Positions 1-64,000 of a stretch of DNA of 64,000 nucleotides are shown here, piece after piece. The notes beneath the pieces were generated by a model that was not told the origin of the DNA, did no database searches, and was given only the letters and a program-made list of their open reading frames with translations. Numbering within the stretch: the first letter of the stretch is position 1; each line of letters starts with the position of its first letter. The position numbers and the translations under genes are program-made. This DNA is from Sulfurospirillaceae bacterium (GTDB taxonomy: Bacteria; Campylobacterota; Campylobacteria; Campylobacterales; Sulfurospirillaceae): contig JAQUGO010000005.1 of NCBI GenBank assembly GCA_028684065.1, forward strand, positions 124,001 to 188,000. The letters are read 5' to 3'.

Positions 1-53
1 ACCTTGCAAAGGCTTAGACCGATAATCTTTTGACAATAAATGCTATTGAGTTC

Positions 54-434
54 TTAAAGAAGGATATTTTCTGTATCAAATTCAGTACCATTTTTAGTAT
101 GTAGATTTTCATCCCACTCTTTTGCCCGAACTGTACGCGTACCTTCAAAATGACCTTTAGCCTCAATGATAAGCATAAAACTTTTGATAGTGCCATGCAG
201 GTATCCATTGGCCATAATTTTTACAAGGTCACAATCAATTTCGCCATGGGTATTTCCTCGAATAAGCAGCGTTGGAGCGTTGATTGTGCCAGTAAATGTG
301 GCTCCATGTTCTATGATAACGGTCTCAGAAGAGTGTATTTCCCCTTCCATGGTGCCATAAAGATGCAGTTCATTCTGCATTTTTAAAGTACCTTCGATGT
401 GTGTTCCTGCAGCGATACGTGTTTGGCGAAGCAT
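54..434 (-). CDS. Bactofilin-family cytoskeletal protein
   Basis: A 126-residue protein of the bactofilin (polymer-forming cytoskeletal) family, which builds beta-helical filaments involved in cell shape or polar organisation; the Helicobacter member CcmA sets helical shape. The middle of the protein has the repeating short beta-strand pattern of this fold, with recurring 'G.I' and 'G' turns at about residues 14-100. The N-terminus and the acidic C-terminal tail are likely disordered. There is no signal peptide or membrane segment, so it should be cytoplasmic. It is transcribed leftwards and may be co-transcribed with a gene beyond the window edge. The family call is firm; a shape role is inferred from relatives. 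Confidence 0.8.
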   Translation of the reverse strand: MLRQTRIAAGTHIEGTLKMQNELHLYGTMEGEIHSSETVIIEHGATFTGTINAPTLLIRGNTHGEIDCDLVKIMANGYLHGTIKSFMLIIEAKGHFEGTRTVRAKEWDENLHTKNGTEFDTENILL

Positions 435-543
435 TATAAAACCTTACAAGACATTTGGCCCAAAAGTGCCGTCGTCTGTCATTAAACTAAAGTAAGCTGA
501 TACGTATACCAGCTTACTTTATATTTTTACATGAGCACTCTAC

Positions 544-2004
544 TTAAGCAAGCGCTTCTTTTTTGCGTGAAAAATTTAACTTTAGTATGAAAAGGAAAAC
601 AATAAGACCTGTTACAAGGCCACTGTTGACAGCGATACTATGGCTTAAGCCAAAAGGGAACTCTTTAGCGGTTAGAATATAGCCAACTAAAGTACCTGTG
701 AGTAATGTTCCTGGAATAGCAGTCATCCAGATACTACGTCCGTGGTGGTAAAGATACGCTGTACCTGTCCAAAGAACAAAGGCTGCTAACATTTGATTTG
801 AGAATGTAAAGTATTTCCAAATGGCAGCAAAACCAATTTGTGTGATAAAGAAAGCAATAATAAAAATAGGAACTGAAATCATCAATCTGTTTTTAGTGGC
901 AATTTGTGAGATATTAAATCTATCTGCAATGGTTAAACGAATTGCACGGAATGCTGTATCACCTGATGTGATAGGAGCAGCGATAACACCTAAAATCGCT
1001 AATAATCCACCAAAGACACCAAGATAACCAACCGTAATTTCATTAACCACTAAACCTGGTCCACCTTTTGCAAGAACAGCACTTAAACCTTGGATGCCAT
1101 CAGGGAAATATGCCATACCAACACTTGCCCAAATCATAGCAATAACTGCTTCAGTAATCATCGCACCGTAAAATACTGTACGACCTTTGCTTTCTGATTT
1201 AAGAGTACGTGCCATTAATGGAGATTGTGTTGCGTGGAAACCACTAAGTGCCCCACAACTAATAGTAAAGAAAAGTCCTGGCCAAATAGCAAGTCCCTTA
1301 GGATGCGCAAAATCAGCCCAACTGGTAATCTCTGGAATGGCGAGACCGTGGAATAACATGGCTCCTGCAACACCAAATGCCATAAACATTAGTACCGCAC
1401 CAAAGAAAGGATAGAATCGGCCAATGATTTTATCAATTGGAAAAATAGTAGAAGCAAAATAGTAAGCAAAAATAGCAGCAATCCAAAATGTTTTACTTGC
1501 AAACATTGTACCTGCAAATACACCAGGGCCACCTGTTTCAAATGTCAAGTTAGCCATCAATGCTGCAGGGCCTACGATAAAGACAACACCTACGAATAAA
1601 AGAAGCATAATACTGACAAAAAGCATTGCATAACGACTGGTCTCACCAAGGTATTCTCCAGTCAACTCTGGAAGACTTTTACCTTTATTGCGTACAGACA
1701 TCATACCTGCCATATAATCGTGAACGCCACCAGCAAAGATTGAACCTAAAATAATCCAGAAAAAAGCAACGGGTCCATAAAGGGCACCCATGATTGGTCC
1801 ATAAATTGGTCCAAGTCCAGCAATATTTAGAAATTGGATAAGAAAGACTTTTCCTGTACTCATAGGTACAAAGTCAACACCATCAGCTTGAGTAGTTGCA
1901 GGTGTTGGGCGGCTATCGTCCATGCCAAATGTTTTTTCGACATATTTACCATAAGTAAAATAAGCAACGACCAGTAAAACCAGTGCACAAAGGAATGTAA
2001 TCAC
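544..2004 (-). CDS. cstA: CstA-family carbon starvation / pyruvate or peptide transporter
   Basis: A 486-residue polytopic membrane protein of the CstA family, shorter than the roughly 700-residue E. coli CstA but complete. Family landmarks include the N-terminal stretch with PIYGPIMGAL (about residues 66-75), GGVHDYMAGMMS, and the GLFFTISCGALSGFHATQSP segment. Members import peptides or pyruvate when carbon is limiting. A plain start at 2004 follows a purine-rich ribosome site. Upstream lie about 400 bp holding two hairpins with a shared GAACACTC arm and a cluster of AATGAGATAT boxes, and a divergent response regulator. This resembles E. coli BtsSR-BtsT, where a two-component system controls a CstA-type pyruvate carrier. 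The substrate cannot be read from sequence. Confidence 0.85.
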   Translation of the reverse strand: MITFLCALVLLVVAYFTYGKYVEKTFGMDDSRPTPATTQADGVDFVPMSTGKVFLIQFLNIAGLGPIYGPIMGALYGPVAFFWIILGSIFAGGVHDYMAGMMSVRNKGKSLPELTGEYLGETSRYAMLFVSIMLLLFVGVVFIVGPAALMANLTFETGGPGVFAGTMFASKTFWIAAIFAYYFASTIFPIDKIIGRFYPFFGAVLMFMAFGVAGAMLFHGLAIPEITSWADFAHPKGLAIWPGLFFTISCGALSGFHATQSPLMARTLKSESKGRTVFYGAMITEAVIAMIWASVGMAYFPDGIQGLSAVLAKGGPGLVVNEITVGYLGVFGGLLAILGVIAAPITSGDTAFRAIRLTIADRFNISQIATKNRLMISVPIFIIAFFITQIGFAAIWKYFTFSNQMLAAFVLWTGTAYLYHHGRSIWMTAIPGTLLTGTLVGYILTAKEFPFGLSHSIAVNSGLVTGLIVFLFILKLNFSRKKEALA

Positions 2005-2054
2005 AACAATTCTCCTTATTGAAATGTATAGTTTATGTTAAGAAATGCACTCAA

Positions 2055-2134
2055 GAGTGTTCCTTAACCTCAATGTGATAGGTTGAAAACGCGTACTATC
2101 ACATCACCTCTAAACACTCACTGTACGAGTGTTC
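2055..2134 (-). promoter_or_regulatory. Two hairpins sharing a GAACACTC arm in the cstA leader
   Basis: Read on the minus strand, the untranslated leader of the CstA gene holds the word GAACACTC twice (complement at 2055-2062 and 2127-2134). Each copy is part of an inverted repeat: CACTC/GAGTG with a 2-nt loop at about 2048-2059, and AACACTC/GAGTGTT with a 7-nt loop at 2113-2133. They could be regulatory mRNA structures or protein sites. Only the repeats are seen; the function is a guess. Confidence 0.4.
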
Positions 2135-2166
2135 ATTTTTAGTTCCTGAGCTCATTATACGTTGGG

Positions 2167-2221
2167 TATATCTCATTGTTATCATCAGTTAAGGGTATAA
2201 ATGAGATATAAATGAGATATG
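2167..2221. promoter_or_regulatory. Triple AATGAGATATA boxes, candidate response-regulator operator
   Basis: The 11-bp word AATGAGATATA occurs at 2200-2210, again with one change at 2211-2221 (tandem, one helical turn apart), and as an inverted copy at 2167-2177. Tandem 11-bp direct repeats are typical of OmpR-class regulator sites. The cluster lies between the CstA gene (minus strand) and an OmpR-type response regulator gene (plus strand), so that protein is the natural candidate binder. Confidence 0.5.
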
Positions 2222-2411
2222 TATGATAAATTTATCTAAAGAGCCTCTTTTTAAACATAATATTAATACAATATTGCTACAATAAGCTCGATTTCAAGGG
2301 GGAAAGTAGTTTTAAAAAAGAAAAAAAATTTACAAAACAAAAAAAAGTCTTAAAAAACGAATTTAACGATAAATGTTACAAAAAGAAACAGAATAGATAG
2401 GAATAAGTAAA

Positions 2412-3098
2412 ATGATAGAGATACTAAAAGACAAAAATGTTTTATTTGTAGAAGATAATGAAGAGTTTGCACAAAATTTCATGACATTATTGACTCTTTT
2501 TGTAAAGCAGATTTTACATAGTGATACTATCACCAAAGCGAAGCAAATACTACAAATTGAAGCCGTCGATATGATTATCTGTGATATTAAGCTCAATGAT
2601 GAAAATGGTTTGGATCTCATCGAAGCGGTGCGTAAAGAAAATGCACAGATTCCGATTGTTGTTTTAAGTGGTAATAAAAATGAAGAGTTTTTATTTCGTG
2701 CTATTCCTCTTAATTTAACCGCCTATTTGTTAAAACCTATAAAATATAAAGAGCTTATTGATACACTCAGTAAATGTGCACAATATTTTCAACCTTCTAG
2801 TCACATTGTATTAAAAAATGGTTATAGCTATGAACCTGAGAATAGAGTGCTTTATACTAAAGAAGGCATCATAATAGAACTTAGTAAAAAGGAAGCTGCC
2901 TTTGTTGAATTATTGATAGATAATCCCAATCGCATTGTCACAAAAGATATGATGTATGAAGCATTGTGGAATTTTGATTATGTGAGTGACCAAGCAGTTG
3001 TAAATTTTGTGATGCGATTTCGTAAAAAAGTCGGGAAAGAATTCATACAAACCATTGCCGAAGCAGGCTATCGCTTAGGTAGTCAAATAGGCGTATGA
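2412..3098 (+). CDS. OmpR-type response regulator
   Basis: A 228-residue two-component response regulator. The N-terminal receiver domain has the acidic pair in VEDNEE (about residues 14-19), the phospho-acceptor Asp in ICDIKL (about 54) and the conserved Lys in LLKPI (about 105). The C-terminal half (about 130-225) is a winged-helix OmpR/PhoB DNA-binding domain. The gene is divergent from the CstA gene and converges on a sensor kinase gene, overlapping its 3' end by 16 bp. The kinase is probably its partner and the AATGAGATATA boxes its operator. The specific signal is unknown. Confidence 0.85.
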   Translation: MIEILKDKNVLFVEDNEEFAQNFMTLLTLFVKQILHSDTITKAKQILQIEAVDMIICDIKLNDENGLDLIEAVRKENAQIPIVVLSGNKNEEFLFRAIPLNLTAYLLKPIKYKELIDTLSKCAQYFQPSSHIVLKNGYSYEPENRVLYTKEGIIIELSKKEAAFVELLIDNPNRIVTKDMMYEALWNFDYVSDQAVVNFVMRFRKKVGKEFIQTIAEAGYRLGSQIGV

Positions 3099-4654
3099 TG
3101 TTCATGTGATGAAGGCTCAATACTCACACATACACCTTCCATTGAGTTTTTAAAAGTCAACTTTTTATCGTATTTTTTCAAAATAGTCGAACACATTGTA
3201 AGCCCGATACCCTTAGAAAGATCGCTTTGAGAGATAAACCCTTTAGCACTGTCACAGATTTTTACCACATCTTTATCGATGGTAATATGAATGACTTTTG
3301 TAGGAACATTACTTTGTTGAAAGGCTCGAATAGCATTATTGATAAGGTTCAGCCACACTTGCATGTATTCGTTTTTGATTCCATATACTTGAGCTTCTCT
3401 GTCTCCTTGAATCTCAATTGCAATTTTATAAGCTAAAATATTTGTTTCAACCAAAGAGAGTGTTTGTTGCATTGCATCATAGATTGTGAAATATTGTTGT
3501 ACGGTAGAGGGTTTGTAAAACTCTAAAAAGTTTTGCATCGTTTGTGACATAAAGTCTAAGGTATTTTCAACTTCTTTAAACTTGGTTAGTAAAAAATCTT
3601 TATCAATTTTTTGGTTGTATTCTATAAAGGCTATCATCATTAAATTAATACTACTGAGGTTTGACAGAGGCTCTCTCCACTGATGGGAAATATTGCCAAT
3701 GAGTTGACCTAGTTCGGCTTGTTTGGCTTGCTGTACCATAATTTTTTGGTTGACGAGATTGATTGCAATAGCTTTTTTGACCTGCTTGCGCAATGTATAG
3801 TTCCATAATAAAATAAGAACAATACTTAGAAAAATAGTGATAAGAAAATACCACACCTTTTTATCAAATTTTTTATCAAAAACGATGGGGCTGTAGGTGT
3901 TAACGATTTCTTCTCTTTCATTGGCGGTAAGTGCTGCAATCCCTTTGTTTAAAAGGTCGCGTAAAATTTCATTATTGCCTACGATTCCTATTTTAAAGAT
4001 ATTTTTATACTCTTCTAAAATGGCTGCAATCTTGAGGTTCAGAAGCCCTTGCTTACGAATGGTATAAGACATTATCGTCGATGAGCGAATGGTCATATCA
4101 ATTTTTTTATTAAGGACGAGAAAGATAGCATCTTCGGGTGTTTCGACAGAAAAAATTGTAAGATTAGGAAAATCGTGGCTCAAACGTTCATACAGCGCAC
4201 TATTTTCTCCTAAAGCGAGACTTTCATCCACCAGCTTATGCACGTCAGAAATATAGGGATGCTCACTACGGGTAAGCAGAACATTATAATCAGAAAAGAG
4301 AGGATCTGAAAAGAGAAGCCATTTATTGAATTCTAAAGTCTGTGGGATAAAATTAACGATATCACAATCATTATTACGTGCTTTTTCTAAACTCTCTTTC
4401 CACGAGTAGGTTTGAATGATTTCCAGATTCAGGGGTATCTTAGCGGCTACATGTTCTAATAGTTCTGCTCCAATACCTTGGTATTTTCCCTCTACTGTTA
4501 AAAATTCAAAAGGTGCTAAAGTGGGGTTAACACAGACACGAATGATAGGATTGGTCGCAATATATGCTTTTTCTTGTTCGGTAAATTCTATAGAAGATGC
4601 AAAAGCATAGAGTGAACTGTATAAAAAGAGTATCACAAGACCAAGATGTTTCAA
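3083..4654 (-). CDS. Sensor histidine kinase with periplasmic SBP_bac_3-type input domain
   Basis: A 523-residue membrane sensor kinase. It has a signal peptide, then a solute-binding domain of the amino-acid-binding (SBP_bac_3) type at about residues 25-255, which begins with IRVCVNPTLAPFEF. One transmembrane helix follows at about 268-286 (VWYFLITIFLSIVLILLWNY). The H-box is GNISHQWREPL (about 325) and a C-terminal HATPase domain ends the protein. HQWR-type kinases are common in Campylobacterota. The periplasmic domain implies direct binding of a small molecule such as an amino or organic acid. Its 3' end overlaps the response regulator gene, which lies on the opposite strand. Ligand unknown. 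Confidence 0.85.
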   Translation of the reverse strand: MKHLGLVILFLYSSLYAFASSIEFTEQEKAYIATNPIIRVCVNPTLAPFEFLTVEGKYQGIGAELLEHVAAKIPLNLEIIQTYSWKESLEKARNNDCDIVNFIPQTLEFNKWLLFSDPLFSDYNVLLTRSEHPYISDVHKLVDESLALGENSALYERLSHDFPNLTIFSVETPEDAIFLVLNKKIDMTIRSSTIMSYTIRKQGLLNLKIAAILEEYKNIFKIGIVGNNEILRDLLNKGIAALTANEREEIVNTYSPIVFDKKFDKKVWYFLITIFLSIVLILLWNYTLRKQVKKAIAINLVNQKIMVQQAKQAELGQLIGNISHQWREPLSNLSSINLMMIAFIEYNQKIDKDFLLTKFKEVENTLDFMSQTMQNFLEFYKPSTVQQYFTIYDAMQQTLSLVETNILAYKIAIEIQGDREAQVYGIKNEYMQVWLNLINNAIRAFQQSNVPTKVIHITIDKDVVKICDSAKGFISQSDLSKGIGLTMCSTILKKYDKKLTFKNSMEGVCVSIEPSSHEHHTPI

Positions 4655-4760
4655 CGCTTAGGTATCCTCATAAATGATGTAAGTGCAAGCGTATTATGCC
4701 ATTTTTTTAATTATTAAGGCGAAAGATGGTACATTTTACATCTTATATAGGGAGAACATA

Positions 4761-5906
4761 ATGCATAAAATAAGTCAAATAGAAACTGTCTTAGACCAAC
4801 TCCAAACACCCGTTTATGTTTGCGAAGAGATGTTGTTAGAAGAGAACTTAAAACTTTTAAACGACGTAGCTAATCGTTCAGGTGCTACGGTACTTTTAGC
4901 ACTTAAAGGATTTGCGTTTAAGGCGCTTGCTCCTTTAGTTGATACCTATTTAAGTGGCTGTACATGCAGTGGTTTGCATGAGGCAAAATTTGCTAAAGAA
5001 TATTTTAACGGTACAATTCATACCTATTCCCCAGCCTATAAAGAAGACGATATTGATGAGGTGATAGCTTTAAGTGAGCATCTTATTTTTAATTCATTTA
5101 ATCAATGGGAAAAGTACAAAGCAAAAGCACTTGGAAAAACCAGTTGCGGACTACGTTTAAATCCTGAAGTCTCTTCAAGTCCTGTTGATTTGTACAATCC
5201 ATGTGGGCTTTACAGCCGTCTTGGCATTACAAAAGAGAGTATGCAATACGATAAACTCGAGGGAATAGAGGGACTACATTTTCATGCCCTTTGTGAACAA
5301 GACGCTTCTGCACTTGAAGAGGTTTTAAAGGGTTTTGAAGCACGTTTTGGCGACCTAGTATCTCGTATGAAATGGGTCAATTTTGGAGGCGGGCATCATA
5401 TCACACGCGAAGGTTATGATGTGGAAAAACTAATCCAACTTATCAAAGATTTTAAATCACGTTACCCTGGCATTAAAGTTTATTTAGAACCGGGTGAAGC
5501 GGTGGGTTGGCAAACAGGCCCACTCGTAGCCAGCGTTTTAGATATTGTCCACAATGGGATAGACATCGCCATCTTAGATATCTCAGCCGAAGCACATATG
5601 CCTGACACCCTTGCGATGCCGTATCGTGCTGCCATTAGAGGCGCAGGTGAAGCGGGAGAAAAGCCTTACATGTACCGACTTGGCGGACCTACCTGTTTAG
5701 CAGGTGACATCATGGGTGATTACAGTTTTGATATACCGCTACAAATTGGTGACAAGCTTATCTTTGAAGATATGATTCACTACACCATTGTTAAAAACAC
5801 GACCTTTAATGGAGTAAAATTACCTGATTTAGCCGTTTTACACAAAGATGGACGTTATGAAGTAACCAGTCATTTTGGGTATGACGAGTATCAAAGACGC
5901 AATTAG
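4761..5906 (+). CDS. nspC: Carboxynorspermidine/carboxyspermidine decarboxylase
   Basis: A PLP-dependent fold-III decarboxylase of 381 residues that makes spermidine or norspermidine from the carboxylated precursor. Landmarks are ALKGFAFK with the PLP lysine near residue 40, the NFGGGHHITREGYD segment binding PLP phosphate, LEPGEAVGW, and the C-terminal GGPTCLAGDIMGDYSF with the catalytic Cys. I start at the ATG at 4761, preceded by GGGAGA. A longer reading from 4683 adds a poorly conserved leader. In Campylobacterota this enzyme replaces the usual spermidine synthase route. The gene stands alone, with a terminator after it. Confidence 0.93.
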   Translation: MHKISQIETVLDQLQTPVYVCEEMLLEENLKLLNDVANRSGATVLLALKGFAFKALAPLVDTYLSGCTCSGLHEAKFAKEYFNGTIHTYSPAYKEDDIDEVIALSEHLIFNSFNQWEKYKAKALGKTSCGLRLNPEVSSSPVDLYNPCGLYSRLGITKESMQYDKLEGIEGLHFHALCEQDASALEEVLKGFEARFGDLVSRMKWVNFGGGHHITREGYDVEKLIQLIKDFKSRYPGIKVYLEPGEAVGWQTGPLVASVLDIVHNGIDIAILDISAEAHMPDTLAMPYRAAIRGAGEAGEKPYMYRLGGPTCLAGDIMGDYSFDIPLQIGDKLIFEDMIHYTIVKNTTFNGVKLPDLAVLHKDGRYEVTSHFGYDEYQRRN

Positions 5907-5931
5907 TGTTTACATGTAAAGAAATTGCAAT

Positions 5932-5951
5932 AGGGCTAAGAGCCCTTTTTT
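5932..5951 (+). terminator. Intrinsic terminator after nspC
   Basis: AGGGCT, a 3-nt AAG loop and AGCCCT form a short GC-rich hairpin followed by a run of six Ts. This is a canonical rho-independent terminator 26 bp after the nspC stop. A TTACATGTAA palindrome lies just before it (5910-5919). Confidence 0.8.
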
Positions 5952-6068
5952 CATAGTATCACTAATTATTTTTATAACTACCGTTAGGCTTGAAATGTAG
6001 AGCATTCGTCTAATTTACCTTTTTAAGAAAATTTACAGTAGAATTTTTAAAAACATTGGAGGGTACTA

Positions 6069-6761
6069 GTGAGAAAATTATGTTTAGTGACATGTTTATT
6101 TGGTTTAGCATTGAGTGGTTGTATGACGCCTTATTCTGAAGCGCCAATACCTGTAAATTTCCCTCATACGGAACAAAATAAGCTTCAAGCAGCTATGCAT
6201 TGGGAGAGCATTGGTAGCCATCTGGCAAAAACAATTATAGAACAAGCAGGTGATAAAAAAATTATTTATATTAATGAGCCAACAGAAAAATCAAAATTTA
6301 ATAAAGCTTTACATACCTTACTTTTGAGCGCACTTGTAAAAAATGGAGTAACTGTTGCTAAATTCTCAGCAGCAGCAGATGTAAGTATGGATATTAATAC
6401 CCAAGTTCTTAAATTTACAAAAGATAGAGCTCCTTTTAGAAATTCGTTTGGATTGCCAACGTTATTAACTGCAGGCGCATGGGCTATATCAGGTGTTGCC
6501 GCATCCAATACAGCAGCAACAACGGCTGGTGTGGCAACAGGTGCTGGAGCAATAGGAATAGATGCTTATAATTGGTTTGAATCTAAATATGCTGCTGGGG
6601 AAATACCTCAAAACGAGATTATTGTTACAGTTACCGCTTCAAACAATAGTATTTATTTGGGTAGCGTCAGCAATATTTATTATATTGCAGATAGCGACAC
6701 TTCTCTTTATGCCTCAAAAGAAATGGGTAAAGTTATAAAGGTTACAGGAGATAAAGAATGA
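6069..6761 (+). CDS. Predicted lipoprotein with glycine/alanine-rich hydrophobic segment
   Basis: A 230-residue lipoprotein starting at GTG (6069), with GGAGG upstream. The signal peptide ends in the lipobox LSGC (Cys18). A strongly hydrophobic Ala/Gly-rich stretch lies at about residues 137-165. The rest resembles small outer-membrane-associated lipoproteins linked to flagella or conjugation, but I do not recognise a named family with confidence. It overlaps the next lipoprotein gene by 4 bp (ATGA), so the pair is translationally coupled and probably acts together. Confidence 0.7.
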   Translation: MRKLCLVTCLFGLALSGCMTPYSEAPIPVNFPHTEQNKLQAAMHWESIGSHLAKTIIEQAGDKKIIYINEPTEKSKFNKALHTLLLSALVKNGVTVAKFSAAADVSMDINTQVLKFTKDRAPFRNSFGLPTLLTAGAWAISGVAASNTAATTAGVATGAGAIGIDAYNWFESKYAAGEIPQNEIIVTVTASNNSIYLGSVSNIYYIADSDTSLYASKEMGKVIKVTGDKE

Positions 6762-7300
6762 AAATTTCATATATTATTGGCACAATTATTTTAGCATTTC
6801 TACTCAATGGCTGTGTTGCGTCTAATCAAACTGATTTAACACATTCTGTCAAATATGATATGACTAGCATTAATTATAAAGCCGCAGAAAAGCTTTTGCT
6901 TGATGCAAACTTACCATTAGAATCAGTTATTATTATGGCAACTGTTGTGAATATAGATGATATAGAAAATTCATCAACACTTGGACGTCTTATTTCTGAA
7001 CAAATATCTGCACGATTTATTCAAGCTAAAATGAATGTCATTGAAATGAAATTTCGAGAGAATATTTATATGAAACAAAATACTGGTGAATTAATGTTAA
7101 CCAGAGATATTGGAAAAATTGCTAAAACTTATAGTGCCAATGCTGTCATTGTTGGAACATATGCGGTAGCAAATTCAGCAGTTTATGTCAATATAAAAAT
7201 TATCAATCCTTCAACAAATGTTGCAATTGCGGCTACTGACTATGTATTACCTATGAATCGCGATGTTGATGATATGATAAGTAAAAAATCTCATCTTTAA
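6758..7300 (+). CDS. FlgO-domain lipoprotein
   Basis: A 180-residue lipoprotein with signal peptide and lipobox LNGC (Cys19). The body matches the FlgO domain: a stretch with SSTLGRLISEQISARF, then a beta-rich segment with GTYAVANSAVYVNIKIINPSTN. FlgO-type proteins associate with the outer membrane near the flagellar rings in Vibrio and relatives. It is translationally coupled to the preceding lipoprotein. No other flagellar gene is in the window, so the flagellar link is only inferred from the family. Confidence 0.7.
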   Translation: MKISYIIGTIILAFLLNGCVASNQTDLTHSVKYDMTSINYKAAEKLLLDANLPLESVIIMATVVNIDDIENSSTLGRLISEQISARFIQAKMNVIEMKFRENIYMKQNTGELMLTRDIGKIAKTYSANAVIVGTYAVANSAVYVNIKIINPSTNVAIAATDYVLPMNRDVDDMISKKSHL

Positions 7301-7318
7301 AATTTATAAAAACTTTAT

Positions 7319-7346
7319 AAGCTTAGAAATTATTCTTTCTAAGCTT
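7319..7346. terminator. Hairpin terminator after the lipoprotein pair
   Basis: A perfect 11-bp inverted repeat, AAGCTTAGAAA / TTTCTAAGCTT with a 6-nt loop, lies 19 bp after the stop codon. The T-rich tail is weak (TCCTTCT), so termination may be partial. Confidence 0.6.
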
Positions 7347-7546
7347 TCCTTCTATGCCTACGTGCATAATATTCTTATTGATAAAAGATTCCACGGTATA
7401 ATACGAAAAATGGTCGGAGCCCAATTGTTAACTTTTTGACATAGCTGAGACTAATAAATATCTTTACATGTAAGGCTTTAAAACACATCAAAAAGAGGGC
7501 AAAAACAAAGTGTTTTAACTAAAAATATCGTTAAAAGTTTAGCCTT
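7347..7546. other. Non-coding stretch with an orphan -10 box
   Basis: No open frame is convincing here. A clean TATAAT lies at 7397-7402 on the plus strand and a TTACATGTAA palindrome at 7464-7473. The short repeat AAAACAC...GTGTTTT (about 7479-7516) could end a transcript. A small RNA of about 100 nt is possible but unproven. Confidence 0.25.
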
Positions 7547-8131
7547 CTATTTCTCTGTTGGGCATTGCGTTGGTAAGTCATTAAGATTTTGATGCTCAAT
7601 GCTAAAGGTATATCGTTTTGTCTCATGGTCAAACCTTACAATGTAAATCGAATCAAAGTCATCTCCCTCCCAATCGGGAACGTTAATCGAGGGTTCTTTT
7701 TTGACAAGCTTTTTGACGATTTTAACCAATAAATGGTGCTCCCAAGCGATAAAAAGTGTTGCATCGTGGTATTTTTTGCTTGTAATTTCTTTGATTAAAG
7801 CATCTACTTCTTTAAAAGCATAAGCGATATTGACAGGGAGTCCAAAAGTGATAGCGGTTGGTTCAATGGTAGCCAGTGGTCTAATATAGTAATAATCTGT
7901 ACCTTTATCAGATTTTTTATCAAATGGGTTGGAGGCAAAAATGGCGGTTGGTTTACCAAATTTTGTTTCCAGCACTAAGGGGAGTTGCAATGCACGGTTA
8001 AGCCCTTTACATGTAAGCTGGCCCAATCCATTCACTGGCTTTTCCCCATGACGCATAAATACCATGGTTTCAATTGCATAAGAGCTAGAAGTTAGAGTGA
8101 TTGCAATAAAAAAAGATATTAAAATTTTCAT
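7547..8131 (-). CDS. Exported histidine-phosphatase-family protein
   Basis: A 194-residue protein with an N-terminal signal peptide (first about 19 residues) and the catalytic RHGE motif of the histidine phosphatase (phosphoglycerate-mutase-like) superfamily in MRHGEKP at about residue 27. A second histidine in AWEHHLLVK (about residue 131) fits the usual second catalytic position. The export signal suggests a periplasmic phosphatase; the substrate is unknown. It lies 4 bp downstream of a DUF4337-type gene and is probably co-transcribed with it. Confidence 0.75.
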   Translation of the reverse strand: MKILISFFIAITLTSSSYAIETMVFMRHGEKPVNGLGQLTCKGLNRALQLPLVLETKFGKPTAIFASNPFDKKSDKGTDYYYIRPLATIEPTAITFGLPVNIAYAFKEVDALIKEITSKKYHDATLFIAWEHHLLVKIVKKLVKKEPSINVPDWEGDDFDSIYIVRFDHETKRYTFSIEHQNLNDLPTQCPTEK

Positions 8132-8135
8132 GGGT

Positions 8136-8714
8136 TTATATCAATACAGCATCAATTAAAATGCCTAATCCAATGGTACCTAAGGCTAAAGAGCCAAGCC
8201 AAAACTTTTTGTTGCGTGTGAGTGCTGAAATAGAGGCAATGGCAATTGAAATTTGTAAGAAAGTAATGGCAAAGCTTAAGGTATGGTGCTTATGATAAAA
8301 GTGTTCACTTTCATGATCTTTGGCTTCTCCTAGTTTTTCAAGTTTTTTAGCTTCCGCCATGACCTGCGCTTGTTCTTTTTCATATTTGTCTATTTTGACT
8401 TTAAAGTCATCTGCTTTTTGAGGAAAAACTTCAGCATTCACTTTATAAATATGCCCTTTGAGACTCTTTGCTTGGTAAAAACTCCATTGGTCAGAAGCTT
8501 TACTTTGCAATAATACAGCCTCATTTTTGGCCAAAATTGTTTGTGATGTGACTTGGGATTCATAAAGTCCTGCCAAAGCAGTTACAATGGCGATGATTGC
8601 GGTACTTAAAGAGACATACGAGAGCCATCCTCTCTCTTCAGCTTCATGATGTTTGATTTCTTCCATCGCTTCTTCTACTTGCTTGAGTTGTTCTTCAACA
8701 GCGCCGTGTTCCAC
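8136..8714 (-). CDS. DUF4337-type membrane protein
   Basis: A 192-residue protein with an acidic, coiled-coil-prone N-terminus (first 25 residues rich in Glu and His). A transmembrane helix lies near residues 30-50, a long charged helical region at about 70-130, and two further membrane helices at the C-terminus. This matches the layout of DUF4337 proteins. Function is unknown. It is the first gene of a two-gene unit with the histidine phosphatase. Confidence 0.65.
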   Translation of the reverse strand: MEHGAVEEQLKQVEEAMEEIKHHEAEERGWLSYVSLSTAIIAIVTALAGLYESQVTSQTILAKNEAVLLQSKASDQWSFYQAKSLKGHIYKVNAEVFPQKADDFKVKIDKYEKEQAQVMAEAKKLEKLGEAKDHESEHFYHKHHTLSFAITFLQISIAIASISALTRNKKFWLGSLALGTIGLGILIDAVLI

Positions 8715-8783
8715 TTCTTGATCCTTAGAGAAATTTTTTTGGAATTATAACCAAAGAAATGACAAAATGTTAGAGCAGAGTAA

Positions 8784-9062
8784 TGTTACCTACCGTTTAC
8801 CCCTTTAGCGCTAGGATACCAGATGGGAATGATTGATGTAACACTTAGTGCACAAGGAATCAAGGTATGTTCACGAGGGGAAGCACTACCTCTAAGCAGG
8901 CTTGATTTTACACGGCCCTTTAATCGTGAAACAGAAGGTGTAACGTCTGGATTAGGGCTTGGTTTGTATATTGCAAATGCCATTGTTGTTAAACATGGCT
9001 TTAGCCTCCACTATGAACATGTAGAGGCCTTAAACTGTTTTGAGATTTGTTTTAAAGCTTAG
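8784..9062 (+). pseudogene. Truncated sensor-kinase fragment (C-terminal ATPase part only)
   Basis: The frame from 8784, and the 79-residue reading from the ATG at 8823, encode only the tail of a histidine-kinase ATPase domain. The G2-box-like GLGLGLYIANAI follows a PFNRETEG stretch. The H-box, N-box and sensor parts are absent and a stop codon (8781-8783) lies just upstream. It ends against a CheY-like gene on the other strand. It is best read as the remnant of a deleted kinase. A free-standing small ATPase-domain protein is possible but unlikely. Confidence 0.65.
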
Positions 9063-9418
9063 ATAATATCTTTGAGTTTTTCTTTGAGAACTTGAGGGGT
9101 AAAAGGTTTGACAATATAGTTATTCACGCCTTCCTTAATGGCAGTTATGACTTCTCTTTTGCCACCTTCTGTGGTAACCATAATAATAGGAACATCCTTA
9201 TAACTCTCCATCGCTCGTAAAGCTTTAACGAGTTCTAGGCCATTCATGCGGGGCATATTCCAGTCAGTCATAATCGCATCAAAGTGCTGTGTTTTTATTT
9301 TTATTAGCGCCTCCATGCCATCCTCTGCTTCGGTGACATTGGTATAACCAATATTGCCTAAGGTATTGCAAATAATCCTGCGCATAGTAGAACTATCATC
9401 TACGACTAAAAAATGCAT
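9059..9418 (-). CDS. CheY-like single-domain response regulator
   Basis: A 119-residue receiver domain without an output domain. The acidic pair is in VVDDSSTMRR (Asp7/Asp8), the phospho-acceptor Asp in IMTDWNMPRMNG (about 53) and the conserved Lys in YIVKPFTP (about 105). The MTDWNMP and VKPF signatures match chemotaxis CheY, which binds the flagellar switch. No other chemotaxis gene is near, so it could be CheY itself or an orphan paralogue. Its 3' end overlaps the kinase remnant by 4 bp. Confidence 0.85.
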   Translation of the reverse strand: MHFLVVDDSSTMRRIICNTLGNIGYTNVTEAEDGMEALIKIKTQHFDAIMTDWNMPRMNGLELVKALRAMESYKDVPIIMVTTEGGKREVITAIKEGVNNYIVKPFTPQVLKEKLKDII

Positions 9419-9576
9419 TTCTTATCCTTCAAGTATACTTTGACATACTAAAGCAAAAAGTATTCACATTTTAAAAAAAATAAAAATTAGATTGTTTATA
9501 GGGCCTTTATAATGCCCCCAAAAGCCCTATACTGCGAGCTATTTTAGCCTGTTGGAAATAATTTAAAATTCTCAGA

Positions 9577-9582
9577 TATAAT
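9577..9582 (+). promoter_or_regulatory. -10 box for the small basic protein gene
   Basis: TATAAT at 9577-9582, about 33 bp before the start codon at 9615, preceded by an A/T-rich tract as is usual for Campylobacterota sigma70 promoters, which lack a clear -35. Confidence 0.55.
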
Positions 9583-9614
9583 GCGCGCTCGAAATCATCT
9601 TTAAAGGACAATTA

Positions 9615-9821
9615 ATGTTCAAACGCCTTTCATTCATCACCCTTATTATTACCCTTCTTTCGACAATGGCTTTTGCAGATACAAATGCTGCCTCAGCGAG
9701 CAAAAAAAAAGTGGTACATAAACAAACTAAGCATGTTGTTGCCAAAAAAGCAACGAGTAAACACGTAGCCAATACAAAAACAAAAAAAGCTCCTATTAAA
9801 AAACAGACAAAAAAAGCATAG
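9615..9821 (+). CDS. Small Lys-rich exported protein
   Basis: A 68-residue protein with a clear signal peptide (MFKRLSFITLIITLLSTMAFA, cleavage near residue 21) and a mature part dominated by Lys, Thr, Ala and Val, ending in a very basic KKAPIKKQTKKA tail. It has its own promoter, an AAAGGA ribosome site and a hairpin afterwards, which supports a real gene. I do not recognise a family. Such basic periplasmic peptides could bind nucleic acid or the envelope, but nothing here proves a role. Confidence 0.6.
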   Translation: MFKRLSFITLIITLLSTMAFADTNAASASKKKVVHKQTKHVVAKKATSKHVANTKTKKAPIKKQTKKA

Positions 9822-9838
9822 TTATCTAATAGTTCAAT

Positions 9839-9871
9839 AATCTCTAAAAGCTACAAATACTTTTAGAGATT
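9839..9871. terminator. Hairpin after the small basic protein gene
   Basis: A perfect 12-bp inverted repeat, AATCTCTAAAAG / CTTTTAGAGATT with a 9-nt loop, 17 bp after the stop codon. There is no strong T-run after it on the plus strand. Confidence 0.55.
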
Positions 9872-10003
9872 ATCTTAAGCATATTCTTTGTAAAATCCTC
9901 TCAATGCACGAAGTCTAAGGTTTAGACCACATATGATTGCAACCCTTTTAGTTTCATCTCTTATGTCCTTTTCTTCGTTGCTACTTTAATTTTAGGAGTT
10001 TTA

Positions 10004-11092
10004 ATGAAACGAAGAGCATTTATGCAAGGGTGTATTGCATTGGGGACGTCAGCCATAATTTTACCACAGGTTTCAATCCTTGAAGCGAGTGAATCAACTG
10101 GCTTGAAACGTATTTTTTATGTTAAAAATAGTTACAATCTTCAGCATGAAAATGCAAAAGCCCTTACCAAACTTTGGATTCCACTACCTTTAGAAAGTGC
10201 GTATCAAAGCATGAGCGACTTTAAATTTAATGCCAATGCAAGTAAAGCGTATGTGACCGATAAAAATGCTTATAAAGCACGTACCTTGTATGCACAATGG
10301 GATAACGGTGGCGAAAAAATTCTCGAAGTTACTTATACAATTACAACCTACGAGCGTACCAGTGACTTTTCAAAAGCAACTGCATTGAGTAAATATTCTA
10401 AAGAAGTGGCGCGCTTTTTAAAACCAACAGCGCATATCCCTACTAGTGGGAAAGTAAAAGAATTGGCATTACAAATCACCAAAGAGGCCAAAACACCACT
10501 GGATAAGGCCAAAGCAATTTACCTATGGGTCACTGAAAACATGTATCGCGATAACAGCGTCATTGGTTGTGGTGTTGGCGATGCTGGAAAAGCGATTGAG
10601 CAAAATTTACTGGGTGGCAAATGTACCGATATTAGTTCTGTTTTTGTAGCACTTTTACGAAGCGTAGGTGTACCTGCACGTGAAATATTTGGTATTCGTT
10701 TGGGCAAATCTCGCTTTTCTAAAGCATGTGGAGGAAGCGATGAAAAAGGTTTAGCAAAAATCACAGGAGCAGAACATTGTAGGGCTGAGTTTTATATTAA
10801 TGGTTTAGGTTGGGTTCCCGCCGATCCTGCTGATGTAACAAAAGTAATTTTGGTTGAGCAATTAACACTCAAAGACCCATTGGTGCAAAAAGTTCGAGAT
10901 TATTTCTTTGGAAATTGGGAGATGAACTGGATGGGGTATAACTATGGACGAGATTTTGTGCTAAGCCCTGAGCCTACTCAAAAACCTCTGAATATGTTTG
11001 GTTATCCTTATGCTGAAGTTGAAGATGAGGTATTGGATTATTACGCACCTGCAAGTTTCCGTTATAGTTTTATTTCTCAGGAAAAAATATAG
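10004..11092 (+). CDS. Tat-exported transglutaminase-like cysteine protease
   Basis: A 362-residue protein. The N-terminus is a likely twin-arginine signal (MKRRAFMQG, hydrophobic stretch, end near residue 30). The transglutaminase-like core shows the catalytic Cys in GGKCTDISSVF (about 207), His in AEHCRAEFY and Asp in WVPADPADV. This fold often acts as a peptidase or amidase. The MerT-like gene starts directly after its stop codon, so it is the first gene of a three-gene unit with two metal-handling proteins. Substrate unknown. Confidence 0.8.
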   Translation: MKRRAFMQGCIALGTSAIILPQVSILEASESTGLKRIFYVKNSYNLQHENAKALTKLWIPLPLESAYQSMSDFKFNANASKAYVTDKNAYKARTLYAQWDNGGEKILEVTYTITTYERTSDFSKATALSKYSKEVARFLKPTAHIPTSGKVKELALQITKEAKTPLDKAKAIYLWVTENMYRDNSVIGCGVGDAGKAIEQNLLGGKCTDISSVFVALLRSVGVPAREIFGIRLGKSRFSKACGGSDEKGLAKITGAEHCRAEFYINGLGWVPADPADVTKVILVEQLTLKDPLVQKVRDYFFGNWEMNWMGYNYGRDFVLSPEPTQKPLNMFGYPYAEVEDEVLDYYAPASFRYSFISQEKI

Positions 11093-11419
11093 ATGAAAAA
11101 AGAGGTAGCAGGCATCATTGGGGCTTTGGTATCAGCTTTTTTGGCAACTGCGTGTTGCCTTCCACCTTTATTGTTTTTGCTTTTTGGTATCTCTTTTGGC
11201 TTTTTAGGTTTTCTAGAAACCTTAACTCCTTTTAGGATACCTTTATCGTTATTATCATTAGGGATTTTATATCTCTCATACCGAGCATACTCTCAAGAAT
11301 GCCTTACATGTAGGCTTGAAAAACGTAAGAAAAACCGTATTATCTATGGGATAGTGTTAGGTATTATCGTTATGATGTTGCTCTATCCTGAAGTGGCAAA
11401 TTTATTATTTGAGGAATAA
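11093..11419 (+). CDS. merT: MerT-like membrane metal transporter
   Basis: A 108-residue protein with three predicted membrane helices. The first carries the vicinal cysteine pair ACCLPPLLFL typical of mercuric transport protein MerT, and a second pair, ECLTC, lies in the loop at about residues 72-75. It directly abuts the transglutaminase gene upstream and is followed 2 bp later by a MerP-like gene. No mercuric reductase or MerR is visible, so the cargo may be another soft metal such as copper. Confidence 0.75.
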   Translation: MKKEVAGIIGALVSAFLATACCLPPLLFLLFGISFGFLGFLETLTPFRIPLSLLSLGILYLSYRAYSQECLTCRLEKRKKNRIIYGIVLGIIVMMLLYPEVANLLFEE

Positions 11420-11421
11420 GC

Positions 11422-11697
11422 GTGAAAAAAATCTTCTTTTTTCTTATCCCTTTGGTGCTCTTAGCACGTGAAGAGTTGATTATTAAGGTGGAAGGAATGC
11501 ATTGCCCTTTATGTACAACGGCTGTTAAAAAAGCATTGAAAAAAGTCGAAGGTGTGGAAAGTTTGAAAGTGCTTTTAGAGACAAAAAGTGCGACGATTGT
11601 GGCAAAAGATGGGATTGAGGATAAGGTTTATTTAGACGCAGTTAAAACAACAGGGTATGATGGCGTGATATTTTCACGCCATCATCTTAAAGACTAA
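11422..11697 (+). CDS. merP: MerP-like periplasmic heavy-metal-binding protein
   Basis: A 91-residue protein starting at GTG (11422). It has a short signal peptide and one heavy-metal-associated domain with the binding motif GMHCPLCTTAV (MxCxxC-like, about residues 25-35), followed by the usual beta-alpha-beta pattern. It should pass metal to the MerT-like partner. Its end overlaps the DEAD-box helicase gene on the other strand by 4 bp. Confidence 0.8.
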   Translation: MKKIFFFLIPLVLLAREELIIKVEGMHCPLCTTAVKKALKKVEGVESLKVLLETKSATIVAKDGIEDKVYLDAVKTTGYDGVIFSRHHLKD

Positions 11698-13442
11698 CTT
11701 CTTCCTTCATTACTACCACGGCTACCACTACTTCTAGGAGCGCGTCTGCCATCACCGCTTGGAGCGGAGCTTGGTTTAAAATCGCCTCTTGGAGGTCGGC
11801 TATCGCGTGAGCCTGGAGCTCTTGGAGGTCTGCTATCGCGTGGGGCACCTGATGGGGCACCATCACGGCTTGGATACGGTCTGCTTGAAGGAGCACGGTC
11901 AGCTCTTGGTCTATCGTCTCTTGGACGATCATCGCGGCTTCCGCCACCTTCTCTTGGAGAATTACCTCTGTATCCGCCACCTTCACGTGAGCCACCAGAT
12001 GAGTTGCCTCTGTAACCACCACGATTTCCGCCGCCGTTGCCTCTGTATCCGCCACGTGAGCCGCCACGACTATTATCACGTTCTTCGATGTTTTTCACGA
12101 CTGATTCTAACGTCTTTTTATCTAAACCAATTTTATTAGGACCTACTGGAGTATTTTCTTTTAAAAGGTTTGAAAGCAATTTCAAAGCAATTTGTGCCAT
12201 ATCCATATCGTCTTCAAGAATGCTCAAAAGCTTTGATGCGCTGTCATTAAGCTCTGCATTTCTAATATCTTCAGCTATTTTAACCAGTTTGTTTTCTTTA
12301 ACATCACTCAAGCTTGGAACGATTTTGTGCTCGATTTTTGAGCCAACTTTCTTACCGATGCGTTGCATTGAGTGAAATTCAATAGGTGTTACAAGTGTAA
12401 TTGCCACACCTTTTTTACCAGCACGTCCCGTACGTCCAATTCGGTGAACATAACTCTCTGGGTCAAACGGCATATGGTAATTGAAAACGTGAGAAATGTC
12501 TGCAACGTTTAGACCACGTGCAGCAACATCGGTTGCGACAAGAAGTTCGATTTGTGAACTACGAAAGGCTTTAATAACGCTCTCACGTTGATTTTGCTCC
12601 ATATCGCCATGCAAGCCTTTTGCTGCATAACCGACCGCCATAAGTTGAGTTGAAAGACGATCAACCTCTTTTTTGGTACGACAGAATACGATGGATTTTT
12701 CAGGCTCTAAAGCGTCTAAAAGACGGATCATCGCATTGTCTCTTTCGTATTCATTAATGACATAATATTGTTGTTCGATATCTTCATTGGTTGTGTGGTC
12801 TTTTGGTGTCACACTAACGAATTTTGGGTCATTTAAAATCTTGCTTGCAAGTCTTTTGATAGGGTCTGGCATGGTAGCTGAGAAAAGAAGTGTTTGACGC
12901 TCTTTTGGAAGGTAGGTAAAGATTTCTTCAATATCTTCTAAAAATCCCATATCAAGCATCTCATCTGCTTCATCTAAAACGATAATTTTTGGAGCAAATT
13001 TACCAAGACGGTCATTTTTAAGAAGATCTAGCATACGACCAGGGGTGGCAACGATAACGCTAGCACCTTTTTCAATAAGACCAATTTGACGTGAGTAAGA
13101 GCTACCACCATAAATCGTAACGGTTTTAACACCACGAAAACGTCCTAATGAATAAAGCTCATCACTGACTTGTGTTGCAAGTTCTCTTGTTGGGGTAATG
13201 ACTAAAATTTGTACTCTGTTGAGTTCAGGGTCAATCATGCTTAAAGTTGAAAGGCCAAATGCGGCCGTTTTACCTGTACCTGTTTGTGCTTGTGCAACGA
13301 TATCGTGACCGGCTAAGACTAAAGGGATAGCTTCTGATTGTACGGGACTTGGTTCTTTGAAACCTGCTTCTACGACAGCTTTAAGAATATCTTGGTGTAG
13401 ACCGAAGGATTCAAATGTTTGATTTTCCATATATTTTTCCAT
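11694..13442 (-). CDS. deaD: DEAD-box RNA helicase with long RGG/Arg-Ser-rich tail
   Basis: A 582-residue ATP-dependent RNA helicase. Motifs are the Q-motif region FESFGLHQDIL, AQTGTGKT (I), PTRELA (Ia), TPGRMLD, DEAD (II), SAT (III), and HRIGRTGRAG (VI). From about residue 455 the sequence becomes a low-complexity tail rich in Gly, Arg, Ser, Pro and Asp, with many RGG-type repeats that probably bind RNA. Most Campylobacterota have only one such helicase, used in cold growth and ribosome assembly. A second ATG four codons in (13430) is equally plausible as the start. Confidence 0.92.
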   Translation of the reverse strand: MEKYMENQTFESFGLHQDILKAVVEAGFKEPSPVQSEAIPLVLAGHDIVAQAQTGTGKTAAFGLSTLSMIDPELNRVQILVITPTRELATQVSDELYSLGRFRGVKTVTIYGGSSYSRQIGLIEKGASVIVATPGRMLDLLKNDRLGKFAPKIIVLDEADEMLDMGFLEDIEEIFTYLPKERQTLLFSATMPDPIKRLASKILNDPKFVSVTPKDHTTNEDIEQQYYVINEYERDNAMIRLLDALEPEKSIVFCRTKKEVDRLSTQLMAVGYAAKGLHGDMEQNQRESVIKAFRSSQIELLVATDVAARGLNVADISHVFNYHMPFDPESYVHRIGRTGRAGKKGVAITLVTPIEFHSMQRIGKKVGSKIEHKIVPSLSDVKENKLVKIAEDIRNAELNDSASKLLSILEDDMDMAQIALKLLSNLLKENTPVGPNKIGLDKKTLESVVKNIEERDNSRGGSRGGYRGNGGGNRGGYRGNSSGGSREGGGYRGNSPREGGGSRDDRPRDDRPRADRAPSSRPYPSRDGAPSGAPRDSRPPRAPGSRDSRPPRGDFKPSSAPSGDGRRAPRSSGSRGSNEGRS

Positions 13443-13660
13443 GTGTTTAATTTTTCCAAAACAAAATGAAAAGAATTACAAGTGTTTAATGAAACACTTT
13501 CGTAAAGCCAAGCTTTACTACATAAAAATTTTTTGAGTTAATAGAGAGTACAACTCGTCAAATCGTATGTAAAAACCTACATACTCACTGAGTCGTTGCT
13601 CAAATCTGGTAGGTTTTAGGTGAAGTCCATCTAGGAAGTTTTGGAATTGAGCGCATTATA
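13443..13660 (-). promoter_or_regulatory. Promoter and long structured 5' leader of the helicase gene
   Basis: On the minus strand, TATAAT at 13660-13655 is the only good -10, which gives a leader of about 200 nt before the helicase start. The leader holds an AAAACCTAC/GTAGGTTTT pair (13609-13617 with 13572-13580) followed by a short T-run. It also holds GTAAAGC/GCTTTAC with a 3-nt loop (about 13511-13527) and AGTGTTT/AAACACT (about 13481-13498). Long folded leaders are known for cold-shock helicases; here regulation is inferred. Confidence 0.45.
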
Positions 13661-13682
13661 GTCTAATTTTATTAAAACAATA

Positions 13683-13925
13683 TTAATGTTTAAAAAATTC
13701 GCAGATATCTACTTCTAAAATAGTCGCTATTTTATCGAGATGCTCGATGTTGAAGTGTTTTTTATTGTGATAGATTTCTGCGACAGAGATAAGTCCTACG
13801 GATTTTAGTCCCATTGCTAGAGCTAAATCAAGTTGACTTGTTTTCTTTTCTTTGCGTATTTTGGCAACATTTTTACCAATGCGCTTGTAAAGCTCATCAA
13901 TATTACCAAAAATAATTTCTTGCAT
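13683..13925 (-). CDS. XRE-family helix-turn-helix regulator
   Basis: An 80-residue single-domain Cro/CI-type DNA-binding protein. The helix-turn-helix lies at about residues 18-60 (RKEKKTSQLDLALAMGL followed by VAEIYHNKKHFNIEHLDKIA). It faces away from an outer-membrane protein gene. The sequence between them carries ATAGTTA/TAACTAT words that could be its operator. Confidence 0.8.
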   Translation of the reverse strand: MQEIIFGNIDELYKRIGKNVAKIRKEKKTSQLDLALAMGLKSVGLISVAEIYHNKKHFNIEHLDKIATILEVDICEFFKH

Positions 13926-13984
13926 AAAAACTACCTATAGTTAAACTTGCTATAAGTATATAAGTAATACTATTTTGCAACAAA

Positions 13985-14000
13985 TAACTATGGTTAGTTA
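13985..14000. promoter_or_regulatory. TAACTA-N4-TAGTTA operator-like palindrome
   Basis: The inverted repeat TAACTA (13985-13990) and TAGTTA (13995-14000) lies just before the ribosome site of the outer-membrane protein gene. A further ATAGTTA half-site (13937-13943) lies next to the XRE gene start. This layout fits a small dimeric repressor controlling both genes. Confidence 0.4.
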
Positions 14001-14019
14001 TTTTAAAAAAGGAGAATGC

Positions 14020-14640
14020 ATGAAAGTAAGTTTAATCGTGGCATCGTTGTTATTGGCTGGTAGTTCTGCCCTAGTGGCAGCGGAAATGGATAATAGTTGG
14101 TTTGTGGGTGGCGAGTTTGGTGCTATGAATATTGACACAAAGGTAAAAGGGTCAGCGGTGATTCCAGCTGAAAGTATTAACATTTCTGCTGAAGAAAAAG
14201 TTACTACAAAAGCAACATATGAAGCTTTGAAAGTTGGTAAATACTTTGAATATGGCAGAGTTTATGGTACTTTAGGTAAGCAAAATAAAAAAGATGACTT
14301 TTCATCCTACTCGTTAGGAGCTGGGTATGACTATATGTTTAAAAACAAATCCGACTTTACGCCTTTTTTAGGTATTAATGCATCCTATACAAAAGCAAAA
14401 ATTGATGATGAAGTTATTAAAATTCTTTCTTTAGATAAGCCAACAGGGTTTAATTATGGAATTGAAGCTGGTTTTGTCTATGCGGCAACTAAAAATGTTG
14501 AGCTAGAAATGGGCATTCGTTATATGAAAAGTAATATTGATGACTCTTTCTCGATTAGTGATGGAACCAATAGCGCAAATATTAAAGTCGAAGCAGAAAA
14601 TATCACACAATACTATGTAGGTCTTAACTACAAATTCTAA
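14020..14640 (+). CDS. Outer-membrane beta-barrel protein (opacity/OmpA-like barrel)
   Basis: A 206-residue protein starting at the ATG at 14020, after a strong AAAGGAG; a longer reading from 13975 lacks a ribosome site. It has a signal peptide ending near VAAE (residue 22). The rest alternates hydrophobic and polar strands and ends in a C-terminal aromatic (YVGLNYKF), the usual signal for barrel assembly. It resembles small eight-strand porin-like surface proteins. Ligand or role unknown. Confidence 0.75.
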   Translation: MKVSLIVASLLLAGSSALVAAEMDNSWFVGGEFGAMNIDTKVKGSAVIPAESINISAEEKVTTKATYEALKVGKYFEYGRVYGTLGKQNKKDDFSSYSLGAGYDYMFKNKSDFTPFLGINASYTKAKIDDEVIKILSLDKPTGFNYGIEAGFVYAATKNVELEMGIRYMKSNIDDSFSISDGTNSANIKVEAENITQYYVGLNYKF

Positions 14641-14647
14641 ACCTCTC

Positions 14648-14675
14648 AAGAAGCAAAGAAATTTCTTTGCTTCTT
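14648..14675. terminator. Loop-less perfect palindrome, terminator of the barrel gene
   Basis: A 28-bp perfect palindrome (arm AAGAAGCAAAGAAA) starts 7 bp after the stop. It is followed by a pyrimidine-rich stretch (CTCCCTTCTCTTTT), which fits a terminator. Confidence 0.65.
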
Positions 14676-14794
14676 CTCCCTTCTCTTTTAAGCCAGATAA
14701 ATTCAAAAAATATACAGGGCCTTTTAAGAATATACTCAAATAAGAAGAATTTAGCCCATGTGGTTTTTCTGATTTTAAGGGTATTTATGAAAGC

Positions 14795-16024
14795 TTATAT
14801 ATGTATTATAAAAGAGTTCATATTTCCTTCTCTTTGATAGGTGATTTTCATATTATGCAGACGTACGACATGCCAGGTGATGAAAAGTCCAAAACCAAGT
14901 CCACGTGAGCTTTTTTGTTTTTTACCTTCCAAAAAGTAAGGCTCGCCATAGCGCTCAAGTGGAAATTCAAGAGGATTGCCTAGATTGGAAATGGTGATGC
15001 TCTGCGCATCGTTTTGAAGCGTTACTTTACCATCTTGTGCATAGTTAAGGCCATTGTCGAGCAAGTTTTTAATAACCACGCCAAAGAGTTCAAAGTCTAC
15101 ATGTAAACTTAGTGGCGAGAGTTTACATGTAATACGCTCTTTTTTATCATCCAAAATGTCCAGTGCAAAATCAACAATATCTTCAAATAAATAGGGCTGA
15201 ATGTCGAGCTTGAGTTCATCAGCACTTAGTTTTTCAATACGTCCAAACTCCTCTAAGAGGACTTCCTGACGTTTGAAAACATTTTGTAAAATCGTAGCAT
15301 ACGTTGCATTTTCAATCATTTCAGAAGCAAGTTTCCCCTTAGTAATGGGTGTTTTAAGTTCATGCATAATATTGCGTAAAAACAGTTGTCGAGAATCACG
15401 TAAGGATTTTATCTTTAGTACGGCATTGTCAAATTCATTGGCAAGGGCTGCAATTTCGTCTTTTTTAGTGCTGTGGCAAGCAATGTCATAATGCCCATCG
15501 GCAAAGCGTTTAACGTGATTGCGCAGCTGTTTTAAAGGCATAATACTGCGTAAAATACCAATGTAGAGAAAAATGACAAAGGCAATGGTAGCTAAAGGAA
15601 AAAGAATTTGAGGAAAAAACTCTTTTTCATAAGGTGTTTGAAACACAAGAGGTATACTGTCTTTTCTTTGGACAATAGTATAAATATGTTTTCCATAAGA
15701 GACAGTCTCAATGTTAAAACGGAAGCGTTCTTCCATACGTTTCATAGGAAAAGGTTTGGGAGGACGAGGCTGGGCTAAGATAGCTTCCTTTAATTTGACA
15801 TCATTAATAAGCGTAAGTCCCATCTCTTCAAGTTTTTCATGGTCTAAGATTTTTGTTGGAGCATCAAATGCTGAGCGCAAAGCGATATGCGAGTAATCAT
15901 GCATACTGCGAACATAGTTATCTCTTTCATGTTGCGAAAGAGAAATAAAAATAGCGATGATTCCTATGAGAGCAAGCGCAAAGATGACCGAAATACGCGT
16001 AATAATCGAATGGTACCATCTCAT
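14795..16024 (-). CDS. Sensor histidine kinase, ArsS/CprS-like
   Basis: A 409-residue membrane kinase. It has a transmembrane helix at about residues 9-29, a periplasmic loop of about 100 residues, a second helix at about 135-158, and a HAMP linker. The H-box is IMHELKTPITKGK, and the ATPase domain has the G2-like SSRGLGFGLFITWHVV. It overlaps the response regulator gene by 4 bp (ATGA). The layout matches Campylobacterota ArsRS/CprRS/RacRS-type systems; which one cannot be told without a tree. Confidence 0.85.
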   Translation of the reverse strand: MRWYHSIITRISVIFALALIGIIAIFISLSQHERDNYVRSMHDYSHIALRSAFDAPTKILDHEKLEEMGLTLINDVKLKEAILAQPRPPKPFPMKRMEERFRFNIETVSYGKHIYTIVQRKDSIPLVFQTPYEKEFFPQILFPLATIAFVIFLYIGILRSIMPLKQLRNHVKRFADGHYDIACHSTKKDEIAALANEFDNAVLKIKSLRDSRQLFLRNIMHELKTPITKGKLASEMIENATYATILQNVFKRQEVLLEEFGRIEKLSADELKLDIQPYLFEDIVDFALDILDDKKERITCKLSPLSLHVDFELFGVVIKNLLDNGLNYAQDGKVTLQNDAQSITISNLGNPLEFPLERYGEPYFLEGKKQKSSRGLGFGLFITWHVVRLHNMKITYQREGNMNSFIIHI

Positions 16025-16704
16025 GCTTGAAGCCTATAACCAATACCTCTAACAGAGTGAATCAGTTTGGGCTCCTTAGAGCTTTCTCCTAGCTTTGTAC
16101 GAAGTCGACTGATTAAAACATCTAAACTGCGACTCTCGTTTTCATCATTTAGAGAAAGTGAACTGTTAATAAGTTCCGCTCGTGATACAACACAATTATT
16201 TTTTTTGATTAAATGAGCAAGTACTTCGTATTCTGCAGGCGTGAGTACAAGCGGAGTATGATTGAAATAAATCGAATGGGCTTCTTCTTTGACTACGAGG
16301 TTACATGTAAGGGATTCTTCTTCGTGGTGAGCATTACTTCTTTTGTAGCGTCTTAAAACACTCATGATGCGTGCATAAAGCTCTTTTGGTTCGTAAGGCT
16401 TAGGCAAGTAGTCATCCGCTCCTAATTCAAGTCCAATAATTTTATCTTCTAAATCACTTCGTGCGGAGGAAATGATGATTGGGATATCATTTTTAGCACG
16501 CACTTCTTTGCAAATTTCTAGGCCATCCATCCCTGGGAGGGATAAATCAAGAATGAGAAGGTCATATTTTGTAAGACTTAACGCACTGATACCTAAATAG
16601 GGATCGTCATAATTAGTGACAGTAATGTTGTAGCGCTTTAAAAAATCACATAAAATTTGAGCCAATTCAACATCGTCTTCAATCATGATTAAGTTGGGTT
16701 GCAT
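16021..16704 (-). CDS. OmpR-type response regulator paired with the downstream kinase
   Basis: A 227-residue response regulator. I start at the ATG at 16704, six bases after AAGGAG. The receiver domain has EDDVELA, phospho-acceptor Asp in LLILDLSLPGMDG (about 52) and Lys in YLPKPYEP. A PhoB-type winged helix follows, ending in RGIGYRL. The gene is directly upstream of, and coupled to, its sensor kinase. Confidence 0.88.
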   Translation of the reverse strand: MQPNLIMIEDDVELAQILCDFLKRYNITVTNYDDPYLGISALSLTKYDLLILDLSLPGMDGLEICKEVRAKNDIPIIISSARSDLEDKIIGLELGADDYLPKPYEPKELYARIMSVLRRYKRSNAHHEEESLTCNLVVKEEAHSIYFNHTPLVLTPAEYEVLAHLIKKNNCVVSRAELINSSLSLNDENESRSLDVLISRLRTKLGESSKEPKLIHSVRGIGYRLQA

Positions 16705-16743
16705 AGGCTTCTCCTTAGTGTGTACATGAAGCAAATAATACCC

Positions 16744-17892
16744 TTACTCTTTGAATGATTTGTTAATGCCAACACCACATAAGAGTTTTTGTCCTTCCTC
16801 ATTTTCAATAAGAAAGGTGTGCATATGAAAAGGTGCTACAGTACCTTCTTCGGTTGGGATGTTGAGGTCTTGTATGATTTTGCCTTCGTAGAGAGATAGT
16901 CGATCACATTCACTCATAGTATCTGCTGTAAGTACATCAAAGAGTTCATAAGCATTTTTAGCTTGCCAGCTTTTGAAGCCAAGAAATTTTTGAAAAAAAT
17001 TGTTAATATAGATAAAGCGACCTTGCGCATCTTTGATATAAGCAAGGGTTGGAAGATGATCCACGAAGGAGACAAACAAATCTTTGTAAACACGAAGTTT
17101 TTCTTCATCTTTTTTACGCATACTGATATCTCTAATTGTTCCTGTCATGCGTAAAGCTTTAGCGTTGTTTCCAAAAATCACTCTAGCGCGAACAGCAACC
17201 CAGATGAGAGGTTCTGTATCACGAATACGATGTTCGACAAAGAAGGCGTTTTCATTTTCATTAAGATGCCTAGCGAGAGTTTCATTCACATGTGCCATAT
17301 CTTTTGGGTGGACTAGATTAAGCCATGAAGAGAGCGACGTAGGGGTATCATGAGCTTCATATCCCATGATTTGTTTCCATCTTGGCGAGTAGAAAAAGGT
17401 ATCTTTTTCCATATCCCAATCAAAGAGACCTTCTAATGAGCCTTCAAGCGCAAGCTCTAGGCGTTCTTTTTGGATCAAAAGAGTCTCTTTACCTTTATTC
17501 CACGCATGTATATCCCAAATGGCACCACTAAATCCTAAAATAGTATTGTGTGCATCATGCAAAGGAGCAGAGAGGATAAGAGATTGTTTTTTGATATGGT
17601 TATCATATGTTAATTCAATGCTTTGCTCATTATTTTTAGGGAGTGTTTGAACACGTTCAAACAGTTCTTTTTTATAAGGACCAAAGGCATGGTTAAAGGC
17701 TTTATTGCCACTTTCGATAGAGTCTTTTTTATAAAAAAGAGGAATAGGAATAGCATTAAAAACATCTTCATAAAAAGAAGATCCTTTTTTTGATATTTGA
17801 AGTGTTTTTTTTAATTGCATGAAAGAACGATAGAAAAAACCTGTCGTAAGAAGTAAAATGGCGATGATAATACTGAGAATAATAACAACCAT
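16744..17892 (-). CDS. Membrane-anchored PAS-domain protein without output domain
   Basis: A 382-residue protein (start at 17892 after AGAGG; a start at 17916 is less likely). One N-terminal membrane helix (VVIILSIIIAILLLTTGFFY) is followed by a degenerate PAS region and two clearer PAS/PAC units. The latter include GLFDWDMEKDTFFYSPRWKQIMGYE and the PAC-like RMTGTIRDISMRKKDEEKL. The protein ends after the last PAS, with no kinase, GGDEF, EAL or methyl-accepting domain. It sits 39 bp upstream of the response regulator, so it may feed that system. Confidence 0.75.
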   Translation of the reverse strand: MVVIILSIIIAILLLTTGFFYRSFMQLKKTLQISKKGSSFYEDVFNAIPIPLFYKKDSIESGNKAFNHAFGPYKKELFERVQTLPKNNEQSIELTYDNHIKKQSLILSAPLHDAHNTILGFSGAIWDIHAWNKGKETLLIQKERLELALEGSLEGLFDWDMEKDTFFYSPRWKQIMGYEAHDTPTSLSSWLNLVHPKDMAHVNETLARHLNENENAFFVEHRIRDTEPLIWVAVRARVIFGNNAKALRMTGTIRDISMRKKDEEKLRVYKDLFVSFVDHLPTLAYIKDAQGRFIYINNFFQKFLGFKSWQAKNAYELFDVLTADTMSECDRLSLYEGKIIQDLNIPTEEGTVAPFHMHTFLIENEEGQKLLCGVGINKSFKE

Positions 17893-17951
17893 TGGTTCCT
17901 CTTTAAAGAGTGTCATTGCTGAAAATCAGCAATGACGTTAATCGAAAATAG

Positions 17952-18671
17952 TTATTTTAGTATCTCTTTCTCGCGAACGATAAAAGGTACACCTTTGATA
18001 CCAGCTCCTAGGTATTTTATTTTTAAATCTTCAATACGTTGAACTTCAGCATCAGTAATTTTTTCTGTATATTTGACATTTTCATCATAATATTTGTTTA
18101 AAATAGCAATTTTTTCGGGAATTGTTTTAGCTTTAGCTGTTTCGTTGTAAATGATAACAGATTTTTCCAATGAACTTCGCTCATGAACAGGTGTAAAGAT
18201 AAGCTTAACATTGTTAACTTTGAGGCGTTCATCAAGTTTACTTAACTCTTGTCTGCAATAAGGGCACTCTGGGTCTGTAAAAACAACAATGGTCTCTTTC
18301 TTAGGGTCATTGCCTAGAGTGATAATATTTTTCTTATCTTCTTTTTTGTAGAGTTCGGAAAGTTTCTTTTGAAGCTCTGCTGCTTCCATCATATCTTTAA
18401 TACTCCCACCTTGTTTGATACTAATAACATCTGGGAAGATGAGATCATCTTTGGTAAAAATACTAATTTTCTGTGCATGGGTGCCATCACTAAGATTTAA
18501 AGTAACAAAATCCATACCTGAAATACTCTCAACACTTTTACGAGAAGTGACTTCAATAGAGATATTAGGAACTTGGATAGTAGATTTAAAATGTTCTATA
18601 ATTTGTGCATCTGTCGCAGCAAAAAGTGAGGTATAGAGTAAAGAGGCTAGCCATAAAATGGTTTTTTTCAT
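17952..18671 (-). CDS. DsbC/DsbG-like periplasmic thiol-disulfide isomerase
   Basis: A 239-residue protein with a signal peptide (first about 18 residues), an N-terminal dimerisation-like region, and a thioredoxin fold with the active site FTDPECPYCRQEL (CPYC near residues 136-139) and the cis-Pro in GIKGVPFIV. This layout matches DsbC/DsbG-type proteins that repair disulfides. It is the first gene of a likely operon with the PAS protein and the two-component system. Confidence 0.82.
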   Translation of the reverse strand: MKKTILWLASLLYTSLFAATDAQIIEHFKSTIQVPNISIEVTSRKSVESISGMDFVTLNLSDGTHAQKISIFTKDDLIFPDVISIKQGGSIKDMMEAAELQKKLSELYKKEDKKNIITLGNDPKKETIVVFTDPECPYCRQELSKLDERLKVNNVKLIFTPVHERSSLEKSVIIYNETAKAKTIPEKIAILNKYYDENVKYTEKITDAEVQRIEDLKIKYLGAGIKGVPFIVREKEILK

Positions 18672-18691
18672 TCTTTTTCCTTATGTATAAT

Positions 18692-18708
18692 TGCAAATAT
18701 AATTTGCA
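18692..18708. promoter_or_regulatory. TGCAAAT-ATA-ATTTGCA palindrome in a divergent promoter region
   Basis: A perfect 7-3-7 inverted repeat lies 21 bp before the start of the DsbC-like gene (minus strand) and 59 bp before a small plus-strand gene. A second palindrome, ATTGTACAAT, follows at about 18722-18731. Either could be a regulator site; no binder is evident. Confidence 0.35.
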
Positions 18709-18766
18709 TGAAATGTATGGTATTGTACAATAATTTTGTAATAGTTTGTAAACAAAAGGGCATAAT

Positions 18767-18973
18767 ATGCAAGAAAACACCGATAAAATCGAATTGATAG
18801 AGCAAATTGAAAAGCTTATTGAGTCTGACCCAAATGCACCTATTTCTTCATTTTCAATGTTAAAATTTTTAGAAATTGATGATTTAATCTCTGTTAAAGA
18901 AGCCCTCTTGCGCTCCAAAAATAATCGTTCTGAGCAGAATGAACAGTGGTTTAATGCGTTGTGTCAAAAATAG
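18767..18973 (+). CDS. Small conserved-looking hypothetical protein
   Basis: A 68-residue acidic, helix-rich protein (MQENTDKIELIEQIEKLIESD...). It has no signal or membrane segment. It starts 96 bp from the divergent DsbC-like gene. The even codon use and absence of an opposing gene favour a real gene. No family recognised. A TTACATGTAA palindrome follows its stop at 18976-18985. Confidence 0.55.
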   Translation: MQENTDKIELIEQIEKLIESDPNAPISSFSMLKFLEIDDLISVKEALLRSKNNRSEQNEQWFNALCQK

Positions 18974-19037
18974 TCTTACATGTAAGGTCAAAAGAGATTG
19001 TACCGTTATCAAGCTATTTTGTTTAAGAGAAATGATA

Positions 19038-21032
19038 TCAAATTTTTATTTTGGGTTCTCCAAAATAATAGCCTTGAAACTCATCAATACCGAGCTTATA
19101 AGCGATATCAAAAACTTCTTGGCAATGAATATACTCTGCTACCGTATGGATACCCAGCTCTTTGGAAAAAAAGACAATGGCTTTGACCAACTCATATGAT
19201 TTTTTATCTGTATGAATATTTTGAATGAGGCTACCATCAATTTTAATATAATCAGGTGCTAATTCGAAGATATGGCTAAAATTAGAAAAACCTGTACCAA
19301 AATCATCAATGGCAAAACGTACGCCTAAAAGACGAAAATCATTCATAAAATGTTTTAAGATTTTATAGTTTTGGATATTTTCTGATTCTACAATTTCAAA
19401 AATCAAAAATTTTCCAATATCATGAGCAATGATAAACTTTTTAAGTTCTGCATGTAAGGATTTATTGAGAATATCGTGATAATTTAAATTCACACTAATG
19501 GAAATATGATGCGAAGCACATTCTCTAAAGCTCCGCAAGAGAGTCATACTTGAGATTTGGTTGTAGTGCCGTGTTTGTGAAGCAATTTCCAAAAAAGAAG
19601 CCGGTGAAATATAGCTCACTTCTCCATTAATATCAGTTTCTTCAAGGCGCATCAATGCTTCGTATTTGGTAATGTTTTGATGGCGATCAACGATAGGTTG
19701 AAAAAAAGGAACAAAGCACTCTTTTTCGATACCTTCAATGATTCTTTTTTTCCATTGCGCTCCTTGTTTGATCTCTCGCATAGAATCTAATGCTTTATCG
19801 TAAAAGACATATTCTTTATGTAACTCTTTGGCTCTATTCAGCGCAATATCGGCTGTGCCTAAAGCATTATTTTTTTCAAAGGAAATGCCTGCGCAAAGGT
19901 CTAAGTAGATGAAATTTTCAATAGTCGTGATATAAATTTTTTTGTTTTCGACGGTTTTAAAAAGATCACTTAAAAGGGAGATACAGTGATTATAATTTAT
20001 TTCAGGTAAATCTTTGTACAGCACAAATTCATCACCAGCAATACGATAGACACTTAAGTTATATGTCTGAGCAAATGTTTTAAGAACGGTAGCAAAAACG
20101 ATTAATACTTCATTCCCTACTTCTACACCATAGAGTTCATTAATCGTACGAAAAGAGTTAATATCAATAATAATGATTGCAGGATTTTGCGCTTTTTTAA
20201 TATCTTGTAAAAGGAGTATCCTATTATTGAGTTTGGTTAAAGAATCAACATAGAGTTTGTTTTCCAGTTCTTTATAAAGATTAATAATTTGGAGAAGAAT
20301 ATTGTATAGAACAACGAGAACAACGATGATACTCAAGGTAATAAGCAAAAATTCATATCGATGGTACTGAGTTTGTTTAGACGCACTTTGTTGTTCCAAA
20401 TGACTATACTGTATCGAATCATTGAGCAGTATTTCAGTGAGATTATTTCTTAATTCGTCAAATAGTGAAGCAAAATTTTTATTAAAGACTCTAATTTCTT
20501 GGATGAGTGTTTGTGTGTTCGGATTATTTTGAGCAAAATAGAGGTCTCTTTTGTCTAAATTCGCAGTGTGCTCGCGTATCAATGTATGAATGTGTTGTAA
20601 TTTTAATTCAAGAGAACTGTAGGTAGAAGATTCTTGTAAGTTAGGCGTACTTTTTGCATAAGATAAATAGGTCAAATGCATGTTGTTTTGTGAAATTTGA
20701 TTCGTGTAAACCCCTCCATTGTTAAGAACAAATAGTCCTTCTTCTATGGTAGCTATAATCCTCTCTGCATTGTGGACAACATCTTCGCGTTGCTTTTTAG
20801 TAGTGGTCGCTGCTCCCATTTCGAGTAAGGTGGTGTGTAAGTAAGAGAGTTCATACAATAGTTGCCTATTGATTTCTATTTTTGTTTTGAGGTTGTGGCT
20901 TTGAGCAATCAGTTCATTGCCTAAATAATAAAAAAAGAAATGTAACGAAATAACAGAAGCAATACTGACAAAAAAGGTTAGGAGTAATAGAATAATGTAT
21001 TTAAAAAGAACTTTATTGATAATATGTCCCAT
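19038..21032 (-). CDS. Membrane GGDEF/EAL cyclic-di-GMP protein
   Basis: A 664-residue protein. Two membrane helices (about residues 9-32 and 230-252) flank a periplasmic helical domain. A GGDEF domain follows with the signature changed to AGDEF (RIAGDEFVLYK). The EAL domain has EALMRLE, the DDFGTGFSNFSH loop and IKIDGSLI. The catalytic EAL residues look intact, so phosphodiesterase activity is likely; the cyclase half may be regulatory. It starts 14 bp after selB with AAGAAGG as ribosome site, so it is probably the last gene of the selAB operon. Confidence 0.85.
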   Translation of the reverse strand: MGHIINKVLFKYIILLLLTFFVSIASVISLHFFFYYLGNELIAQSHNLKTKIEINRQLLYELSYLHTTLLEMGAATTTKKQREDVVHNAERIIATIEEGLFVLNNGGVYTNQISQNNMHLTYLSYAKSTPNLQESSTYSSLELKLQHIHTLIREHTANLDKRDLYFAQNNPNTQTLIQEIRVFNKNFASLFDELRNNLTEILLNDSIQYSHLEQQSASKQTQYHRYEFLLITLSIIVVLVVLYNILLQIINLYKELENKLYVDSLTKLNNRILLLQDIKKAQNPAIIIIDINSFRTINELYGVEVGNEVLIVFATVLKTFAQTYNLSVYRIAGDEFVLYKDLPEINYNHCISLLSDLFKTVENKKIYITTIENFIYLDLCAGISFEKNNALGTADIALNRAKELHKEYVFYDKALDSMREIKQGAQWKKRIIEGIEKECFVPFFQPIVDRHQNITKYEALMRLEETDINGEVSYISPASFLEIASQTRHYNQISSMTLLRSFRECASHHISISVNLNYHDILNKSLHAELKKFIIAHDIGKFLIFEIVESENIQNYKILKHFMNDFRLLGVRFAIDDFGTGFSNFSHIFELAPDYIKIDGSLIQNIHTDKKSYELVKAIVFFSKELGIHTVAEYIHCQEVFDIAYKLGIDEFQGYYFGEPKIKI

Positions 21033-21046
21033 TACTGCCTTCTTTT

Positions 21047-22888
21047 TTAAATAGACGCTAAAACTCTTCTATTTTCTTCTTTCTTGATATCATCAAAATT
21101 ATCTAAATAATCCAAATAGGCAACCAAATATTTTCGGCTCATATCAAAATGTTCTTTAAATGACTTAATGTCAATGCCATTTTCATGGCGCATAATCTCA
21201 CGTATTTTGCTCATCATCTCACTTAAAACATTAGAACTTACAAAAATATTGTGCTCTAGTCTAACCACTTTGCGTGCACGTGTTAAACTTTTGAGCGCAT
21301 CATCGCCCATTTTTCGGTCGATATCTAATTCTTCATAGATATTATAAGGAGCATCTGGCATATATTCTGCTTGTGAAATAATAGTATATATTTTATCTTC
21401 AACCAGCCTTTCTATATTGGAAATATCAACGTTAGCATTTTTATAAATACCATTTTCAAGTGCCAAAATTCCTTCTTCGCAAAGCGATTGAAGAACACTT
21501 TCGATAAAGCCTGTACTAGCCCATTTGAGTTTGAGCGTCAGCGAGTTGGCTGAAAGTAGAGCATAAGCATTTTTGGCATAGATGGCTTTGATAATAGTCA
21601 TTAATTCGCCTCGTGTCTCCAAAGGATAAAGGACAAGAGCTTTTTCATCTACAAAAATGCCGTCAATGGATTTTGCAATCAAGAGTGCTTCGTCGTGGTT
21701 AATACCAAAGCGCTGATTGGATGAGATAAGGCCAAACCCACGTTTGTGCATACTGACTAAAAGAGTAAAGGCTGTTTTGAAATCTTTGGTATTCAGTGCT
21801 TTTAGGAGCTCCAATTTCACCTTTTTTTTCATTGGGTCATTAATGGGATTGAGAATTCGTCCTCCACCGATGGTTCGACCTGAAGCACAAAGGATAAAAG
21901 GCTCTCCGTAAACTAAAAAGAGGGTTTTGTTGAATTGAAGTTTGGCAAAGCCATTTTGCAATTCATTCTCCCCTTCATAAAATAAGATACGTGCCTCTGT
22001 TTGTTTGGTGCCCACAAATAAAATGACTTTAGAGTTGTGTTTTAAGCTATGTCCACCAATACCTTCAATCCATACATCAGCCGCATCAAAGCCTCGGATA
22101 TAGCCTTTTTTACACAGTAAAGCGCCTTTTTCAAAAGCTGTTTTTTGGGCATTTTGTAAATTGATAGCGGTGCGCTGAGAGGAGAGCGCTTGTGGAACAT
22201 CATGATCGTGAACTTGTATATTTCGCACGGTAAATTCTTTTTCTAACTCCGGTGCAAAAAGCTTATCCCCGACTTTAACACTGCCATCCAGTACCGTTCC
22301 CGTTACAACTGTTCCAGCGCCTGCAATGGAAAAAGAGCGGTCAACGTAGTAGCGAAAGAGACCATTGCTGGGTTTTTCAATCGAAGGCAGTGAAAAGAGT
22401 GCATTTTTAAGTGTTTCAATCGAAGTTTTGTCGTAAATACTGACAGGAATAATTTGCGTTAGGTGTAAATACTGTAAGCTTTTGAGGTGTTCTTTGATTT
22501 CAAACTCTCGAAGTTCAATCATCTCTGGTGTTGCTAAATCTTTTTTTGTGAGAGCTATGATAATATTTTTTACATGTAGCAGATTGAGAATTTCTAAATG
22601 CTCCTTGGTTTGAGGCATCATACCTTCATTGGCATCAACAACGACCATACTTGCATCAAAGCCAAAGGCTCCTGCTATCATATTTTTAAGTAATTTTTCG
22701 TGCCCAGGTACATCAATAAAGGCGACATTGGTGTAGGTGTTTTGCATACTTGAAAAACTGAGATTAATCGTAATACCTCGGCGTTTTTCTTCTTCGAGTG
22801 TATCGCCTACAAAACCCGTTAAAGCTTCAATAAGGGCTGTTTTACCATGGTCAACATGACCTGCCGTTCCTACGATAATATAATTCAT
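21047..22888 (-). CDS. selB: Selenocysteine-specific elongation factor SelB
   Basis: A 613-residue translation GTPase that carries Sec-tRNA to UGA codons marked by a SECIS hairpin. The G1 motif is GTAGHVDHGKTAL (about residues 7-19), G3 is DVPGHEKLL and G4 is TKKDL. The EF-Tu-like domains are followed by C-terminal winged-helix repeats (about 420-613) that bind the mRNA hairpin. The gene overlaps selA by 4 bp. Its clients are the two fdhA genes in this window. Confidence 0.95.
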   Translation of the reverse strand: MNYIIVGTAGHVDHGKTALIEALTGFVGDTLEEEKRRGITINLSFSSMQNTYTNVAFIDVPGHEKLLKNMIAGAFGFDASMVVVDANEGMMPQTKEHLEILNLLHVKNIIIALTKKDLATPEMIELREFEIKEHLKSLQYLHLTQIIPVSIYDKTSIETLKNALFSLPSIEKPSNGLFRYYVDRSFSIAGAGTVVTGTVLDGSVKVGDKLFAPELEKEFTVRNIQVHDHDVPQALSSQRTAINLQNAQKTAFEKGALLCKKGYIRGFDAADVWIEGIGGHSLKHNSKVILFVGTKQTEARILFYEGENELQNGFAKLQFNKTLFLVYGEPFILCASGRTIGGGRILNPINDPMKKKVKLELLKALNTKDFKTAFTLLVSMHKRGFGLISSNQRFGINHDEALLIAKSIDGIFVDEKALVLYPLETRGELMTIIKAIYAKNAYALLSANSLTLKLKWASTGFIESVLQSLCEEGILALENGIYKNANVDISNIERLVEDKIYTIISQAEYMPDAPYNIYEELDIDRKMGDDALKSLTRARKVVRLEHNIFVSSNVLSEMMSKIREIMRHENGIDIKSFKEHFDMSRKYLVAYLDYLDNFDDIKKEENRRVLASI

Positions 22889-24225
22889 TGCTCATCCAAA
22901 ATAGTTTTAATAGTGTGAATCAGTTGTGATTCAACTTCAGGTAAAAGGCTTCTAAAATCAAGCAAAAACTGCTCATTTTCAATTCGTCCAATCACGTGAT
23001 GTTCTCTAAATTTCTTTTCTAAAACGGTTGCCTTGCCTTTGATATGTAAAGCAACCGTAGGAAACTTGCGATTAGGCAATGTACCGCCTCCCATATAGGT
23101 GTCACTGTATATCACGTCGCATCGATTTTCCCCTACACTTTCTCTGACATGGGAGACTCTGTTTGTGAGAGCTTCTACACTTTGAAACAGTAACCATAAG
23201 GTAGGAATGACTTCATATTCTTCTTTGAGGTAGGCTTTAATGCTCTCTTCTAAAAGACAAAGAGTGATTTTATCAACACGCAACATTCGTAAGAGTTGAT
23301 TCTTCTTCAATTCAGCAATTAATTCTTTACGCCCAGCGATAATACCCGCTTGAGCGCTGCCAAAAAGCTTGTCGCCACTAAAACTAATCAGTGAAGGTTG
23401 TAAGGCTAAAATCTCCTCCAATGATGCTTCTCGAAGACCAAGATTGTAGGGTAATTTGGGAACATAACCACTGCCTAAATCATAATAATCAATTAAATGA
23501 TGTTTATCTGCTAATGCTTTAATTGCCTCGTAATCAACGGCTTCGCTAAAGCCTTCCATTGTAAAATTAGATTGATGGACTTTCATCAGCATAGCAGTGT
23601 TTTCACTGATAGCATTTTGATAATCAAGCTGCTTTGTTTTATTGGTTGCACCCACTTCATGCAAAATTGCACCACTTTGCTTCATCACTTCAGGGATACG
23701 AAAACTACCGCCAATTTCAACAAGTTCACCCCGTGAAACAACGACTTCTTTATTTTTTGCAAAGGTATTCAAAATAAGAAAAACTGCTGCCGCATTGTTG
23801 TTCACAACCAAAACATCTTCGACATGTAAAAGATTTTTAAGATGACCCGTAATGTGTTCATAACGTTCGCCTCGGCACCCTTGTTCAAGATTATACTCAA
23901 GGTTTGAGTAGTTACAAATGATAGGCTTAGCACGTTCTAAGAGGGTTTCACTGATAAGACTGCGCCCCATATTGGTATGCAAAATAACACCTGTGGCATT
24001 AATAAGTGGTTTCAAGGAAGGCTCAAAAAGTTTATCATAGGCTGTTTTAACGTTTTGTAGAAGAGCTGTTTCGTCAACACAGTTTACTTCGTTTTTCAAA
24101 ATACGATCGCGTAAAGTCTCAATAGCTTCTCGCGCTAATCGTGTTAAAAGATGGGTGTTGAGCCCTTCAAACAAAGGATGTGTGATAAACTTATCAACTT
24201 TGGGAAGTTCTCGTAAAGGATTCAT
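22885..24225 (-). CDS. selA: L-seryl-tRNA(Sec) selenium transferase SelA
   Basis: A 446-residue PLP enzyme that converts seryl-tRNA(Sec) to selenocysteyl-tRNA with selenophosphate. Landmarks are INATGVILHTNMGRS (about 79-93), VNNNAAAVFLILN, and the PLP lysine in SFSGDKLFGSAQAG (about 282). It overlaps the upstream response regulator gene and the downstream selB by 4 bp each. This makes translational coupling across a regulator-selenium junction likely. Confidence 0.95.
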   Translation of the reverse strand: MNPLRELPKVDKFITHPLFEGLNTHLLTRLAREAIETLRDRILKNEVNCVDETALLQNVKTAYDKLFEPSLKPLINATGVILHTNMGRSLISETLLERAKPIICNYSNLEYNLEQGCRGERYEHITGHLKNLLHVEDVLVVNNNAAAVFLILNTFAKNKEVVVSRGELVEIGGSFRIPEVMKQSGAILHEVGATNKTKQLDYQNAISENTAMLMKVHQSNFTMEGFSEAVDYEAIKALADKHHLIDYYDLGSGYVPKLPYNLGLREASLEEILALQPSLISFSGDKLFGSAQAGIIAGRKELIAELKKNQLLRMLRVDKITLCLLEESIKAYLKEEYEVIPTLWLLFQSVEALTNRVSHVRESVGENRCDVIYSDTYMGGGTLPNRKFPTVALHIKGKATVLEKKFREHHVIGRIENEQFLLDFRSLLPEVESQLIHTIKTILDEQ

Positions 24226-24896
24226 GTATTCTCCGGAAGGGGTAATTTGGTTTCATTAAAGAGGTATTTTTTATTTTGAATTTTGGTTAAAATGCCTTGG
24301 TCACTGAGTTGCTTAAAGAGTTTAATAACGGTTGGTTTGCTGACATCTACGCGTTCCATTAATTCGCTGTAAGAGTAGTTGAGGGTATTGTCGTTGTCAA
24401 GATTTTTGATGATAAAACGGATGATTTCGACTTGTTTACTGTCGGTGACAGCAGAAATCATTTTAATAATATTGTAAGAGCGTTCAATTTCTTTGGCTTG
24501 AATTTTAGGTAAGAGAACATCGTGGAGTGTATTTAAAAGCTCCTTGATGTTAACAGGCTTGATAATATAATCATTGACATGTAGTTTAATAGCATCCAAG
24601 AGGTATTCCGTATCTGTAAAGGCAGTTGTGAGAATAGAAGGAATTTCAATTTCTAGGTCATGTTTGAGCATTTTAAGAAAATCGAGTCCATTGCTATTGC
24701 GTAAATGAATATCAGAGATGATAACGTCGATTTTTTCAGCTTTAATAATTTCCAATGCTTCCTCAACAGTTTGAACAGGATATATTTTTTTGACAAAATC
24801 CTCTAATACACTGGTGGTATGTTTTAATAGGTCAGCTTCATCTTCAATATAGAGGATTGAAAAACTACCCAGTAAGTCAAAATTTCGTTTATTCAT
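24222..24896 (-). CDS. Response regulator with Crp/MarR-like winged helix
   Basis: A 224-residue protein. I start at the ATG at 24896, seven bases after AGAGG. The receiver domain has YIEDEADL, phospho-acceptor Asp in VIISDIHLRNSNG and Lys in YIIKPVNI. Instead of an OmpR or NarL domain, the C-terminus has a winged helix (about 150-215, with YSELMERVDVSKPTVIKLFKQL) of the Crp/MarR/ArsR sort. It overlaps the upstream kinase by 8 bp and the downstream selA by 4 bp. Confidence 0.8.
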   Translation of the reverse strand: MNKRNFDLLGSFSILYIEDEADLLKHTTSVLEDFVKKIYPVQTVEEALEIIKAEKIDVIISDIHLRNSNGLDFLKMLKHDLEIEIPSILTTAFTDTEYLLDAIKLHVNDYIIKPVNIKELLNTLHDVLLPKIQAKEIERSYNIIKMISAVTDSKQVEIIRFIIKNLDNDNTLNYSYSELMERVDVSKPTVIKLFKQLSDQGILTKIQNKKYLFNETKLPLPENT

Positions 24897-26505
24897 CGCT
24901 TGCCTCTTCGGTTTGAATCGTCTGTTTTGGGATTTCAATGGTAAACATTGAGCAGGCATAAAATGATGGTGAATCTAGCTTATGCTTTATATTTTTACAC
25001 CATATATGACCTTGCATATGCTTTTCAACCATCTGCTTAGACATATAAAGACCAACGCCTGTACCCACACTTTGGTGTTTTGTTGTAAAATAGGGGTCGA
25101 AAACCTTTGGTATTATATCATTTTTTATACCACCCCCATTGTCGATCACATTGATGTAAACACGTTCAATACTCTCTTTAGCGATAATGCGGATAATCTT
25201 TTTGTCTAAACTTTTTTGTGAACTTAAGATATCTTTGGAGTTACCGATAAGATTTAAAAGGACATGAATGAGTTCATTTTTAAAGCCAAAAACCTCTAAA
25301 TCATCTTTGAGCGAAAGCGAAATTTCAATCTCTTCACGCTCTAATTGATATTTCGAAAGATCAATGGATTTTTGGATAACATTTTTAATACTAAAGTTTT
25401 TTTTGCTCTTGTTGGGATTAAAAAAGGTTCGAAAATCTTCCAAAGTGTCTGACATGTTTTGCGAAAGGAGGTGGGCATCAGCGACGCGAGAGTTGATAAA
25501 ATCACGGTCTAATTTACCCAGTGCAAATTTACTTTCAAAACTTTGGATAATCATCATCAAGGCTCCCAATGGTTGTCTCCATTGATGAGCGATATTTTGA
25601 AGCATCTCACCCAAACTGGCCAATCGAGCTTGTTGGAACATAATATTGTCTTTTTTTCGGCTATTTTCGACCTCTTTTTTAATACGGTTTTCAAGAGAAG
25701 CATTGAGAAGACGCAACTCTTTTGTTTTTCGTGAGATATTTTCTTCAAGATAGTTATGGAGATTTTTAAAATGAGTGAAAATCGTAAAAAGAACCATAGA
25801 GATAAAAAAGAAAATAAGGCCAATAAGAAAAATAAGCATATAGGTGCTGGTTTGGAATAAACGGTCATTCGTCTCTTTTTCATTAATAGATTGTTTAAGG
25901 TGACTATTAATGAGACTTGAGAGGTAAATATTGAGTGAATTTGTTTCAAGAGAGAGACTATCGATTAAATAAAGGGCCTCTTCCGTGCGTGATTTTCGAA
26001 GATGTTCAAGAATGGTGTTTAATTGTGAGTCGATATTAGACATTTTAATATTTATTTTTTCGACAATACCTCGCTGAAAAATAGTTTTTTCTGGAAGGTT
26101 GTGATCCATCAAAAAGAAATTTAGCCAACGGCTTGCAAAATAAGGAAGTCCATTAATAGGTGTGTCGATAGATATTTTGTAATTTTCCCATTGTTTGGTA
26201 ATAATTTGTTGTGCCAGAAAAATAACTTCAATAGCATCTCCATTGCTGATTTGGTCAAACTTGATATCGTAAAGCGTTTCGCCAATGTTGACACGGTACA
26301 TATCTTTAATTTCTTCAAGTTCCACTTGAGGCAGAGTGTGTTTTTGGAAAAGCGATTCATAGTCATATTTAAGTGCAAAGATAGAAATAAACATCAAAAA
26401 GCCTATGAGCATCATACCGCTGAGAATAATGACAATAAGAATTTTCGTTTTATTAGAAAATTTGATATGGTCTAATTTATTATTGATAAATTGAAGTAAA
26501 GTCAT
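24889..26505 (-). CDS. Membrane sensor histidine kinase of a three-component system
   Basis: A 538-residue kinase. I start at the ATG at 26505, directly after the stop of the upstream binding-protein gene; longer readings overlap that gene. It has two membrane helices (about residues 23-46 and 220-245) around a periplasmic domain of about 170 residues, then a coiled coil, the H-box QNIAHQWRQPLGALM, and an ATPase domain with DNGGGIKNDIIPKVF and GTGVGLYMSKQMV. The binding protein and response regulator flank it, so signal flow from periplasm to DNA can be drawn directly. Confidence 0.85.
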   Translation of the reverse strand: MTLLQFINNKLDHIKFSNKTKILIVIILSGMMLIGFLMFISIFALKYDYESLFQKHTLPQVELEEIKDMYRVNIGETLYDIKFDQISNGDAIEVIFLAQQIITKQWENYKISIDTPINGLPYFASRWLNFFLMDHNLPEKTIFQRGIVEKINIKMSNIDSQLNTILEHLRKSRTEEALYLIDSLSLETNSLNIYLSSLINSHLKQSINEKETNDRLFQTSTYMLIFLIGLIFFFISMVLFTIFTHFKNLHNYLEENISRKTKELRLLNASLENRIKKEVENSRKKDNIMFQQARLASLGEMLQNIAHQWRQPLGALMMIIQSFESKFALGKLDRDFINSRVADAHLLSQNMSDTLEDFRTFFNPNKSKKNFSIKNVIQKSIDLSKYQLEREEIEISLSLKDDLEVFGFKNELIHVLLNLIGNSKDILSSQKSLDKKIIRIIAKESIERVYINVIDNGGGIKNDIIPKVFDPYFTTKHQSVGTGVGLYMSKQMVEKHMQGHIWCKNIKHKLDSPSFYACSMFTIEIPKQTIQTEEASDE

Positions 26506-26506
26506 C

Positions 26507-27670
26507 TTAATGTCCATACTTTTCAATGATATGAAACTTACCATTGGAGTACGTCGAGAGGTAAACTTGATTTAATAATTGTGAATGGTGATATTCTAAA
26601 GGAATATTGTTTAATGTAAATTTATTGACACTCTTAAGATTGTCTATAAAGGCTTTACGATTGATATCGGCATCATTGCTTTGTAAAGCTTGGACTACCG
26701 TTTTGGCGGCAAGATAGGATTCATAAGAGACTAAGGAAGGTTTTTCTTTCGGGTAATAAAAACTAAGGAGACTAAGGTATTTTTCTGCCTCTTGCGAATG
26801 TGACTCATCATAGGAAGGAACCGTTTGTGAAAAAAGAATATTATCACCATTGCCACCTAGTTCATCTATGAGTGCGTTGGCATTGACAAAAGAGATGGGA
26901 CAAAACGTAATATTGTCAAAACAACACTCTTTTACTTTGTCGATAAACCGTGCTGTTGGTTTGTAGGCACCCACCAAGATAATAGCTTCAGGCTTCACAG
27001 AAGCTATTTCGCGAATAGCATGTCGAATAGAAAGAGTGTTTCGTTTATAGGTACCTTCCGCTTGAAGGCGTAATTGACGATTAGATAAAGCCGTGCTAAG
27101 CGCAATATAACCTTCTTCGCCATAATCATCATTTTGGTAAAAAATAGCAAATCTTGTAAAGCCTTTTTTCTCAGTTAAAAAAGCAACTAATGCTTCAATT
27201 TCATCTTGATAGGAACTTCGAAAGTTGATGATGTTGTCTGCGTTATTTTCTCGCAAGAAAGAGGCTCCTGTGTAGGGAGCAACAAAAGGAATATCGCTAT
27301 TGGTAATCAAAGGAAGAATACGTTTAACCGTAGGGGTTCCGACAAAGCCAAAAAGTCCAAAGACTTTATCTTTATTAATGAGGGTTAAGGTATTGGTGAG
27401 AGTATTCTCCGGTTCATATTTGTCATCGTATTGAATAAATTCAATTTTTCTGCCATTCACACCACCTCTAGCATTGATATGACTAAAATAAGTATTAGCA
27501 CCAACCACAATATCTTGTCCCAAGTTGCTATTGATACCGCTCAACGGTAGCGAGGCCCCTAAAACAATGGGTTCCTTTGTAGTACGTGGCTGTTTATGGT
27601 AAAAAAACCATGTACTTATAACAGTGACTATAATGGTGGCAAGCAAGATAAGAAAATTTTTGTTGACCAA
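26507..27670 (-). CDS. Periplasmic binding protein (type-I fold, LivK-like) of the sensory cassette
   Basis: A 387-residue protein with an N-terminal signal or anchor helix (residues 5-23) and a Peripla_BP_6 domain starting IVLGASLPLSGINSNLGQ. Proteins of this kind usually serve ABC importers of branched-chain amino acids or amides. No importer genes are present here, and it is followed by a kinase and regulator. It is therefore best read as the sensory input subunit. It is divergent from the first fdh operon (166 bp between starts). Ligand unknown. Confidence 0.82.
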   Translation of the reverse strand: MVNKNFLILLATIIVTVISTWFFYHKQPRTTKEPIVLGASLPLSGINSNLGQDIVVGANTYFSHINARGGVNGRKIEFIQYDDKYEPENTLTNTLTLINKDKVFGLFGFVGTPTVKRILPLITNSDIPFVAPYTGASFLRENNADNIINFRSSYQDEIEALVAFLTEKKGFTRFAIFYQNDDYGEEGYIALSTALSNRQLRLQAEGTYKRNTLSIRHAIREIASVKPEAIILVGAYKPTARFIDKVKECCFDNITFCPISFVNANALIDELGGNGDNILFSQTVPSYDESHSQEAEKYLSLLSFYYPKEKPSLVSYESYLAAKTVVQALQSNDADINRKAFIDNLKSVNKFTLNNIPLEYHHSQLLNQVYLSTYSNGKFHIIEKYGH

Positions 27671-27759
27671 TATAAAACACCTTTAGTGAGTATTGATGAG
27701 TGTTAATTATAACTTAATAAAATTAATTTAAGCCTAAGAAATAGGGCATTAAATTGAGA

Positions 27760-27765
27760 TATAAT
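27760..27765 (+). promoter_or_regulatory. -10 box of the first fdh operon
   Basis: TATAAT at 27760-27765 within an A/T-rich tract, about 71 bp before the first start codon. It is the best promoter for the polyferredoxin and chaperone genes. No ATATG-N9-CATAT site is present here. Confidence 0.5.
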
Positions 27766-27835
27766 GTCTCTTGTTAAGAACCATTTAAAGGAAATCATTT
27801 TACAATCTAGGTAAACAAATATTGACCGATAAGAG

Positions 27836-29539
27836 ATGGAAATATACACAATGAAAAAAGACTACGCATTTTACAACCAGATTGGTTTAGATTTCCCTTT
27901 AAGAGATGACATTGAGATAGTATCTAGTGTGCCTAAAGAAAGTACTGGCGGGTATATTATTTCCAATAATGAAGCCGTAAAAGCAGAGATTTATGCTCCA
28001 GAGATTGACTTTTATCTGAAACAATCACATGATACTATTGCTACAAAAATAAGCAATGTTGCGAAATTATATGATATTCGCTCGGTCGGATTTGACTATG
28101 CACAAGACATGGATTATGAGCAAGCAGTGGGTGATAAGTTACTGATTGTTACAGAAGATGAAAAGTACCATAATTTAAAAGAAAATTTAGCACACGATGG
28201 TTTTACATCTATTGTTGTTACCCCTTCAATGATTGTTGACGTCAATGGACATGTCGGAAACTTACATGTAAGCCTTCGTAAAGAAGGTGAAATTTACGAT
28301 GTAGAAACAGATCAAATCATATGGTGGGATGCTCCTATCTTTGCAACTAAGCAAAGTGGTGTGTATGACCCTAATGTTTTAGGCTTAGAGGGTGCATTAA
28401 AAAGAGTACATGATAATTTAGGGGTTTATCGCTACAAAAATTATATCAATTATGACCCTTCTATTTGTCAGTACCACGAACGCCGAGAAGAAATTTGTGG
28501 CAAATGTGCTGAGGTTTGTCCGACGGTTGCCATTTTAAAAGAAGACGAAACCAAGCATTTGGTTTTTTCACATATAGACTGCCATGGCTGCGGTGGCTGT
28601 ATCAGTGTTTGCCCTAGTGGAGCTCTTGATTATACACAGATGCCTAGAAATGCTTTTGCGCATTTAAGCGGTTATTTTAAAGATTCCATCGCATTAATTA
28701 TTCCGAATAAAATGGATTTAGGATTGATGGATATTGAACTTAAAGAGGGTGTACTTCCTTTAATGATAGCAGGAGAAAAATACCTCCACGAAGCACATAT
28801 CCTCAATCTTTTACAAACCAGTGGCAATCCCATCATTTTTTACACGGATTTTATCTCTAAAGGAACGGGTGATGTGATTCGTATCATCAATGAAATATTT
28901 CAGCGAAAGTACCATAAAAAAGCCATTTATATTTGTGAGGATACCAAGGAGCTTCAAAGTATTTTTGATACCCTTGAACCTATCCCTGAATGTAAATATG
29001 GTATCAATGAAGCAGATTTACGAAAGCGAGAAATTTTTTCTGCACGTTTAGCCCATTTAGTGGGGAATGAAGACTTGGGTATCGTGAAGGCAGGAGAGCA
29101 TATCCATTACGGTGATATTGTGATTAATGAAGCGAATTGTACTTTGTGTTTGAGCTGCGTTGGAGCGTGTAATGTCAGAGCTTTAACAGCGCATCCTGAA
29201 GATAATTCTTTACGTTTTAATCCTTCAATTTGTACGAATTGTGGCTATTGTGAAGTGACATGTCCCGAAAAAGAGTGTTTAACAGTGATTAAAGATGAGA
29301 TATCTTTAAAACCTAGTTGGTTTACCCAAAAAGTGATGGCTAAAGATGAGCTCTTTGCCTGTACTGAATGTGGAAAACAGTTTGCAACGGTTAAAGCCGT
29401 TCAAAAAATTGCTGCTTTAATGACACCTATATTTGGTAGTGATGACACTAAAATTAAAACACTCTATTGTTGTGCAGATTGTAAACCAAAAGTGATGTTT
29501 CAATCACATCTAAATAGCCAAATAATAGAGGGAGCATAA
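27836..29539 (+). CDS. Fdh-associated polyferredoxin-like Fe-S protein
   Basis: A 567-residue protein without signal peptide, so cytoplasmic. Two pairs of ferredoxin-type cysteine motifs are visible: ICGKCAEVCPTVA and CHGCGGCISVCPSGA (about residues 220-265), then CTLCLSCVGACNVRA and CTNCGYCEVTCPEKE (about 437-480). A C-terminal Zn-ribbon-like part has CTECGKQF and CCADCK. An internal ATG at 27851 is an alternative start. It heads the first fdh operon and has no counterpart in the second. A role in electron transfer or maturation is inferred from position only. Confidence 0.75.
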   Translation: MEIYTMKKDYAFYNQIGLDFPLRDDIEIVSSVPKESTGGYIISNNEAVKAEIYAPEIDFYLKQSHDTIATKISNVAKLYDIRSVGFDYAQDMDYEQAVGDKLLIVTEDEKYHNLKENLAHDGFTSIVVTPSMIVDVNGHVGNLHVSLRKEGEIYDVETDQIIWWDAPIFATKQSGVYDPNVLGLEGALKRVHDNLGVYRYKNYINYDPSICQYHERREEICGKCAEVCPTVAILKEDETKHLVFSHIDCHGCGGCISVCPSGALDYTQMPRNAFAHLSGYFKDSIALIIPNKMDLGLMDIELKEGVLPLMIAGEKYLHEAHILNLLQTSGNPIIFYTDFISKGTGDVIRIINEIFQRKYHKKAIYICEDTKELQSIFDTLEPIPECKYGINEADLRKREIFSARLAHLVGNEDLGIVKAGEHIHYGDIVINEANCTLCLSCVGACNVRALTAHPEDNSLRFNPSICTNCGYCEVTCPEKECLTVIKDEISLKPSWFTQKVMAKDELFACTECGKQFATVKAVQKIAALMTPIFGSDDTKIKTLYCCADCKPKVMFQSHLNSQIIEGA

Positions 29540-29543
29540 ATAT

Positions 29544-30251
29544 ATGGATAAAGAATCAATTAACAAAGCAAGAGCCGTTTATTATGGGCTATTTGCATCG
29601 CTTTTTATATTTTTTGAAAAAGAAGAACAATTTCAAAAGTTAATCAAAACGGTAGAAGTACTCAAGCAAAATCCACTAGATGAATACACAGATGTAGCAC
29701 TTAACAACATGTACACGATGTTAAATGAAAGAGGTTTTGAGGTGTTAAAACAAGAAAATAGTAATCTTTTTTTTAACCCTTATGCTTCGTTTATACCCAT
29801 AACGGCTTCTTTTTACGATGAGCAACGAGATGATGGCAAAAAACGTTTAGAGATGGTGAATTATGTTTTAAGCTCAAAATTTAGACGTGACACCGATACG
29901 TTTAAAGAGCTTGAAGATCATGTTGGATTTATTCTTTTGTTTATGCAAAAACTTATTGTTGATGCTTTACAGGGAGATAAAAATTCAGAAGCACTTTCAA
30001 AAAAAGTTTTTGAGCATATTTTAAATGGTTTTATTGATGAATTTATTACCAATGTCTATGTACATAATAATAGTCATTTTTACAAAGAACTTGCCATTGT
30101 TTTTCAAGCTTTTTTAGAGATTGAGAGACTTTTTCTTGGCATTGCCAAGCCACTTCACGAAGAGAAGCGAAAAATTGTATCTTTAGAAAAAAAACAAAAG
30201 AAAGCACCTCAAAAAAGAGTGACGCGCAATCTTGATGAAATAGTTTTATAG
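29544..30251 (+). CDS. fdhM: TorD/DmsD-like formate dehydrogenase chaperone, copy 1
   Basis: A 235-residue all-helical protein of the TorD-like family that binds the Tat signal of molybdoenzymes until cofactor loading is complete. Visible features are the N-terminal ARAVYYGLFASLF and the central ITASFYDEQRDDGK motif (family pattern with conserved Y and E/D). It is 4 bp after the polyferredoxin gene and followed by a hairpin-rich gap before the small Tat gene. A paralogue heads the second operon. The symbol follows usage for Campylobacterota. Confidence 0.8.
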   Translation: MDKESINKARAVYYGLFASLFIFFEKEEQFQKLIKTVEVLKQNPLDEYTDVALNNMYTMLNERGFEVLKQENSNLFFNPYASFIPITASFYDEQRDDGKKRLEMVNYVLSSKFRRDTDTFKELEDHVGFILLFMQKLIVDALQGDKNSEALSKKVFEHILNGFIDEFITNVYVHNNSHFYKELAIVFQAFLEIERLFLGIAKPLHEEKRKIVSLEKKQKKAPQKRVTRNLDEIVL

Positions 30252-30269
30252 TCAAAACGTTCTTTTTAT

Positions 30270-30308
30270 TTCTGTAGTAATATGTATATTTTGCATATTA
30301 CTACAGAA
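30270..30308. promoter_or_regulatory. Operator-like inverted repeat A (15-bp arms, ATATG-N9-CATAT core)
   Basis: Perfect 15-bp arms (30270-30284 and 30294-30308) with a 9-bp centre that contains TATATT (30285-30290), a possible -10. The core TAATATG-N9-CATATTA (30278-30300) matches three other sites in the window, all next to fdh or wtp genes. A T-run (GTTTTTC) follows, so as RNA it could also act as a terminator. I infer a ModE-type operator at an internal promoter. Confidence 0.6.
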
Positions 30309-30330
30309 GTTTTTCAAAAAATGAATGATG

Positions 30331-30371
30331 AAGAGACACAAATATGCAATTATTGCATATTTGTGTCTCTT
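30331..30371. promoter_or_regulatory. Operator-like inverted repeat B (20-bp arms, same core)
   Basis: A 41-bp near-continuous palindrome: 20-bp arms 30331-30350 and 30352-30371 around a single T. The centre AAATATG-N9-CATATTT (30340-30362) repeats the core of site A. The two centres are 62 bp apart, close to six helical turns, which suits cooperative binding. It lies 26 bp upstream of the ribosome site of the small Tat gene. Confidence 0.6.
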
Positions 30372-30407
30372 TGGACATCAAAGAGAAAAAAAGTGCAGGA
30401 GGAAATC

Positions 30408-30611
30408 GTGCAAGAAGTTAGAAGGGGTTTTATCAAGAAAACTCTAGGCGTTAGTGCCTTAGTTGCGGTGGGTGGCGTTACGGCTATCGCTAGTGACAAA
30501 GGTGATAAAGCAAGGGTGTCAAACGGCGTTGTTGTAGGAAAATCTAAGAAAAAAGAGATTCTTTACAAGAGAACAGCACAGTGGGATGCGTTTTATAACG
30601 CAGCTTATTAA
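30408..30611 (+). CDS. Small Tat-signal protein before fdhA, copy 1
   Basis: A 67-residue protein starting at GTG (30408), five bases after AGGAGG. A longer reading from 30282 runs through the palindromes and is not supported. It has a twin-arginine motif (VRRGFIKKT), a hydrophobic helix, and a C-terminal part SNGVVVGKSKKKEILYKRT. That part is nearly identical in the second operon's copy. It matches the 'formate dehydrogenase region TAT target' family. Function unknown; assembly or membrane attachment of the enzyme is plausible. Confidence 0.8.
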   Translation: MQEVRRGFIKKTLGVSALVAVGGVTAIASDKGDKARVSNGVVVGKSKKKEILYKRTAQWDAFYNAAY

Positions 30612-30624
30612 AGGAGAGTAAAGC

Positions 30625-33465
30625 ATGAGTAAAGAGATACTTCACGATGTATCTTTACGCATGGGAAGACGATCATTTCTTAAAATGGCGGCTATTGGAG
30701 CAAGTTTTGGAGCAACCGCAGGGTTTGCATCCAGTGACTCGATTCGTTCAGCTACACCAACAGAGATAAAAGATCCCTACCCAGGCTCAAAGAGAGTGAA
30801 AACAATTTGTAGTATTTGTTCTGCAGGATGTGGCATTGTAGCCGAAGTTCACAATGGTGTATGGGTGCGCCAAGATGTCGCACAAGACCATCCTATTAGT
30901 GAGGGAAGCCATTGTTGTAAGGGCATTGACCAGATTGATTTGGTTAAGAGTACGCAACGTATAAAATATCCTTTGAAAAAAGTGGCAGGTAAATGGCAAC
31001 GTATCAGTTGGGATCAAGCCATTAATGAAATTTCAACCAAAATGTTGAAATTAAGACAAGAAAATGGCCCAGATGTCGCCATGTTTATGGGCTCAGCAAA
31101 ATTTAACTTGCAACAATCTTACTACTTTAGTAAATTTGCAGCAATGTGGGGAACAAACAATATCGATCACGTAGCAAGAATCTGACATAGCGCAACAGTC
31201 GCCGGTGTGGCGAATACATGGGGTTATGGAGCTATGACAAATCACTTTGGTGATATTGTTGGACATTCTAAAGCAATTTTCGTGATCGGAGCAAACTCAG
31301 CTGTAGCCAATCCAATTGGATTTAAACACATGCTGCAAGCAAAAGACAGAAACAATGCAAAACTTATCGTAGTAGACCCAGTCTATACACGTAGTGCTGC
31401 TAAAGCAGATCACTATCTACGTATCCGCTCAGGTACAGATATCGCATTAATCTATGGTATCTTACATGTCATCTTCAAAAATGGTTGGGAAGATAAACAA
31501 TTTATCGAACAACGAACATATGGTATTGAAGACGTCAAAAAAGAAGCAGAAAAATGGACACCAGAAGTGGCTTCTGATGTGACCGGTATTCCTGCTGAAC
31601 AAATCGTTCAAATCGCAACTCTTTTAGCCAAAACTAAACCAGCAACCGTTGTTTGGGCACTTGGTATTACACAGCATTCTGTGGGTAGTTCCAACACCAG
31701 AATTCTTCCGATTTTACAATTAGTGCTTGGCAATATGGGTAAAAAAGGCGGTGGCTGTAACATCATCCGCGGACATGATAACGTTCAGGGCTCAACTGAT
31801 ATGTGTAATCTTGCCGATTCGCTCCCAGGCTATTACGGTTTAGCGGATGGCTCTTGGAAACACTTTGCCAAAGGTTGGGGTGTTGATTTTGAGTGGATAC
31901 AAAAAAGATTTTTTGAACCAAAATGGATGAATGCTAAAGGCTTTTCACTAGCAAAATGGTACCAAGGTGTACTTCAAGAGGAAAAAACCTATTCATCTAG
32001 TCCCATTCGTGCTCTTTGGATTCAAGGAACAGGTATCACTTCGATGTCTCAAACACTAAAAGTCAAAGAAGCTCTTGATAAATTAGATTTATTGGTTATC
32101 GCAGAACCTTTTGTGAATGAAGCTGCTGTTATTACAGATAAAAAAGATGATGTGTACATCCTCCCTGCATGTACGCAATTTGAAACAGAAGGTTCCGTTA
32201 CAGCAACCAATCGTTCGGCTCAATGGAGAAGTAAAGTCATTGAACCTTTGTATGAATCAAAATCAGATGAGCAGATCATGTTTGAATTTGCCAAAAAATT
32301 TGGATTTTATGATGAGTTTGTACGCGGCATGATGATGGGTGTGAAAGAGGGCAAAATACAACAAGTCAAAAAAGACTTTGTGTGGCCAGATGACGCATCC
32401 GATGAAATTGCGCGTATCATTAAGACGATTGGACTCGATGGCTGGACGGCAAAAAGATTGCGTAAACATCAAGAAAACTGGCATATGTTTGACCCAATTA
32501 CCTTAGAAGGCAAAGGACCAATGAAGGGTGAGTATTATGGTTTACCATGGCCGTGTTGGAATGAAAATCATGGCGGTAGTCCAATCCTTTATGATGTTGA
32601 CACATCGGTCAAAGAGGGCGGTATGGGCTTTAGAAATCGATTTGGCTTGGAGCACAATGGTGTCAGTCAAATGGCAGATGATAAAGTGACGGTTAAAGGC
32701 TCTCTTGTTCAAGGTGGTTATCCAGAAATCACTAAAGACAACATTGAAAAAGTTCTTGGTATCACCCTTAGTGATGCTGAAAAAGCATTAATTGGTGCAA
32801 ACTGGAAAGTAGATTATAGTGGCATTATCGAGAAAAAATGTATGGAAAAAGGTGTAGCTCCCTATGGAAATGCCAGGGCACGTGCGATTGTTTGGGAGTT
32901 TCCAGATCCTGTTCCAATGCATAGAGAACCTATTCATTCACCACGTACTGATTTGGTGGCTAAATATCCTACCTATGAAGATCAAAAAAATAACTTTAGG
33001 GTAGAAGTGAAGTATAAATCAGAACAGCAAAAACAAGATTGGGTCAAAGATTTCCCAACGATGATTGTGAGTATGAGGGTTGTTAACCTTTCAGGGGCCG
33101 GAATGCTTGAGCGAACCAGTAAATATCTTTCCCATATTACGCCAGAGATGTTTGCCAATATCCACCCTGATTTAGCACTGAGCTATGGCATTCGAGATGG
33201 TGAAGATATGTGGTTACATGCTCCTCATGGCACAAAAATTAAGGTCAAGGCACATCATAACGTGAGTGTCACACCTGATCGTATCTGTTTACCGTATAAC
33301 TTTGCGGGTGTTTTCCAAGGGGTAGATTTAAGTGCCAATTATCCTGAAGGGACGAAGCCATATACCATTGGTGAAAGTTCAAATATCATCACAAACTATG
33401 GATTTGACATCATTACACAAATCTCAGAATACAATGCCGGCTTATGCCGTGTTGAAAAAGCGTAG
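30625..33465 (+). CDS. fdhA: Selenocysteine formate dehydrogenase catalytic subunit, copy 1
   Basis: A 946-residue periplasmic formate dehydrogenase (formate to CO2 plus electrons) read through an in-frame TGA at 31183 as Sec187. The sequence continues in frame on both sides (VARI-Sec-HSATVAGVANTWG). The Tat signal is MGRRSFLKM, the N-terminal [4Fe-4S] ligands are Cys62, 65, 69 and 97 or 98 (CSICSAGC ... HCCKG), and bis-MGD domains follow. A SECIS-like hairpin follows the TGA. A strong AAAGGAGA precedes the start. Standard gene callers will split this gene in two. Confidence 0.95.
31183..31213 (+). promoter_or_regulatory. Sec codon and bacterial SECIS element in fdhA copy 1
   Basis: The TGA is at 31183-31185. 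Thirteen bases later TCGCC (31199-31203) pairs with GGCGA (31209-31213) around the loop GGTGT. A short stem with a G/U-rich loop at this distance is what SelB recognises in E. coli fdhF. The block is nearly identical in the second copy. Confidence 0.85.
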
Positions 33466-33476
33466 GGGGGTGTGCA

Positions 33477-34040
33477 ATGAGTGAAATGGCACGAATGAAA
33501 TTTTATTGTGATGATAAGCGATGTATCGAATGTTTTGCCTGTTCTGTAGCATGTGCGGAAGCGCATGAATTACCAGTGGGCATTAGTCGAAGAAAAGTTG
33601 TAACTTTGTTTGATGGTGTAGAAGGCAAAGAGATTTCAACATCCATTGCATGTATGCATTGTACGGATGCTCCATGTGAGCAAGTATGCCCCGTGGATTG
33701 TTTCTATATCAGAGAAGACGGTATCGTTTTACATGATAAAGATAAATGTATCGGTTGTGGATATTGTTTATATGCTTGTCCTTTTGGTGCTCCACAGTTC
33801 CCACGAGATGGTGCCTTTGGACATAAAGGTTCCATGGATAAATGTACCATGTGTGCTGGTGGGCCTTTGGAGACGAACTCTAAAGAAGAGCGAGAACTAT
33901 ATGGGCAAAACCGTATTGCTGAGGGCAAAGTACCTATGTGTGCGGCAGTTTGTTCTACCAATGCATTATTGGTAGGCGATGCAGAAATGGTTTCAGACAT
34001 TTATCGTAATCGTGTTGCATCCAGAGGTAAAAACGCCTAG
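33477..34040 (+). CDS. fdhB: Formate dehydrogenase iron-sulfur subunit, copy 1
   Basis: A 187-residue electron-transfer subunit with four ferredoxin-type clusters. The cysteine groups are CIECFACSVAC, CMHCTDAPCEQVC, CIGCGYCLYAC and CTMCAGG, with a last Cys near AAVCSTNALL. It passes electrons from FdhA to the membrane cytochrome. It starts 11 bp after fdhA behind GGGGGGTG. About 200 bp in its middle (33621-33820) are nearly identical to copy 2. Confidence 0.93.
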   Translation: MSEMARMKFYCDDKRCIECFACSVACAEAHELPVGISRRKVVTLFDGVEGKEISTSIACMHCTDAPCEQVCPVDCFYIREDGIVLHDKDKCIGCGYCLYACPFGAPQFPRDGAFGHKGSMDKCTMCAGGPLETNSKEERELYGQNRIAEGKVPMCAAVCSTNALLVGDAEMVSDIYRNRVASRGKNA

Positions 34041-34041
34041 A

Positions 34042-34964
34042 AAAGGAGGGGTAATGAAAAAGATAGTCTATTTCTTCATTGCCACTCTGGCTTTGGCCTC
34101 TGTTGCATATGCAGCAGAGAGTCAAATTTGGGGTGAGATGCGGATTCCGAATATATTGGGATATGGGCAAGAACAGTCTTTGAAATTAGGTGAATTTTTT
34201 ACCTTGTGGCAAGGTCACTATATCACGACAATTTTCTTGGGGATATTGATACTTATTCCAACAGTGTTTGGGATACACTACTTGATAATAGGACCAAAGA
34301 CATTTTCACATGAAGGCAAAAAGATATTAGCTTTTAGCCTTTATAGTCGAATTGTTCACCAAATTGCTGCAATTAGCTTTATCGTGATTGTACCAACAGG
34401 TTTTATAATGGTATTTGGAAGTTTTTTTGGAGGAGGCGAATTTGTAAGAATCTGTAAAGACTTACATGGCGTCTTCACGATTCCATTTGCTATCGTTGTC
34501 ATACCAATGTTTTTGATGTGGGTTAAAGATATGTTTATTCATTTGGATGACATTAAATGGCTCATCATAGTGGGTGGATACCTATCCAAAGTGAAAAATC
34601 CAGTACCTGCGGGACGTTTTAATGCAGGTCAAAAGACATGGTACTGGCTGGCAACATTGGGCGGTATCGTGATGATAGCGACTGGAGCAACAATGTTCTT
34701 TATGGACTTTGATATAGCAATGGTAAAGAATATAACAGGCTTATCTCAAATAGATACTCTAAGAGCAGCAGCAATCCTTCATAACCTTGTAGGTTTTGCC
34801 GTTGTAATACTATTTTTTGTACATATTTATATGGCAGTCTTTGCTATAAAAGGTGCTGTACAGAGTATTATTACAGGATACATGGAAGAAGAAGAGGTTA
34901 AAATACTTCACAGTTCATGGTATCGTAAACTCAAAAAACAAGGTAAGGTTTAAGCCTTTACATG
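34042..34964 (+). repeat. 923-bp exact repeat (fdhC region, copy 1)
   Basis: From the ribosome site of fdhC to 11 bp beyond its stop, the sequence is identical by eye to 44709-45631. Identity stops abruptly at both ends; the right end falls inside a TTTACATG word (…CATGCA here, …CATGTA in copy 2). Confidence 0.9.
34054..34953 (+). CDS. fdhC: Formate dehydrogenase cytochrome b subunit, copy 1
   Basis: A 299-residue membrane subunit that takes electrons to the menaquinone pool. It has a cleavable signal-like N-terminus (to AYAAES) and four further membrane helices. Candidate haem histidines are in GHYITTIF, RIVHQIA, DLHGVFTIP and LHNLVGFAVVILFFVHIYMAV. I start at the ATG after AAAGGAGGGG (34054). 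The 299 residues are identical to the second copy at 44721. Confidence 0.93.
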   Translation: MKKIVYFFIATLALASVAYAAESQIWGEMRIPNILGYGQEQSLKLGEFFTLWQGHYITTIFLGILILIPTVFGIHYLIIGPKTFSHEGKKILAFSLYSRIVHQIAAISFIVIVPTGFIMVFGSFFGGGEFVRICKDLHGVFTIPFAIVVIPMFLMWVKDMFIHLDDIKWLIIVGGYLSKVKNPVPAGRFNAGQKTWYWLATLGGIVMIATGATMFFMDFDIAMVKNITGLSQIDTLRAAAILHNLVGFAVVILFFVHIYMAVFAIKGAVQSIITGYMEEEEVKILHSSWYRKLKKQGKV

Positions 34965-34973
34965 CAATATACG

Positions 34974-35001
34974 TAAGGCCTGAGAAGCTACTTAGGCCTT
35001 A
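34974..35001. terminator. Bidirectional terminator between fdhC copy 1 and an AraC gene
   Basis: TAAGGCCT / AGGCCTTA (8 bp, 12-nt loop), followed by TTTC on the plus strand. It lies in the 52-bp gap between two convergent genes and could serve both. Confidence 0.65.
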
Positions 35002-35005
35002 TTTC

Positions 35006-35848
35006 TTAGAGAGAAATTTTACGAAAGGTCATAGGGGAAACACCTGTTTCCTTTTTAAAAAATCGACTAAAATAAGAGGTATCCACAAAGCCAAGTTCGT
35101 AGGCAATTTCATTAGCATTTTTAGTGCTATACAAGAGGAGTCTTTTAGCTTCTATGAGCGTTTTAGAGCGAATATACTCACCACAAGACATACCTGTAAA
35201 TTCTTTAATAACAGTATTAAGCACTTTCATTGGAACTTTTAAAGGTTTGGCATATTCTGACGGGTGTGCTATTTGATAATGATTTTTTTCTAAGAGTTGA
35301 TTTAAAGCTGAAAAAAGACTGGTTTGAGTTGTAGAATTAACCACTTTTGGAAAGAGTCTTTGAAGAGTAATCAATAAAATTTTTAGTAGATTACAGATAG
35401 CACTTTGCTTAAGTGTCCTGTGTTCGGTAAATTCTTCATGGAGTTGGATGAGTATTTGTTCAACATCTTTATAATTTTGGTCTTGAATGTGAAGGTAATC
35501 AAAATTAAACATTGATAGATTATGAAAAAAATTATTTTCAGAAAATACAGAAAGATCAAAGCGTAGTAAAAAACAATTGAATTCTTCATCGACCGTAGGA
35601 AAATGCATTTGTGCTGGACTAAAGAAAAAAAGTGAACCTTGCTGAATAGGATAATGTTGAAAGTCGATTTGCATATCACCTTTCCCTTGGGTTACAAAGA
35701 TAATTTCATAATAAGGGTGTCTGTGAACAGGCGGTGAAACTGCATGCGTCGGGGGCGGCAAAAAACGTGTTTCTTTTATGAGAAAGTTTTTTTCACTACA
35801 AGGTTCATACCCATTATTATTAGTAAAATCTTCAATAATCTTATTCAT
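35006..35848 (-). CDS. AraC-family regulator 1 of the fdh island
   Basis: A 280-residue regulator. The N-terminal cupin-like sensor domain has the metal/ligand-type pattern PPVHRHPYYEIIFVTQGKG. Two AraC helix-turn-helix motifs make up the C-terminal 100 residues (IEAKRLLLYSTKNANEIAYELGFVDTSYFSRFFKKETG). It is a close paralogue of the next gene and a weaker one of the gene at 38812. Its position between two fdh operons suggests control of them or of the porin; no operator is evident. Confidence 0.85.
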   Translation of the reverse strand: MNKIIEDFTNNNGYEPCSEKNFLIKETRFLPPPTHAVSPPVHRHPYYEIIFVTQGKGDMQIDFQHYPIQQGSLFFFSPAQMHFPTVDEEFNCFLLRFDLSVFSENNFFHNLSMFNFDYLHIQDQNYKDVEQILIQLHEEFTEHRTLKQSAICNLLKILLITLQRLFPKVVNSTTQTSLFSALNQLLEKNHYQIAHPSEYAKPLKVPMKVLNTVIKEFTGMSCGEYIRSKTLIEAKRLLLYSTKNANEIAYELGFVDTSYFSRFFKKETGVSPMTFRKISL

Positions 35849-35945
35849 TTTAGTTAATCTCTTTTTCTGATTTGGTTCTCAATTATACTAAAGTGAGTGT
35901 GTACTGATCGTGCAATACAGATTCGGAGTAAAAGAATACGCAGTG

Positions 35946-36785
35946 TTATAAAGATTTTTTCCTAAACTTTATAGGTGTGACCCCTTCTTCTCTTTTAAAG
36001 AAACGATTAAAGTAGGCCGTATCCACAAAGCCTAATTCATAGGCAATTTCATTGGCATTCTTATCGGTATAAAGTAAAAGGCGTTTAGCCTCAATCAAGG
36101 TTTTAGAGCGAATATACTCTCCGCATGTCAAGCCAGTATACTCTTTAACCGCATTATTTAGCACTTTGATGGGAACTTTCATTTGCTTAGCATATTCTGA
36201 GGAGTTGACAATTTTATAACTGTTTTTATCAATAAGGTGATTGAGAGCAATAAAATGACTGGTTTCTGATTTCGCGTTAACAACTTCAGGGAGAAGTCTC
36301 TGAATATTAATTAGGACAAGTTTGAGTAAATTACTTAAAGAGCAGTGCTTTAGTAATTTATCTTGATAAAACTCGTGGTTAAGATTTAAAAGAAGATTAT
36401 CGAGAATCGAGAATGAAGGTTCTTCAATCACAAGGGCATCAAAATTAAAAATAGAAAGATTTTCAAAAAATATTTTGTCTGAAAAAATAGAAAGATCAAA
36501 TCGTAATAAATAATAATGAAATTCATCTGTAATAGTAGGTAGATGTGTTTGAGAGGGAGAGAGTAAAAAGAGTGATCCTTTTTGAATAGTTTTATCTTTA
36601 AAATCAATTTGCATCACACCTTGGCCTTGTGTCACAAAAATAAGTTCAAAAAAAGGGTGCCTATGAAGAGGTTGCACAATAGGATTAGGTGAAGGGGATA
36701 CAATAGATTGGCGAATAAAGAAATTTTGTTTTTCATTAAGGTTATCAGGGTCCATATTAGCAACTAATTTAATGACTTCGTGCAT
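35946..36785 (-). CDS. AraC-family regulator 2 of the fdh island
   Basis: A 279-residue paralogue of the preceding regulator. The start at 36785 follows AAGGAG and gives the same length as its sister; the longer reading from 36866 has an unrelated leader. The cupin part has PLHRHPFFELIFVTQGQG, and the DNA-binding part has NANEIAYELGFVDTAYFNRFFKREEGV. The pair probably arose by tandem duplication. Confidence 0.83.
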   Translation of the reverse strand: MHEVIKLVANMDPDNLNEKQNFFIRQSIVSPSPNPIVQPLHRHPFFELIFVTQGQGVMQIDFKDKTIQKGSLFLLSPSQTHLPTITDEFHYYLLRFDLSIFSDKIFFENLSIFNFDALVIEEPSFSILDNLLLNLNHEFYQDKLLKHCSLSNLLKLVLINIQRLLPEVVNAKSETSHFIALNHLIDKNSYKIVNSSEYAKQMKVPIKVLNNAVKEYTGLTCGEYIRSKTLIEAKRLLLYTDKNANEIAYELGFVDTAYFNRFFKREEGVTPIKFRKKSL

Positions 36786-36913
36786 CGTGAAAGGCTCCTT
36801 AACCAGATCAATCTTTAAAACAAATAATTGTGCCATTGGGAAAATATGAAAAACACAATAGCACAATTATTTTTTATATTAGGGAAATAACATACTTTAG
36901 TCTAAAAAGAGTT

Positions 36914-36954
36914 AAGAAGTAAAGAGCGCTTGGCGGAGAAACTCTTTACTTCTT
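36914..36954 (-). terminator. Terminator of the porin-YceI unit
   Basis: A 13-bp inverted repeat (AAGAAGTAAAGAG 36914-36926 with its complement 36942-36954). Read on the minus strand it is followed by CTTTTT, 11 bp after the YceI gene. Confidence 0.7.
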
Positions 36955-36964
36955 TTAGAAGATA

Positions 36965-37447
36965 TTATTTAGTAATATCGTATTTAACAGTGACTTCGTC
37001 ACCAGATTTAATTGCACCAAACATAACAGAAGGAATTTCAAGATTAAAATCTGTCATCTTAACTTTAAAGCTTCCTGCTACATGATCAAGTGTTAAAATA
37101 TCAGGGGTCAAAGTCTCTTCTCTCTCTTTGTCAAGCACTTTAAATACACCTTTAATCGTTCCATTAGCGTTATATTCTTTCAAGGAGAACGTAATGACAT
37201 TATTTCTATCGATTTTGAGTGTATCGTATGCTTTTTCATCGAGCCCTTCATCACCACTTTTAAGGGTTTTGATTTGAACACCAACGTCTAATTTTGTAAT
37301 CTTGCTATCATCGCTTTCAAAAGCAACATTCATGGTTTTTGAAACCATTGCCCAATCATGTAACGTAGAAGTCCCATGGATTTCAATACTACTTTCTGCG
37401 TAAACTAAGCCAGATAAAATCAGTAAACCACAAATAAGCTTTTTCAA
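36965..37447 (-). CDS. YceI-like periplasmic lipid-binding protein
   Basis: A 160-residue protein with a signal peptide (to YAES) and a YceI-type lipocalin-like barrel: IEIHGTSTLHDWAM, KTLKSGDEGLDEKAYDTLK, then a long beta-rich region. YceI proteins bind isoprenoid or amide lipids in the periplasm. It follows the porin gene by 16 bp and is probably co-transcribed with it. Confidence 0.8.
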   Translation of the reverse strand: MKKLICGLLILSGLVYAESSIEIHGTSTLHDWAMVSKTMNVAFESDDSKITKLDVGVQIKTLKSGDEGLDEKAYDTLKIDRNNVITFSLKEYNANGTIKGVFKVLDKEREETLTPDILTLDHVAGSFKVKMTDFNLEIPSVMFGAIKSGDEVTVKYDITK

Positions 37448-37463
37448 ATTAAATCCTTTAATA

Positions 37464-38720
37464 TTAGAAGCTCAACGCTGTTGAGATCATGTAACCTTTA
37501 AATTCTGCATCACCACCAACATAGGCTGCATTATTTTCACGTTTTTGATCGATATATTCTATCTTTGCAACAGCATTTTTGGATAGATACCAACCAAGAC
37601 CTAATTGCCATTGTGTCATTTCTGCATCTTTACCATTAAAGTTTCTAGGTGCATAATCTACTTTAGCATTCTCATAGCGACCTGCAATCCAGAATTTATC
37701 ATTTGAAAAGCGTTGTACAACATCAAATGCATAGTGAACCATTTTCATATCTCTATCACTTGTATCTGATCCATTAGCAAGCTCTAGTAAAGCATACAAT
37801 TCAGTATCAACATATCGCGTAAATAAATGTGTTTTAGAAACTGTTAAATCAGAAAAACCTGCCATTGCATTCCACACAGAACCAAAGTCATCTGAGCTAT
37901 TACTTTGAGACGGATTAGTATCAAAAATATAGCGAGAAACAGAACCTGCTTTATCTCCACTATAAAGACTTGAGCCTTTATTTGTTCCACTAACATAGTA
38001 AACTGATTCAGAGGCTCTTACACGGAGTGCATCACTGAGATCTTGGTCAAATGCAAATTTTGCATAACCTGCTGGACGATTAGAACTTCCTGCAGTGTGA
38101 GACTCAGTTACGTCGTCTGGGTTAACTTGACCGTTTGTAATACCAACCATTACAAGAGAGCTAATTGCAGGTAATCTGTAATAAATCTCAAGGTGAGGTG
38201 CTTGCATATAGGATTCAACACCCATATTATGTACAAATGGATTTCTCAGAACATCGGCATTATCACTTCTCGTAAACTGATTATCACCAAAGTTAATATC
38301 ATCTACACCTACTTTAATTGTTGTATACTTCATGAAATCTGAAGCGAAACCCGGAGCAACAAAGTCTAAGTTATCAATCGTTGCATATCCACCTTTAACA
38401 TAGGTTTCATTGTGATGGTGAGAAGATAACATTGTTTCTAATTTAACGTTAAAACCACTCATTACTTTAGCATTAATTTCAAAATTTGCTTGAGGTAATG
38501 ATAAGCCTGGCTGTAAGTTTCTTTCTGCTGTTGTTCCAGCAAGGTCAAAATCTTGACTTAAGCCTTGATAATTAAATGTTAGATCTGTAACAAAGCTTAC
38601 TTCAGGCTTTCCTTTGAAAGCAGAGGTATCTTTTGCTGGTTCAAATTGTTGAACGATTTTTGCACTCGCCAAAGTGCCACATACGACTGTACTTAAAAGT
38701 ACGATTGCGATTTTTTTCAT
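37464..38720 (-). CDS. Outer-membrane porin
   Basis: A 418-residue protein with a signal peptide (cleavage after LASA, about residue 20) and a long alternating beta-strand pattern ending in ISTALSF, a C-terminal Phe typical of barrels. It resembles Campylobacterota anion-type or general porins. The promoter -10 (TATAAT on the minus strand at 38760-38755) sits inside an AGCTGA/TCAGCT repeat, so expression is probably controlled. Substrate unknown. Confidence 0.78.
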   Translation of the reverse strand: MKKIAIVLLSTVVCGTLASAKIVQQFEPAKDTSAFKGKPEVSFVTDLTFNYQGLSQDFDLAGTTAERNLQPGLSLPQANFEINAKVMSGFNVKLETMLSSHHHNETYVKGGYATIDNLDFVAPGFASDFMKYTTIKVGVDDINFGDNQFTRSDNADVLRNPFVHNMGVESYMQAPHLEIYYRLPAISSLVMVGITNGQVNPDDVTESHTAGSSNRPAGYAKFAFDQDLSDALRVRASESVYYVSGTNKGSSLYSGDKAGSVSRYIFDTNPSQSNSSDDFGSVWNAMAGFSDLTVSKTHLFTRYVDTELYALLELANGSDTSDRDMKMVHYAFDVVQRFSNDKFWIAGRYENAKVDYAPRNFNGKDAEMTQWQLGLGWYLSKNAVAKIEYIDQKRENNAAYVGGDAEFKGYMISTALSF

Positions 38721-38748
38721 AATTTTCTCCTAAAGATTTATAAATTCA

Positions 38749-38766
38749 AGCTGAATTATATCAGCT
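38749..38766 (-). promoter_or_regulatory. Porin -10 box embedded in an AGCTGA/TCAGCT repeat
   Basis: AGCTGA (38749-38754) and TCAGCT (38761-38766) flank ATTATA, which is a perfect TATAAT on the minus strand, about 35 bp before the porin start. A bound repressor would cover the promoter. The nearby AraC gene is a candidate controller, but no AraC-type direct repeat is clear. Confidence 0.45.
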
Positions 38767-38811
38767 AAGAAAAAAAGATAAAATGGATTTTAGGCGTTAA
38801 AAATGGTACTT

Positions 38812-39624
38812 TTACGACAATGTTTCTCGAAAGCTTTTGGGAGATACTCCTACTTCTCGCTTAAAGAAGCGGCTAAAATAAGCAGAGTCAAGAAAGCCTA
38901 AATGGTATGCAATTTCATTACAAGTCATAGGATTGTATTTTAACAATCTTTGTGCCTCTTGTATCGTTTTAAAGCGGATATACTCTCCAGCATTTTTACC
39001 GACAATTTCTTGAAGAGCTTGATTTAACAAAGTAGTGCTTGTTTTGAGTTTATGTGCATAACATGAAGGTTTTGCAATTTTATAGTTATTTAAGTGCATT
39101 AAATCGTTGAGTTGTGCGAATAAGGTGCTAGAAGTATACGAAATTTCTTCTACAGGAAGAGTTCTTTGGATATAAATCAATAAAATTTGCAATAAGCTAC
39201 TAATGGTACACTCTTTTAAAGATTTTGTTGATAGATATTCTTCCTCTAGCGTAGCAAAAGTGTTTTCAATAATGGCACTTTCAGCAGTATTGACATGGAC
39301 TAAATCAAAATTAAAAAGTGACATTTGATTTAAAAAGCTCTCTCCTTCAAAGATAGAATGATCAAATTTTAATAGATAGGCATGCAAATTATGAGTATGT
39401 TCCCAGCCATGGATGCGACCAGGAGAGACTAAAAAGAGAGATTGTTTTTGGATATCATAGTTTTGACAATCCATAAAAAAGGTTCCTTCACCGTCAATAA
39501 TATAAAATAATTCATAGCACGAATGCTTATGCCGTGGTACAGGAGCATAAAAATGAATATTTTGTATTCTAAAACTTTCCTCTAAAAGGTTATAAGGTAT
39601 GTTTTTATGTTCAGGCATCGTCAT
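38812..39624 (-). CDS. AraC-family regulator 3 of the fdh island
   Basis: A 270-residue cupin plus AraC regulator (VPRHKHSCYELFYIIDGEG in the sensor part; MTCNEIAYHLGFLDSAYFSRFFKREVG in the DNA-binding part). It is more distant from the pair at 35-37 kb. It is directly upstream of the porin in the same orientation, and is the nearest regulator gene to the second fdh operon's control region. Confidence 0.85.
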   Translation of the reverse strand: MTMPEHKNIPYNLLEESFRIQNIHFYAPVPRHKHSCYELFYIIDGEGTFFMDCQNYDIQKQSLFLVSPGRIHGWEHTHNLHAYLLKFDHSIFEGESFLNQMSLFNFDLVHVNTAESAIIENTFATLEEEYLSTKSLKECTISSLLQILLIYIQRTLPVEEISYTSSTLFAQLNDLMHLNNYKIAKPSCYAHKLKTSTTLLNQALQEIVGKNAGEYIRFKTIQEAQRLLKYNPMTCNEIAYHLGFLDSAYFSRFFKREVGVSPKSFRETLS

Positions 39625-40186
39625 TGTATAACCTTTCTTAATCTAAAATGTATCCAATATGCAATGTTCTTGTTGAAAGCTTTTTAACTTTATAAATCGT
39701 CTTTTAACAATACATATGCCTATAGATAATGAACGGACTTTATAGATTTTATCAAGTTTTGTATGGTTATCAAATGGATTTTACGGAGTTTTTATTGTAC
39801 TTTTAGGATATAAATGGAATCTTGCTCGAGATTTTTAAAAATAAAATAACTATTGTAGTTTATACGTCATATAGCAAATTTAAAAAACAGGGAGACTGAA
39901 ATAATATGCTAAATATGCATATTTAAGTAAAAATTAAGACTTGATATTACTGAGTAGACCCAACTTCCAGATAAGCTTAGATATGATACATTTACTGAAA
40001 TCGGTAAATAATTGTTTACTGATATGAGAAAAGTAATCGTTAAAAAGGGTTTTGTTTCTACAAAGATTCCGTGTTTTACCCTATAAATCGGTATATTAGA
40101 TAGATTTTTGAAAATGTTTCTTTTGAAAATGAAACAAGATAAAATTGGTCTACTTTTATTGACTTTGTGTAAAAAAGGAACAAGAC
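39625..40186. promoter_or_regulatory. 562-bp control region upstream of the second fdh operon
   Basis: No gene is evident. It holds operator-like site C (TAATATG-N9-CATATTT, 39902-39924). A second element near 39989-40024 has TTTACTGA twice and an ATTTAC-N8-GTAAAT inverted repeat (39989-40008). The operon start is about 260 bp beyond site C, so either the leader is long or there is a second promoter. The region is unusually long for this compact genome. Confidence 0.5.
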
Positions 40187-40933
40187 GTGATAAATAAAGA
40201 ATCTGTTAACAAGGCGCGTTCTCTCTACTACGGCTTTTTTAGCAAACTGTTTGTTTTTACAAATGACTCTAATCGCTTTGCAGGAGTGCAAGAAGCACTT
40301 GATGTTATGATTGAAAATCCTATTGATGAAAACTCTGGTGAAGCACTCCAAGAGATAAAAGACTATATTCTAGCATTTGGTCAAGAAGCCATTGTTCAAG
40401 AGTATGATGATATCTTCCATAATCCCTCTTATAAAGTTGTTCGAAACACTGCATCTTACTATGATGAAGGCGTTGAAAGTGGTCGAAAACAACTTGAAGT
40501 CAAAAACTTTTTAGCTAAAACAAAAATCAGACGTAATGAAGCCAATTTCAAAGAAAACGAAGATAGCGTAGGATTTATTTTTACGTTTATGCATGAGCTT
40601 ATTGAGCTGATTATTGAAGGTCAAAAAGAGTACGACACTTTACAGCACTGCCTTTTTAAAGAAGTTATCAATACTTTTATTGATGAATTTATCATTAGAG
40701 TATATGAACATAAACAATCTAAAATGTATAAATCAATAGCAATTGTTTTGAATGCATTTATCGCATTTGAGCGAATGTATTTTGAAGTGGCAAAACCTCC
40801 GGTTAAAGTGGTTGAAAGAGTGGTTAAACCCGTTGAACAGATTTCAAGTGCAGAAGCTAGACGTCGTGCCGAAAATAAAGCAAAAAAAGCTGCTGGACAA
40901 GAAACAGGTACCGTGGAGCGTACGACACGTTAG
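40187..40933 (+). CDS. fdhM: TorD/DmsD-like formate dehydrogenase chaperone, copy 2
   Basis: A 248-residue TorD-like protein starting at GTG (40187) after AAGGA. The N-terminal NKARSLYYGFFSKLF and central NTASYYDEGVESGRKQLE align with copy 1. Its C-terminus is longer and basic (RRRAENKAKKAAGQETG). It heads the second operon, which has no polyferredoxin gene. Confidence 0.8.
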   Translation: MINKESVNKARSLYYGFFSKLFVFTNDSNRFAGVQEALDVMIENPIDENSGEALQEIKDYILAFGQEAIVQEYDDIFHNPSYKVVRNTASYYDEGVESGRKQLEVKNFLAKTKIRRNEANFKENEDSVGFIFTFMHELIELIIEGQKEYDTLQHCLFKEVINTFIDEFIIRVYEHKQSKMYKSIAIVLNAFIAFERMYFEVAKPPVKVVERVVKPVEQISSAEARRRAENKAKKAAGQETGTVERTTR

Positions 40934-40938
40934 CAATC

Positions 40939-40982
40939 AAGAGATTGCTCAAGGAAACAACCTTTTCTTTGAGCAATCTCTT
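40939..40982 (+). terminator. Hairpin between chaperone and small Tat gene, operon 2
   Basis: A 14-bp perfect stem (AAGAGATTGCTCAA 40939-40952 with 40969-40982) and a 16-nt loop, followed by AAGTTTTA. It occupies the same slot as the two palindromes of operon 1 but has a different sequence and lacks the ATATG core. It could act as a partial terminator or protect the fdhA-proximal mRNA end. Confidence 0.5.
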
Positions 40983-41017
40983 AAGTTTTAGAGATTAATT
41001 TATGCAAGGAGCATTGT

Positions 41018-41218
41018 ATGAATGAAAGCAGACGTGGCTTTGTTAAAAAAGCCGCTGTTGTGGGTGCTGTGACTGCCGTTGGCGTTGTTACTGCACATGC
41101 TGCAGGTGCTACTGGTTCAAACAGTTCGAATGGCGTTGTTGTAGGTAAATCTAAGAAAAAAGAGATTACTTATAAGAAAACTAGGGCATGGGAAGATTAT
41201 TATAAATCTGCCATGTAA
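41018..41218 (+). CDS. Small Tat-signal protein before fdhA, copy 2
   Basis: A 66-residue protein with ESRRGFVKKA (twin-arginine), a hydrophobic Ala/Val/Gly helix and the conserved SNGVVVGKSKKKEITYKKTRAWEDYY tail. It starts after AAGGAG. The tail is almost unchanged from copy 1 although the N-terminal helix has drifted, so the C-terminus is the functional part. Confidence 0.82.
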   Translation: MNESRRGFVKKAAVVGAVTAVGVVTAHAAGATGSNSSNGVVVGKSKKKEITYKKTRAWEDYYKSAM

Positions 41219-41237
41219 ATTATAGGAGGCATAGCGA

Positions 41238-44096
41238 ATGGAAAATTCTACAGCTCGTGCTCTAGCGACTACCGTAGGTCGTCGTTCATTTCTTAAGATG
41301 GCAGCTGTTGCTAGCGTTTTTGGCGCTACATCAGGTTTTGCTAGTGGAAATGTAACCAGAGCCGCTACCGAGGAAGAGGTTAAAAACCCATTCCCAGGAT
41401 CAAAGATGGTCAAAACAATTTGTACCGCTTGTTCTGTTGGATGTGGTATTATCGCAGAAGTACACAATGGAGTATGGGTTCGTCAAGAAGTTGCTCAAGA
41501 CCACCCAGTAAGCCTTGGAGGACACTGCTGTAAAGGTGCGGACATGATCGATATGGTTCGTTCAGAAGTAAGACTTAAGTATCCAATGGAAAAAGTCAAT
41601 GGTCAATGGAAACGTATCTCTTGGGATGATGCCTTGACCAAAATCGCTAATAAACTAGCAGATCTTAAGAAAAAAGATGGAGCAGATTCTGTTCAATTCT
41701 TAGGTTCAGCAAAAATTGGCAACGAGCAAGCTTACTATTTTAGAAAGTTTGCAGCATTTTTCGGTACAAATAACACAGATCATCAAGCAAGAATCTGACA
41801 TAGCTCTACAGTCGCCGGTGTGGCGAATACATGGGGTTACGGTGCTATGACAAATTCAATGAATGATATCCAAAATTCTAAAGCAATTATTATATTTGGT
41901 GCAAATCCAGCGGTTAACCACCCTGTTGGTTTCCAACATTTATTAAAAGCAAAAGAGCGCAATAACGCACAACTTATTGTTATTGACCCTCGTTTTACAA
42001 AAACGGCTGCAAAAGCTGATTATTATGCACAAATTAGACCAGGAACCGACATTCCATTCATGTACGGTATGCTCAATATCATTTTTAAAAATGGTTGGGA
42101 AGATAAAGAGTTTATTGATGCGCGTGTTTATGGGATGGAAGATATTCGTGCTGAAGCCGCTAAATGGACTCCTGAAGTGGTTGCTGATGTCACAGGTGTT
42201 TCTGTTGAAAAACTTATTCAAATTACAACAGTTTATGCCAAAAATAGACCAGGAACGCTTATCTGGGCAATGGGTCTAACTCAGCATACAATTGGTACAA
42301 GCAACACTCGTATGGCTCCAATTCTTCAGCTTGCTCTTGGCAATATGGGTAAAGCAGGTGGTGGTACGAATATTCTTAGGGGGCATGATAACGTTCAGGG
42401 TGCTACCGATATGGGATGTTTATCTGATTCTCTTCCAGGATACTACGGTTTGGCGGAAGGTTCATGGAAATACTTTGCGAAATCTTGGGGCGTGGATTTT
42501 GAATATCTTGAAAAACAATTCAAAGATAAATCATGGATGAGTAAAAATGGGTTTACCCTAGCACGTTGGTGGGCTGGTGTTGAAGGTGTTAAGAATGATG
42601 AAGCGATTGACAATGCAGGTACGCATCTTAAAGCCTTAGTAGTCTTAGGTAATGGTATTACCTCAATTGCACAACAAGCTAAAGTTAAAGAAGCGCTTGA
42701 TCATCTTGATCTTATCGTTTTAGCTGATCCATTCGTCAATGAAGCGGCTGTTTTAACCGACAAAAAAGACAATGTCTTCTTACTGCCTGCAGCTACTCAG
42801 TTTGAAACAAGCGGTTTAGTTGTTGCAACCAATAGAAGTGCTCAATGGAGATATAAAGTCGTTGAACCACTTTATGAGAGTAAACCAGATCAAGAGATTA
42901 TGTTTGAACTTGCTAAGCGTCTTGGATTCTATGACCTTTATGTTAAGGGTATGATGATGGAAGAGACTAAAGATGGTAAGCTTCAAATGATTCCTGGTAA
43001 AACAACGTTTATTTGGCCAGAAGATGCATGTAATGAAATTGCACGTATCGTCAAAACCATTGGTTTAACCGGTTGGACAGCTGAGCGCGTTAAAAAACAT
43101 ACCGATAATTGGCATATGTTTGATGAGCTTACTTTAGAGGGAACAGGACCAATGAAAGGCGAATACTATGGTTTACCATGGCCATGTTGGACTAAAACAC
43201 ACTCTGGTTCACCAAATCTTTACGATACCAGCAAGCCAGTTAGTATGGGTGGAATGGGCTTTAGAAATAACTTTGGTTTAGAAAAAGATGGAGTTAACTT
43301 GCTTGCAGAAAAATCTGTTACCGTAATAGGTTCAAAGATTCAAGGCGGACATGCTGAAATCACCAAAGACAATATCGAAAAAGTACTTGGTATCACACTC
43401 AGTGAAGAAGAAAAAGCGATGATGGGTGCCAACTGGAAAGTGGATAACTCAAACTTGATTGTTCAAAAATGTATGGAAGCGGGTATTGCTCCGTACGGTA
43501 ATGCAAAAGCAAGAGCAATCGTATGGAACTTCCCAGATAAAATTCCAATGCACAGAGAACCATTGCATTCACCACGTCCTGATTTAGCGACTAAATATCC
43601 AGCGTATGCGGATAAAGCAAATCACTTCCGTGTTATGACAAAGTACATCTCAGTGCAAAGTGCGAAAGATTATTCTAAAGAGTTCCCAGTCAACTTGGTC
43701 ACAGGTCGTTTGGTTAACTTAAACGGTGCGGGTGTTGAAAACCGTGCATCAAAATATCTAACCGCATTGACACCAGAGATGTTCATTAGCTTTAACCCAG
43801 ATTTGGGTGCAAGTTTAGGCGTTAAGAATGGCGATATGGTTTGGGTACATTCACCAGAAGGTACAAAAATCAAAGTTAAAGCGAAGTATTCACATTCAGT
43901 TGCTCCTAATATGGCGTTTATGCCGTTCCACTTTGCTGGACATTTCCAAGGCGAAGATAGAACTGCTAATTTCCCAGCGGGAACAAAACCGTATGCAAAT
44001 GGTGAGAGTGCTAACACCGTAACAAACTATGGTTACGATATCATCACTCAAATTCCTGAAACTAAGGGCGGCTTGTGCCGCATCGAAAAAGCGTAG
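41238..44096 (+). CDS. fdhA: Selenocysteine formate dehydrogenase catalytic subunit, copy 2
   Basis: A 952-residue Sec-containing formate dehydrogenase with TGA at 41796 as Sec187, the same position as in copy 1. The Tat signal is VGRRSFLKM, the [4Fe-4S] ligands lie in CTACSVGC ... HCCKG, and the C-terminal MGD domain has GESANTVTNYGYDII. It is clearly diverged from copy 1 along its length (for example an extra stretch EETKDGKLQMIPGKT), so it may differ in metal preference or regulation. Split by standard callers. Confidence 0.95.
41796..41826 (+). promoter_or_regulatory. Sec codon and bacterial SECIS element in fdhA copy 2
   Basis: TGA at 41796-41798; TCGCC (41812-41816) pairs with GGCGA (41822-41826) around GGTGT. 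Compared with copy 1 only two bases change between the TGA and the stem, and none within the stem-loop. Confidence 0.85.
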
Positions 44097-44106
44097 GGGG
44101 TGGATG

Positions 44107-44706
44107 ATGGATTACGCAAGAATGAAATTTTACTGTGATGAACACAGATGTATTGAGTGTGATGGCTGTTCCGTAGCATGTGCTGAAGCGCATGAGCTAC
44201 CGGTTGGTATTAGTAGACGTAAAGTTGTTACAATCAATGAAGGTATTGAAGGCAAAGAGTTTTCAACATCCATTGCATGTATGCATTGTACCGATGCTCC
44301 ATGTGAGCAAGTATGCCCCGTAGATTGTTTCTATATCAGAGAAGACGGTATCGTTTTACATGATAAAGATAAATGTATCGGTTGTGGATATTGTTTATAT
44401 GCTTGTCCTTTTGGTGCTCCACAGTTCCCACGAGATGGTGCCTTTGGTGCCAAGGGTGCAATGGATAAATGTACCATGTGTGCTGGTGGGCCATTGGAAA
44501 CTAACTCTAAGCATGAGAGAGAACTTTACGGTCAAAACAGAATTGCTGAGGGTAAAGTTCCTGTATGTGCTGCAATGTGCTCAACAAAAGCATTACTCGT
44601 AGGTGATGCCGAGTCTATTGCTAATATTTATCGAACACGTGTGTCTGCACGTGGCCATGGTACGGTTGGTGTTCCTTACGGTTGGGATAAAGCGTATACC
44701 AAATAA
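44107..44706 (+). CDS. fdhB: Formate dehydrogenase iron-sulfur subunit, copy 2
   Basis: A 199-residue four-cluster ferredoxin subunit. I start at the second of two adjacent ATGs (44107), six bases after AGGGGG; 44104 is equally possible. Cysteine groups are CIECDGCSVAC, CMHCTDAPCEQVC, CIGCGYCLYAC and CTMCAGG. It has a longer C-terminus than copy 1 (HGTVGVPYGWDKAYTK). The middle 200 bp match copy 1 almost exactly while the flanks have drifted. Confidence 0.92.
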   Translation: MDYARMKFYCDEHRCIECDGCSVACAEAHELPVGISRRKVVTINEGIEGKEFSTSIACMHCTDAPCEQVCPVDCFYIREDGIVLHDKDKCIGCGYCLYACPFGAPQFPRDGAFGAKGAMDKCTMCAGGPLETNSKHERELYGQNRIAEGKVPVCAAMCSTKALLVGDAESIANIYRTRVSARGHGTVGVPYGWDKAYTK

Positions 44707-44708
44707 AT

Positions 44709-45631
44709 AAAGGAGGGGTAATGAAAAAGATAGTCTATTTCTTCATTGCCACTCTGGCTTTGGCCTCTGTTGCATATGCAGCAGAGAGTCAAATTTGGGG
44801 TGAGATGCGGATTCCGAATATATTGGGATATGGGCAAGAACAGTCTTTGAAATTAGGTGAATTTTTTACCTTGTGGCAAGGTCACTATATCACGACAATT
44901 TTCTTGGGGATATTGATACTTATTCCAACAGTGTTTGGGATACACTACTTGATAATAGGACCAAAGACATTTTCACATGAAGGCAAAAAGATATTAGCTT
45001 TTAGCCTTTATAGTCGAATTGTTCACCAAATTGCTGCAATTAGCTTTATCGTGATTGTACCAACAGGTTTTATAATGGTATTTGGAAGTTTTTTTGGAGG
45101 AGGCGAATTTGTAAGAATCTGTAAAGACTTACATGGCGTCTTCACGATTCCATTTGCTATCGTTGTCATACCAATGTTTTTGATGTGGGTTAAAGATATG
45201 TTTATTCATTTGGATGACATTAAATGGCTCATCATAGTGGGTGGATACCTATCCAAAGTGAAAAATCCAGTACCTGCGGGACGTTTTAATGCAGGTCAAA
45301 AGACATGGTACTGGCTGGCAACATTGGGCGGTATCGTGATGATAGCGACTGGAGCAACAATGTTCTTTATGGACTTTGATATAGCAATGGTAAAGAATAT
45401 AACAGGCTTATCTCAAATAGATACTCTAAGAGCAGCAGCAATCCTTCATAACCTTGTAGGTTTTGCCGTTGTAATACTATTTTTTGTACATATTTATATG
45501 GCAGTCTTTGCTATAAAAGGTGCTGTACAGAGTATTATTACAGGATACATGGAAGAAGAAGAGGTTAAAATACTTCACAGTTCATGGTATCGTAAACTCA
45601 AAAAACAAGGTAAGGTTTAAGCCTTTACATG
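44709..45631 (+). repeat. 923-bp exact repeat (fdhC region, copy 2)
   Basis: Partner of 34042-34964. The synonymous sites are unchanged as well, unlike in fdhA and most of fdhB, so the copies were made identical recently. Confidence 0.9.
44721..45620 (+). CDS. fdhC: Formate dehydrogenase cytochrome b subunit, copy 2
   Basis: A 299-residue membrane cytochrome b subunit, identical in DNA and protein to copy 1 at 34054. It is the last structural gene of operon 2, with a strong terminator 10 bp after its stop. The features are as in copy 1: signal-like N-terminus, membrane helices with candidate haem histidines, and a basic C-terminus WYRKLKKQGKV. Confidence 0.93.
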   Translation: MKKIVYFFIATLALASVAYAAESQIWGEMRIPNILGYGQEQSLKLGEFFTLWQGHYITTIFLGILILIPTVFGIHYLIIGPKTFSHEGKKILAFSLYSRIVHQIAAISFIVIVPTGFIMVFGSFFGGGEFVRICKDLHGVFTIPFAIVVIPMFLMWVKDMFIHLDDIKWLIIVGGYLSKVKNPVPAGRFNAGQKTWYWLATLGGIVMIATGATMFFMDFDIAMVKNITGLSQIDTLRAAAILHNLVGFAVVILFFVHIYMAVFAIKGAVQSIITGYMEEEEVKILHSSWYRKLKKQGKV

Positions 45632-45670
45632 TAGCGTGCTATTTTTAAGAATAGTACGCTACAATTTTTA
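45630..45670 (+). terminator. Terminator between fdhC copy 2 and fdhD
   Basis: A 14-bp stem (45630-45643 with 45650-45663, one G-U pair, 6-nt loop) followed by ATTTTTAT. This strong terminator separates fdhD from the structural genes, although some readthrough would be needed if fdhD has no promoter of its own. Confidence 0.78.
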
Positions 45671-45677
45671 TCACGAA

Positions 45678-45696
45678 GTATGCTAGGATTGCACAT
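45678..45696. promoter_or_regulatory. Weak fifth copy of the ATATG-N9-CATAT motif before fdhD
   Basis: GTATG-N9-CACAT has one change in each half-site relative to the four good sites, and its 9-bp spacer (CTAGGATTG) resembles that of site C (CTAAATATG). It lies 14 bp before the fdhD start. This may be a weak operator or chance. Confidence 0.25.
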
Positions 45697-45709
45697 CAAA
45701 GGAAAAGCT

Positions 45710-46492
45710 ATGGAACCTATTTTTGCAACAACTATTACTAAAATCAAAGGTCATGAAAAATTTGAAGTCGAAGATACATTGGTCCGTGAAATCAAGTTAG
45801 AGCTTATCGTTAACGGTTCTAAAGTAGGTGCTGTCATGGCAACTCCTGTGGATCAAGAAGCGTTAGCCATAGGCTATTTGATGAGTGAAAATATCATAGA
45901 AAAATTTAGCGATGTTACTTCGATGAAACTCCTTAATGAGGGAATGCGCATTGAAATTGAGGCAAAAGTTAACGAAGCAAATATTAAAAAACTGAATGCT
46001 GAAGGTGTTGTTATTAGTGGTTGCGGTAAAAGTATGACGGCCAATATTGACCCTGAAGCGATTGAAGCTAAAGTCATTAAGAGTGATTTTACATTAAGTG
46101 CAGACTTATTGTGTAAAGAGATGGGGCAGTTTTATACGGAATGTCCGTTGTATGAACAAACAGGCTGTGTGCATACAGCAAAACTATTTACAGATGAGAA
46201 GACTTATTTTATTGGTGAAGACATTGCCCAACACAATACTATTGATAAAGTAGTGGGTAAAGCGCAAATGGCAGGTGTTGATGTTAGTAATGCTTTTTTG
46301 ATGGTCAGTGGTAGACTATCTTCTGAAATGGTTGCTAAGGCAGTCATGCATCAAATTCCTATTCTAGCATCTCGAACTGCTTCAACATGCCTTGGACTGA
46401 TGATCGCAGAAAAGTTTGGATTAACACTGATTGGTTTTGTTCGAGGGGATAAAATGAATGTTTACAGACATCCAAGGAGAATTCGTGTCTGA
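45710..46492 (+). CDS. fdhD: Formate dehydrogenase accessory sulfurtransferase FdhD
   Basis: A 260-residue FdhD (start at 45710 after AAAGGA). In E. coli it moves sulfur from IscS to the MGD cofactor through a CxxC pair. Here the corresponding loop reads SGCGKS, with one Cys. The usual TGG-x-H motif reads TGCVHTA, giving a different second Cys. The C-terminal VSGRLSSEMVAKAV and SRTASTCLGLMIAEKF segments are typical. It overlaps the ModE-like gene by 8 bp. Confidence 0.9.
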   Translation: MEPIFATTITKIKGHEKFEVEDTLVREIKLELIVNGSKVGAVMATPVDQEALAIGYLMSENIIEKFSDVTSMKLLNEGMRIEIEAKVNEANIKKLNAEGVVISGCGKSMTANIDPEAIEAKVIKSDFTLSADLLCKEMGQFYTECPLYEQTGCVHTAKLFTDEKTYFIGEDIAQHNTIDKVVGKAQMAGVDVSNAFLMVSGRLSSEMVAKAVMHQIPILASRTASTCLGLMIAEKFGLTLIGFVRGDKMNVYRHPRRIRV

Positions 46493-47222
46493 GATGGAAG
46501 AACTCATTCAAAAATACCTTAATGCTCAAGGTAAGCTCGATTGTACTGATGGCTTTAAAATTGCTGCAAAGCTAAAATGTTCGCCATTAGAAGTAGGTGC
46601 CAAAGCTAAAGAAATGGAAATACGTATTGATAGTTGTGAGCTTGGGCAATTTGGAAAGTTAGGTGGTGGCGTATTTGATAGTGAAGCACTAAATCGACTG
46701 AGTCCTTTTTTAGATGAAAAAAATCGCGTTACATGTAAAGCGGCACGCGCTGCTGCGGCTGGTATTGGACTTAAAAAGATTCGTGGTACACTCAAAGAAA
46801 AAAATTACGATGTGACGTATTGCGAGTTAGGATGCTTTACGGAAAAAAAACGTCCAAGACTTTATGTTAAAACGAAAACGTGGATAGAAAATGCTGAAGG
46901 TGAACTTCTTTTTGGCAAAGGTAAAACAGAGATTTTAGAGCTTATTGAAGCAGAAGGTTCCATCGCTAAAGCTTCAGAGCGTATAGGAATGAATTATAAA
47001 AAAGCGTGGACACATATTAAAATTTTACAAAAAAATATCAATGATACTATGGTTCAAACGAAGCAAGGTGGTGGTGAAGATGCTGGAACAACACTGACTC
47101 CTGTCGCACGTGAATTTATTGAAAATTATCGTAAGCTTCAAGCTGACATTGAAAATTATGCGAATGAACGTTTTAAAGAGCTTTTTTTAAGGCCTCGCAA
47201 TAAAAAAGAGTTTAAAGAATAA
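46485..47222 (+). CDS. modE: ModE-like Mo/W-responsive regulator with unusual N-terminal domain
   Basis: A 245-residue regulator. I start at the GTG at 46485, five bases after AAGGAG. The C-terminal half (about 130-205) is a ModE-type winged helix (KTEILELIEAEGSIAKASERIGMNYKKAWTHIK). The N-terminal half holds two repeats ending in DSCELGQFG and TYCELGCFT. There is no C-terminal MOP (molybdate-binding) domain, so metal would have to be sensed by the N-terminal CELG repeats or another way. It sits directly before the transporter genes it probably controls. Confidence 0.8.
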   Translation: MSEMEELIQKYLNAQGKLDCTDGFKIAAKLKCSPLEVGAKAKEMEIRIDSCELGQFGKLGGGVFDSEALNRLSPFLDEKNRVTCKAARAAAAGIGLKKIRGTLKEKNYDVTYCELGCFTEKKRPRLYVKTKTWIENAEGELLFGKGKTEILELIEAEGSIAKASERIGMNYKKAWTHIKILQKNINDTMVQTKQGGGEDAGTTLTPVAREFIENYRKLQADIENYANERFKELFLRPRNKKEFKE

Positions 47223-47360
47223 TCCTTAAGTGTAAAGCTTATAGTGTAGGCTATTTTGATGCTATAAACGTATTGTAAAATATCTTTCATAAAGTATTAA
47301 GAGATAGAATAGTTTGGTTTTTTATAGGAAATTTTTCCACTTTTACATATTGGTTTCGAT

Positions 47361-47383
47361 TATAATATGCAAAAAATACATAT
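47361..47383 (+). promoter_or_regulatory. wtpA promoter with overlapping operator-like site D
   Basis: A TATAAT -10 (47361-47366) overlaps TAATATG-N9-CATATC (47363-47384). The core ATATG-N9-CATAT is the same as sites A to C. A repressor bound here would block the promoter, which is how ModE represses mod genes when metal is plentiful in other bacteria. Confidence 0.65.
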
Positions 47384-47400
47384 CTTAATAAGGAGAATAA

Positions 47401-48351
47401 ATGAGAAAAATGTTGTTGCTTAGTGGATTGGCACTTAGTCTATTGATGGCAAAAGAGCCTGTAGTGGTGTTTCATGCGGGTAGCCTTTCGGTTCCGTTTG
47501 CGGAGATTGAAAAAGTTTTTGAGGAAAAATACCCTCAATACGATGTTCAACGTGAGCCAAGTGGTAGTGTTGCGGCGGCTCGTAAAGTAACGGACCTTGG
47601 AAAATCTGCTGATGTTATGGCAAGTGCGGACTATAAAGTCATTGATACGATGTTGATTCCTAATAACGCAAAATTTAATGCGCAATTTGCAACCAATGAA
47701 ATGGTACTTGCTTACACTGACAAATCAAAATTTGCTAAAGAGATTAATGGCAAAAACTGGCCCGATATTTTCTTAAAAGATGGCGTTGTAGTAGGGCATT
47801 CTAACCCAAATCTTGACCCATGTGGTTACCGTTCTATGCTTGTGACGATGTTGGCGGAAAAGTTTTATCTTAAAGAGGGATTGTATACAAAAATCTTCGG
47901 TTATGGTGATCATTACGAAGTGGGTGAAGAAAATAGCAAAAAAGTAGTGGTAAGACCTAAAGAGACAGATTTACTTGGTCTTCTAGAGGCAGGACAATAT
48001 GATTATCTTTACATCTATAAATCTGTTGCAGATCAACACCACCTTAAATATGTCACACTACCCGAAGCTGTTTCACTTAAAAGTGCTAAATATGATGATG
48101 TATACTCAGAAGTTGCATTTAACATTGATGGTAAAAAACCTGGTCAAGTGGTCAAACAAACAGGTGCTCCAATGGTTTATGGTATCACCGTATTTGAGAA
48201 CAAAACATCCCCTGTCAATAAAGCAGGCGCTATTGCATTCGTGAACTTTGTACTTTCTCCTGAAGGACAAGCGATTATGAAGAAAAATGGTCAAGATGCG
48301 ATGAACCCTCCTGTTATTACTGGAGATGCTTCTATCTTAGGTAAAAAATGA
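47401..48351 (+). CDS. wtpA: Tungstate/molybdate-binding protein, WtpA type
   Basis: A 316-residue periplasmic binding protein with signal peptide (first about 17 residues). The start of the mature part, VVVFHAGSLSVPF, and the later DPCGYRSMLV segment match WtpA/ModA-like oxyanion binders; the family binds tungstate or molybdate through main-chain and Ser contacts. It is the first gene of an A-C-B transporter operon with 4-bp overlaps. Which metal is preferred cannot be told from sequence. Confidence 0.85.
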   Translation: MRKMLLLSGLALSLLMAKEPVVVFHAGSLSVPFAEIEKVFEEKYPQYDVQREPSGSVAAARKVTDLGKSADVMASADYKVIDTMLIPNNAKFNAQFATNEMVLAYTDKSKFAKEINGKNWPDIFLKDGVVVGHSNPNLDPCGYRSMLVTMLAEKFYLKEGLYTKIFGYGDHYEVGEENSKKVVVRPKETDLLGLLEAGQYDYLYIYKSVADQHHLKYVTLPEAVSLKSAKYDDVYSEVAFNIDGKKPGQVVKQTGAPMVYGITVFENKTSPVNKAGAIAFVNFVLSPEGQAIMKKNGQDAMNPPVITGDASILGKK

Positions 48352-49331
48352 GTTTTCTCTGCCTTCAAGCCCTTACATGTGATGTAGGGGCATTTCACCT
48401 TCATGATATTAGCTTTGATGTTGGCGAAGGCGAATACTTCGTTATTTTAGGTCATAGTGGTGCAGGTAAAACGGTGATTTTAGAATCTATAGCAGGATTG
48501 CACCATGTGGGTGGGAAGCTTTTATTTAATGATAAAGATATTACCCGTTTGGCTCCTGAAAATCGTGAAGTAGGTTTTGTCTATCAAGATTTTGCACTGT
48601 TCCCTAATATGAATGTCAAGGAAAATATCCTCTATGCAGGGCGGTACAAACACATTGAAAATGCACAAGAATTACTTGAAGATTTAATCTCTTTTCTAGG
48701 CTTAGAAAAGATTATGGACAGACGCATTGATAATCTCTCGGGAGGCGAAAAACAGCGTGTTGCTATCGCACGAGCGATTTATGCAAGACCTAAAATTTTA
48801 CTCCTAGATGAGCCTTTAAGTGCGATTGACCCTACGTTTCGTAATGCCATTATGAAATTTCTCAAAGATATTCATAGACGCTATGGTTTAACAACGCTTC
48901 ATGTCACACATAATTTTAGAGAAGCCTCATATTTAGCGGACCGCATTGCTATCGTGATGGATGGTAAAGTGCAACAGGTAGGCTCTGCTAATGAAGTGCT
49001 CTCACATCCCGCATCATTAAAAGTAGCCGAATTTTTAGGCTTTAAAAATATCTTACCAGGAGCTTTGCTTCAAAGTGATGAAACGAGGCTTTTTTCTATC
49101 GACCCGAATGATATCTTAGTTTCCAGAGAAAACGATTTAGCGTGTGATTATGTTTTTGAGGGTGTGCTGGATGAATGTATGGGTATCGTGGATCATTTTA
49201 AACTCTTCATTTCTGTTGGAGATCATCAATTTTTTGTCAAAAGCTTGAAACGTGAACACGAAGGATGCGCTATTGATAGAGGTGAAAAAATTGTGATTGG
49301 ATTTTTAAAAAAGGATGTAACGTATCTATGA
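48348..49331 (+). CDS. wtpC: Tungstate/molybdate ABC transporter ATPase
   Basis: A 327-residue ATPase: Walker A GHSGAGKT (about 38-45), signature LSGGEKQRVAIARA, Walker B ILLLDEPLS, and an H-loop in HVTHNF. A C-terminal regulatory part of about 85 residues may hold a MOP/TOBE-type oxyanion-binding fold. It overlaps wtpA and the permease gene by 4 bp each. Confidence 0.87.
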   Translation: MSFLCLQALTCDVGAFHLHDISFDVGEGEYFVILGHSGAGKTVILESIAGLHHVGGKLLFNDKDITRLAPENREVGFVYQDFALFPNMNVKENILYAGRYKHIENAQELLEDLISFLGLEKIMDRRIDNLSGGEKQRVAIARAIYARPKILLLDEPLSAIDPTFRNAIMKFLKDIHRRYGLTTLHVTHNFREASYLADRIAIVMDGKVQQVGSANEVLSHPASLKVAEFLGFKNILPGALLQSDETRLFSIDPNDILVSRENDLACDYVFEGVLDECMGIVDHFKLFISVGDHQFFVKSLKREHEGCAIDRGEKIVIGFLKKDVTYL

Positions 49332-50095
49332 GACATTGGTTTACAATACTTTTAATACTCTTGGGCGCAGTTATTTTGTTTTTTCTAAGCTTTCCGCTTT
49401 TTAAAATGTTAATAGGTAATAATATTACGACCTTACTGGAAACATTGAAAGAAGCAGACGTGAGTGCTTCGGTAATCCTCACAATGAAAGTTTCTTTATT
49501 TTCAACCATTTTTGCATTGATTACCGGTCTTCCACTGGCATATTTAATTGCTCGGTATAATTTTTTTGGCAAATCATTTTTGGAAACTTTGGTAGATATT
49601 CCGATTATGATACCTCATACAGCAGCGGGTATTGCACTTTTAGTTGCTTTCGGTGGAGGTAGTATTGGTGAATTTTTTACATTTTTTGGTATTAAATTTA
49701 TCGGTACGGAAGCGGGCATAATGGTAGCGATGATGTTTCTCTCTGCCACATTTCTTATCAATGGTGCCAAAGAAGGCTTTAAAAAAGTTGATATTAAATT
49801 GGAAAAAGTTGCTCGAACATTGGGAGCAAGCCCTTTACATGTTTTCTTTGCGATTTCTCTTCCTAATGCCAAAAAAGATATCGTTAATGGTTGTTTGATG
49901 ATGTGGGGAAGAGGGTTAGGCGAGTTTGGTGCCGTCGTTATTTTAGTGTACCATCCGATGACAGCTCCTGTACTCATTTACGACCGTTTTACTAGCTTTG
50001 GATTACAATACTCAGCTCCTGTGGCTGCAGTGATGATCATCCTCTCGATTTTCGTCTTTTTAAGCGTACGATTTATCAATAATAGACTGAGATAG
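49328..50095 (+). CDS. wtpB: Tungstate/molybdate ABC transporter permease
   Basis: A 255-residue inner-membrane permease with about six helices and the EAA loop in RTLGASPLHVFFAISLPNAKKDIVNG, which docks to the ATPase. It is translationally coupled to the ATPase gene. The segment GLGEFGAVVIL is typical of ModB/WtpB permeases. Confidence 0.87.
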   Translation: MRHWFTILLILLGAVILFFLSFPLFKMLIGNNITTLLETLKEADVSASVILTMKVSLFSTIFALITGLPLAYLIARYNFFGKSFLETLVDIPIMIPHTAAGIALLVAFGGGSIGEFFTFFGIKFIGTEAGIMVAMMFLSATFLINGAKEGFKKVDIKLEKVARTLGASPLHVFFAISLPNAKKDIVNGCLMMWGRGLGEFGAVVILVYHPMTAPVLIYDRFTSFGLQYSAPVAAVMIILSIFVFLSVRFINNRLR

Positions 50096-50105
50096 GTATG
50101 GTACA

Positions 50106-50136
50106 ATAGCGTTATCTTGAGTTAGGATAACGCTAT
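50106..50136 (+). terminator. Hairpin after the wtp operon
   Basis: An 11-bp perfect stem (50106-50116 with 50126-50136) and a 9-nt loop, 10 bp after the permease stop. There is no T-run, so it may stabilise the mRNA end or stop transcription only partly. Confidence 0.5.
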
Positions 50137-50233
50137 GGAATATCGTGGTATTTCGGATAACATGAAAAATATTATACACATTTAAGACAAAGATTGAATA
50201 ACCATACACACTATAATTTTTTTCAATATATGA

Positions 50234-50401
50234 TGTCCACAGATTATAGATTATTTAGATTGTGGTGAAACACCACCAGAGGATTCATAGTACTATGTTG
50301 CAAATTTTGTACAAGAAGTATTTGATAATATCATCAAAATGCATAGAGAAGATTTAGCTATCGAATTAAAAAATTCTACTTGCATGAATTTACTTGAATA
50401 G
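50234..50401 (+). pseudogene. Possible decayed small gene
   Basis: The 340-bp gap after the permease gene holds one frame of 56 codons with protein-like content, interrupted by a single TAG at 50288. After it comes YYVANFVQEVFDNIIKMHREDL. There is no ribosome site. It may be a remnant of a toxin-antitoxin-like or regulatory gene; equally it may be chance. Confidence 0.25.
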
Positions 50402-50434
50402 AGTATGATACTCCAAAATATACGGGGGATTTGT

Positions 50435-50674
50435 ATGGTAAATCTAAGCACTGAAACAATCACCTTTCATATGTCAGTTGAATTTAAAGAGAAAGTAATT
50501 CTACTCAAAGACGAGATTGAAGTCGTGCTTTCGACTATTTATAATGAAGCGATTAAAAACTTTTCACATGAACGGTTTGTTGAAAAACTAGGCTCAAGTG
50601 ACAGTAGTCTTTTAGCAATGAAACACTTAACTATCACTAAAACACTCAATCCTTTGTATCGTTTAGAAAAATAA
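50435..50674 (+). CDS. Small hypothetical protein
   Basis: A 79-residue protein starting at the ATG at 50435 after GGGGG; the reading from 50405 is less likely. Mixed alpha/beta character, no signal or membrane segment. It ends 13 bp before the flavoprotein gene and may be co-transcribed with it. No family recognised. Confidence 0.5.
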   Translation: MVNLSTETITFHMSVEFKEKVILLKDEIEVVLSTIYNEAIKNFSHERFVEKLGSSDSSLLAMKHLTITKTLNPLYRLEK

Positions 50675-50687
50675 AAGCTGCACTTAA

Positions 50688-51938
50688 ATGACTTTACAGA
50701 CTGAACAAACTCCTTTTGATCTTATCGTGATAGGTGCAGGAGCAGCAGGCTTAATGGCGGCTATTACTGCGGCGAGGCGGGATAAGAAAGTGTTACTCTT
50801 AGAACAACTTCCTCAGATTGGCGCGAAGCTTAAAGCTACAGGTGGTGGACGGTGCAATCTTTCTAATACCCTTTCCAATGAAGCCTTCATGGAGCGTTTT
50901 GGTCGAGAAGGGCGCTTTATGACACCCGCGCTTGAAGCGTTTAATCATCAAGATTTGGTGGCTTTTTTTGAGACTATGGGAGTGCAAAGTCATGCTCCCG
51001 ATGGGCACCGAATATTTCCGATTACGCATGACTCTTTGACGATTATTACTGCTTTTGAACAAGAGGTGCGAAAGCTCGACATCATGCTTTTATGTTCGCA
51101 AAAAGTAAGTAGCATCGACACCTTGGAAGGAAGCGTTTGTCGTGTTAACACGGCAACGGAACATTACGAGGCAAAAGCGGTTATTATCGCCACGGGTGGA
51201 CTTGGCTATCCCACCTTAGGTGCCCATGGCGATGGCTTTGACTTTGCGAAGCGCTTAGGGCATAGCGTGACACCTTTGTATCCTGCGATGATGCCTTTAC
51301 ATGTCAAAGAAACATGGGTCAAACAATGCCGTGCCGATACGATTGCTAAAGCGCATGTACGGGTAAATTTACCCAAAGCCAAACATATTCATGCGAGTGG
51401 GGATTTGATATTTACGAGCAAAGGGATACGCGGTCCTGTGGTGCTCGATTTTGCGAGGGAAATCACTCCATTACTGGAAAAATACGGCGAAGTACCTTTA
51501 CATGTAAACCTTCTTAAAGGCATGAATGAGGAGCAAATACGAGTACATTTTAAAAGCGAGACAGCCAAAAATCCTGAAGCTTCCGTGCTAGAACTTCTTT
51601 GTACATTGCTTCCACTTTCGGCGGCAAAGGAGTTTTGTCTTCTTGGGGGTGTTGGTGCGGATGAGCGTTTTTCAAAACTTACAGGGCAATGCAAAGATAC
51701 GCTCATCAAACTTCTTGCGAACACACCGCTAACCGTCATTGGGCACGATGGTTTTAAGAGTGCGATGATAACCCGTGGCGGTGTATCGCTTAAAGAGATA
51801 GAGCCCAAAACGATGCAAAGCAAAATTGTGAGAGGTCTTTATTTTTGTGGCGAAGTGATGAATTTAGATGGACCTTGTGGGGGATTCAATCTGCAATGGT
51901 CATTTTCAAGCGGTTATCTTGCTGGAGTTGAGGCTTAA
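50688..51938 (+). CDS. HI0933/YhiN-family flavoprotein
   Basis: A 416-residue FAD protein. The dinucleotide-binding motif is VIGAGAAGLMAAI (about residues 11-23), followed by GAKLKATGGGRCNLSN, a hallmark of the HI0933/YhiN family. The C-terminal GEVMNLDGPCGGFNLQWSFSSGYLAG is the second FAD contact. The reaction is not well defined for the family. It converges on the iron-type transporter genes. Confidence 0.85.
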   Translation: MTLQTEQTPFDLIVIGAGAAGLMAAITAARRDKKVLLLEQLPQIGAKLKATGGGRCNLSNTLSNEAFMERFGREGRFMTPALEAFNHQDLVAFFETMGVQSHAPDGHRIFPITHDSLTIITAFEQEVRKLDIMLLCSQKVSSIDTLEGSVCRVNTATEHYEAKAVIIATGGLGYPTLGAHGDGFDFAKRLGHSVTPLYPAMMPLHVKETWVKQCRADTIAKAHVRVNLPKAKHIHASGDLIFTSKGIRGPVVLDFAREITPLLEKYGEVPLHVNLLKGMNEEQIRVHFKSETAKNPEASVLELLCTLLPLSAAKEFCLLGGVGADERFSKLTGQCKDTLIKLLANTPLTVIGHDGFKSAMITRGGVSLKEIEPKTMQSKIVRGLYFCGEVMNLDGPCGGFNLQWSFSSGYLAGVEA

Positions 51939-51951
51939 GATTAAAGCCTCG

Positions 51952-53631
51952 CTAACTCGCATGGATACGTGAAAATTTATTACCGATGAAGGTGACACCA
52001 ATGACTAATGATGAAGAGATACCAATCATAATAATCCCTAATGCTGAGAGTTGACCCCACATACCATCTTCTGAAAAACGTAAAATTTGCACCGCTAAAA
52101 CCTCTGAACCTGGTCGAGAGAGAACAACAGAGAGGGTTAATTCGCGTACAAACATGGTTGCCATTAATATCCATCCTGAAACCACACCAGGAATAAGTAA
52201 TGGAATGACAATGCGCCGCATAGTGGTCAATGCCCCAGCACCTGAAACACGGGAAGATTCCTCGAGGCTATCGTGTATTTGGATAAATGCACTGGAAAGA
52301 GGACGAATACCATAAGGTAAATAAGTGGCAATATAACCAATGAGCAGTGTCCAAAGGGTACCATATAGAGGTGTTTGTACAAAGACCCACATAAATCCAA
52401 GTCCTATAACAATGCCAGGGAAGGAGAAAGAGAGAAAGCTCAAGCTCTCTAAAACACCAGCCGCACGTGTGCGTACTTTAACAATAACATACGCTACAAA
52501 GATGGAGAGAACAATTCCAATGGTTGCCCCTCCCACACCTAAAATTAAACTGTTTTTGAGCGAAAGCAAAGAAATAGGGTCTACCAATACACTATGCCAA
52601 TGTTTAAGACTCATCATTGAGAAGGCTTTGAACGAGGGCACCATTGAATAAGGTACAAAAGAAGTGTAGAGTAAAACAATGACAGGCAAAATAATCAGTA
52701 TAAAAGAAAGGATACCTACAACGGTAAAAAGAGGGTATTTGTATGTTTTTAAATCAATCAGTGTTGGTTTAAAGCCACGCCCTGAAATCGTGACATAGCG
52801 GCTACTCTCTTTGGTTAAATAACGATAGAGATAAATCAGTACTACAGAAGCGGCAAGCGCACTCATTCCAATAGCAGAAGCTTGTCCATAATCGGGTTCA
52901 AAGCCAGTAGAAATCATACGGTAAATATGCGTAGGTAACACATAGATACGCCCAGGAATTCCTAAAACAGAAGGTACTGCAAAGGAGGCAAGGCTACGCA
53001 CGATGACCAAAATAGCTGAAGCCAAAATGGCCGGTCGAAGTACGGGTAGTGTGATACGAAGCAGTGTTTGAAGATTAGATGCGCCACATACTTTGGAGGA
53101 TTCTTCTAAGGAGACATCGAAAGAATTCATAGCAGGAGCGATAATTAAATAGGCAATCGGTAAATCAAGTAAGCCTTCTACGAGTATCATTCCTGATAAG
53201 GAATAGATATTAAATGGTGAAGCACTTAAGCCAAAGATATCGATTAAGAGCTTATTGAGAATACCATTACTCGGATTAAGAAGCAGTGCCCAGCTCACAC
53301 AAAAAAGAATGTGTGGAATCATCATTGGAATAATGGAAATAACTTTAAAAAGAAATTTAAATGGAATATTGGTACGAGTATTCATATAGGCTAAAAAGAG
53401 AGCAAGAATCGTTGCAACACTCGCTGAGCCTAGCGTAAAAATAAGGGTGTTAAATAAAATATCTTTAAGTCCTGGATCGGTGTAAGCGGTGACATATTTG
53501 GAAAGTGTAAAACCCTCATAGGTGCCAAATCCATCCATGAAACTGCCCAAAACAAGCATAAAGACAGGGCAAATCGTAAGTAATCCAACCATGAGAATTA
53601 ATGATGGCGTAAGAAGTGATTTTTGTGTCAT
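51952..53631 (-). CDS. fbpB: Fe(III)-type ABC transporter permease (fused double permease)
   Basis: A 559-residue permease with two homologous halves of six helices. The EAA loops are LEESSKVCGASNLQTLLRITLPVLRP and LEESSRVSGAGALTTMRRIVIPLLIPG. I start at 53631 after GGTGG, 9 bp downstream of the ATPase stop. Duplicated permeases of this kind serve FbpABC-type ferric iron importers, though related ones carry thiamine, sulfate or phosphonates. The family is sure; the substrate is inferred from the partner binding protein. Confidence 0.82.
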   Translation of the reverse strand: MTQKSLLTPSLILMVGLLTICPVFMLVLGSFMDGFGTYEGFTLSKYVTAYTDPGLKDILFNTLIFTLGSASVATILALFLAYMNTRTNIPFKFLFKVISIIPMMIPHILFCVSWALLLNPSNGILNKLLIDIFGLSASPFNIYSLSGMILVEGLLDLPIAYLIIAPAMNSFDVSLEESSKVCGASNLQTLLRITLPVLRPAILASAILVIVRSLASFAVPSVLGIPGRIYVLPTHIYRMISTGFEPDYGQASAIGMSALAASVVLIYLYRYLTKESSRYVTISGRGFKPTLIDLKTYKYPLFTVVGILSFILIILPVIVLLYTSFVPYSMVPSFKAFSMMSLKHWHSVLVDPISLLSLKNSLILGVGGATIGIVLSIFVAYVIVKVRTRAAGVLESLSFLSFSFPGIVIGLGFMWVFVQTPLYGTLWTLLIGYIATYLPYGIRPLSSAFIQIHDSLEESSRVSGAGALTTMRRIVIPLLIPGVVSGWILMATMFVRELTLSVVLSRPGSEVLAVQILRFSEDGMWGQLSALGIIMIGISSSLVIGVTFIGNKFSRIHAS

Positions 53632-53639
53632 GATACCAC

Positions 53640-54728
53640 CTACGATGCTATGATAAAGCAATATTCACTGGAAAATGAGATAAATATTTCGCTTCCATCG
53701 TGAATATTTTCTGTAGGCTCAATCGTTGTTGTTAACAGTGTATCTCCAATTTTAATATCACCCTCATAAGCTTCTCCGATAAAGACAAGATTTTCCATCA
53801 CCCCTTTGAAAATATTCTTCTCATGGCTTGTTTGTGTATGTGCGAGTGTGATAAACTCAGGGCGAATACACATAATTGCGTTTTGTCCTACACTTAAGTG
53901 ATGGTTATTGATTCCGATAATATCGCCGATAGCTGTTTTGAGCGTAGCGTGATGACTTGTACATTCTGTGATGGTACCTTCTATTAAATTGGCTCGTCCA
54001 ATAAAATCAGCGACAAATTTATGGTCTGAATTGAAGTATATTTTTTTAGGAGAGCCCATCTCAACCACTTTACCTGCTCGCATAACGGCGATAATATCAG
54101 AAAGGGCTAAGGCTTCAATACGATCATGTGTAACATAAATGGCGGTAATGCCAAGGCCACAAAGAAATGTTCTTAACTCCTTGCGTGTCTCTTCACGAAG
54201 TTTTGCATCTAAGTTGCTAAGAGGTTCATCGAATAAAATGACTTTAGGTCTTGCCACAAGTGCCCGTGCTAAGGCAACACGTTGTTGTTGTCCCCCTGAA
54301 AGTTTCGTAGCTGGACGATTTTCAAAACCTTCCAGTTGAACGAGTTTGAGTGTTTCTGCTACTCGTTGTTTAATCTCACTTTTGGGAAGTCCTTGATTTT
54401 GTAAGGGATAGCCAACGTTATCAAAAACATTCATATGCGGCCAAATAGCATAGGTTTGAAAGACCATTCCAAGCCCTCGTTTTTCAGGCGGTATAAAAAT
54501 ATTTTTTTCTTTTGACCAAACGATTTCATCACCAATGGAGATTTCACCAAAGTCTGGGTTTTCAAGCCCAACAATGGATCGAAGCAGAGTAGTCTTACCA
54601 CAGCCACTAGGACCTAAAAGGGTAAAAATAGTATTGTCTCCAATGGTTAGGTTAACATCATCGAGTGCTTTGATTGTTTTACCTTCTGAATGGTAAAGTT
54701 TGGTAAGTCCTTTGATTTGTATTTCCAT
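53640..54728 (-). CDS. fbpC: Fe(III)/spermidine-type ABC transporter ATPase
   Basis: A 362-residue ATPase: Walker A GPSGCGKTTLLR (about 38-49), signature LSGGQQQRVALARAL, Walker B VILFDEPLSNLDA, an H-loop in VTHDR, and a C-terminal TOBE region of about 120 residues. It lies before the permease and after the binding-protein gene in the same direction. Confidence 0.87.
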   Translation of the reverse strand: MEIQIKGLTKLYHSEGKTIKALDDVNLTIGDNTIFTLLGPSGCGKTTLLRSIVGLENPDFGEISIGDEIVWSKEKNIFIPPEKRGLGMVFQTYAIWPHMNVFDNVGYPLQNQGLPKSEIKQRVAETLKLVQLEGFENRPATKLSGGQQQRVALARALVARPKVILFDEPLSNLDAKLREETRKELRTFLCGLGITAIYVTHDRIEALALSDIIAVMRAGKVVEMGSPKKIYFNSDHKFVADFIGRANLIEGTITECTSHHATLKTAIGDIIGINNHHLSVGQNAIMCIRPEFITLAHTQTSHEKNIFKGVMENLVFIGEAYEGDIKIGDTLLTTTIEPTENIHDGSEIFISFSSEYCFIIAS

Positions 54729-54837
54729 ATGTGCTTCTTATTTTAAGTCTTTATACGTTTTTAGGGCAAAGCTCTAAAAATGACGCTAACGCTGAGTTCT
54801 CTTCGGCAGAGTGCCCGCGCACCTTGGTGCTAAAAGT

Positions 54838-54875
54838 ACATTCAAAGCGCTTTACATGTAAAGCGCTTTGAATGT
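54838..54875. terminator. 38-bp perfect palindrome containing TTTACATGTAAA
   Basis: A loop-less 38-bp palindrome with arms ACATTCAAAGCGCTTTACA. It sits 7 bp after the binding-protein gene's stop (minus strand) and before the ATPase start. As RNA it forms a strong hairpin, a likely partial terminator that sets the binding protein above the permease. Its centre is the genome-abundant TTACATGTAA word. Confidence 0.65.
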
Positions 54876-54882
54876 GTAACGA

Positions 54883-55866
54883 TTAATAAAATATCTTTTT
54901 AAAAGTTGCGCCCCATTCTTTGATTTCTTCATCAGAGAGTTCACGAATAGGGATGACTTTAGCTTTCTCTATGCCTTCAATTTTTGGGTAAACGCCAGGG
55001 GCTAAGACATATTCACCTACTTTATTAGCCAGCAAATTCATAGACTCTTTAGAAAGCCAATAGTCCATCATCAAACGCGCCGCATTGGGATGTGGCGCAT
55101 TGGCTGCGATGGCAATACCGCGAGGCGAGCCTAAAATCGGACCTACATTGGCCCAGGCAAGAGGAGCAGGTGCTTTAGTGATGATGTATTTTGGCATAGA
55201 AATGGCGATAAGTTTTTCACCACTTTCAACAGGAGCGGGTGTTGGGCTAAAGGATTTGACAAACATTGGTTTGTTCGCTGCTAAGCCCTTCACGAAAGCC
55301 ATCCATGCTTCATCGCTGGCAAAGATTTTGGCTTCTTTAAGTCCTACTAGCCATGAAATAGTGGTTGCATGAGAGGATGGGTCAGGCATAACAATTTTAT
55401 CTTTCCATTTTTTATCCGTTAAATCTTCATAACGCTTAGGGACATCTGCGGCTTTCACAAGTTCTTTGTTGTAAATAGGCGCGACGTATTCAATAGCAAA
55501 TTGTACGATAGTATCATCTTTGGTTGCCCATTCTGGGTACCCCACAGTAGAGGGAGATTTATAAGGTGTTAGTACACCTTTGTCTTTTAAAATTTCAAGT
55601 ACAGGAAGAGGTCCTTGAAGTAAATCTGCTTGTAATTTACCTGCGGCATGTTCGGTTAAAACAGTAGCAACATATTTAGCGGTAGAAACGCGGGTATAAA
55701 GACCTTTTACCCCAGTTAATGTGGTAAAATCTTCAATAAGTGGCTCAATGGCCGTGATGTTTGCATAAAGATTGGCAACACCTTCTTGTTTTGCTTTGGC
55801 AGCATCCGCATAGAGCGAAAGTGTGGCAAAAATCATTCCTAGTAGAAGCACCATAAATTTCCTCAT
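54883..55866 (-). CDS. fbpA: Fe(III)-type periplasmic binding protein
   Basis: A 327-residue binding protein with signal peptide (to LYADA). The mature part resembles ferric-iron or related binders of cluster D: NLYANITAIEPLIEDFTTLTGVKG near the start, YNKELV and a DPSSHATTISWL hinge. It is the first gene of the transporter unit. A thiamine or 2-aminoethylphosphonate carrier remains possible. Confidence 0.78.
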   Translation of the reverse strand: MRKFMVLLLGMIFATLSLYADAAKAKQEGVANLYANITAIEPLIEDFTTLTGVKGLYTRVSTAKYVATVLTEHAAGKLQADLLQGPLPVLEILKDKGVLTPYKSPSTVGYPEWATKDDTIVQFAIEYVAPIYNKELVKAADVPKRYEDLTDKKWKDKIVMPDPSSHATTISWLVGLKEAKIFASDEAWMAFVKGLAANKPMFVKSFSPTPAPVESGEKLIAISMPKYIITKAPAPLAWANVGPILGSPRGIAIAANAPHPNAARLMMDYWLSKESMNLLANKVGEYVLAPGVYPKIEGIEKAKVIPIRELSDEEIKEWGATFKKIFY

Positions 55867-56007
55867 GTGACTCTCCTTATGATAAGTTCGTATCTTTGAA
55901 TTGGTATCCTTTAGTCATTGTACAGCAGAAAATAAATATTTAGCTTTAAATAGTAAAATTTAAAAAAATTATTGGTTGTAGTGTTTTCCTTTGAAACGCC
56001 ACAATGC

Positions 56008-56026
56008 TGCTTAAATAATTTAAGCA
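56008..56026. promoter_or_regulatory. TGCTTAAAT-A-ATTTAAGCA operator-like palindrome
   Basis: A perfect 9-1-9 palindrome, 42 bp before the start of a 60-residue gene. A -10-like TACAAT (56035-56040) follows, which puts the palindrome near the -35. Likely a regulator site; the binder is unknown. Confidence 0.45.
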
Positions 56027-56068
56027 AATAGTGATACAATAGTCTTATTAAAATAAAGGAGTATTGTC

Positions 56069-56251
56069 ATGTTTGTAAAGTTAAATGACAGAGTTTATCT
56101 TAATCCAGGTCGCATTACGCGCATTAAAATTGATGAAGTTCAAGATGGTATTCGTGTTCGTTTTTACGAAGGGCAAGTTCAAGTGGCTAAAAGCCAAAGA
56201 TTTGCAACGGTTGAAGCTGCGCAAGCGTGGATTGAACAAATTATGAAATAA
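56069..56251 (+). CDS. Small soluble hypothetical protein
   Basis: A 60-residue protein (MFVKLNDRVYLNPGRITRIKID...), beta-rich then helical, without export signal. It has a clean AAAGGAG ribosome site, its own promoter region and a hairpin after it, so it is probably a real gene. No family recognised. Confidence 0.62.
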   Translation: MFVKLNDRVYLNPGRITRIKIDEVQDGIRVRFYEGQVQVAKSQRFATVEAAQAWIEQIMK

Positions 56252-56254
56252 CCC

Positions 56255-56274
56255 GTAGGCTTCTATAAGCCTAC
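56255..56274 (+). terminator. Hairpin after the 60-residue gene
   Basis: GTAGGCTT / AAGCCTAC, 8 bp with a 4-nt loop, followed by the pyrimidine-rich ACCCTCTTTCTT. Probable terminator or attenuator before yedF. Confidence 0.55.
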
Positions 56275-56330
56275 ACCCTCTTTCTTGGCCTAAGGATTAG
56301 GCGAACAAAATTACTCATTGGAGAAAACTC

Positions 56331-56921
56331 ATGAAATTAGATTGTTGTGGCTTGGCATGTCCAGAGCCTGTATTGCAAACCAAAAAAGCTTTAGAATCCC
56401 TACCTAATGATGCTATCTTAGAAGTTATAGTCAATTCTATTGCTTCTAAAGAAAATGTGCTTAGATATGCTCATAATAGTGGCTATGAAGCCAAGAGTGA
56501 AGAAAGAGAAGATGGCAAAACCATTATTGCCATTATCAAAGGCTTTACATGTAACGTGATTGAAGAGGATAAAGAAAGTCCTTTTTTAGACAAAACACTT
56601 TTTTTAAAAAGTGATAAAGTCGGTGAGGGCGAACTTGGTGCTAAACTCATCGTTGGTTTTTTAAAATCAACGCTAGAGCTTCCAAAATTACCTCGTCGTA
56701 TTGTTTGTGTTAATACAGCCGTTTTTCTTACCACAGCGGATGAAAATGCCCCCGTGATGGAAATCCTTAAAACTCTTGAAAATAAAGGGGTAGAGATTTA
56801 CTCATGTGGGGTTTGTTTAGAGTTTTATAATGTTACCGATAAACTTAAAGTTGGTAAAATTGGTAATGCTTTTGGTACAATCGAGATGCTTTTTGGTGGA
56901 GACGGTACAATCAGTTTATAG
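56331..56921 (+). CDS. yedF: YedF-type selenium-metabolism protein
   Basis: A 196-residue protein. The N-terminal TusA/SirA-like domain has the motif CCGLACPEPVLQTKKAL (Cys in the CPxP site). A DsrE-like domain follows with CVNTAVFLTT and a second Cys pair in IYSCGVCLEFY. This fused form is found beside selD in selenium users and is thought to handle reduced selenium. It ends 4 bp before the selD start. Confidence 0.87.
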   Translation: MKLDCCGLACPEPVLQTKKALESLPNDAILEVIVNSIASKENVLRYAHNSGYEAKSEEREDGKTIIAIIKGFTCNVIEEDKESPFLDKTLFLKSDKVGEGELGAKLIVGFLKSTLELPKLPRRIVCVNTAVFLTTADENAPVMEILKTLENKGVEIYSCGVCLEFYNVTDKLKVGKIGNAFGTIEMLFGGDGTISL

Positions 56922-56925
56922 GAAA

Positions 56926-57960
56926 ATGATGAACAATGAAGCAAAATTGACTAAATACGTCAAAGCTGCAGGTTGCGCTGCCAAACTGGGTCCGGGGGAT
57001 CTCACAGAAGCGATTGGTGGGCTTGACTGCAAGCATGAAAACGTATTGGTTGGGATGGATGAAAGCGATGATGCGAGTGTTTATTTTTTAGATGAGCATC
57101 GCGCATTGGTTCAAACGGTTGATATTATAACACCTGTGGTGGATGACCCTTTTGTATATGGTCAAATTGCTGCGGCGAACTCTTTAAGCGATGTTTTTGC
57201 AATGGGTGGTGTTGTGGCAACGGCGATGAACATCGTAGGGTTTGATGGTTGTCATCACCCAAGAAGCGTGCTGAAAGAGATATTAGAAGGCGGGCAGAGT
57301 AAGGTTAAAGAGTGTGGTGGTATCATCATTGGTGGGCATACTATCGAAGCGCCAGAGATGACCTATGGACTGAGTGTGAGCGGTTTTGTGCATCCTAAGC
57401 GCATTTATCGCAACAATACGCCACGCATTGGCGATGTGCTTATCCTCACAAAACCCCTTGGTATGGGTATCTTAACGACGGCTATTAAAGCGGATATGCT
57501 TGAGGCTAAAGTGGTTGAAAAGGTGGCTTCTATTTTAGCAACGCTTAATTTTAAAGCGTCACAAATCATGCAACAGTATGATGTCAGTGCCTGTACGGAT
57601 GTGACGGGTTTTGGACTTTTTGGCCATGCCTATGAGATGAGCTTTAACCGCGTTAGCATCGCGTTTGACATCAAAAATATTCCTATCGTCGAAGAAGCTA
57701 GAACGATGGCCGATATGGGAATTATCCCTGCTGGGGCATACACCAATAAAGCGTATTTGAGTGATAAAGTTGAGGTTAAAATACCTCACCGTGATGAAAT
57801 TATGCTCTACGATGCACAAACCTCAGGCGGTCTTTTAATCGCCGTTTCACAAGTGGATGCACCAAGATTGGTGCAACGCCTTCATAATGAAGGCTTAGTT
57901 TATAGCAACATTATCGCTGAAATTTTACCGCTAGGTGCAAAGCCACTGCTTTACATGTAA
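56926..57960 (+). CDS. selD: Selenophosphate synthetase
   Basis: A 344-residue ATP-dependent enzyme making selenophosphate for SelA. I start at the first of two adjacent ATGs (56926); a longer reading overlaps yedF. The catalytic Cys and Lys are in GCAAKLGPGDL (Cys17-like, Lys20-like; the second Cys of E. coli GCGCK is Ala). Further marks are VQTVDIITPVVDDPF and IIIGGHTIEAPEM. The stop codon is part of a TTACATGTAA palindrome. Confidence 0.95.
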   Translation: MMNNEAKLTKYVKAAGCAAKLGPGDLTEAIGGLDCKHENVLVGMDESDDASVYFLDEHRALVQTVDIITPVVDDPFVYGQIAAANSLSDVFAMGGVVATAMNIVGFDGCHHPRSVLKEILEGGQSKVKECGGIIIGGHTIEAPEMTYGLSVSGFVHPKRIYRNNTPRIGDVLILTKPLGMGILTTAIKADMLEAKVVEKVASILATLNFKASQIMQQYDVSACTDVTGFGLFGHAYEMSFNRVSIAFDIKNIPIVEEARTMADMGIIPAGAYTNKAYLSDKVEVKIPHRDEIMLYDAQTSGGLLIAVSQVDAPRLVQRLHNEGLVYSNIIAEILPLGAKPLLYM

Positions 57961-57972
57961 GTATTAAAAAAA

Positions 57973-58002
57973 GGCTCTTTTTTTCGTGAAGAGCCCTTTT
58001 TA
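57973..58002 (+). terminator. Terminator after selD
   Basis: GGCTCTT / AAGAGCC (57973-57979 with 57989-57995) followed by CTTTTTAG. Typical intrinsic terminator 12 bp after selD. Confidence 0.8.
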
Positions 58003-58090
58003 GCACATTTTTCTTGCATACTATTTTTATTTAATACTCATTTAACACTCATTCAATACACTTTTTTCATAATCAAATTTTGGAGGAAGT

Positions 58091-60088
58091 ATGAAAAAAG
58101 TTGTGGGATTATCTTTAGTATGTTCGGGGCTTTTATTCGCCGCATCGATAGATTTAGGGCAAATAACCGTCTATGGTGAAGGAGTGAGCAAAGAGGTCAA
58201 AAATATTAGCGGAGAGGATTTAAAATCTGCTGATTTAGCGGAAGCTTTGACTAAAGTGGCTCCTTCTATAGCGCTTGTGAGACGAAGTGGCATTGCTAAC
58301 GATATTATCTTAAGAGGGCAAAAGAAAGACAATATCAATGTACTGATGGATAACGCAAAAATTTACGGTGCATGTCCTAATAGAATGGACCCTGCAACAT
58401 CCCATATCTTGAGCAATAACGTTGAAAATGTTCAAGTCATTGAGGGGCCTTATGATGTTGAACACTTTGGAACACTTAGTGGTCTTGTCATTGCGGAGAC
58501 AAAAAAACCAACCAAAGATTTGAGTGGTGAAGTGAATTTAAATGCGGGAAGTTACGGTTACAAAAAAGCATCGGCAACACTGAGTGGTGGAAATGATGCG
58601 ATAAAAGTGTTAATGAGCGTTTCAAAAGAAGAAGGTGACCAATACAAAGATGGCGAAGGCAAAACGCTATCTGAACAATTAGACGCTTCTATTGCTTCTG
58701 GTGTTGGTCTTCCAGGTAATGCGTACAGTGCTTCTAAAAAAGGTATGAAGGCCTATGAAAAAACAACTATGATGAGTAAAGTTTTCATCAATGTTGCGGA
58801 TAATCAAGAGTTGCGTTTAGGTTACACACTCAATCGAAGTGACAATGTTCTTTACCCTTCAACGCCTATGGATGCGGATTTTGATGATAGCGATATTTAT
58901 ACTTTAGGGTATAGTATTTTTGGATTATCACCTTTTTCAAAAGAGCTTATTTTTGAAGCGTATAAATCTGAGGTTGACCATCCCATGTCCACACGTAACC
59001 GTGTTGGAGGGGCTACCAGTTACATGACCAATCACGTGACCAGCGATATAATGGGAGCCAATCTTAAAAATATCATGGATGCTGGAGAGGGAAAATTAAC
59101 CTTTGGGGTTGATGCCAGTAAACGAAATTGGGATGGTGAAAAATATGCTACAAATGTGAGCACAGGTGTTGAAGGTACGCATTCAGTGAGCATTCCTGAT
59201 GTTGATACGACTAATCAAGCCTTATTTGCCAAATACGAAATTAATTATGGCAATGTCAATGTTCAAGTAGGTACAAGGCTAGACGATAGTACAGTTAAGG
59301 CAACTAAAACAATGGCAAGCCTTCCTTCTGCAGTAAGAATGGAAAATGATTACAATGCAATTTCTGCTAATATTTTAACAACAATTAAAGCGAGCGACAC
59401 ACTAAAATATTTCGTCGGAGTTGGAAAATCTTCCCGTGTCCCTGATGCGAAAGAGTTGTATTTGGGAACCAATCCTTTGGGTGATTTGGATCAAACAAGT
59501 AATTATGAGGCAGATATTGGTTTTAATGCAAATTATGATAAAACGGGTCTTAAAGCAAAATTATTTTACAGTATGCTCAAAGATTATATTCACTTCAATT
59601 CTTTAAAATACGTCAATGTAGATGCTACGATTTATGGCTTAGAAGTGGATGGATATTATGATTTTACTGACGCGTTATCATTGGATTATGGATTTGCTTA
59701 TCTTCATGGTAAAAAAGATAATGCACTAGCCGGACAAAACGATACAGACCTTGCTGAGATAACACCCCTTAAGGCCAATATTGGACTACGGTATCAACAA
59801 GCAGCACACATGTTTAAAACAGAAATGGTTGCTTCAAAACGTTGGAGCGCTTATGATAGCGATAATGGTGAACAAGCAATTCCGGGTTATGCAGTTTTTA
59901 ATATGAAATATAATTATAAATTAACCAAGAATTTCGACATTACTGTTGGTGTGGACAACATATTTAATAAAAACTATGCCGTTTCCAACACCTATAAAGA
60001 TTTGACACTTATCTCAGGCGGTGGGGATGTCATGCTTCTAAACGAGCCAGGAAGGTATATTTATACTAATGTAAAATACACTTTCTAA
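58091..60088 (+). CDS. TonB-dependent outer-membrane receptor
   Basis: A 665-residue receptor with signal peptide, a TonB-box-like QITVYGE near the mature N-terminus, a plug domain (about 35-145, with ILRGQKKDNINVLMDNAK), and a 22-strand barrel ending in YIYTNVKYTF. It starts after GGAGG and stands alone. The ligand (siderophore, haem, copper or other) cannot be told. It lies among iron- and selenium-related genes and upstream of an efflux operon. Confidence 0.85.
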   Translation: MKKVVGLSLVCSGLLFAASIDLGQITVYGEGVSKEVKNISGEDLKSADLAEALTKVAPSIALVRRSGIANDIILRGQKKDNINVLMDNAKIYGACPNRMDPATSHILSNNVENVQVIEGPYDVEHFGTLSGLVIAETKKPTKDLSGEVNLNAGSYGYKKASATLSGGNDAIKVLMSVSKEEGDQYKDGEGKTLSEQLDASIASGVGLPGNAYSASKKGMKAYEKTTMMSKVFINVADNQELRLGYTLNRSDNVLYPSTPMDADFDDSDIYTLGYSIFGLSPFSKELIFEAYKSEVDHPMSTRNRVGGATSYMTNHVTSDIMGANLKNIMDAGEGKLTFGVDASKRNWDGEKYATNVSTGVEGTHSVSIPDVDTTNQALFAKYEINYGNVNVQVGTRLDDSTVKATKTMASLPSAVRMENDYNAISANILTTIKASDTLKYFVGVGKSSRVPDAKELYLGTNPLGDLDQTSNYEADIGFNANYDKTGLKAKLFYSMLKDYIHFNSLKYVNVDATIYGLEVDGYYDFTDALSLDYGFAYLHGKKDNALAGQNDTDLAEITPLKANIGLRYQQAAHMFKTEMVASKRWSAYDSDNGEQAIPGYAVFNMKYNYKLTKNFDITVGVDNIFNKNYAVSNTYKDLTLISGGGDVMLLNEPGRYIYTNVKYTF

Positions 60089-60099
60089 ACAAAAAAAGC

Positions 60100-60133
60100 C
60101 TTTACATGTAAGGAATAATCCTTACATGTAAAG
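60100..60133. terminator. Bidirectional terminator built from two TTACATGTAA copies
   Basis: CTTTACATGTAAGG (60100-60113) and its complement (60120-60133) with an AATAAT loop form a 14-bp stem in the 47-bp gap between convergent genes. Each arm is itself one TTACATGTAA unit. Confidence 0.7.
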
Positions 60134-60135
60134 CA

Positions 60136-60462
60136 TTACTTTCTTCCACCTTTACCATTTCCACCACCATGTCCACTACCTGAACCACCACCTACTCCAG
60201 AACCAGAACCTGTGCCACCAGCGCCAGAGTTTCTACCCATACTGCCTGTTCCTGGATTAGATGTACGGGCTTGTGTCAAAGTTTGGCGCTCTTCTTGTGT
60301 CATCGTTTTCATTTTTTCTTGCATTGCTGCTTGGAATGCTACTCGGTCTTCTACCGGTACACTACCTCTCATAGCAGCAAGCTCCGTAGCGCTCATCGCT
60401 GAATAATCAGCACCAAAGGCAAAAACACCTAATACTGTTAGGGCTAAAATTGTCTTTTTCAT
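60136..60462 (-). CDS. Small exported protein with Gly-rich tail (DUF1104-like)
   Basis: A 108-residue protein starting at the ATG at 60462, five bases after AGGAG. It has a signal peptide (to FAFGA), a helical part with MSATELAAMRG and EERQTLTQAR, as in DUF1104 proteins of Campylobacterota, and a glycine/serine-rich tail. Function unknown; a metal- or envelope-stress role is possible given the neighbouring receptor and efflux genes. Confidence 0.68.
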   Translation of the reverse strand: MKKTILALTVLGVFAFGADYSAMSATELAAMRGSVPVEDRVAFQAAMQEKMKTMTQEERQTLTQARTSNPGTGSMGRNSGAGGTGSGSGVGGGSGSGHGGGNGKGGRK

Positions 60463-60539
60463 CGTCACTCCTTTTGTTTTGATAGTGACAGTATAAAACA
60501 GAAGTGTTAGGCGTGTGTTAAGAGCTTAGAGAAGAAAGG

Positions 60540-60572
60540 TTTACATGTAAGGAAAAAATCCTTACATGTAAA
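60540..60572. terminator. Terminator after the RND pump, again from two TTACATGTAA copies
   Basis: TTTACATGTAAGG (60540-60552) and its complement (60560-60572) with a 7-nt A-rich loop, 5 bp after the RND gene's stop on the minus strand. It has the same construction as the hairpin at 60100. Confidence 0.68.
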
Positions 60573-60577
60573 AGAGA

Positions 60578-63500
60578 TTAATCAGCTTTTTTACGGCTCA
60601 ATTTTTGTTTAATGCGAACAACAAGATAGAAGAACATAGGGATAAATAAAACACCGATAAGCGTTGCAGAAATCATACCACCCACAACGGTTGTTCCGAT
60701 AATATGTCTACTGGCTGAACCTGCACCTGTACTAATGGCTAGAGGAAGTGTCCCAACGATAAAGGCCAAAGAGGTCATAACAATGGGTCTAAATCTTAGC
60801 CTCGCAGCCTCAACGGTTGCATCCATCAAGCTCATACCTTCACGTAATTTGTCCATTGCAAATTCCACAATCAAAATGGCATTTTTAGCCGATAGCCCTA
60901 CCAGTGTGATAAGTCCCACTTGGAAATAGATATCTGCCTCTAAGCCCCTTAAATATACTGATAAAGCGGCGCCAAAAATTGCAAAAGGGATAGAGATAAT
61001 AACGGCTAATGGAATACTCCAACTCTCATAAAGTGCGGCAAGAATAAGGAAAACAAAGAGTGCTGCATACAATGAAGTATAGTTTCCTTTTTTCTGCAAT
61101 AACTTCTCTTGATATGATGTTCCGGCCCATGAAAAGGCGTAACCCTCAGGTAAAACGCTGGTTGCAATCTCTTCAATGGCTTTTATCGCATCACCTGAAG
61201 AAAAACCAAAAGCAGGATTACCCGTAATTTGTGCCGCATTAAAAAGGTTAAATCGCTGAATGACACTCGCATCAACTTCACGTGTTAAAGTTACTAGCTC
61301 ACTAATAGGCACAAGTATACCTGTATTTGATTTGGCATAAACATTTTTCAGCTGGTTTTGTGTAGCACGAAAACGTGATTCTGATTGAATATCAACATGA
61401 TAAGTTCGACTGTAAAGGTTAAAATCATTCACATAGCCCTTGCCAAAGGTACTTTGCATGGTTTCGAAGATACTGCCTATTTCCACGTTCATCGCTTTAG
61501 CTTTTTCCCTATCAACTTTAAGAAGGTATTGTGGAACGTTCGTATTGAGCGTCGTTCTGACCATCGTCAGTCTTGGGTCTTTACTTGCTTTTTCAACGAT
61601 TTCTTTGATATAGGTATCAAGCACATGTAAATCGCCACCTGTTCTATCTTGTACCCACATTTCAAAACCACCGGTAGTACTCATACCCATAATTGGAGGA
61701 GGATTCACCGGAATAACAAAGGCATCTTTGTCTTGTAAAAATTGCATCATCAGCTGCCCTGCTAGTGCCTGAGAACTTTGTCCCGCACCCAGTCGCTCAT
61801 CCCATGGTTTAAGCTTAGCAAACATAATAGCTGCATCTGTTTTGTAAGCAAAAGTAATGAGGTCGATACCCGTAATAGCACCCGTTGAGATAATATTTTC
61901 GTTTTCTAAGAGTTTCTTTTCTATCGCATCTGTTACTTTAGCCGTTTCGCCAAGAGACGTGGAAGGCATAAGATAGGTTAAAACCATCAAAGCACCTTTG
62001 TCCTCATTAGGGACTAAGCCAGAAGGTGTTCTTTCCATAATGTTATATGTGAGGAAAAGTAAACCACTAAATAAGAGCAGTGAAAAAAACCAAAGCTTAA
62101 TGGTTTGACGTGTAAAGCCGATAAAAATTTTCGTTGACCAATCAAAAAATTCATTAAATTTACGCAAAGGCCAAATAGGCTCAGGTTCATGCTCTTTCAG
62201 AAAGATAGCACATAAAGCAGGTGTTAATGTCAAGGCAACAATACCTGAGATAACAACGGCCATAACGATGGTGATGGCAAATTGTTGGTACATAACACCA
62301 CTAAAACCACCACTAAAGGCGGCGGGAACGAAAACCGCTGAAAGTACCAAAATGATAGCCACAAGTGGTGTTGTTAATTCCCTCATTGCTTCAATGGTGG
62401 CTTCTTTGACACTAATGGCCTTGGTGCGTAAAATCCTCTCAACGTTTTCGATAACAATAATAGCATCATCCACCACCAGACCAATGGCGAGGGTCAGTCC
62501 AAAAAGCGTTAAAAGGTTGATCGAAAAACCTGCCGCATATAATCCTGCAAAAGTTCCTATGATGGAGACAGGAATAGCCAAAACTGGGATGATGGTTGCT
62601 CGTAAATTTCCCAAAAAGAAGTAAATTAAGATAACAACAAAAGCTATTGCTTCCAAAAGAGTTTTAACAACTTCTCTGATAGACTCATTAACGAAAAGAG
62701 TTGCATCGTAAGGCACTTTATAGTACAAATCTTCTGGGAATTTTTTGGCTAACTCTTGAAGGGTATCATCAAGTGCTTTGGAAACTTCCAATGCATTAGC
62801 GCCCGGTGAGAGGAAAATACCTACTGGCATCATCGGCTCACGGTTATATCGACCTAATGTATCGTAGGCGTCACTTTCGAGTTTAACTTGAGCAATATCT
62901 TTGATTTTAAGTGTTGAGCCATCTGGGTTTGAGCGAACGATGATATTCTCAAACTCTTCAACACTTTTAAGTCTTCCCTCTGTTGCGATAGAATAGGTAA
63001 AGGGTTGCACTTCTTTGATAGGCTCAGCACCAATAGAGCCCGCGGCATATTGGTTGTTTTGACTACGAATAAGAGCAGTTACATCCATAGGTACAAGGTT
63101 ATAAAAGGAGAGTTTATCAGGATCTATCCAGATACGAATAGAGTAATCTTTTTGACCAAAAACCATCGCATCACCCACACCTTTGATACGTTTTAGATCA
63201 TCCATAACGTTGACAGTGAGGTAATTTGAGATATAGGTTCTGTCATGCACGTTATTTTTAGAGGCAAATGCCAATACTTTTAACATATCTGGAGAGCGCT
63301 CTTTGACACTAATACCTTGGCGTTTTACTTCATCAGGAAGCTTACTTAACGCAAGTTGTACCCGATTGTTAACGTCGACTTTTGCCTGAGCAACATCAGT
63401 ACCAACGGTAAAAGAGATACTTAGGGATACGACACCGCTAGGAGAAGCTGTTGAGGTCATATAGGTCATGTTCTCAACACCATTGATAGACTCTTCAAGA

Positions 63501-63694
63501 GTGGTTGAAACCGTAGCCGCGAGTGTTTTAGCATCAGCACCTGGATAAACAGCTTGCACCGTAATTTGTGGTGGAACTACAGCAGGATACTCTTTAATAG
63601 GCAAGATGGTAATAGAGACCAATCCTACTAAAATAATAATAATGGAGACAACCGTCGCGAAAATCGGACGATTGATAAAAAATTTAGAAAACAT
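60578..63694 (-). CDS. RND-family efflux pump, HAE1 type (CmeB/AcrB-like)
   Basis: A 1038-residue inner-membrane drug or solute exporter driven by protons. It begins with FSKFFINRPIFATVVSI and has 12 helices. The proton relay acids are in GLVVDDAIIVIENVER and the Lys in GLSAKNAILIVEF. Two large periplasmic loops complete it. The adaptor gene lies directly upstream with no gap, as in CmeABC operons. Substrates unknown. Confidence 0.9.
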   Translation of the reverse strand: MFSKFFINRPIFATVVSIIIILVGLVSITILPIKEYPAVVPPQITVQAVYPGADAKTLAATVSTTLEESINGVENMTYMTSTASPSGVVSLSISFTVGTDVAQAKVDVNNRVQLALSKLPDEVKRQGISVKERSPDMLKVLAFASKNNVHDRTYISNYLTVNVMDDLKRIKGVGDAMVFGQKDYSIRIWIDPDKLSFYNLVPMDVTALIRSQNNQYAAGSIGAEPIKEVQPFTYSIATEGRLKSVEEFENIIVRSNPDGSTLKIKDIAQVKLESDAYDTLGRYNREPMMPVGIFLSPGANALEVSKALDDTLQELAKKFPEDLYYKVPYDATLFVNESIREVVKTLLEAIAFVVILIYFFLGNLRATIIPVLAIPVSIIGTFAGLYAAGFSINLLTLFGLTLAIGLVVDDAIIVIENVERILRTKAISVKEATIEAMRELTTPLVAIILVLSAVFVPAAFSGGFSGVMYQQFAITIVMAVVISGIVALTLTPALCAIFLKEHEPEPIWPLRKFNEFFDWSTKIFIGFTRQTIKLWFFSLLLFSGLLFLTYNIMERTPSGLVPNEDKGALMVLTYLMPSTSLGETAKVTDAIEKKLLENENIISTGAITGIDLITFAYKTDAAIMFAKLKPWDERLGAGQSSQALAGQLMMQFLQDKDAFVIPVNPPPIMGMSTTGGFEMWVQDRTGGDLHVLDTYIKEIVEKASKDPRLTMVRTTLNTNVPQYLLKVDREKAKAMNVEIGSIFETMQSTFGKGYVNDFNLYSRTYHVDIQSESRFRATQNQLKNVYAKSNTGILVPISELVTLTREVDASVIQRFNLFNAAQITGNPAFGFSSGDAIKAIEEIATSVLPEGYAFSWAGTSYQEKLLQKKGNYTSLYAALFVFLILAALYESWSIPLAVIISIPFAIFGAALSVYLRGLEADIYFQVGLITLVGLSAKNAILIVEFAMDKLREGMSLMDATVEAARLRFRPIVMTSLAFIVGTLPLAISTGAGSASRHIIGTTVVGGMISATLIGVLFIPMFFYLVVRIKQKLSRKKAD

Positions 63695-64000
63695 CTATTT
63701 TCCTTGCTCGTTGATCGTCTTATCGATAAGCACTTCGCCACCTGGTTTGAGTCTAAAGAAGTTATTAATGATAACTTTATCCCCACTTTGTAAAGGTCCA
63801 CCCATAACGATGTATTTATCACCTGTTTCATTGCCTAGTACAACGGGCTTAACACCCACATGTCCATTGGCTTCGATAAAGACAATTTTCCCCAGAGGGT
63901 TTTGCAATACTGCTTTTTGAGGAATAGTAATAACATTTTTTTGGACGATATCATTAAGAACGACACGAACAAAACTTCCTGGCAACAAGACGCTATCAGC
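63695..64000 (-). CDS. RND membrane-fusion (adaptor) protein, C-terminal part
   Basis: The frame stays open to the window edge, so only the last 101 residues are seen. The segment LLPGSFVRVVLND, then VLQNPLGKIVFIEANGHVG and GGPLQSGDKVIINNFFRL, match the beta-barrel and membrane-proximal domains of CmeA/AcrA-type adaptors. Its stop abuts the pump's start. The rest of the gene lies outside the window. Confidence 0.85.
   Translation of the reverse strand, partial: ADSVLLPGSFVRVVLNDIVQKNVITIPQKAVLQNPLGKIVFIEANGHVGVKPVVLGNETGDKYIVMGGPLQSGDKVIINNFFRLKPGGEVLIDKTINEQGK

Follow-up and report, generated by a model that had tools for sequence, protein, structure and literature searches.

A three-component sensor that probably links formate dehydrogenase to the selenocysteine machinery in Sulfurospirillum and its relatives

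Selenocysteine (Sec) decoding is usually regarded as a constitutive housekeeping function, and in Escherichia coli selA and selB are co-transcribed, with overlapping ends, outside any operon with signalling genes. In a 64,000-nucleotide stretch of a Sulfurospirillaceae genome (contig JAQUGO010000005.1, positions 124,001 to 188,000; hereafter the window), selA and selB also overlap, but here they are joined to genes for a periplasmic binding protein (PBP), a histidine kinase (HK), a response regulator (RR) and a GGDEF/EAL protein, and this whole set is divergent from a formate dehydrogenase (FDH) operon. The arrangement raises the question of whether an external signal might adjust Sec decoding together with formate dehydrogenase. 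The genes concerned are:

19038..21032 (-): GGDEF/EAL protein with GGDEF and EAL domains, a lineage-specific operon tail
21047..22888 (-): selB, Sec-specific elongation factor (TIGR00475)
22885..24225 (-): selA, L-seryl-tRNA(Sec) selenium transferase (TIGR00474)
24222..24896 (-): response regulator, receiver plus RepL-type winged helix (a longer start, 24959, appears in the ORF listing)
24889..26544 (-): membrane histidine kinase with periplasmic domain, H-box AHQWRQPL and HATPase_c (start 26544, 26517 or 26505)
26507..27670 (-): periplasmic binding protein (LivJ-type, Peripla_BP_6), with a TTG start and an N-terminal hydrophobic helix but no lipobox
27836..29539 (+): fdhX, 4Fe-4S protein, first gene of fdh operon 1, with ATG 27851 as the likely conserved start
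29544..34953 (+): remainder of fdh operon 1, encoding a TorD-type chaperone, a small TAT protein, fdhA, fdhB and fdhC

The order and single strand of the first six genes had been proposed in an earlier reading of this DNA (the sequence-only reading); our own reading of the window agrees, and Pfam and NCBIfam searches confirmed all six proteins by domain. Junctions in the operon range from an 8-bp overlap to a 14-bp gap, with some ambiguity at the kinase start: the PBP stop codon ends at 26507, giving a 1-bp gap if the HK starts at 26505, an 11-bp overlap for 26517 and a 38-bp overlap for 26544. The HK and RR genes overlap by 8 bp (RR ATG at 24896), selA and selB by 4 bp, and a 14-bp gap separates selB from the GGDEF/EAL gene. 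The 4-bp overlap between the regulator and selA, also claimed earlier, is correct and recurs in all 19 same-genus loci that we fetched; the divergence from fdh operon 1 likewise holds, with 165 bp (27671-27835) between the two operons. Within the operon, terminator-like matches were fewer than expected by chance, and promoter-like matches (50, vs 34 in shuffles) were scattered on both strands of an AT-rich stretch. Neither scan gives any sign that selA has a promoter of its own, although the RR gene may contain one. Co-transcription of the operon is likely.

The window encodes SelA (TIGR00474, 512 bits vs a cut-off of 268), SelB (TIGR00475, 300 bits vs a cut-off of 242), a SelD homologue (56830-57960) that matches the selD of relatives, and a Sec-containing product, FdhA, which together mark the Sec-decoding trait. 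Both fdhA copies have an in-frame TGA (Sec) at codon 187, at 31183-31185 in operon 1 and 41796-41798 in operon 2. Scans confined to the window found no tRNA gene, and Rfam gave no known RNA element there. The two fdhC copies (34054-34953 and 44721-45620) are 100% identical over 900 bp, with 12 and 11 further identical bases beyond, while the fdhA copies differ, a pattern of recent gene conversion or duplication. The interval that separates the fdh operons (35006-39624) contains three AraC-type regulator genes (35006, 35946 and 38812), the latter two of which flank YceI-like and porin-like genes.

The binding protein (Peripla_BP_6, E 3e-47) is predicted by AlphaFold to adopt a type-I periplasmic binding protein fold of the LivJ type (mean pLDDT 92.5). 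Because the nearest solved relatives are only 28% (4kv7, TMq 0.86) and 22% (3lop) identical, we dropped the attempt to assign a ligand from the structure; the LivJ-type fold alone is assignable. The kinase has an HATPase_c domain (6e-17), the H-box AHQWRQPL and, from a reading of its sequence, a probably periplasmic part enclosed by two hydrophobic segments. The regulator combines a Response_reg domain (4e-19) with a RepL-type winged helix (1e-7); its residues D83 and K134 are invariant, and an SKPT(V/L)IK motif is conserved in the winged helix. Binding protein, membrane kinase and regulator are thus encoded together, the composition of a PBP-dependent (three-component) two-component system. 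A paralogous PBP-HK-RR set, with a PBP about 39% identical, lies away from fdh in the same genome (L130, G000:C16:262500-282400) and is found in most Sulfurospirillum genomes. A plasmid search with the PBP returned distant ABC-transporter binding proteins only.

Gene order was followed through 399 genomes of the order, in which selA was matched in 203, the PBP in 106 (E 1e-20) and FdhX in 181 (E 1e-30); we compared 80 loci around selA and about 40 around PBP or fdhX, and took a genome to lack the system when the PBP search at E 1e-20 found none. The order PBP-HK-RR-selA-selB, divergent from fdhX, is kept throughout Sulfurospirillum and its family and in a second family (f10), which disposes of the concern, raised by the sequence-only reading against itself, that it might be unique to one strain. 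The sensor system itself is present in Sulfurospirillum (S. cavolei, S. diekertiae), Arcobacteraceae and other Campylobacterales, and in most families that have it fdhX is divergent from it. In Arcobacteraceae-type and other families, PBP-centred loci show the system facing fdhX with selAB located elsewhere. In Campylobacteraceae-type loci (f11), fdhX faces selAB and PBP-HK-RR is absent; a further locus (L128) has the alternative order selA-selB-PBP-HK-RR. One single-contig genome (G351, L111) has a Cys-type FdhA and no selA match, yet it keeps both the system and the palindrome described below. Since the system occurs without linked selAB, and in this one case with a Cys-type FDH and no selA match, the fdh operon is its primary partner as judged by gene order, and the link to selAB is a feature of some lineages.

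Aligning the fdhX-PBP regions of the genus revealed a conserved 18-bp palindrome, GGTAAA-N6-TTTACC, just downstream of a conserved fdhX -10 box. The elements in the window, including a second site discussed below, are:

27706..27711 (-): TATAAT, probable -10 box serving the binding-protein operon and conserved across the aligned genus
27801..27806 (+): probable fdhX -10 box TACAAT, 3 bp upstream of the candidate operator and conserved in the genus alignment
27810..27827 (+): candidate operator GGTAAACAAATATTGACC, 11/12 match to GGTAAA-N6-TTTACC
40003..40020 (+): another operator-like site, GGTAAATAATTGTTTACT, 167 bp before fdh operon 2

Of 65 intergenic regions, 42 contain the dyad GTAAA-N6-TTTAC; in shuffles no dyad exceeded 6. 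Leaving family f16 aside, 63 of the 64 system loci have at least 10 of 12 matches to the full consensus upstream of fdhX, although some few of these loci are overlapping fetches from a single genome; the consensus was derived from this same fdhX set, and the comparisons with system-free genomes, selD/selA and the double-cubane reductase gene are independent of it. Among genomes without the system, 1 of 34 has it upstream of fdhX. Further fdhX genes in system genomes are all preceded by it (8/8, at 11-12/12), several of them away from the PBP gene. Family f16, in which the system has diverged, goes against the pattern, with this palindrome in none of six loci. In 18 of 25 Arcobacteraceae-type loci a second operator lies 52-56 bp upstream (mostly 55), and the pair flanks the fdhX -10 box. 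These co-occurrence counts come from genomes related by descent and carry no phylogeny correction. A conserved palindrome that accompanies the regulator and sits at the promoters of its presumed targets is what one expects of an operator, and the palindrome is probably that of this regulator.

Sites outside the fdhX region extend the picture to the Sec genes. In Arcobacteraceae-type genomes, a palindrome of at least 10/12 precedes selD or selA in 18 of 27 with the system vs 1 of 21 without it (Fisher P=1.4e-5); at 11/12 the counts are 13 of 27 and 0 of 21. Upstream sites at selD are mostly 28-76 bp from the gene, and those at selA about 210-260 bp. Control upstream regions contained a site in 0 of 114 cases for Sulfurospirillaceae and in 7 of 111 for Arcobacteraceae-type loci. 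On the other side, the Sulfurospirillum selD in the window has no good site upstream (best 9/12). Because the palindrome precedes fdhX and, in Arcobacteraceae-type genomes, selD or selA as well, these genome comparisons give good support to a joint control of formate dehydrogenase and Sec decoding.

Between them, 24 Sulfurospirillum genomes hold 37 exact palindromes vs 10 for a reversed-pattern control, and most of them precede fdhX or a double-cubane-cluster reductase gene (NF040772). Upstream regions of the latter carry an exact match in 17 of 26 cases and at least 10/12 in 20 of 26 (two counted twice), nearly all 139-147 bp before the ATG; in the present genome (L157/L353, G000:C15) the exact site in front of this anaerobic reductase gene is at 139 bp, and it is kept in most of the genus. 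In two Sulfurospirillum genomes (L226, L227) an [FeFe] hydrogenase gene is preceded by an exact palindrome at a distance of 40-57 bp. We had considered fdh operon 2 a universal target, but it is only a partial one, with sites of at least 10/12 in 7 of 18 same-genus upstream regions. We no longer count a hyf-type (formate hydrogenlyase-type) operon among the conserved targets, since its site, 343 bp before hyfA (L155, G000:C13:331477), is found in this genome only and in none of 22 relatives' loci.

We consider it probable (roughly 0.7, from sequence comparison) that the three-component system, made up of a LivJ-type PBP, an HK and a winged-helix RR, controls Sec-dependent FDH along with the selenocysteine machinery. 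Ligand binding to the PBP would alter the kinase or phosphatase activity of the HK, and the regulator, when phosphorylated, would bind the GGTAAA-N6-TTTACC palindromes, one of which lies at the fdhX transcription start in the divergent intergenic region, while a copy precedes fdh operon 2. As the fourth and fifth cistrons of the sensor operon in Sulfurospirillum, selA and selB would share its single transcript, so that Sec-tRNA synthesis and decoding would follow the sensor up and down. Where selAB is elsewhere, as in Arcobacteraceae-type genomes, the same palindrome before selD or selA would provide the coupling. At fdhX, an operator lying over the transcription start would fit repression or tuning; the selD operator, about 30 bp before a TAnAAT box, suggests activation. 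With operators over the one start but upstream of the other -10 box, both modes are possible. The core of the sequence-only reading, a periplasmic signal tuning Sec decoding along with FDH, is therefore retained on the strength of the conserved co-directional, overlapping genes, the divergence from fdhX, the shared palindrome and the sites before selD or selA; what changes is that the system belongs first to the fdh operon.

Other readings would account for parts of these data. The sensor might regulate fdh only, with selAB a passenger left behind the regulator by a prior adjacency to fdhX, and Sec decoding effectively constitutive. Campylobacteraceae-type loci, in which fdhX is divergent from selAB without any sensor genes, fit such a history, as does the existence of the system without linked selAB, once without a selA match. 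Nevertheless, we regard it as unlikely: against it stand the enrichment of operators before selD or selA in system genomes (18/27 vs 1/21) and the further order selA-selB-PBP-HK-RR of L128. About equally improbable is that the palindrome belongs to another regulator, for instance a global redox or energy regulator, and that the three-component system is a mere neighbour. The pairing of regulator and palindrome rests on co-occurrence, which another factor with the same distribution could share, and a redox regulator would equally fit the sites that precede the double-cubane reductase gene and, in some genomes, an [FeFe] hydrogenase gene. However, the palindrome is missing at fdhX in 33 of the 34 system-free genomes, including one from the Arcobacteraceae-type family f9 (G187, L089), and a genome with the paralogue only and no fdhX (G183) has no exact palindrome genome-wide. 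CemR (HP1021 family), a specific candidate for ownership, was rejected because it is present in Campylobacter and Arcobacter alike, a poor match to the absence of the palindrome from system-free genomes; in the CemR paper, Fdh is named only in a figure legend.

The fuller model of the sequence-only reading, in which the same signal also sets lifestyle through cyclic-di-GMP, fares worst, and we think it very unlikely. The GGDEF/EAL protein itself has GGDEF (8e-18) and EAL (2e-52) domains by Pfam, an AGDEF motif and, on reading, apparently intact EAL residues. Its gene, 14 bp behind selB in the window, follows selB in 3 of the 19 same-genus loci fetched (L107, L108 and L109). The remaining same-genus loci that reach beyond selB have no such gene there, and neither do other families; by its distribution, it is a patchy add-on to the operon, and this lifestyle arm is unsupported. 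A gene for an HD-domain protein resembling cyclic-di-GMP phosphodiesterases (L151, G000:C5:115792) has an exact palindrome some 40 bp in front of it, which might seem to favour the connection. That site is present in this genome only, however, and single palindrome sites may be chance, since the reversed-pattern control yields 10 exact matches against 37 in the genus.

How does the preferred reading, joint control of FDH and Sec decoding by the three-component system, relate to known systems? LuxP-LuxQ and TorT-TorS-TorR pair a periplasmic binding protein with a sensor kinase, and the present system resembles them in having a separate type-I binding protein encoded with a membrane kinase that has a periplasmic domain, and in the proposed ligand relay. 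It differs in its LivJ/HAAT-type binding protein, its receiver plus RepL-type winged-helix regulator, and its fdh and sel targets. To our knowledge, no binding protein is part of BumSR, a two-component system from the same class of bacteria. BumS of Campylobacter jejuni is described as a PAS-containing phosphatase that senses branched short-chain fatty acids, and BumSR responds to small organic acids (PMC11796366). The text of that paper mentions neither selA nor Cj1377, and it gives no binding site for BumR, which we dropped as a relative of our regulator. Also in C. jejuni, according to PMC6682613, which cites Shaw et al. (2012), FdhTU acts in the biogenesis of selenium-dependent FDH and similarly adjusts a Sec-containing FDH to selenium acquisition or use; as presented in that citing paper, however, these are post-transcriptional accessory proteins and no sensor-kinase system, and the Campylobacteraceae-type loci examined here are without PBP-HK-RR. 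We found no description of the sensor-sel-fdh system in the literature searched. It is a known type, a PBP-assisted two-component system, with an unusual regulon.

A sensor with a conserved operator in front of both the FDH and the Sec genes would turn the 21st amino acid into an inducible trait. That Sec synthesis and decoding are switched by an external compound, through the PBP and together with the main selenoprotein, by one operator family across several Campylobacterota families, and so amount to an inducible expansion of the genetic code, is a tentative proposal that we put at somewhat under even odds. The system would offer a first handle on the control of formate respiration in Sulfurospirillum and its Arcobacter relatives, and a ready regulon (fdh, sel and the double-cubane reductase) with a testable candidate site. 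In these bacteria, an external signal appears to switch the 21st amino acid jointly with the principal enzyme that uses it.
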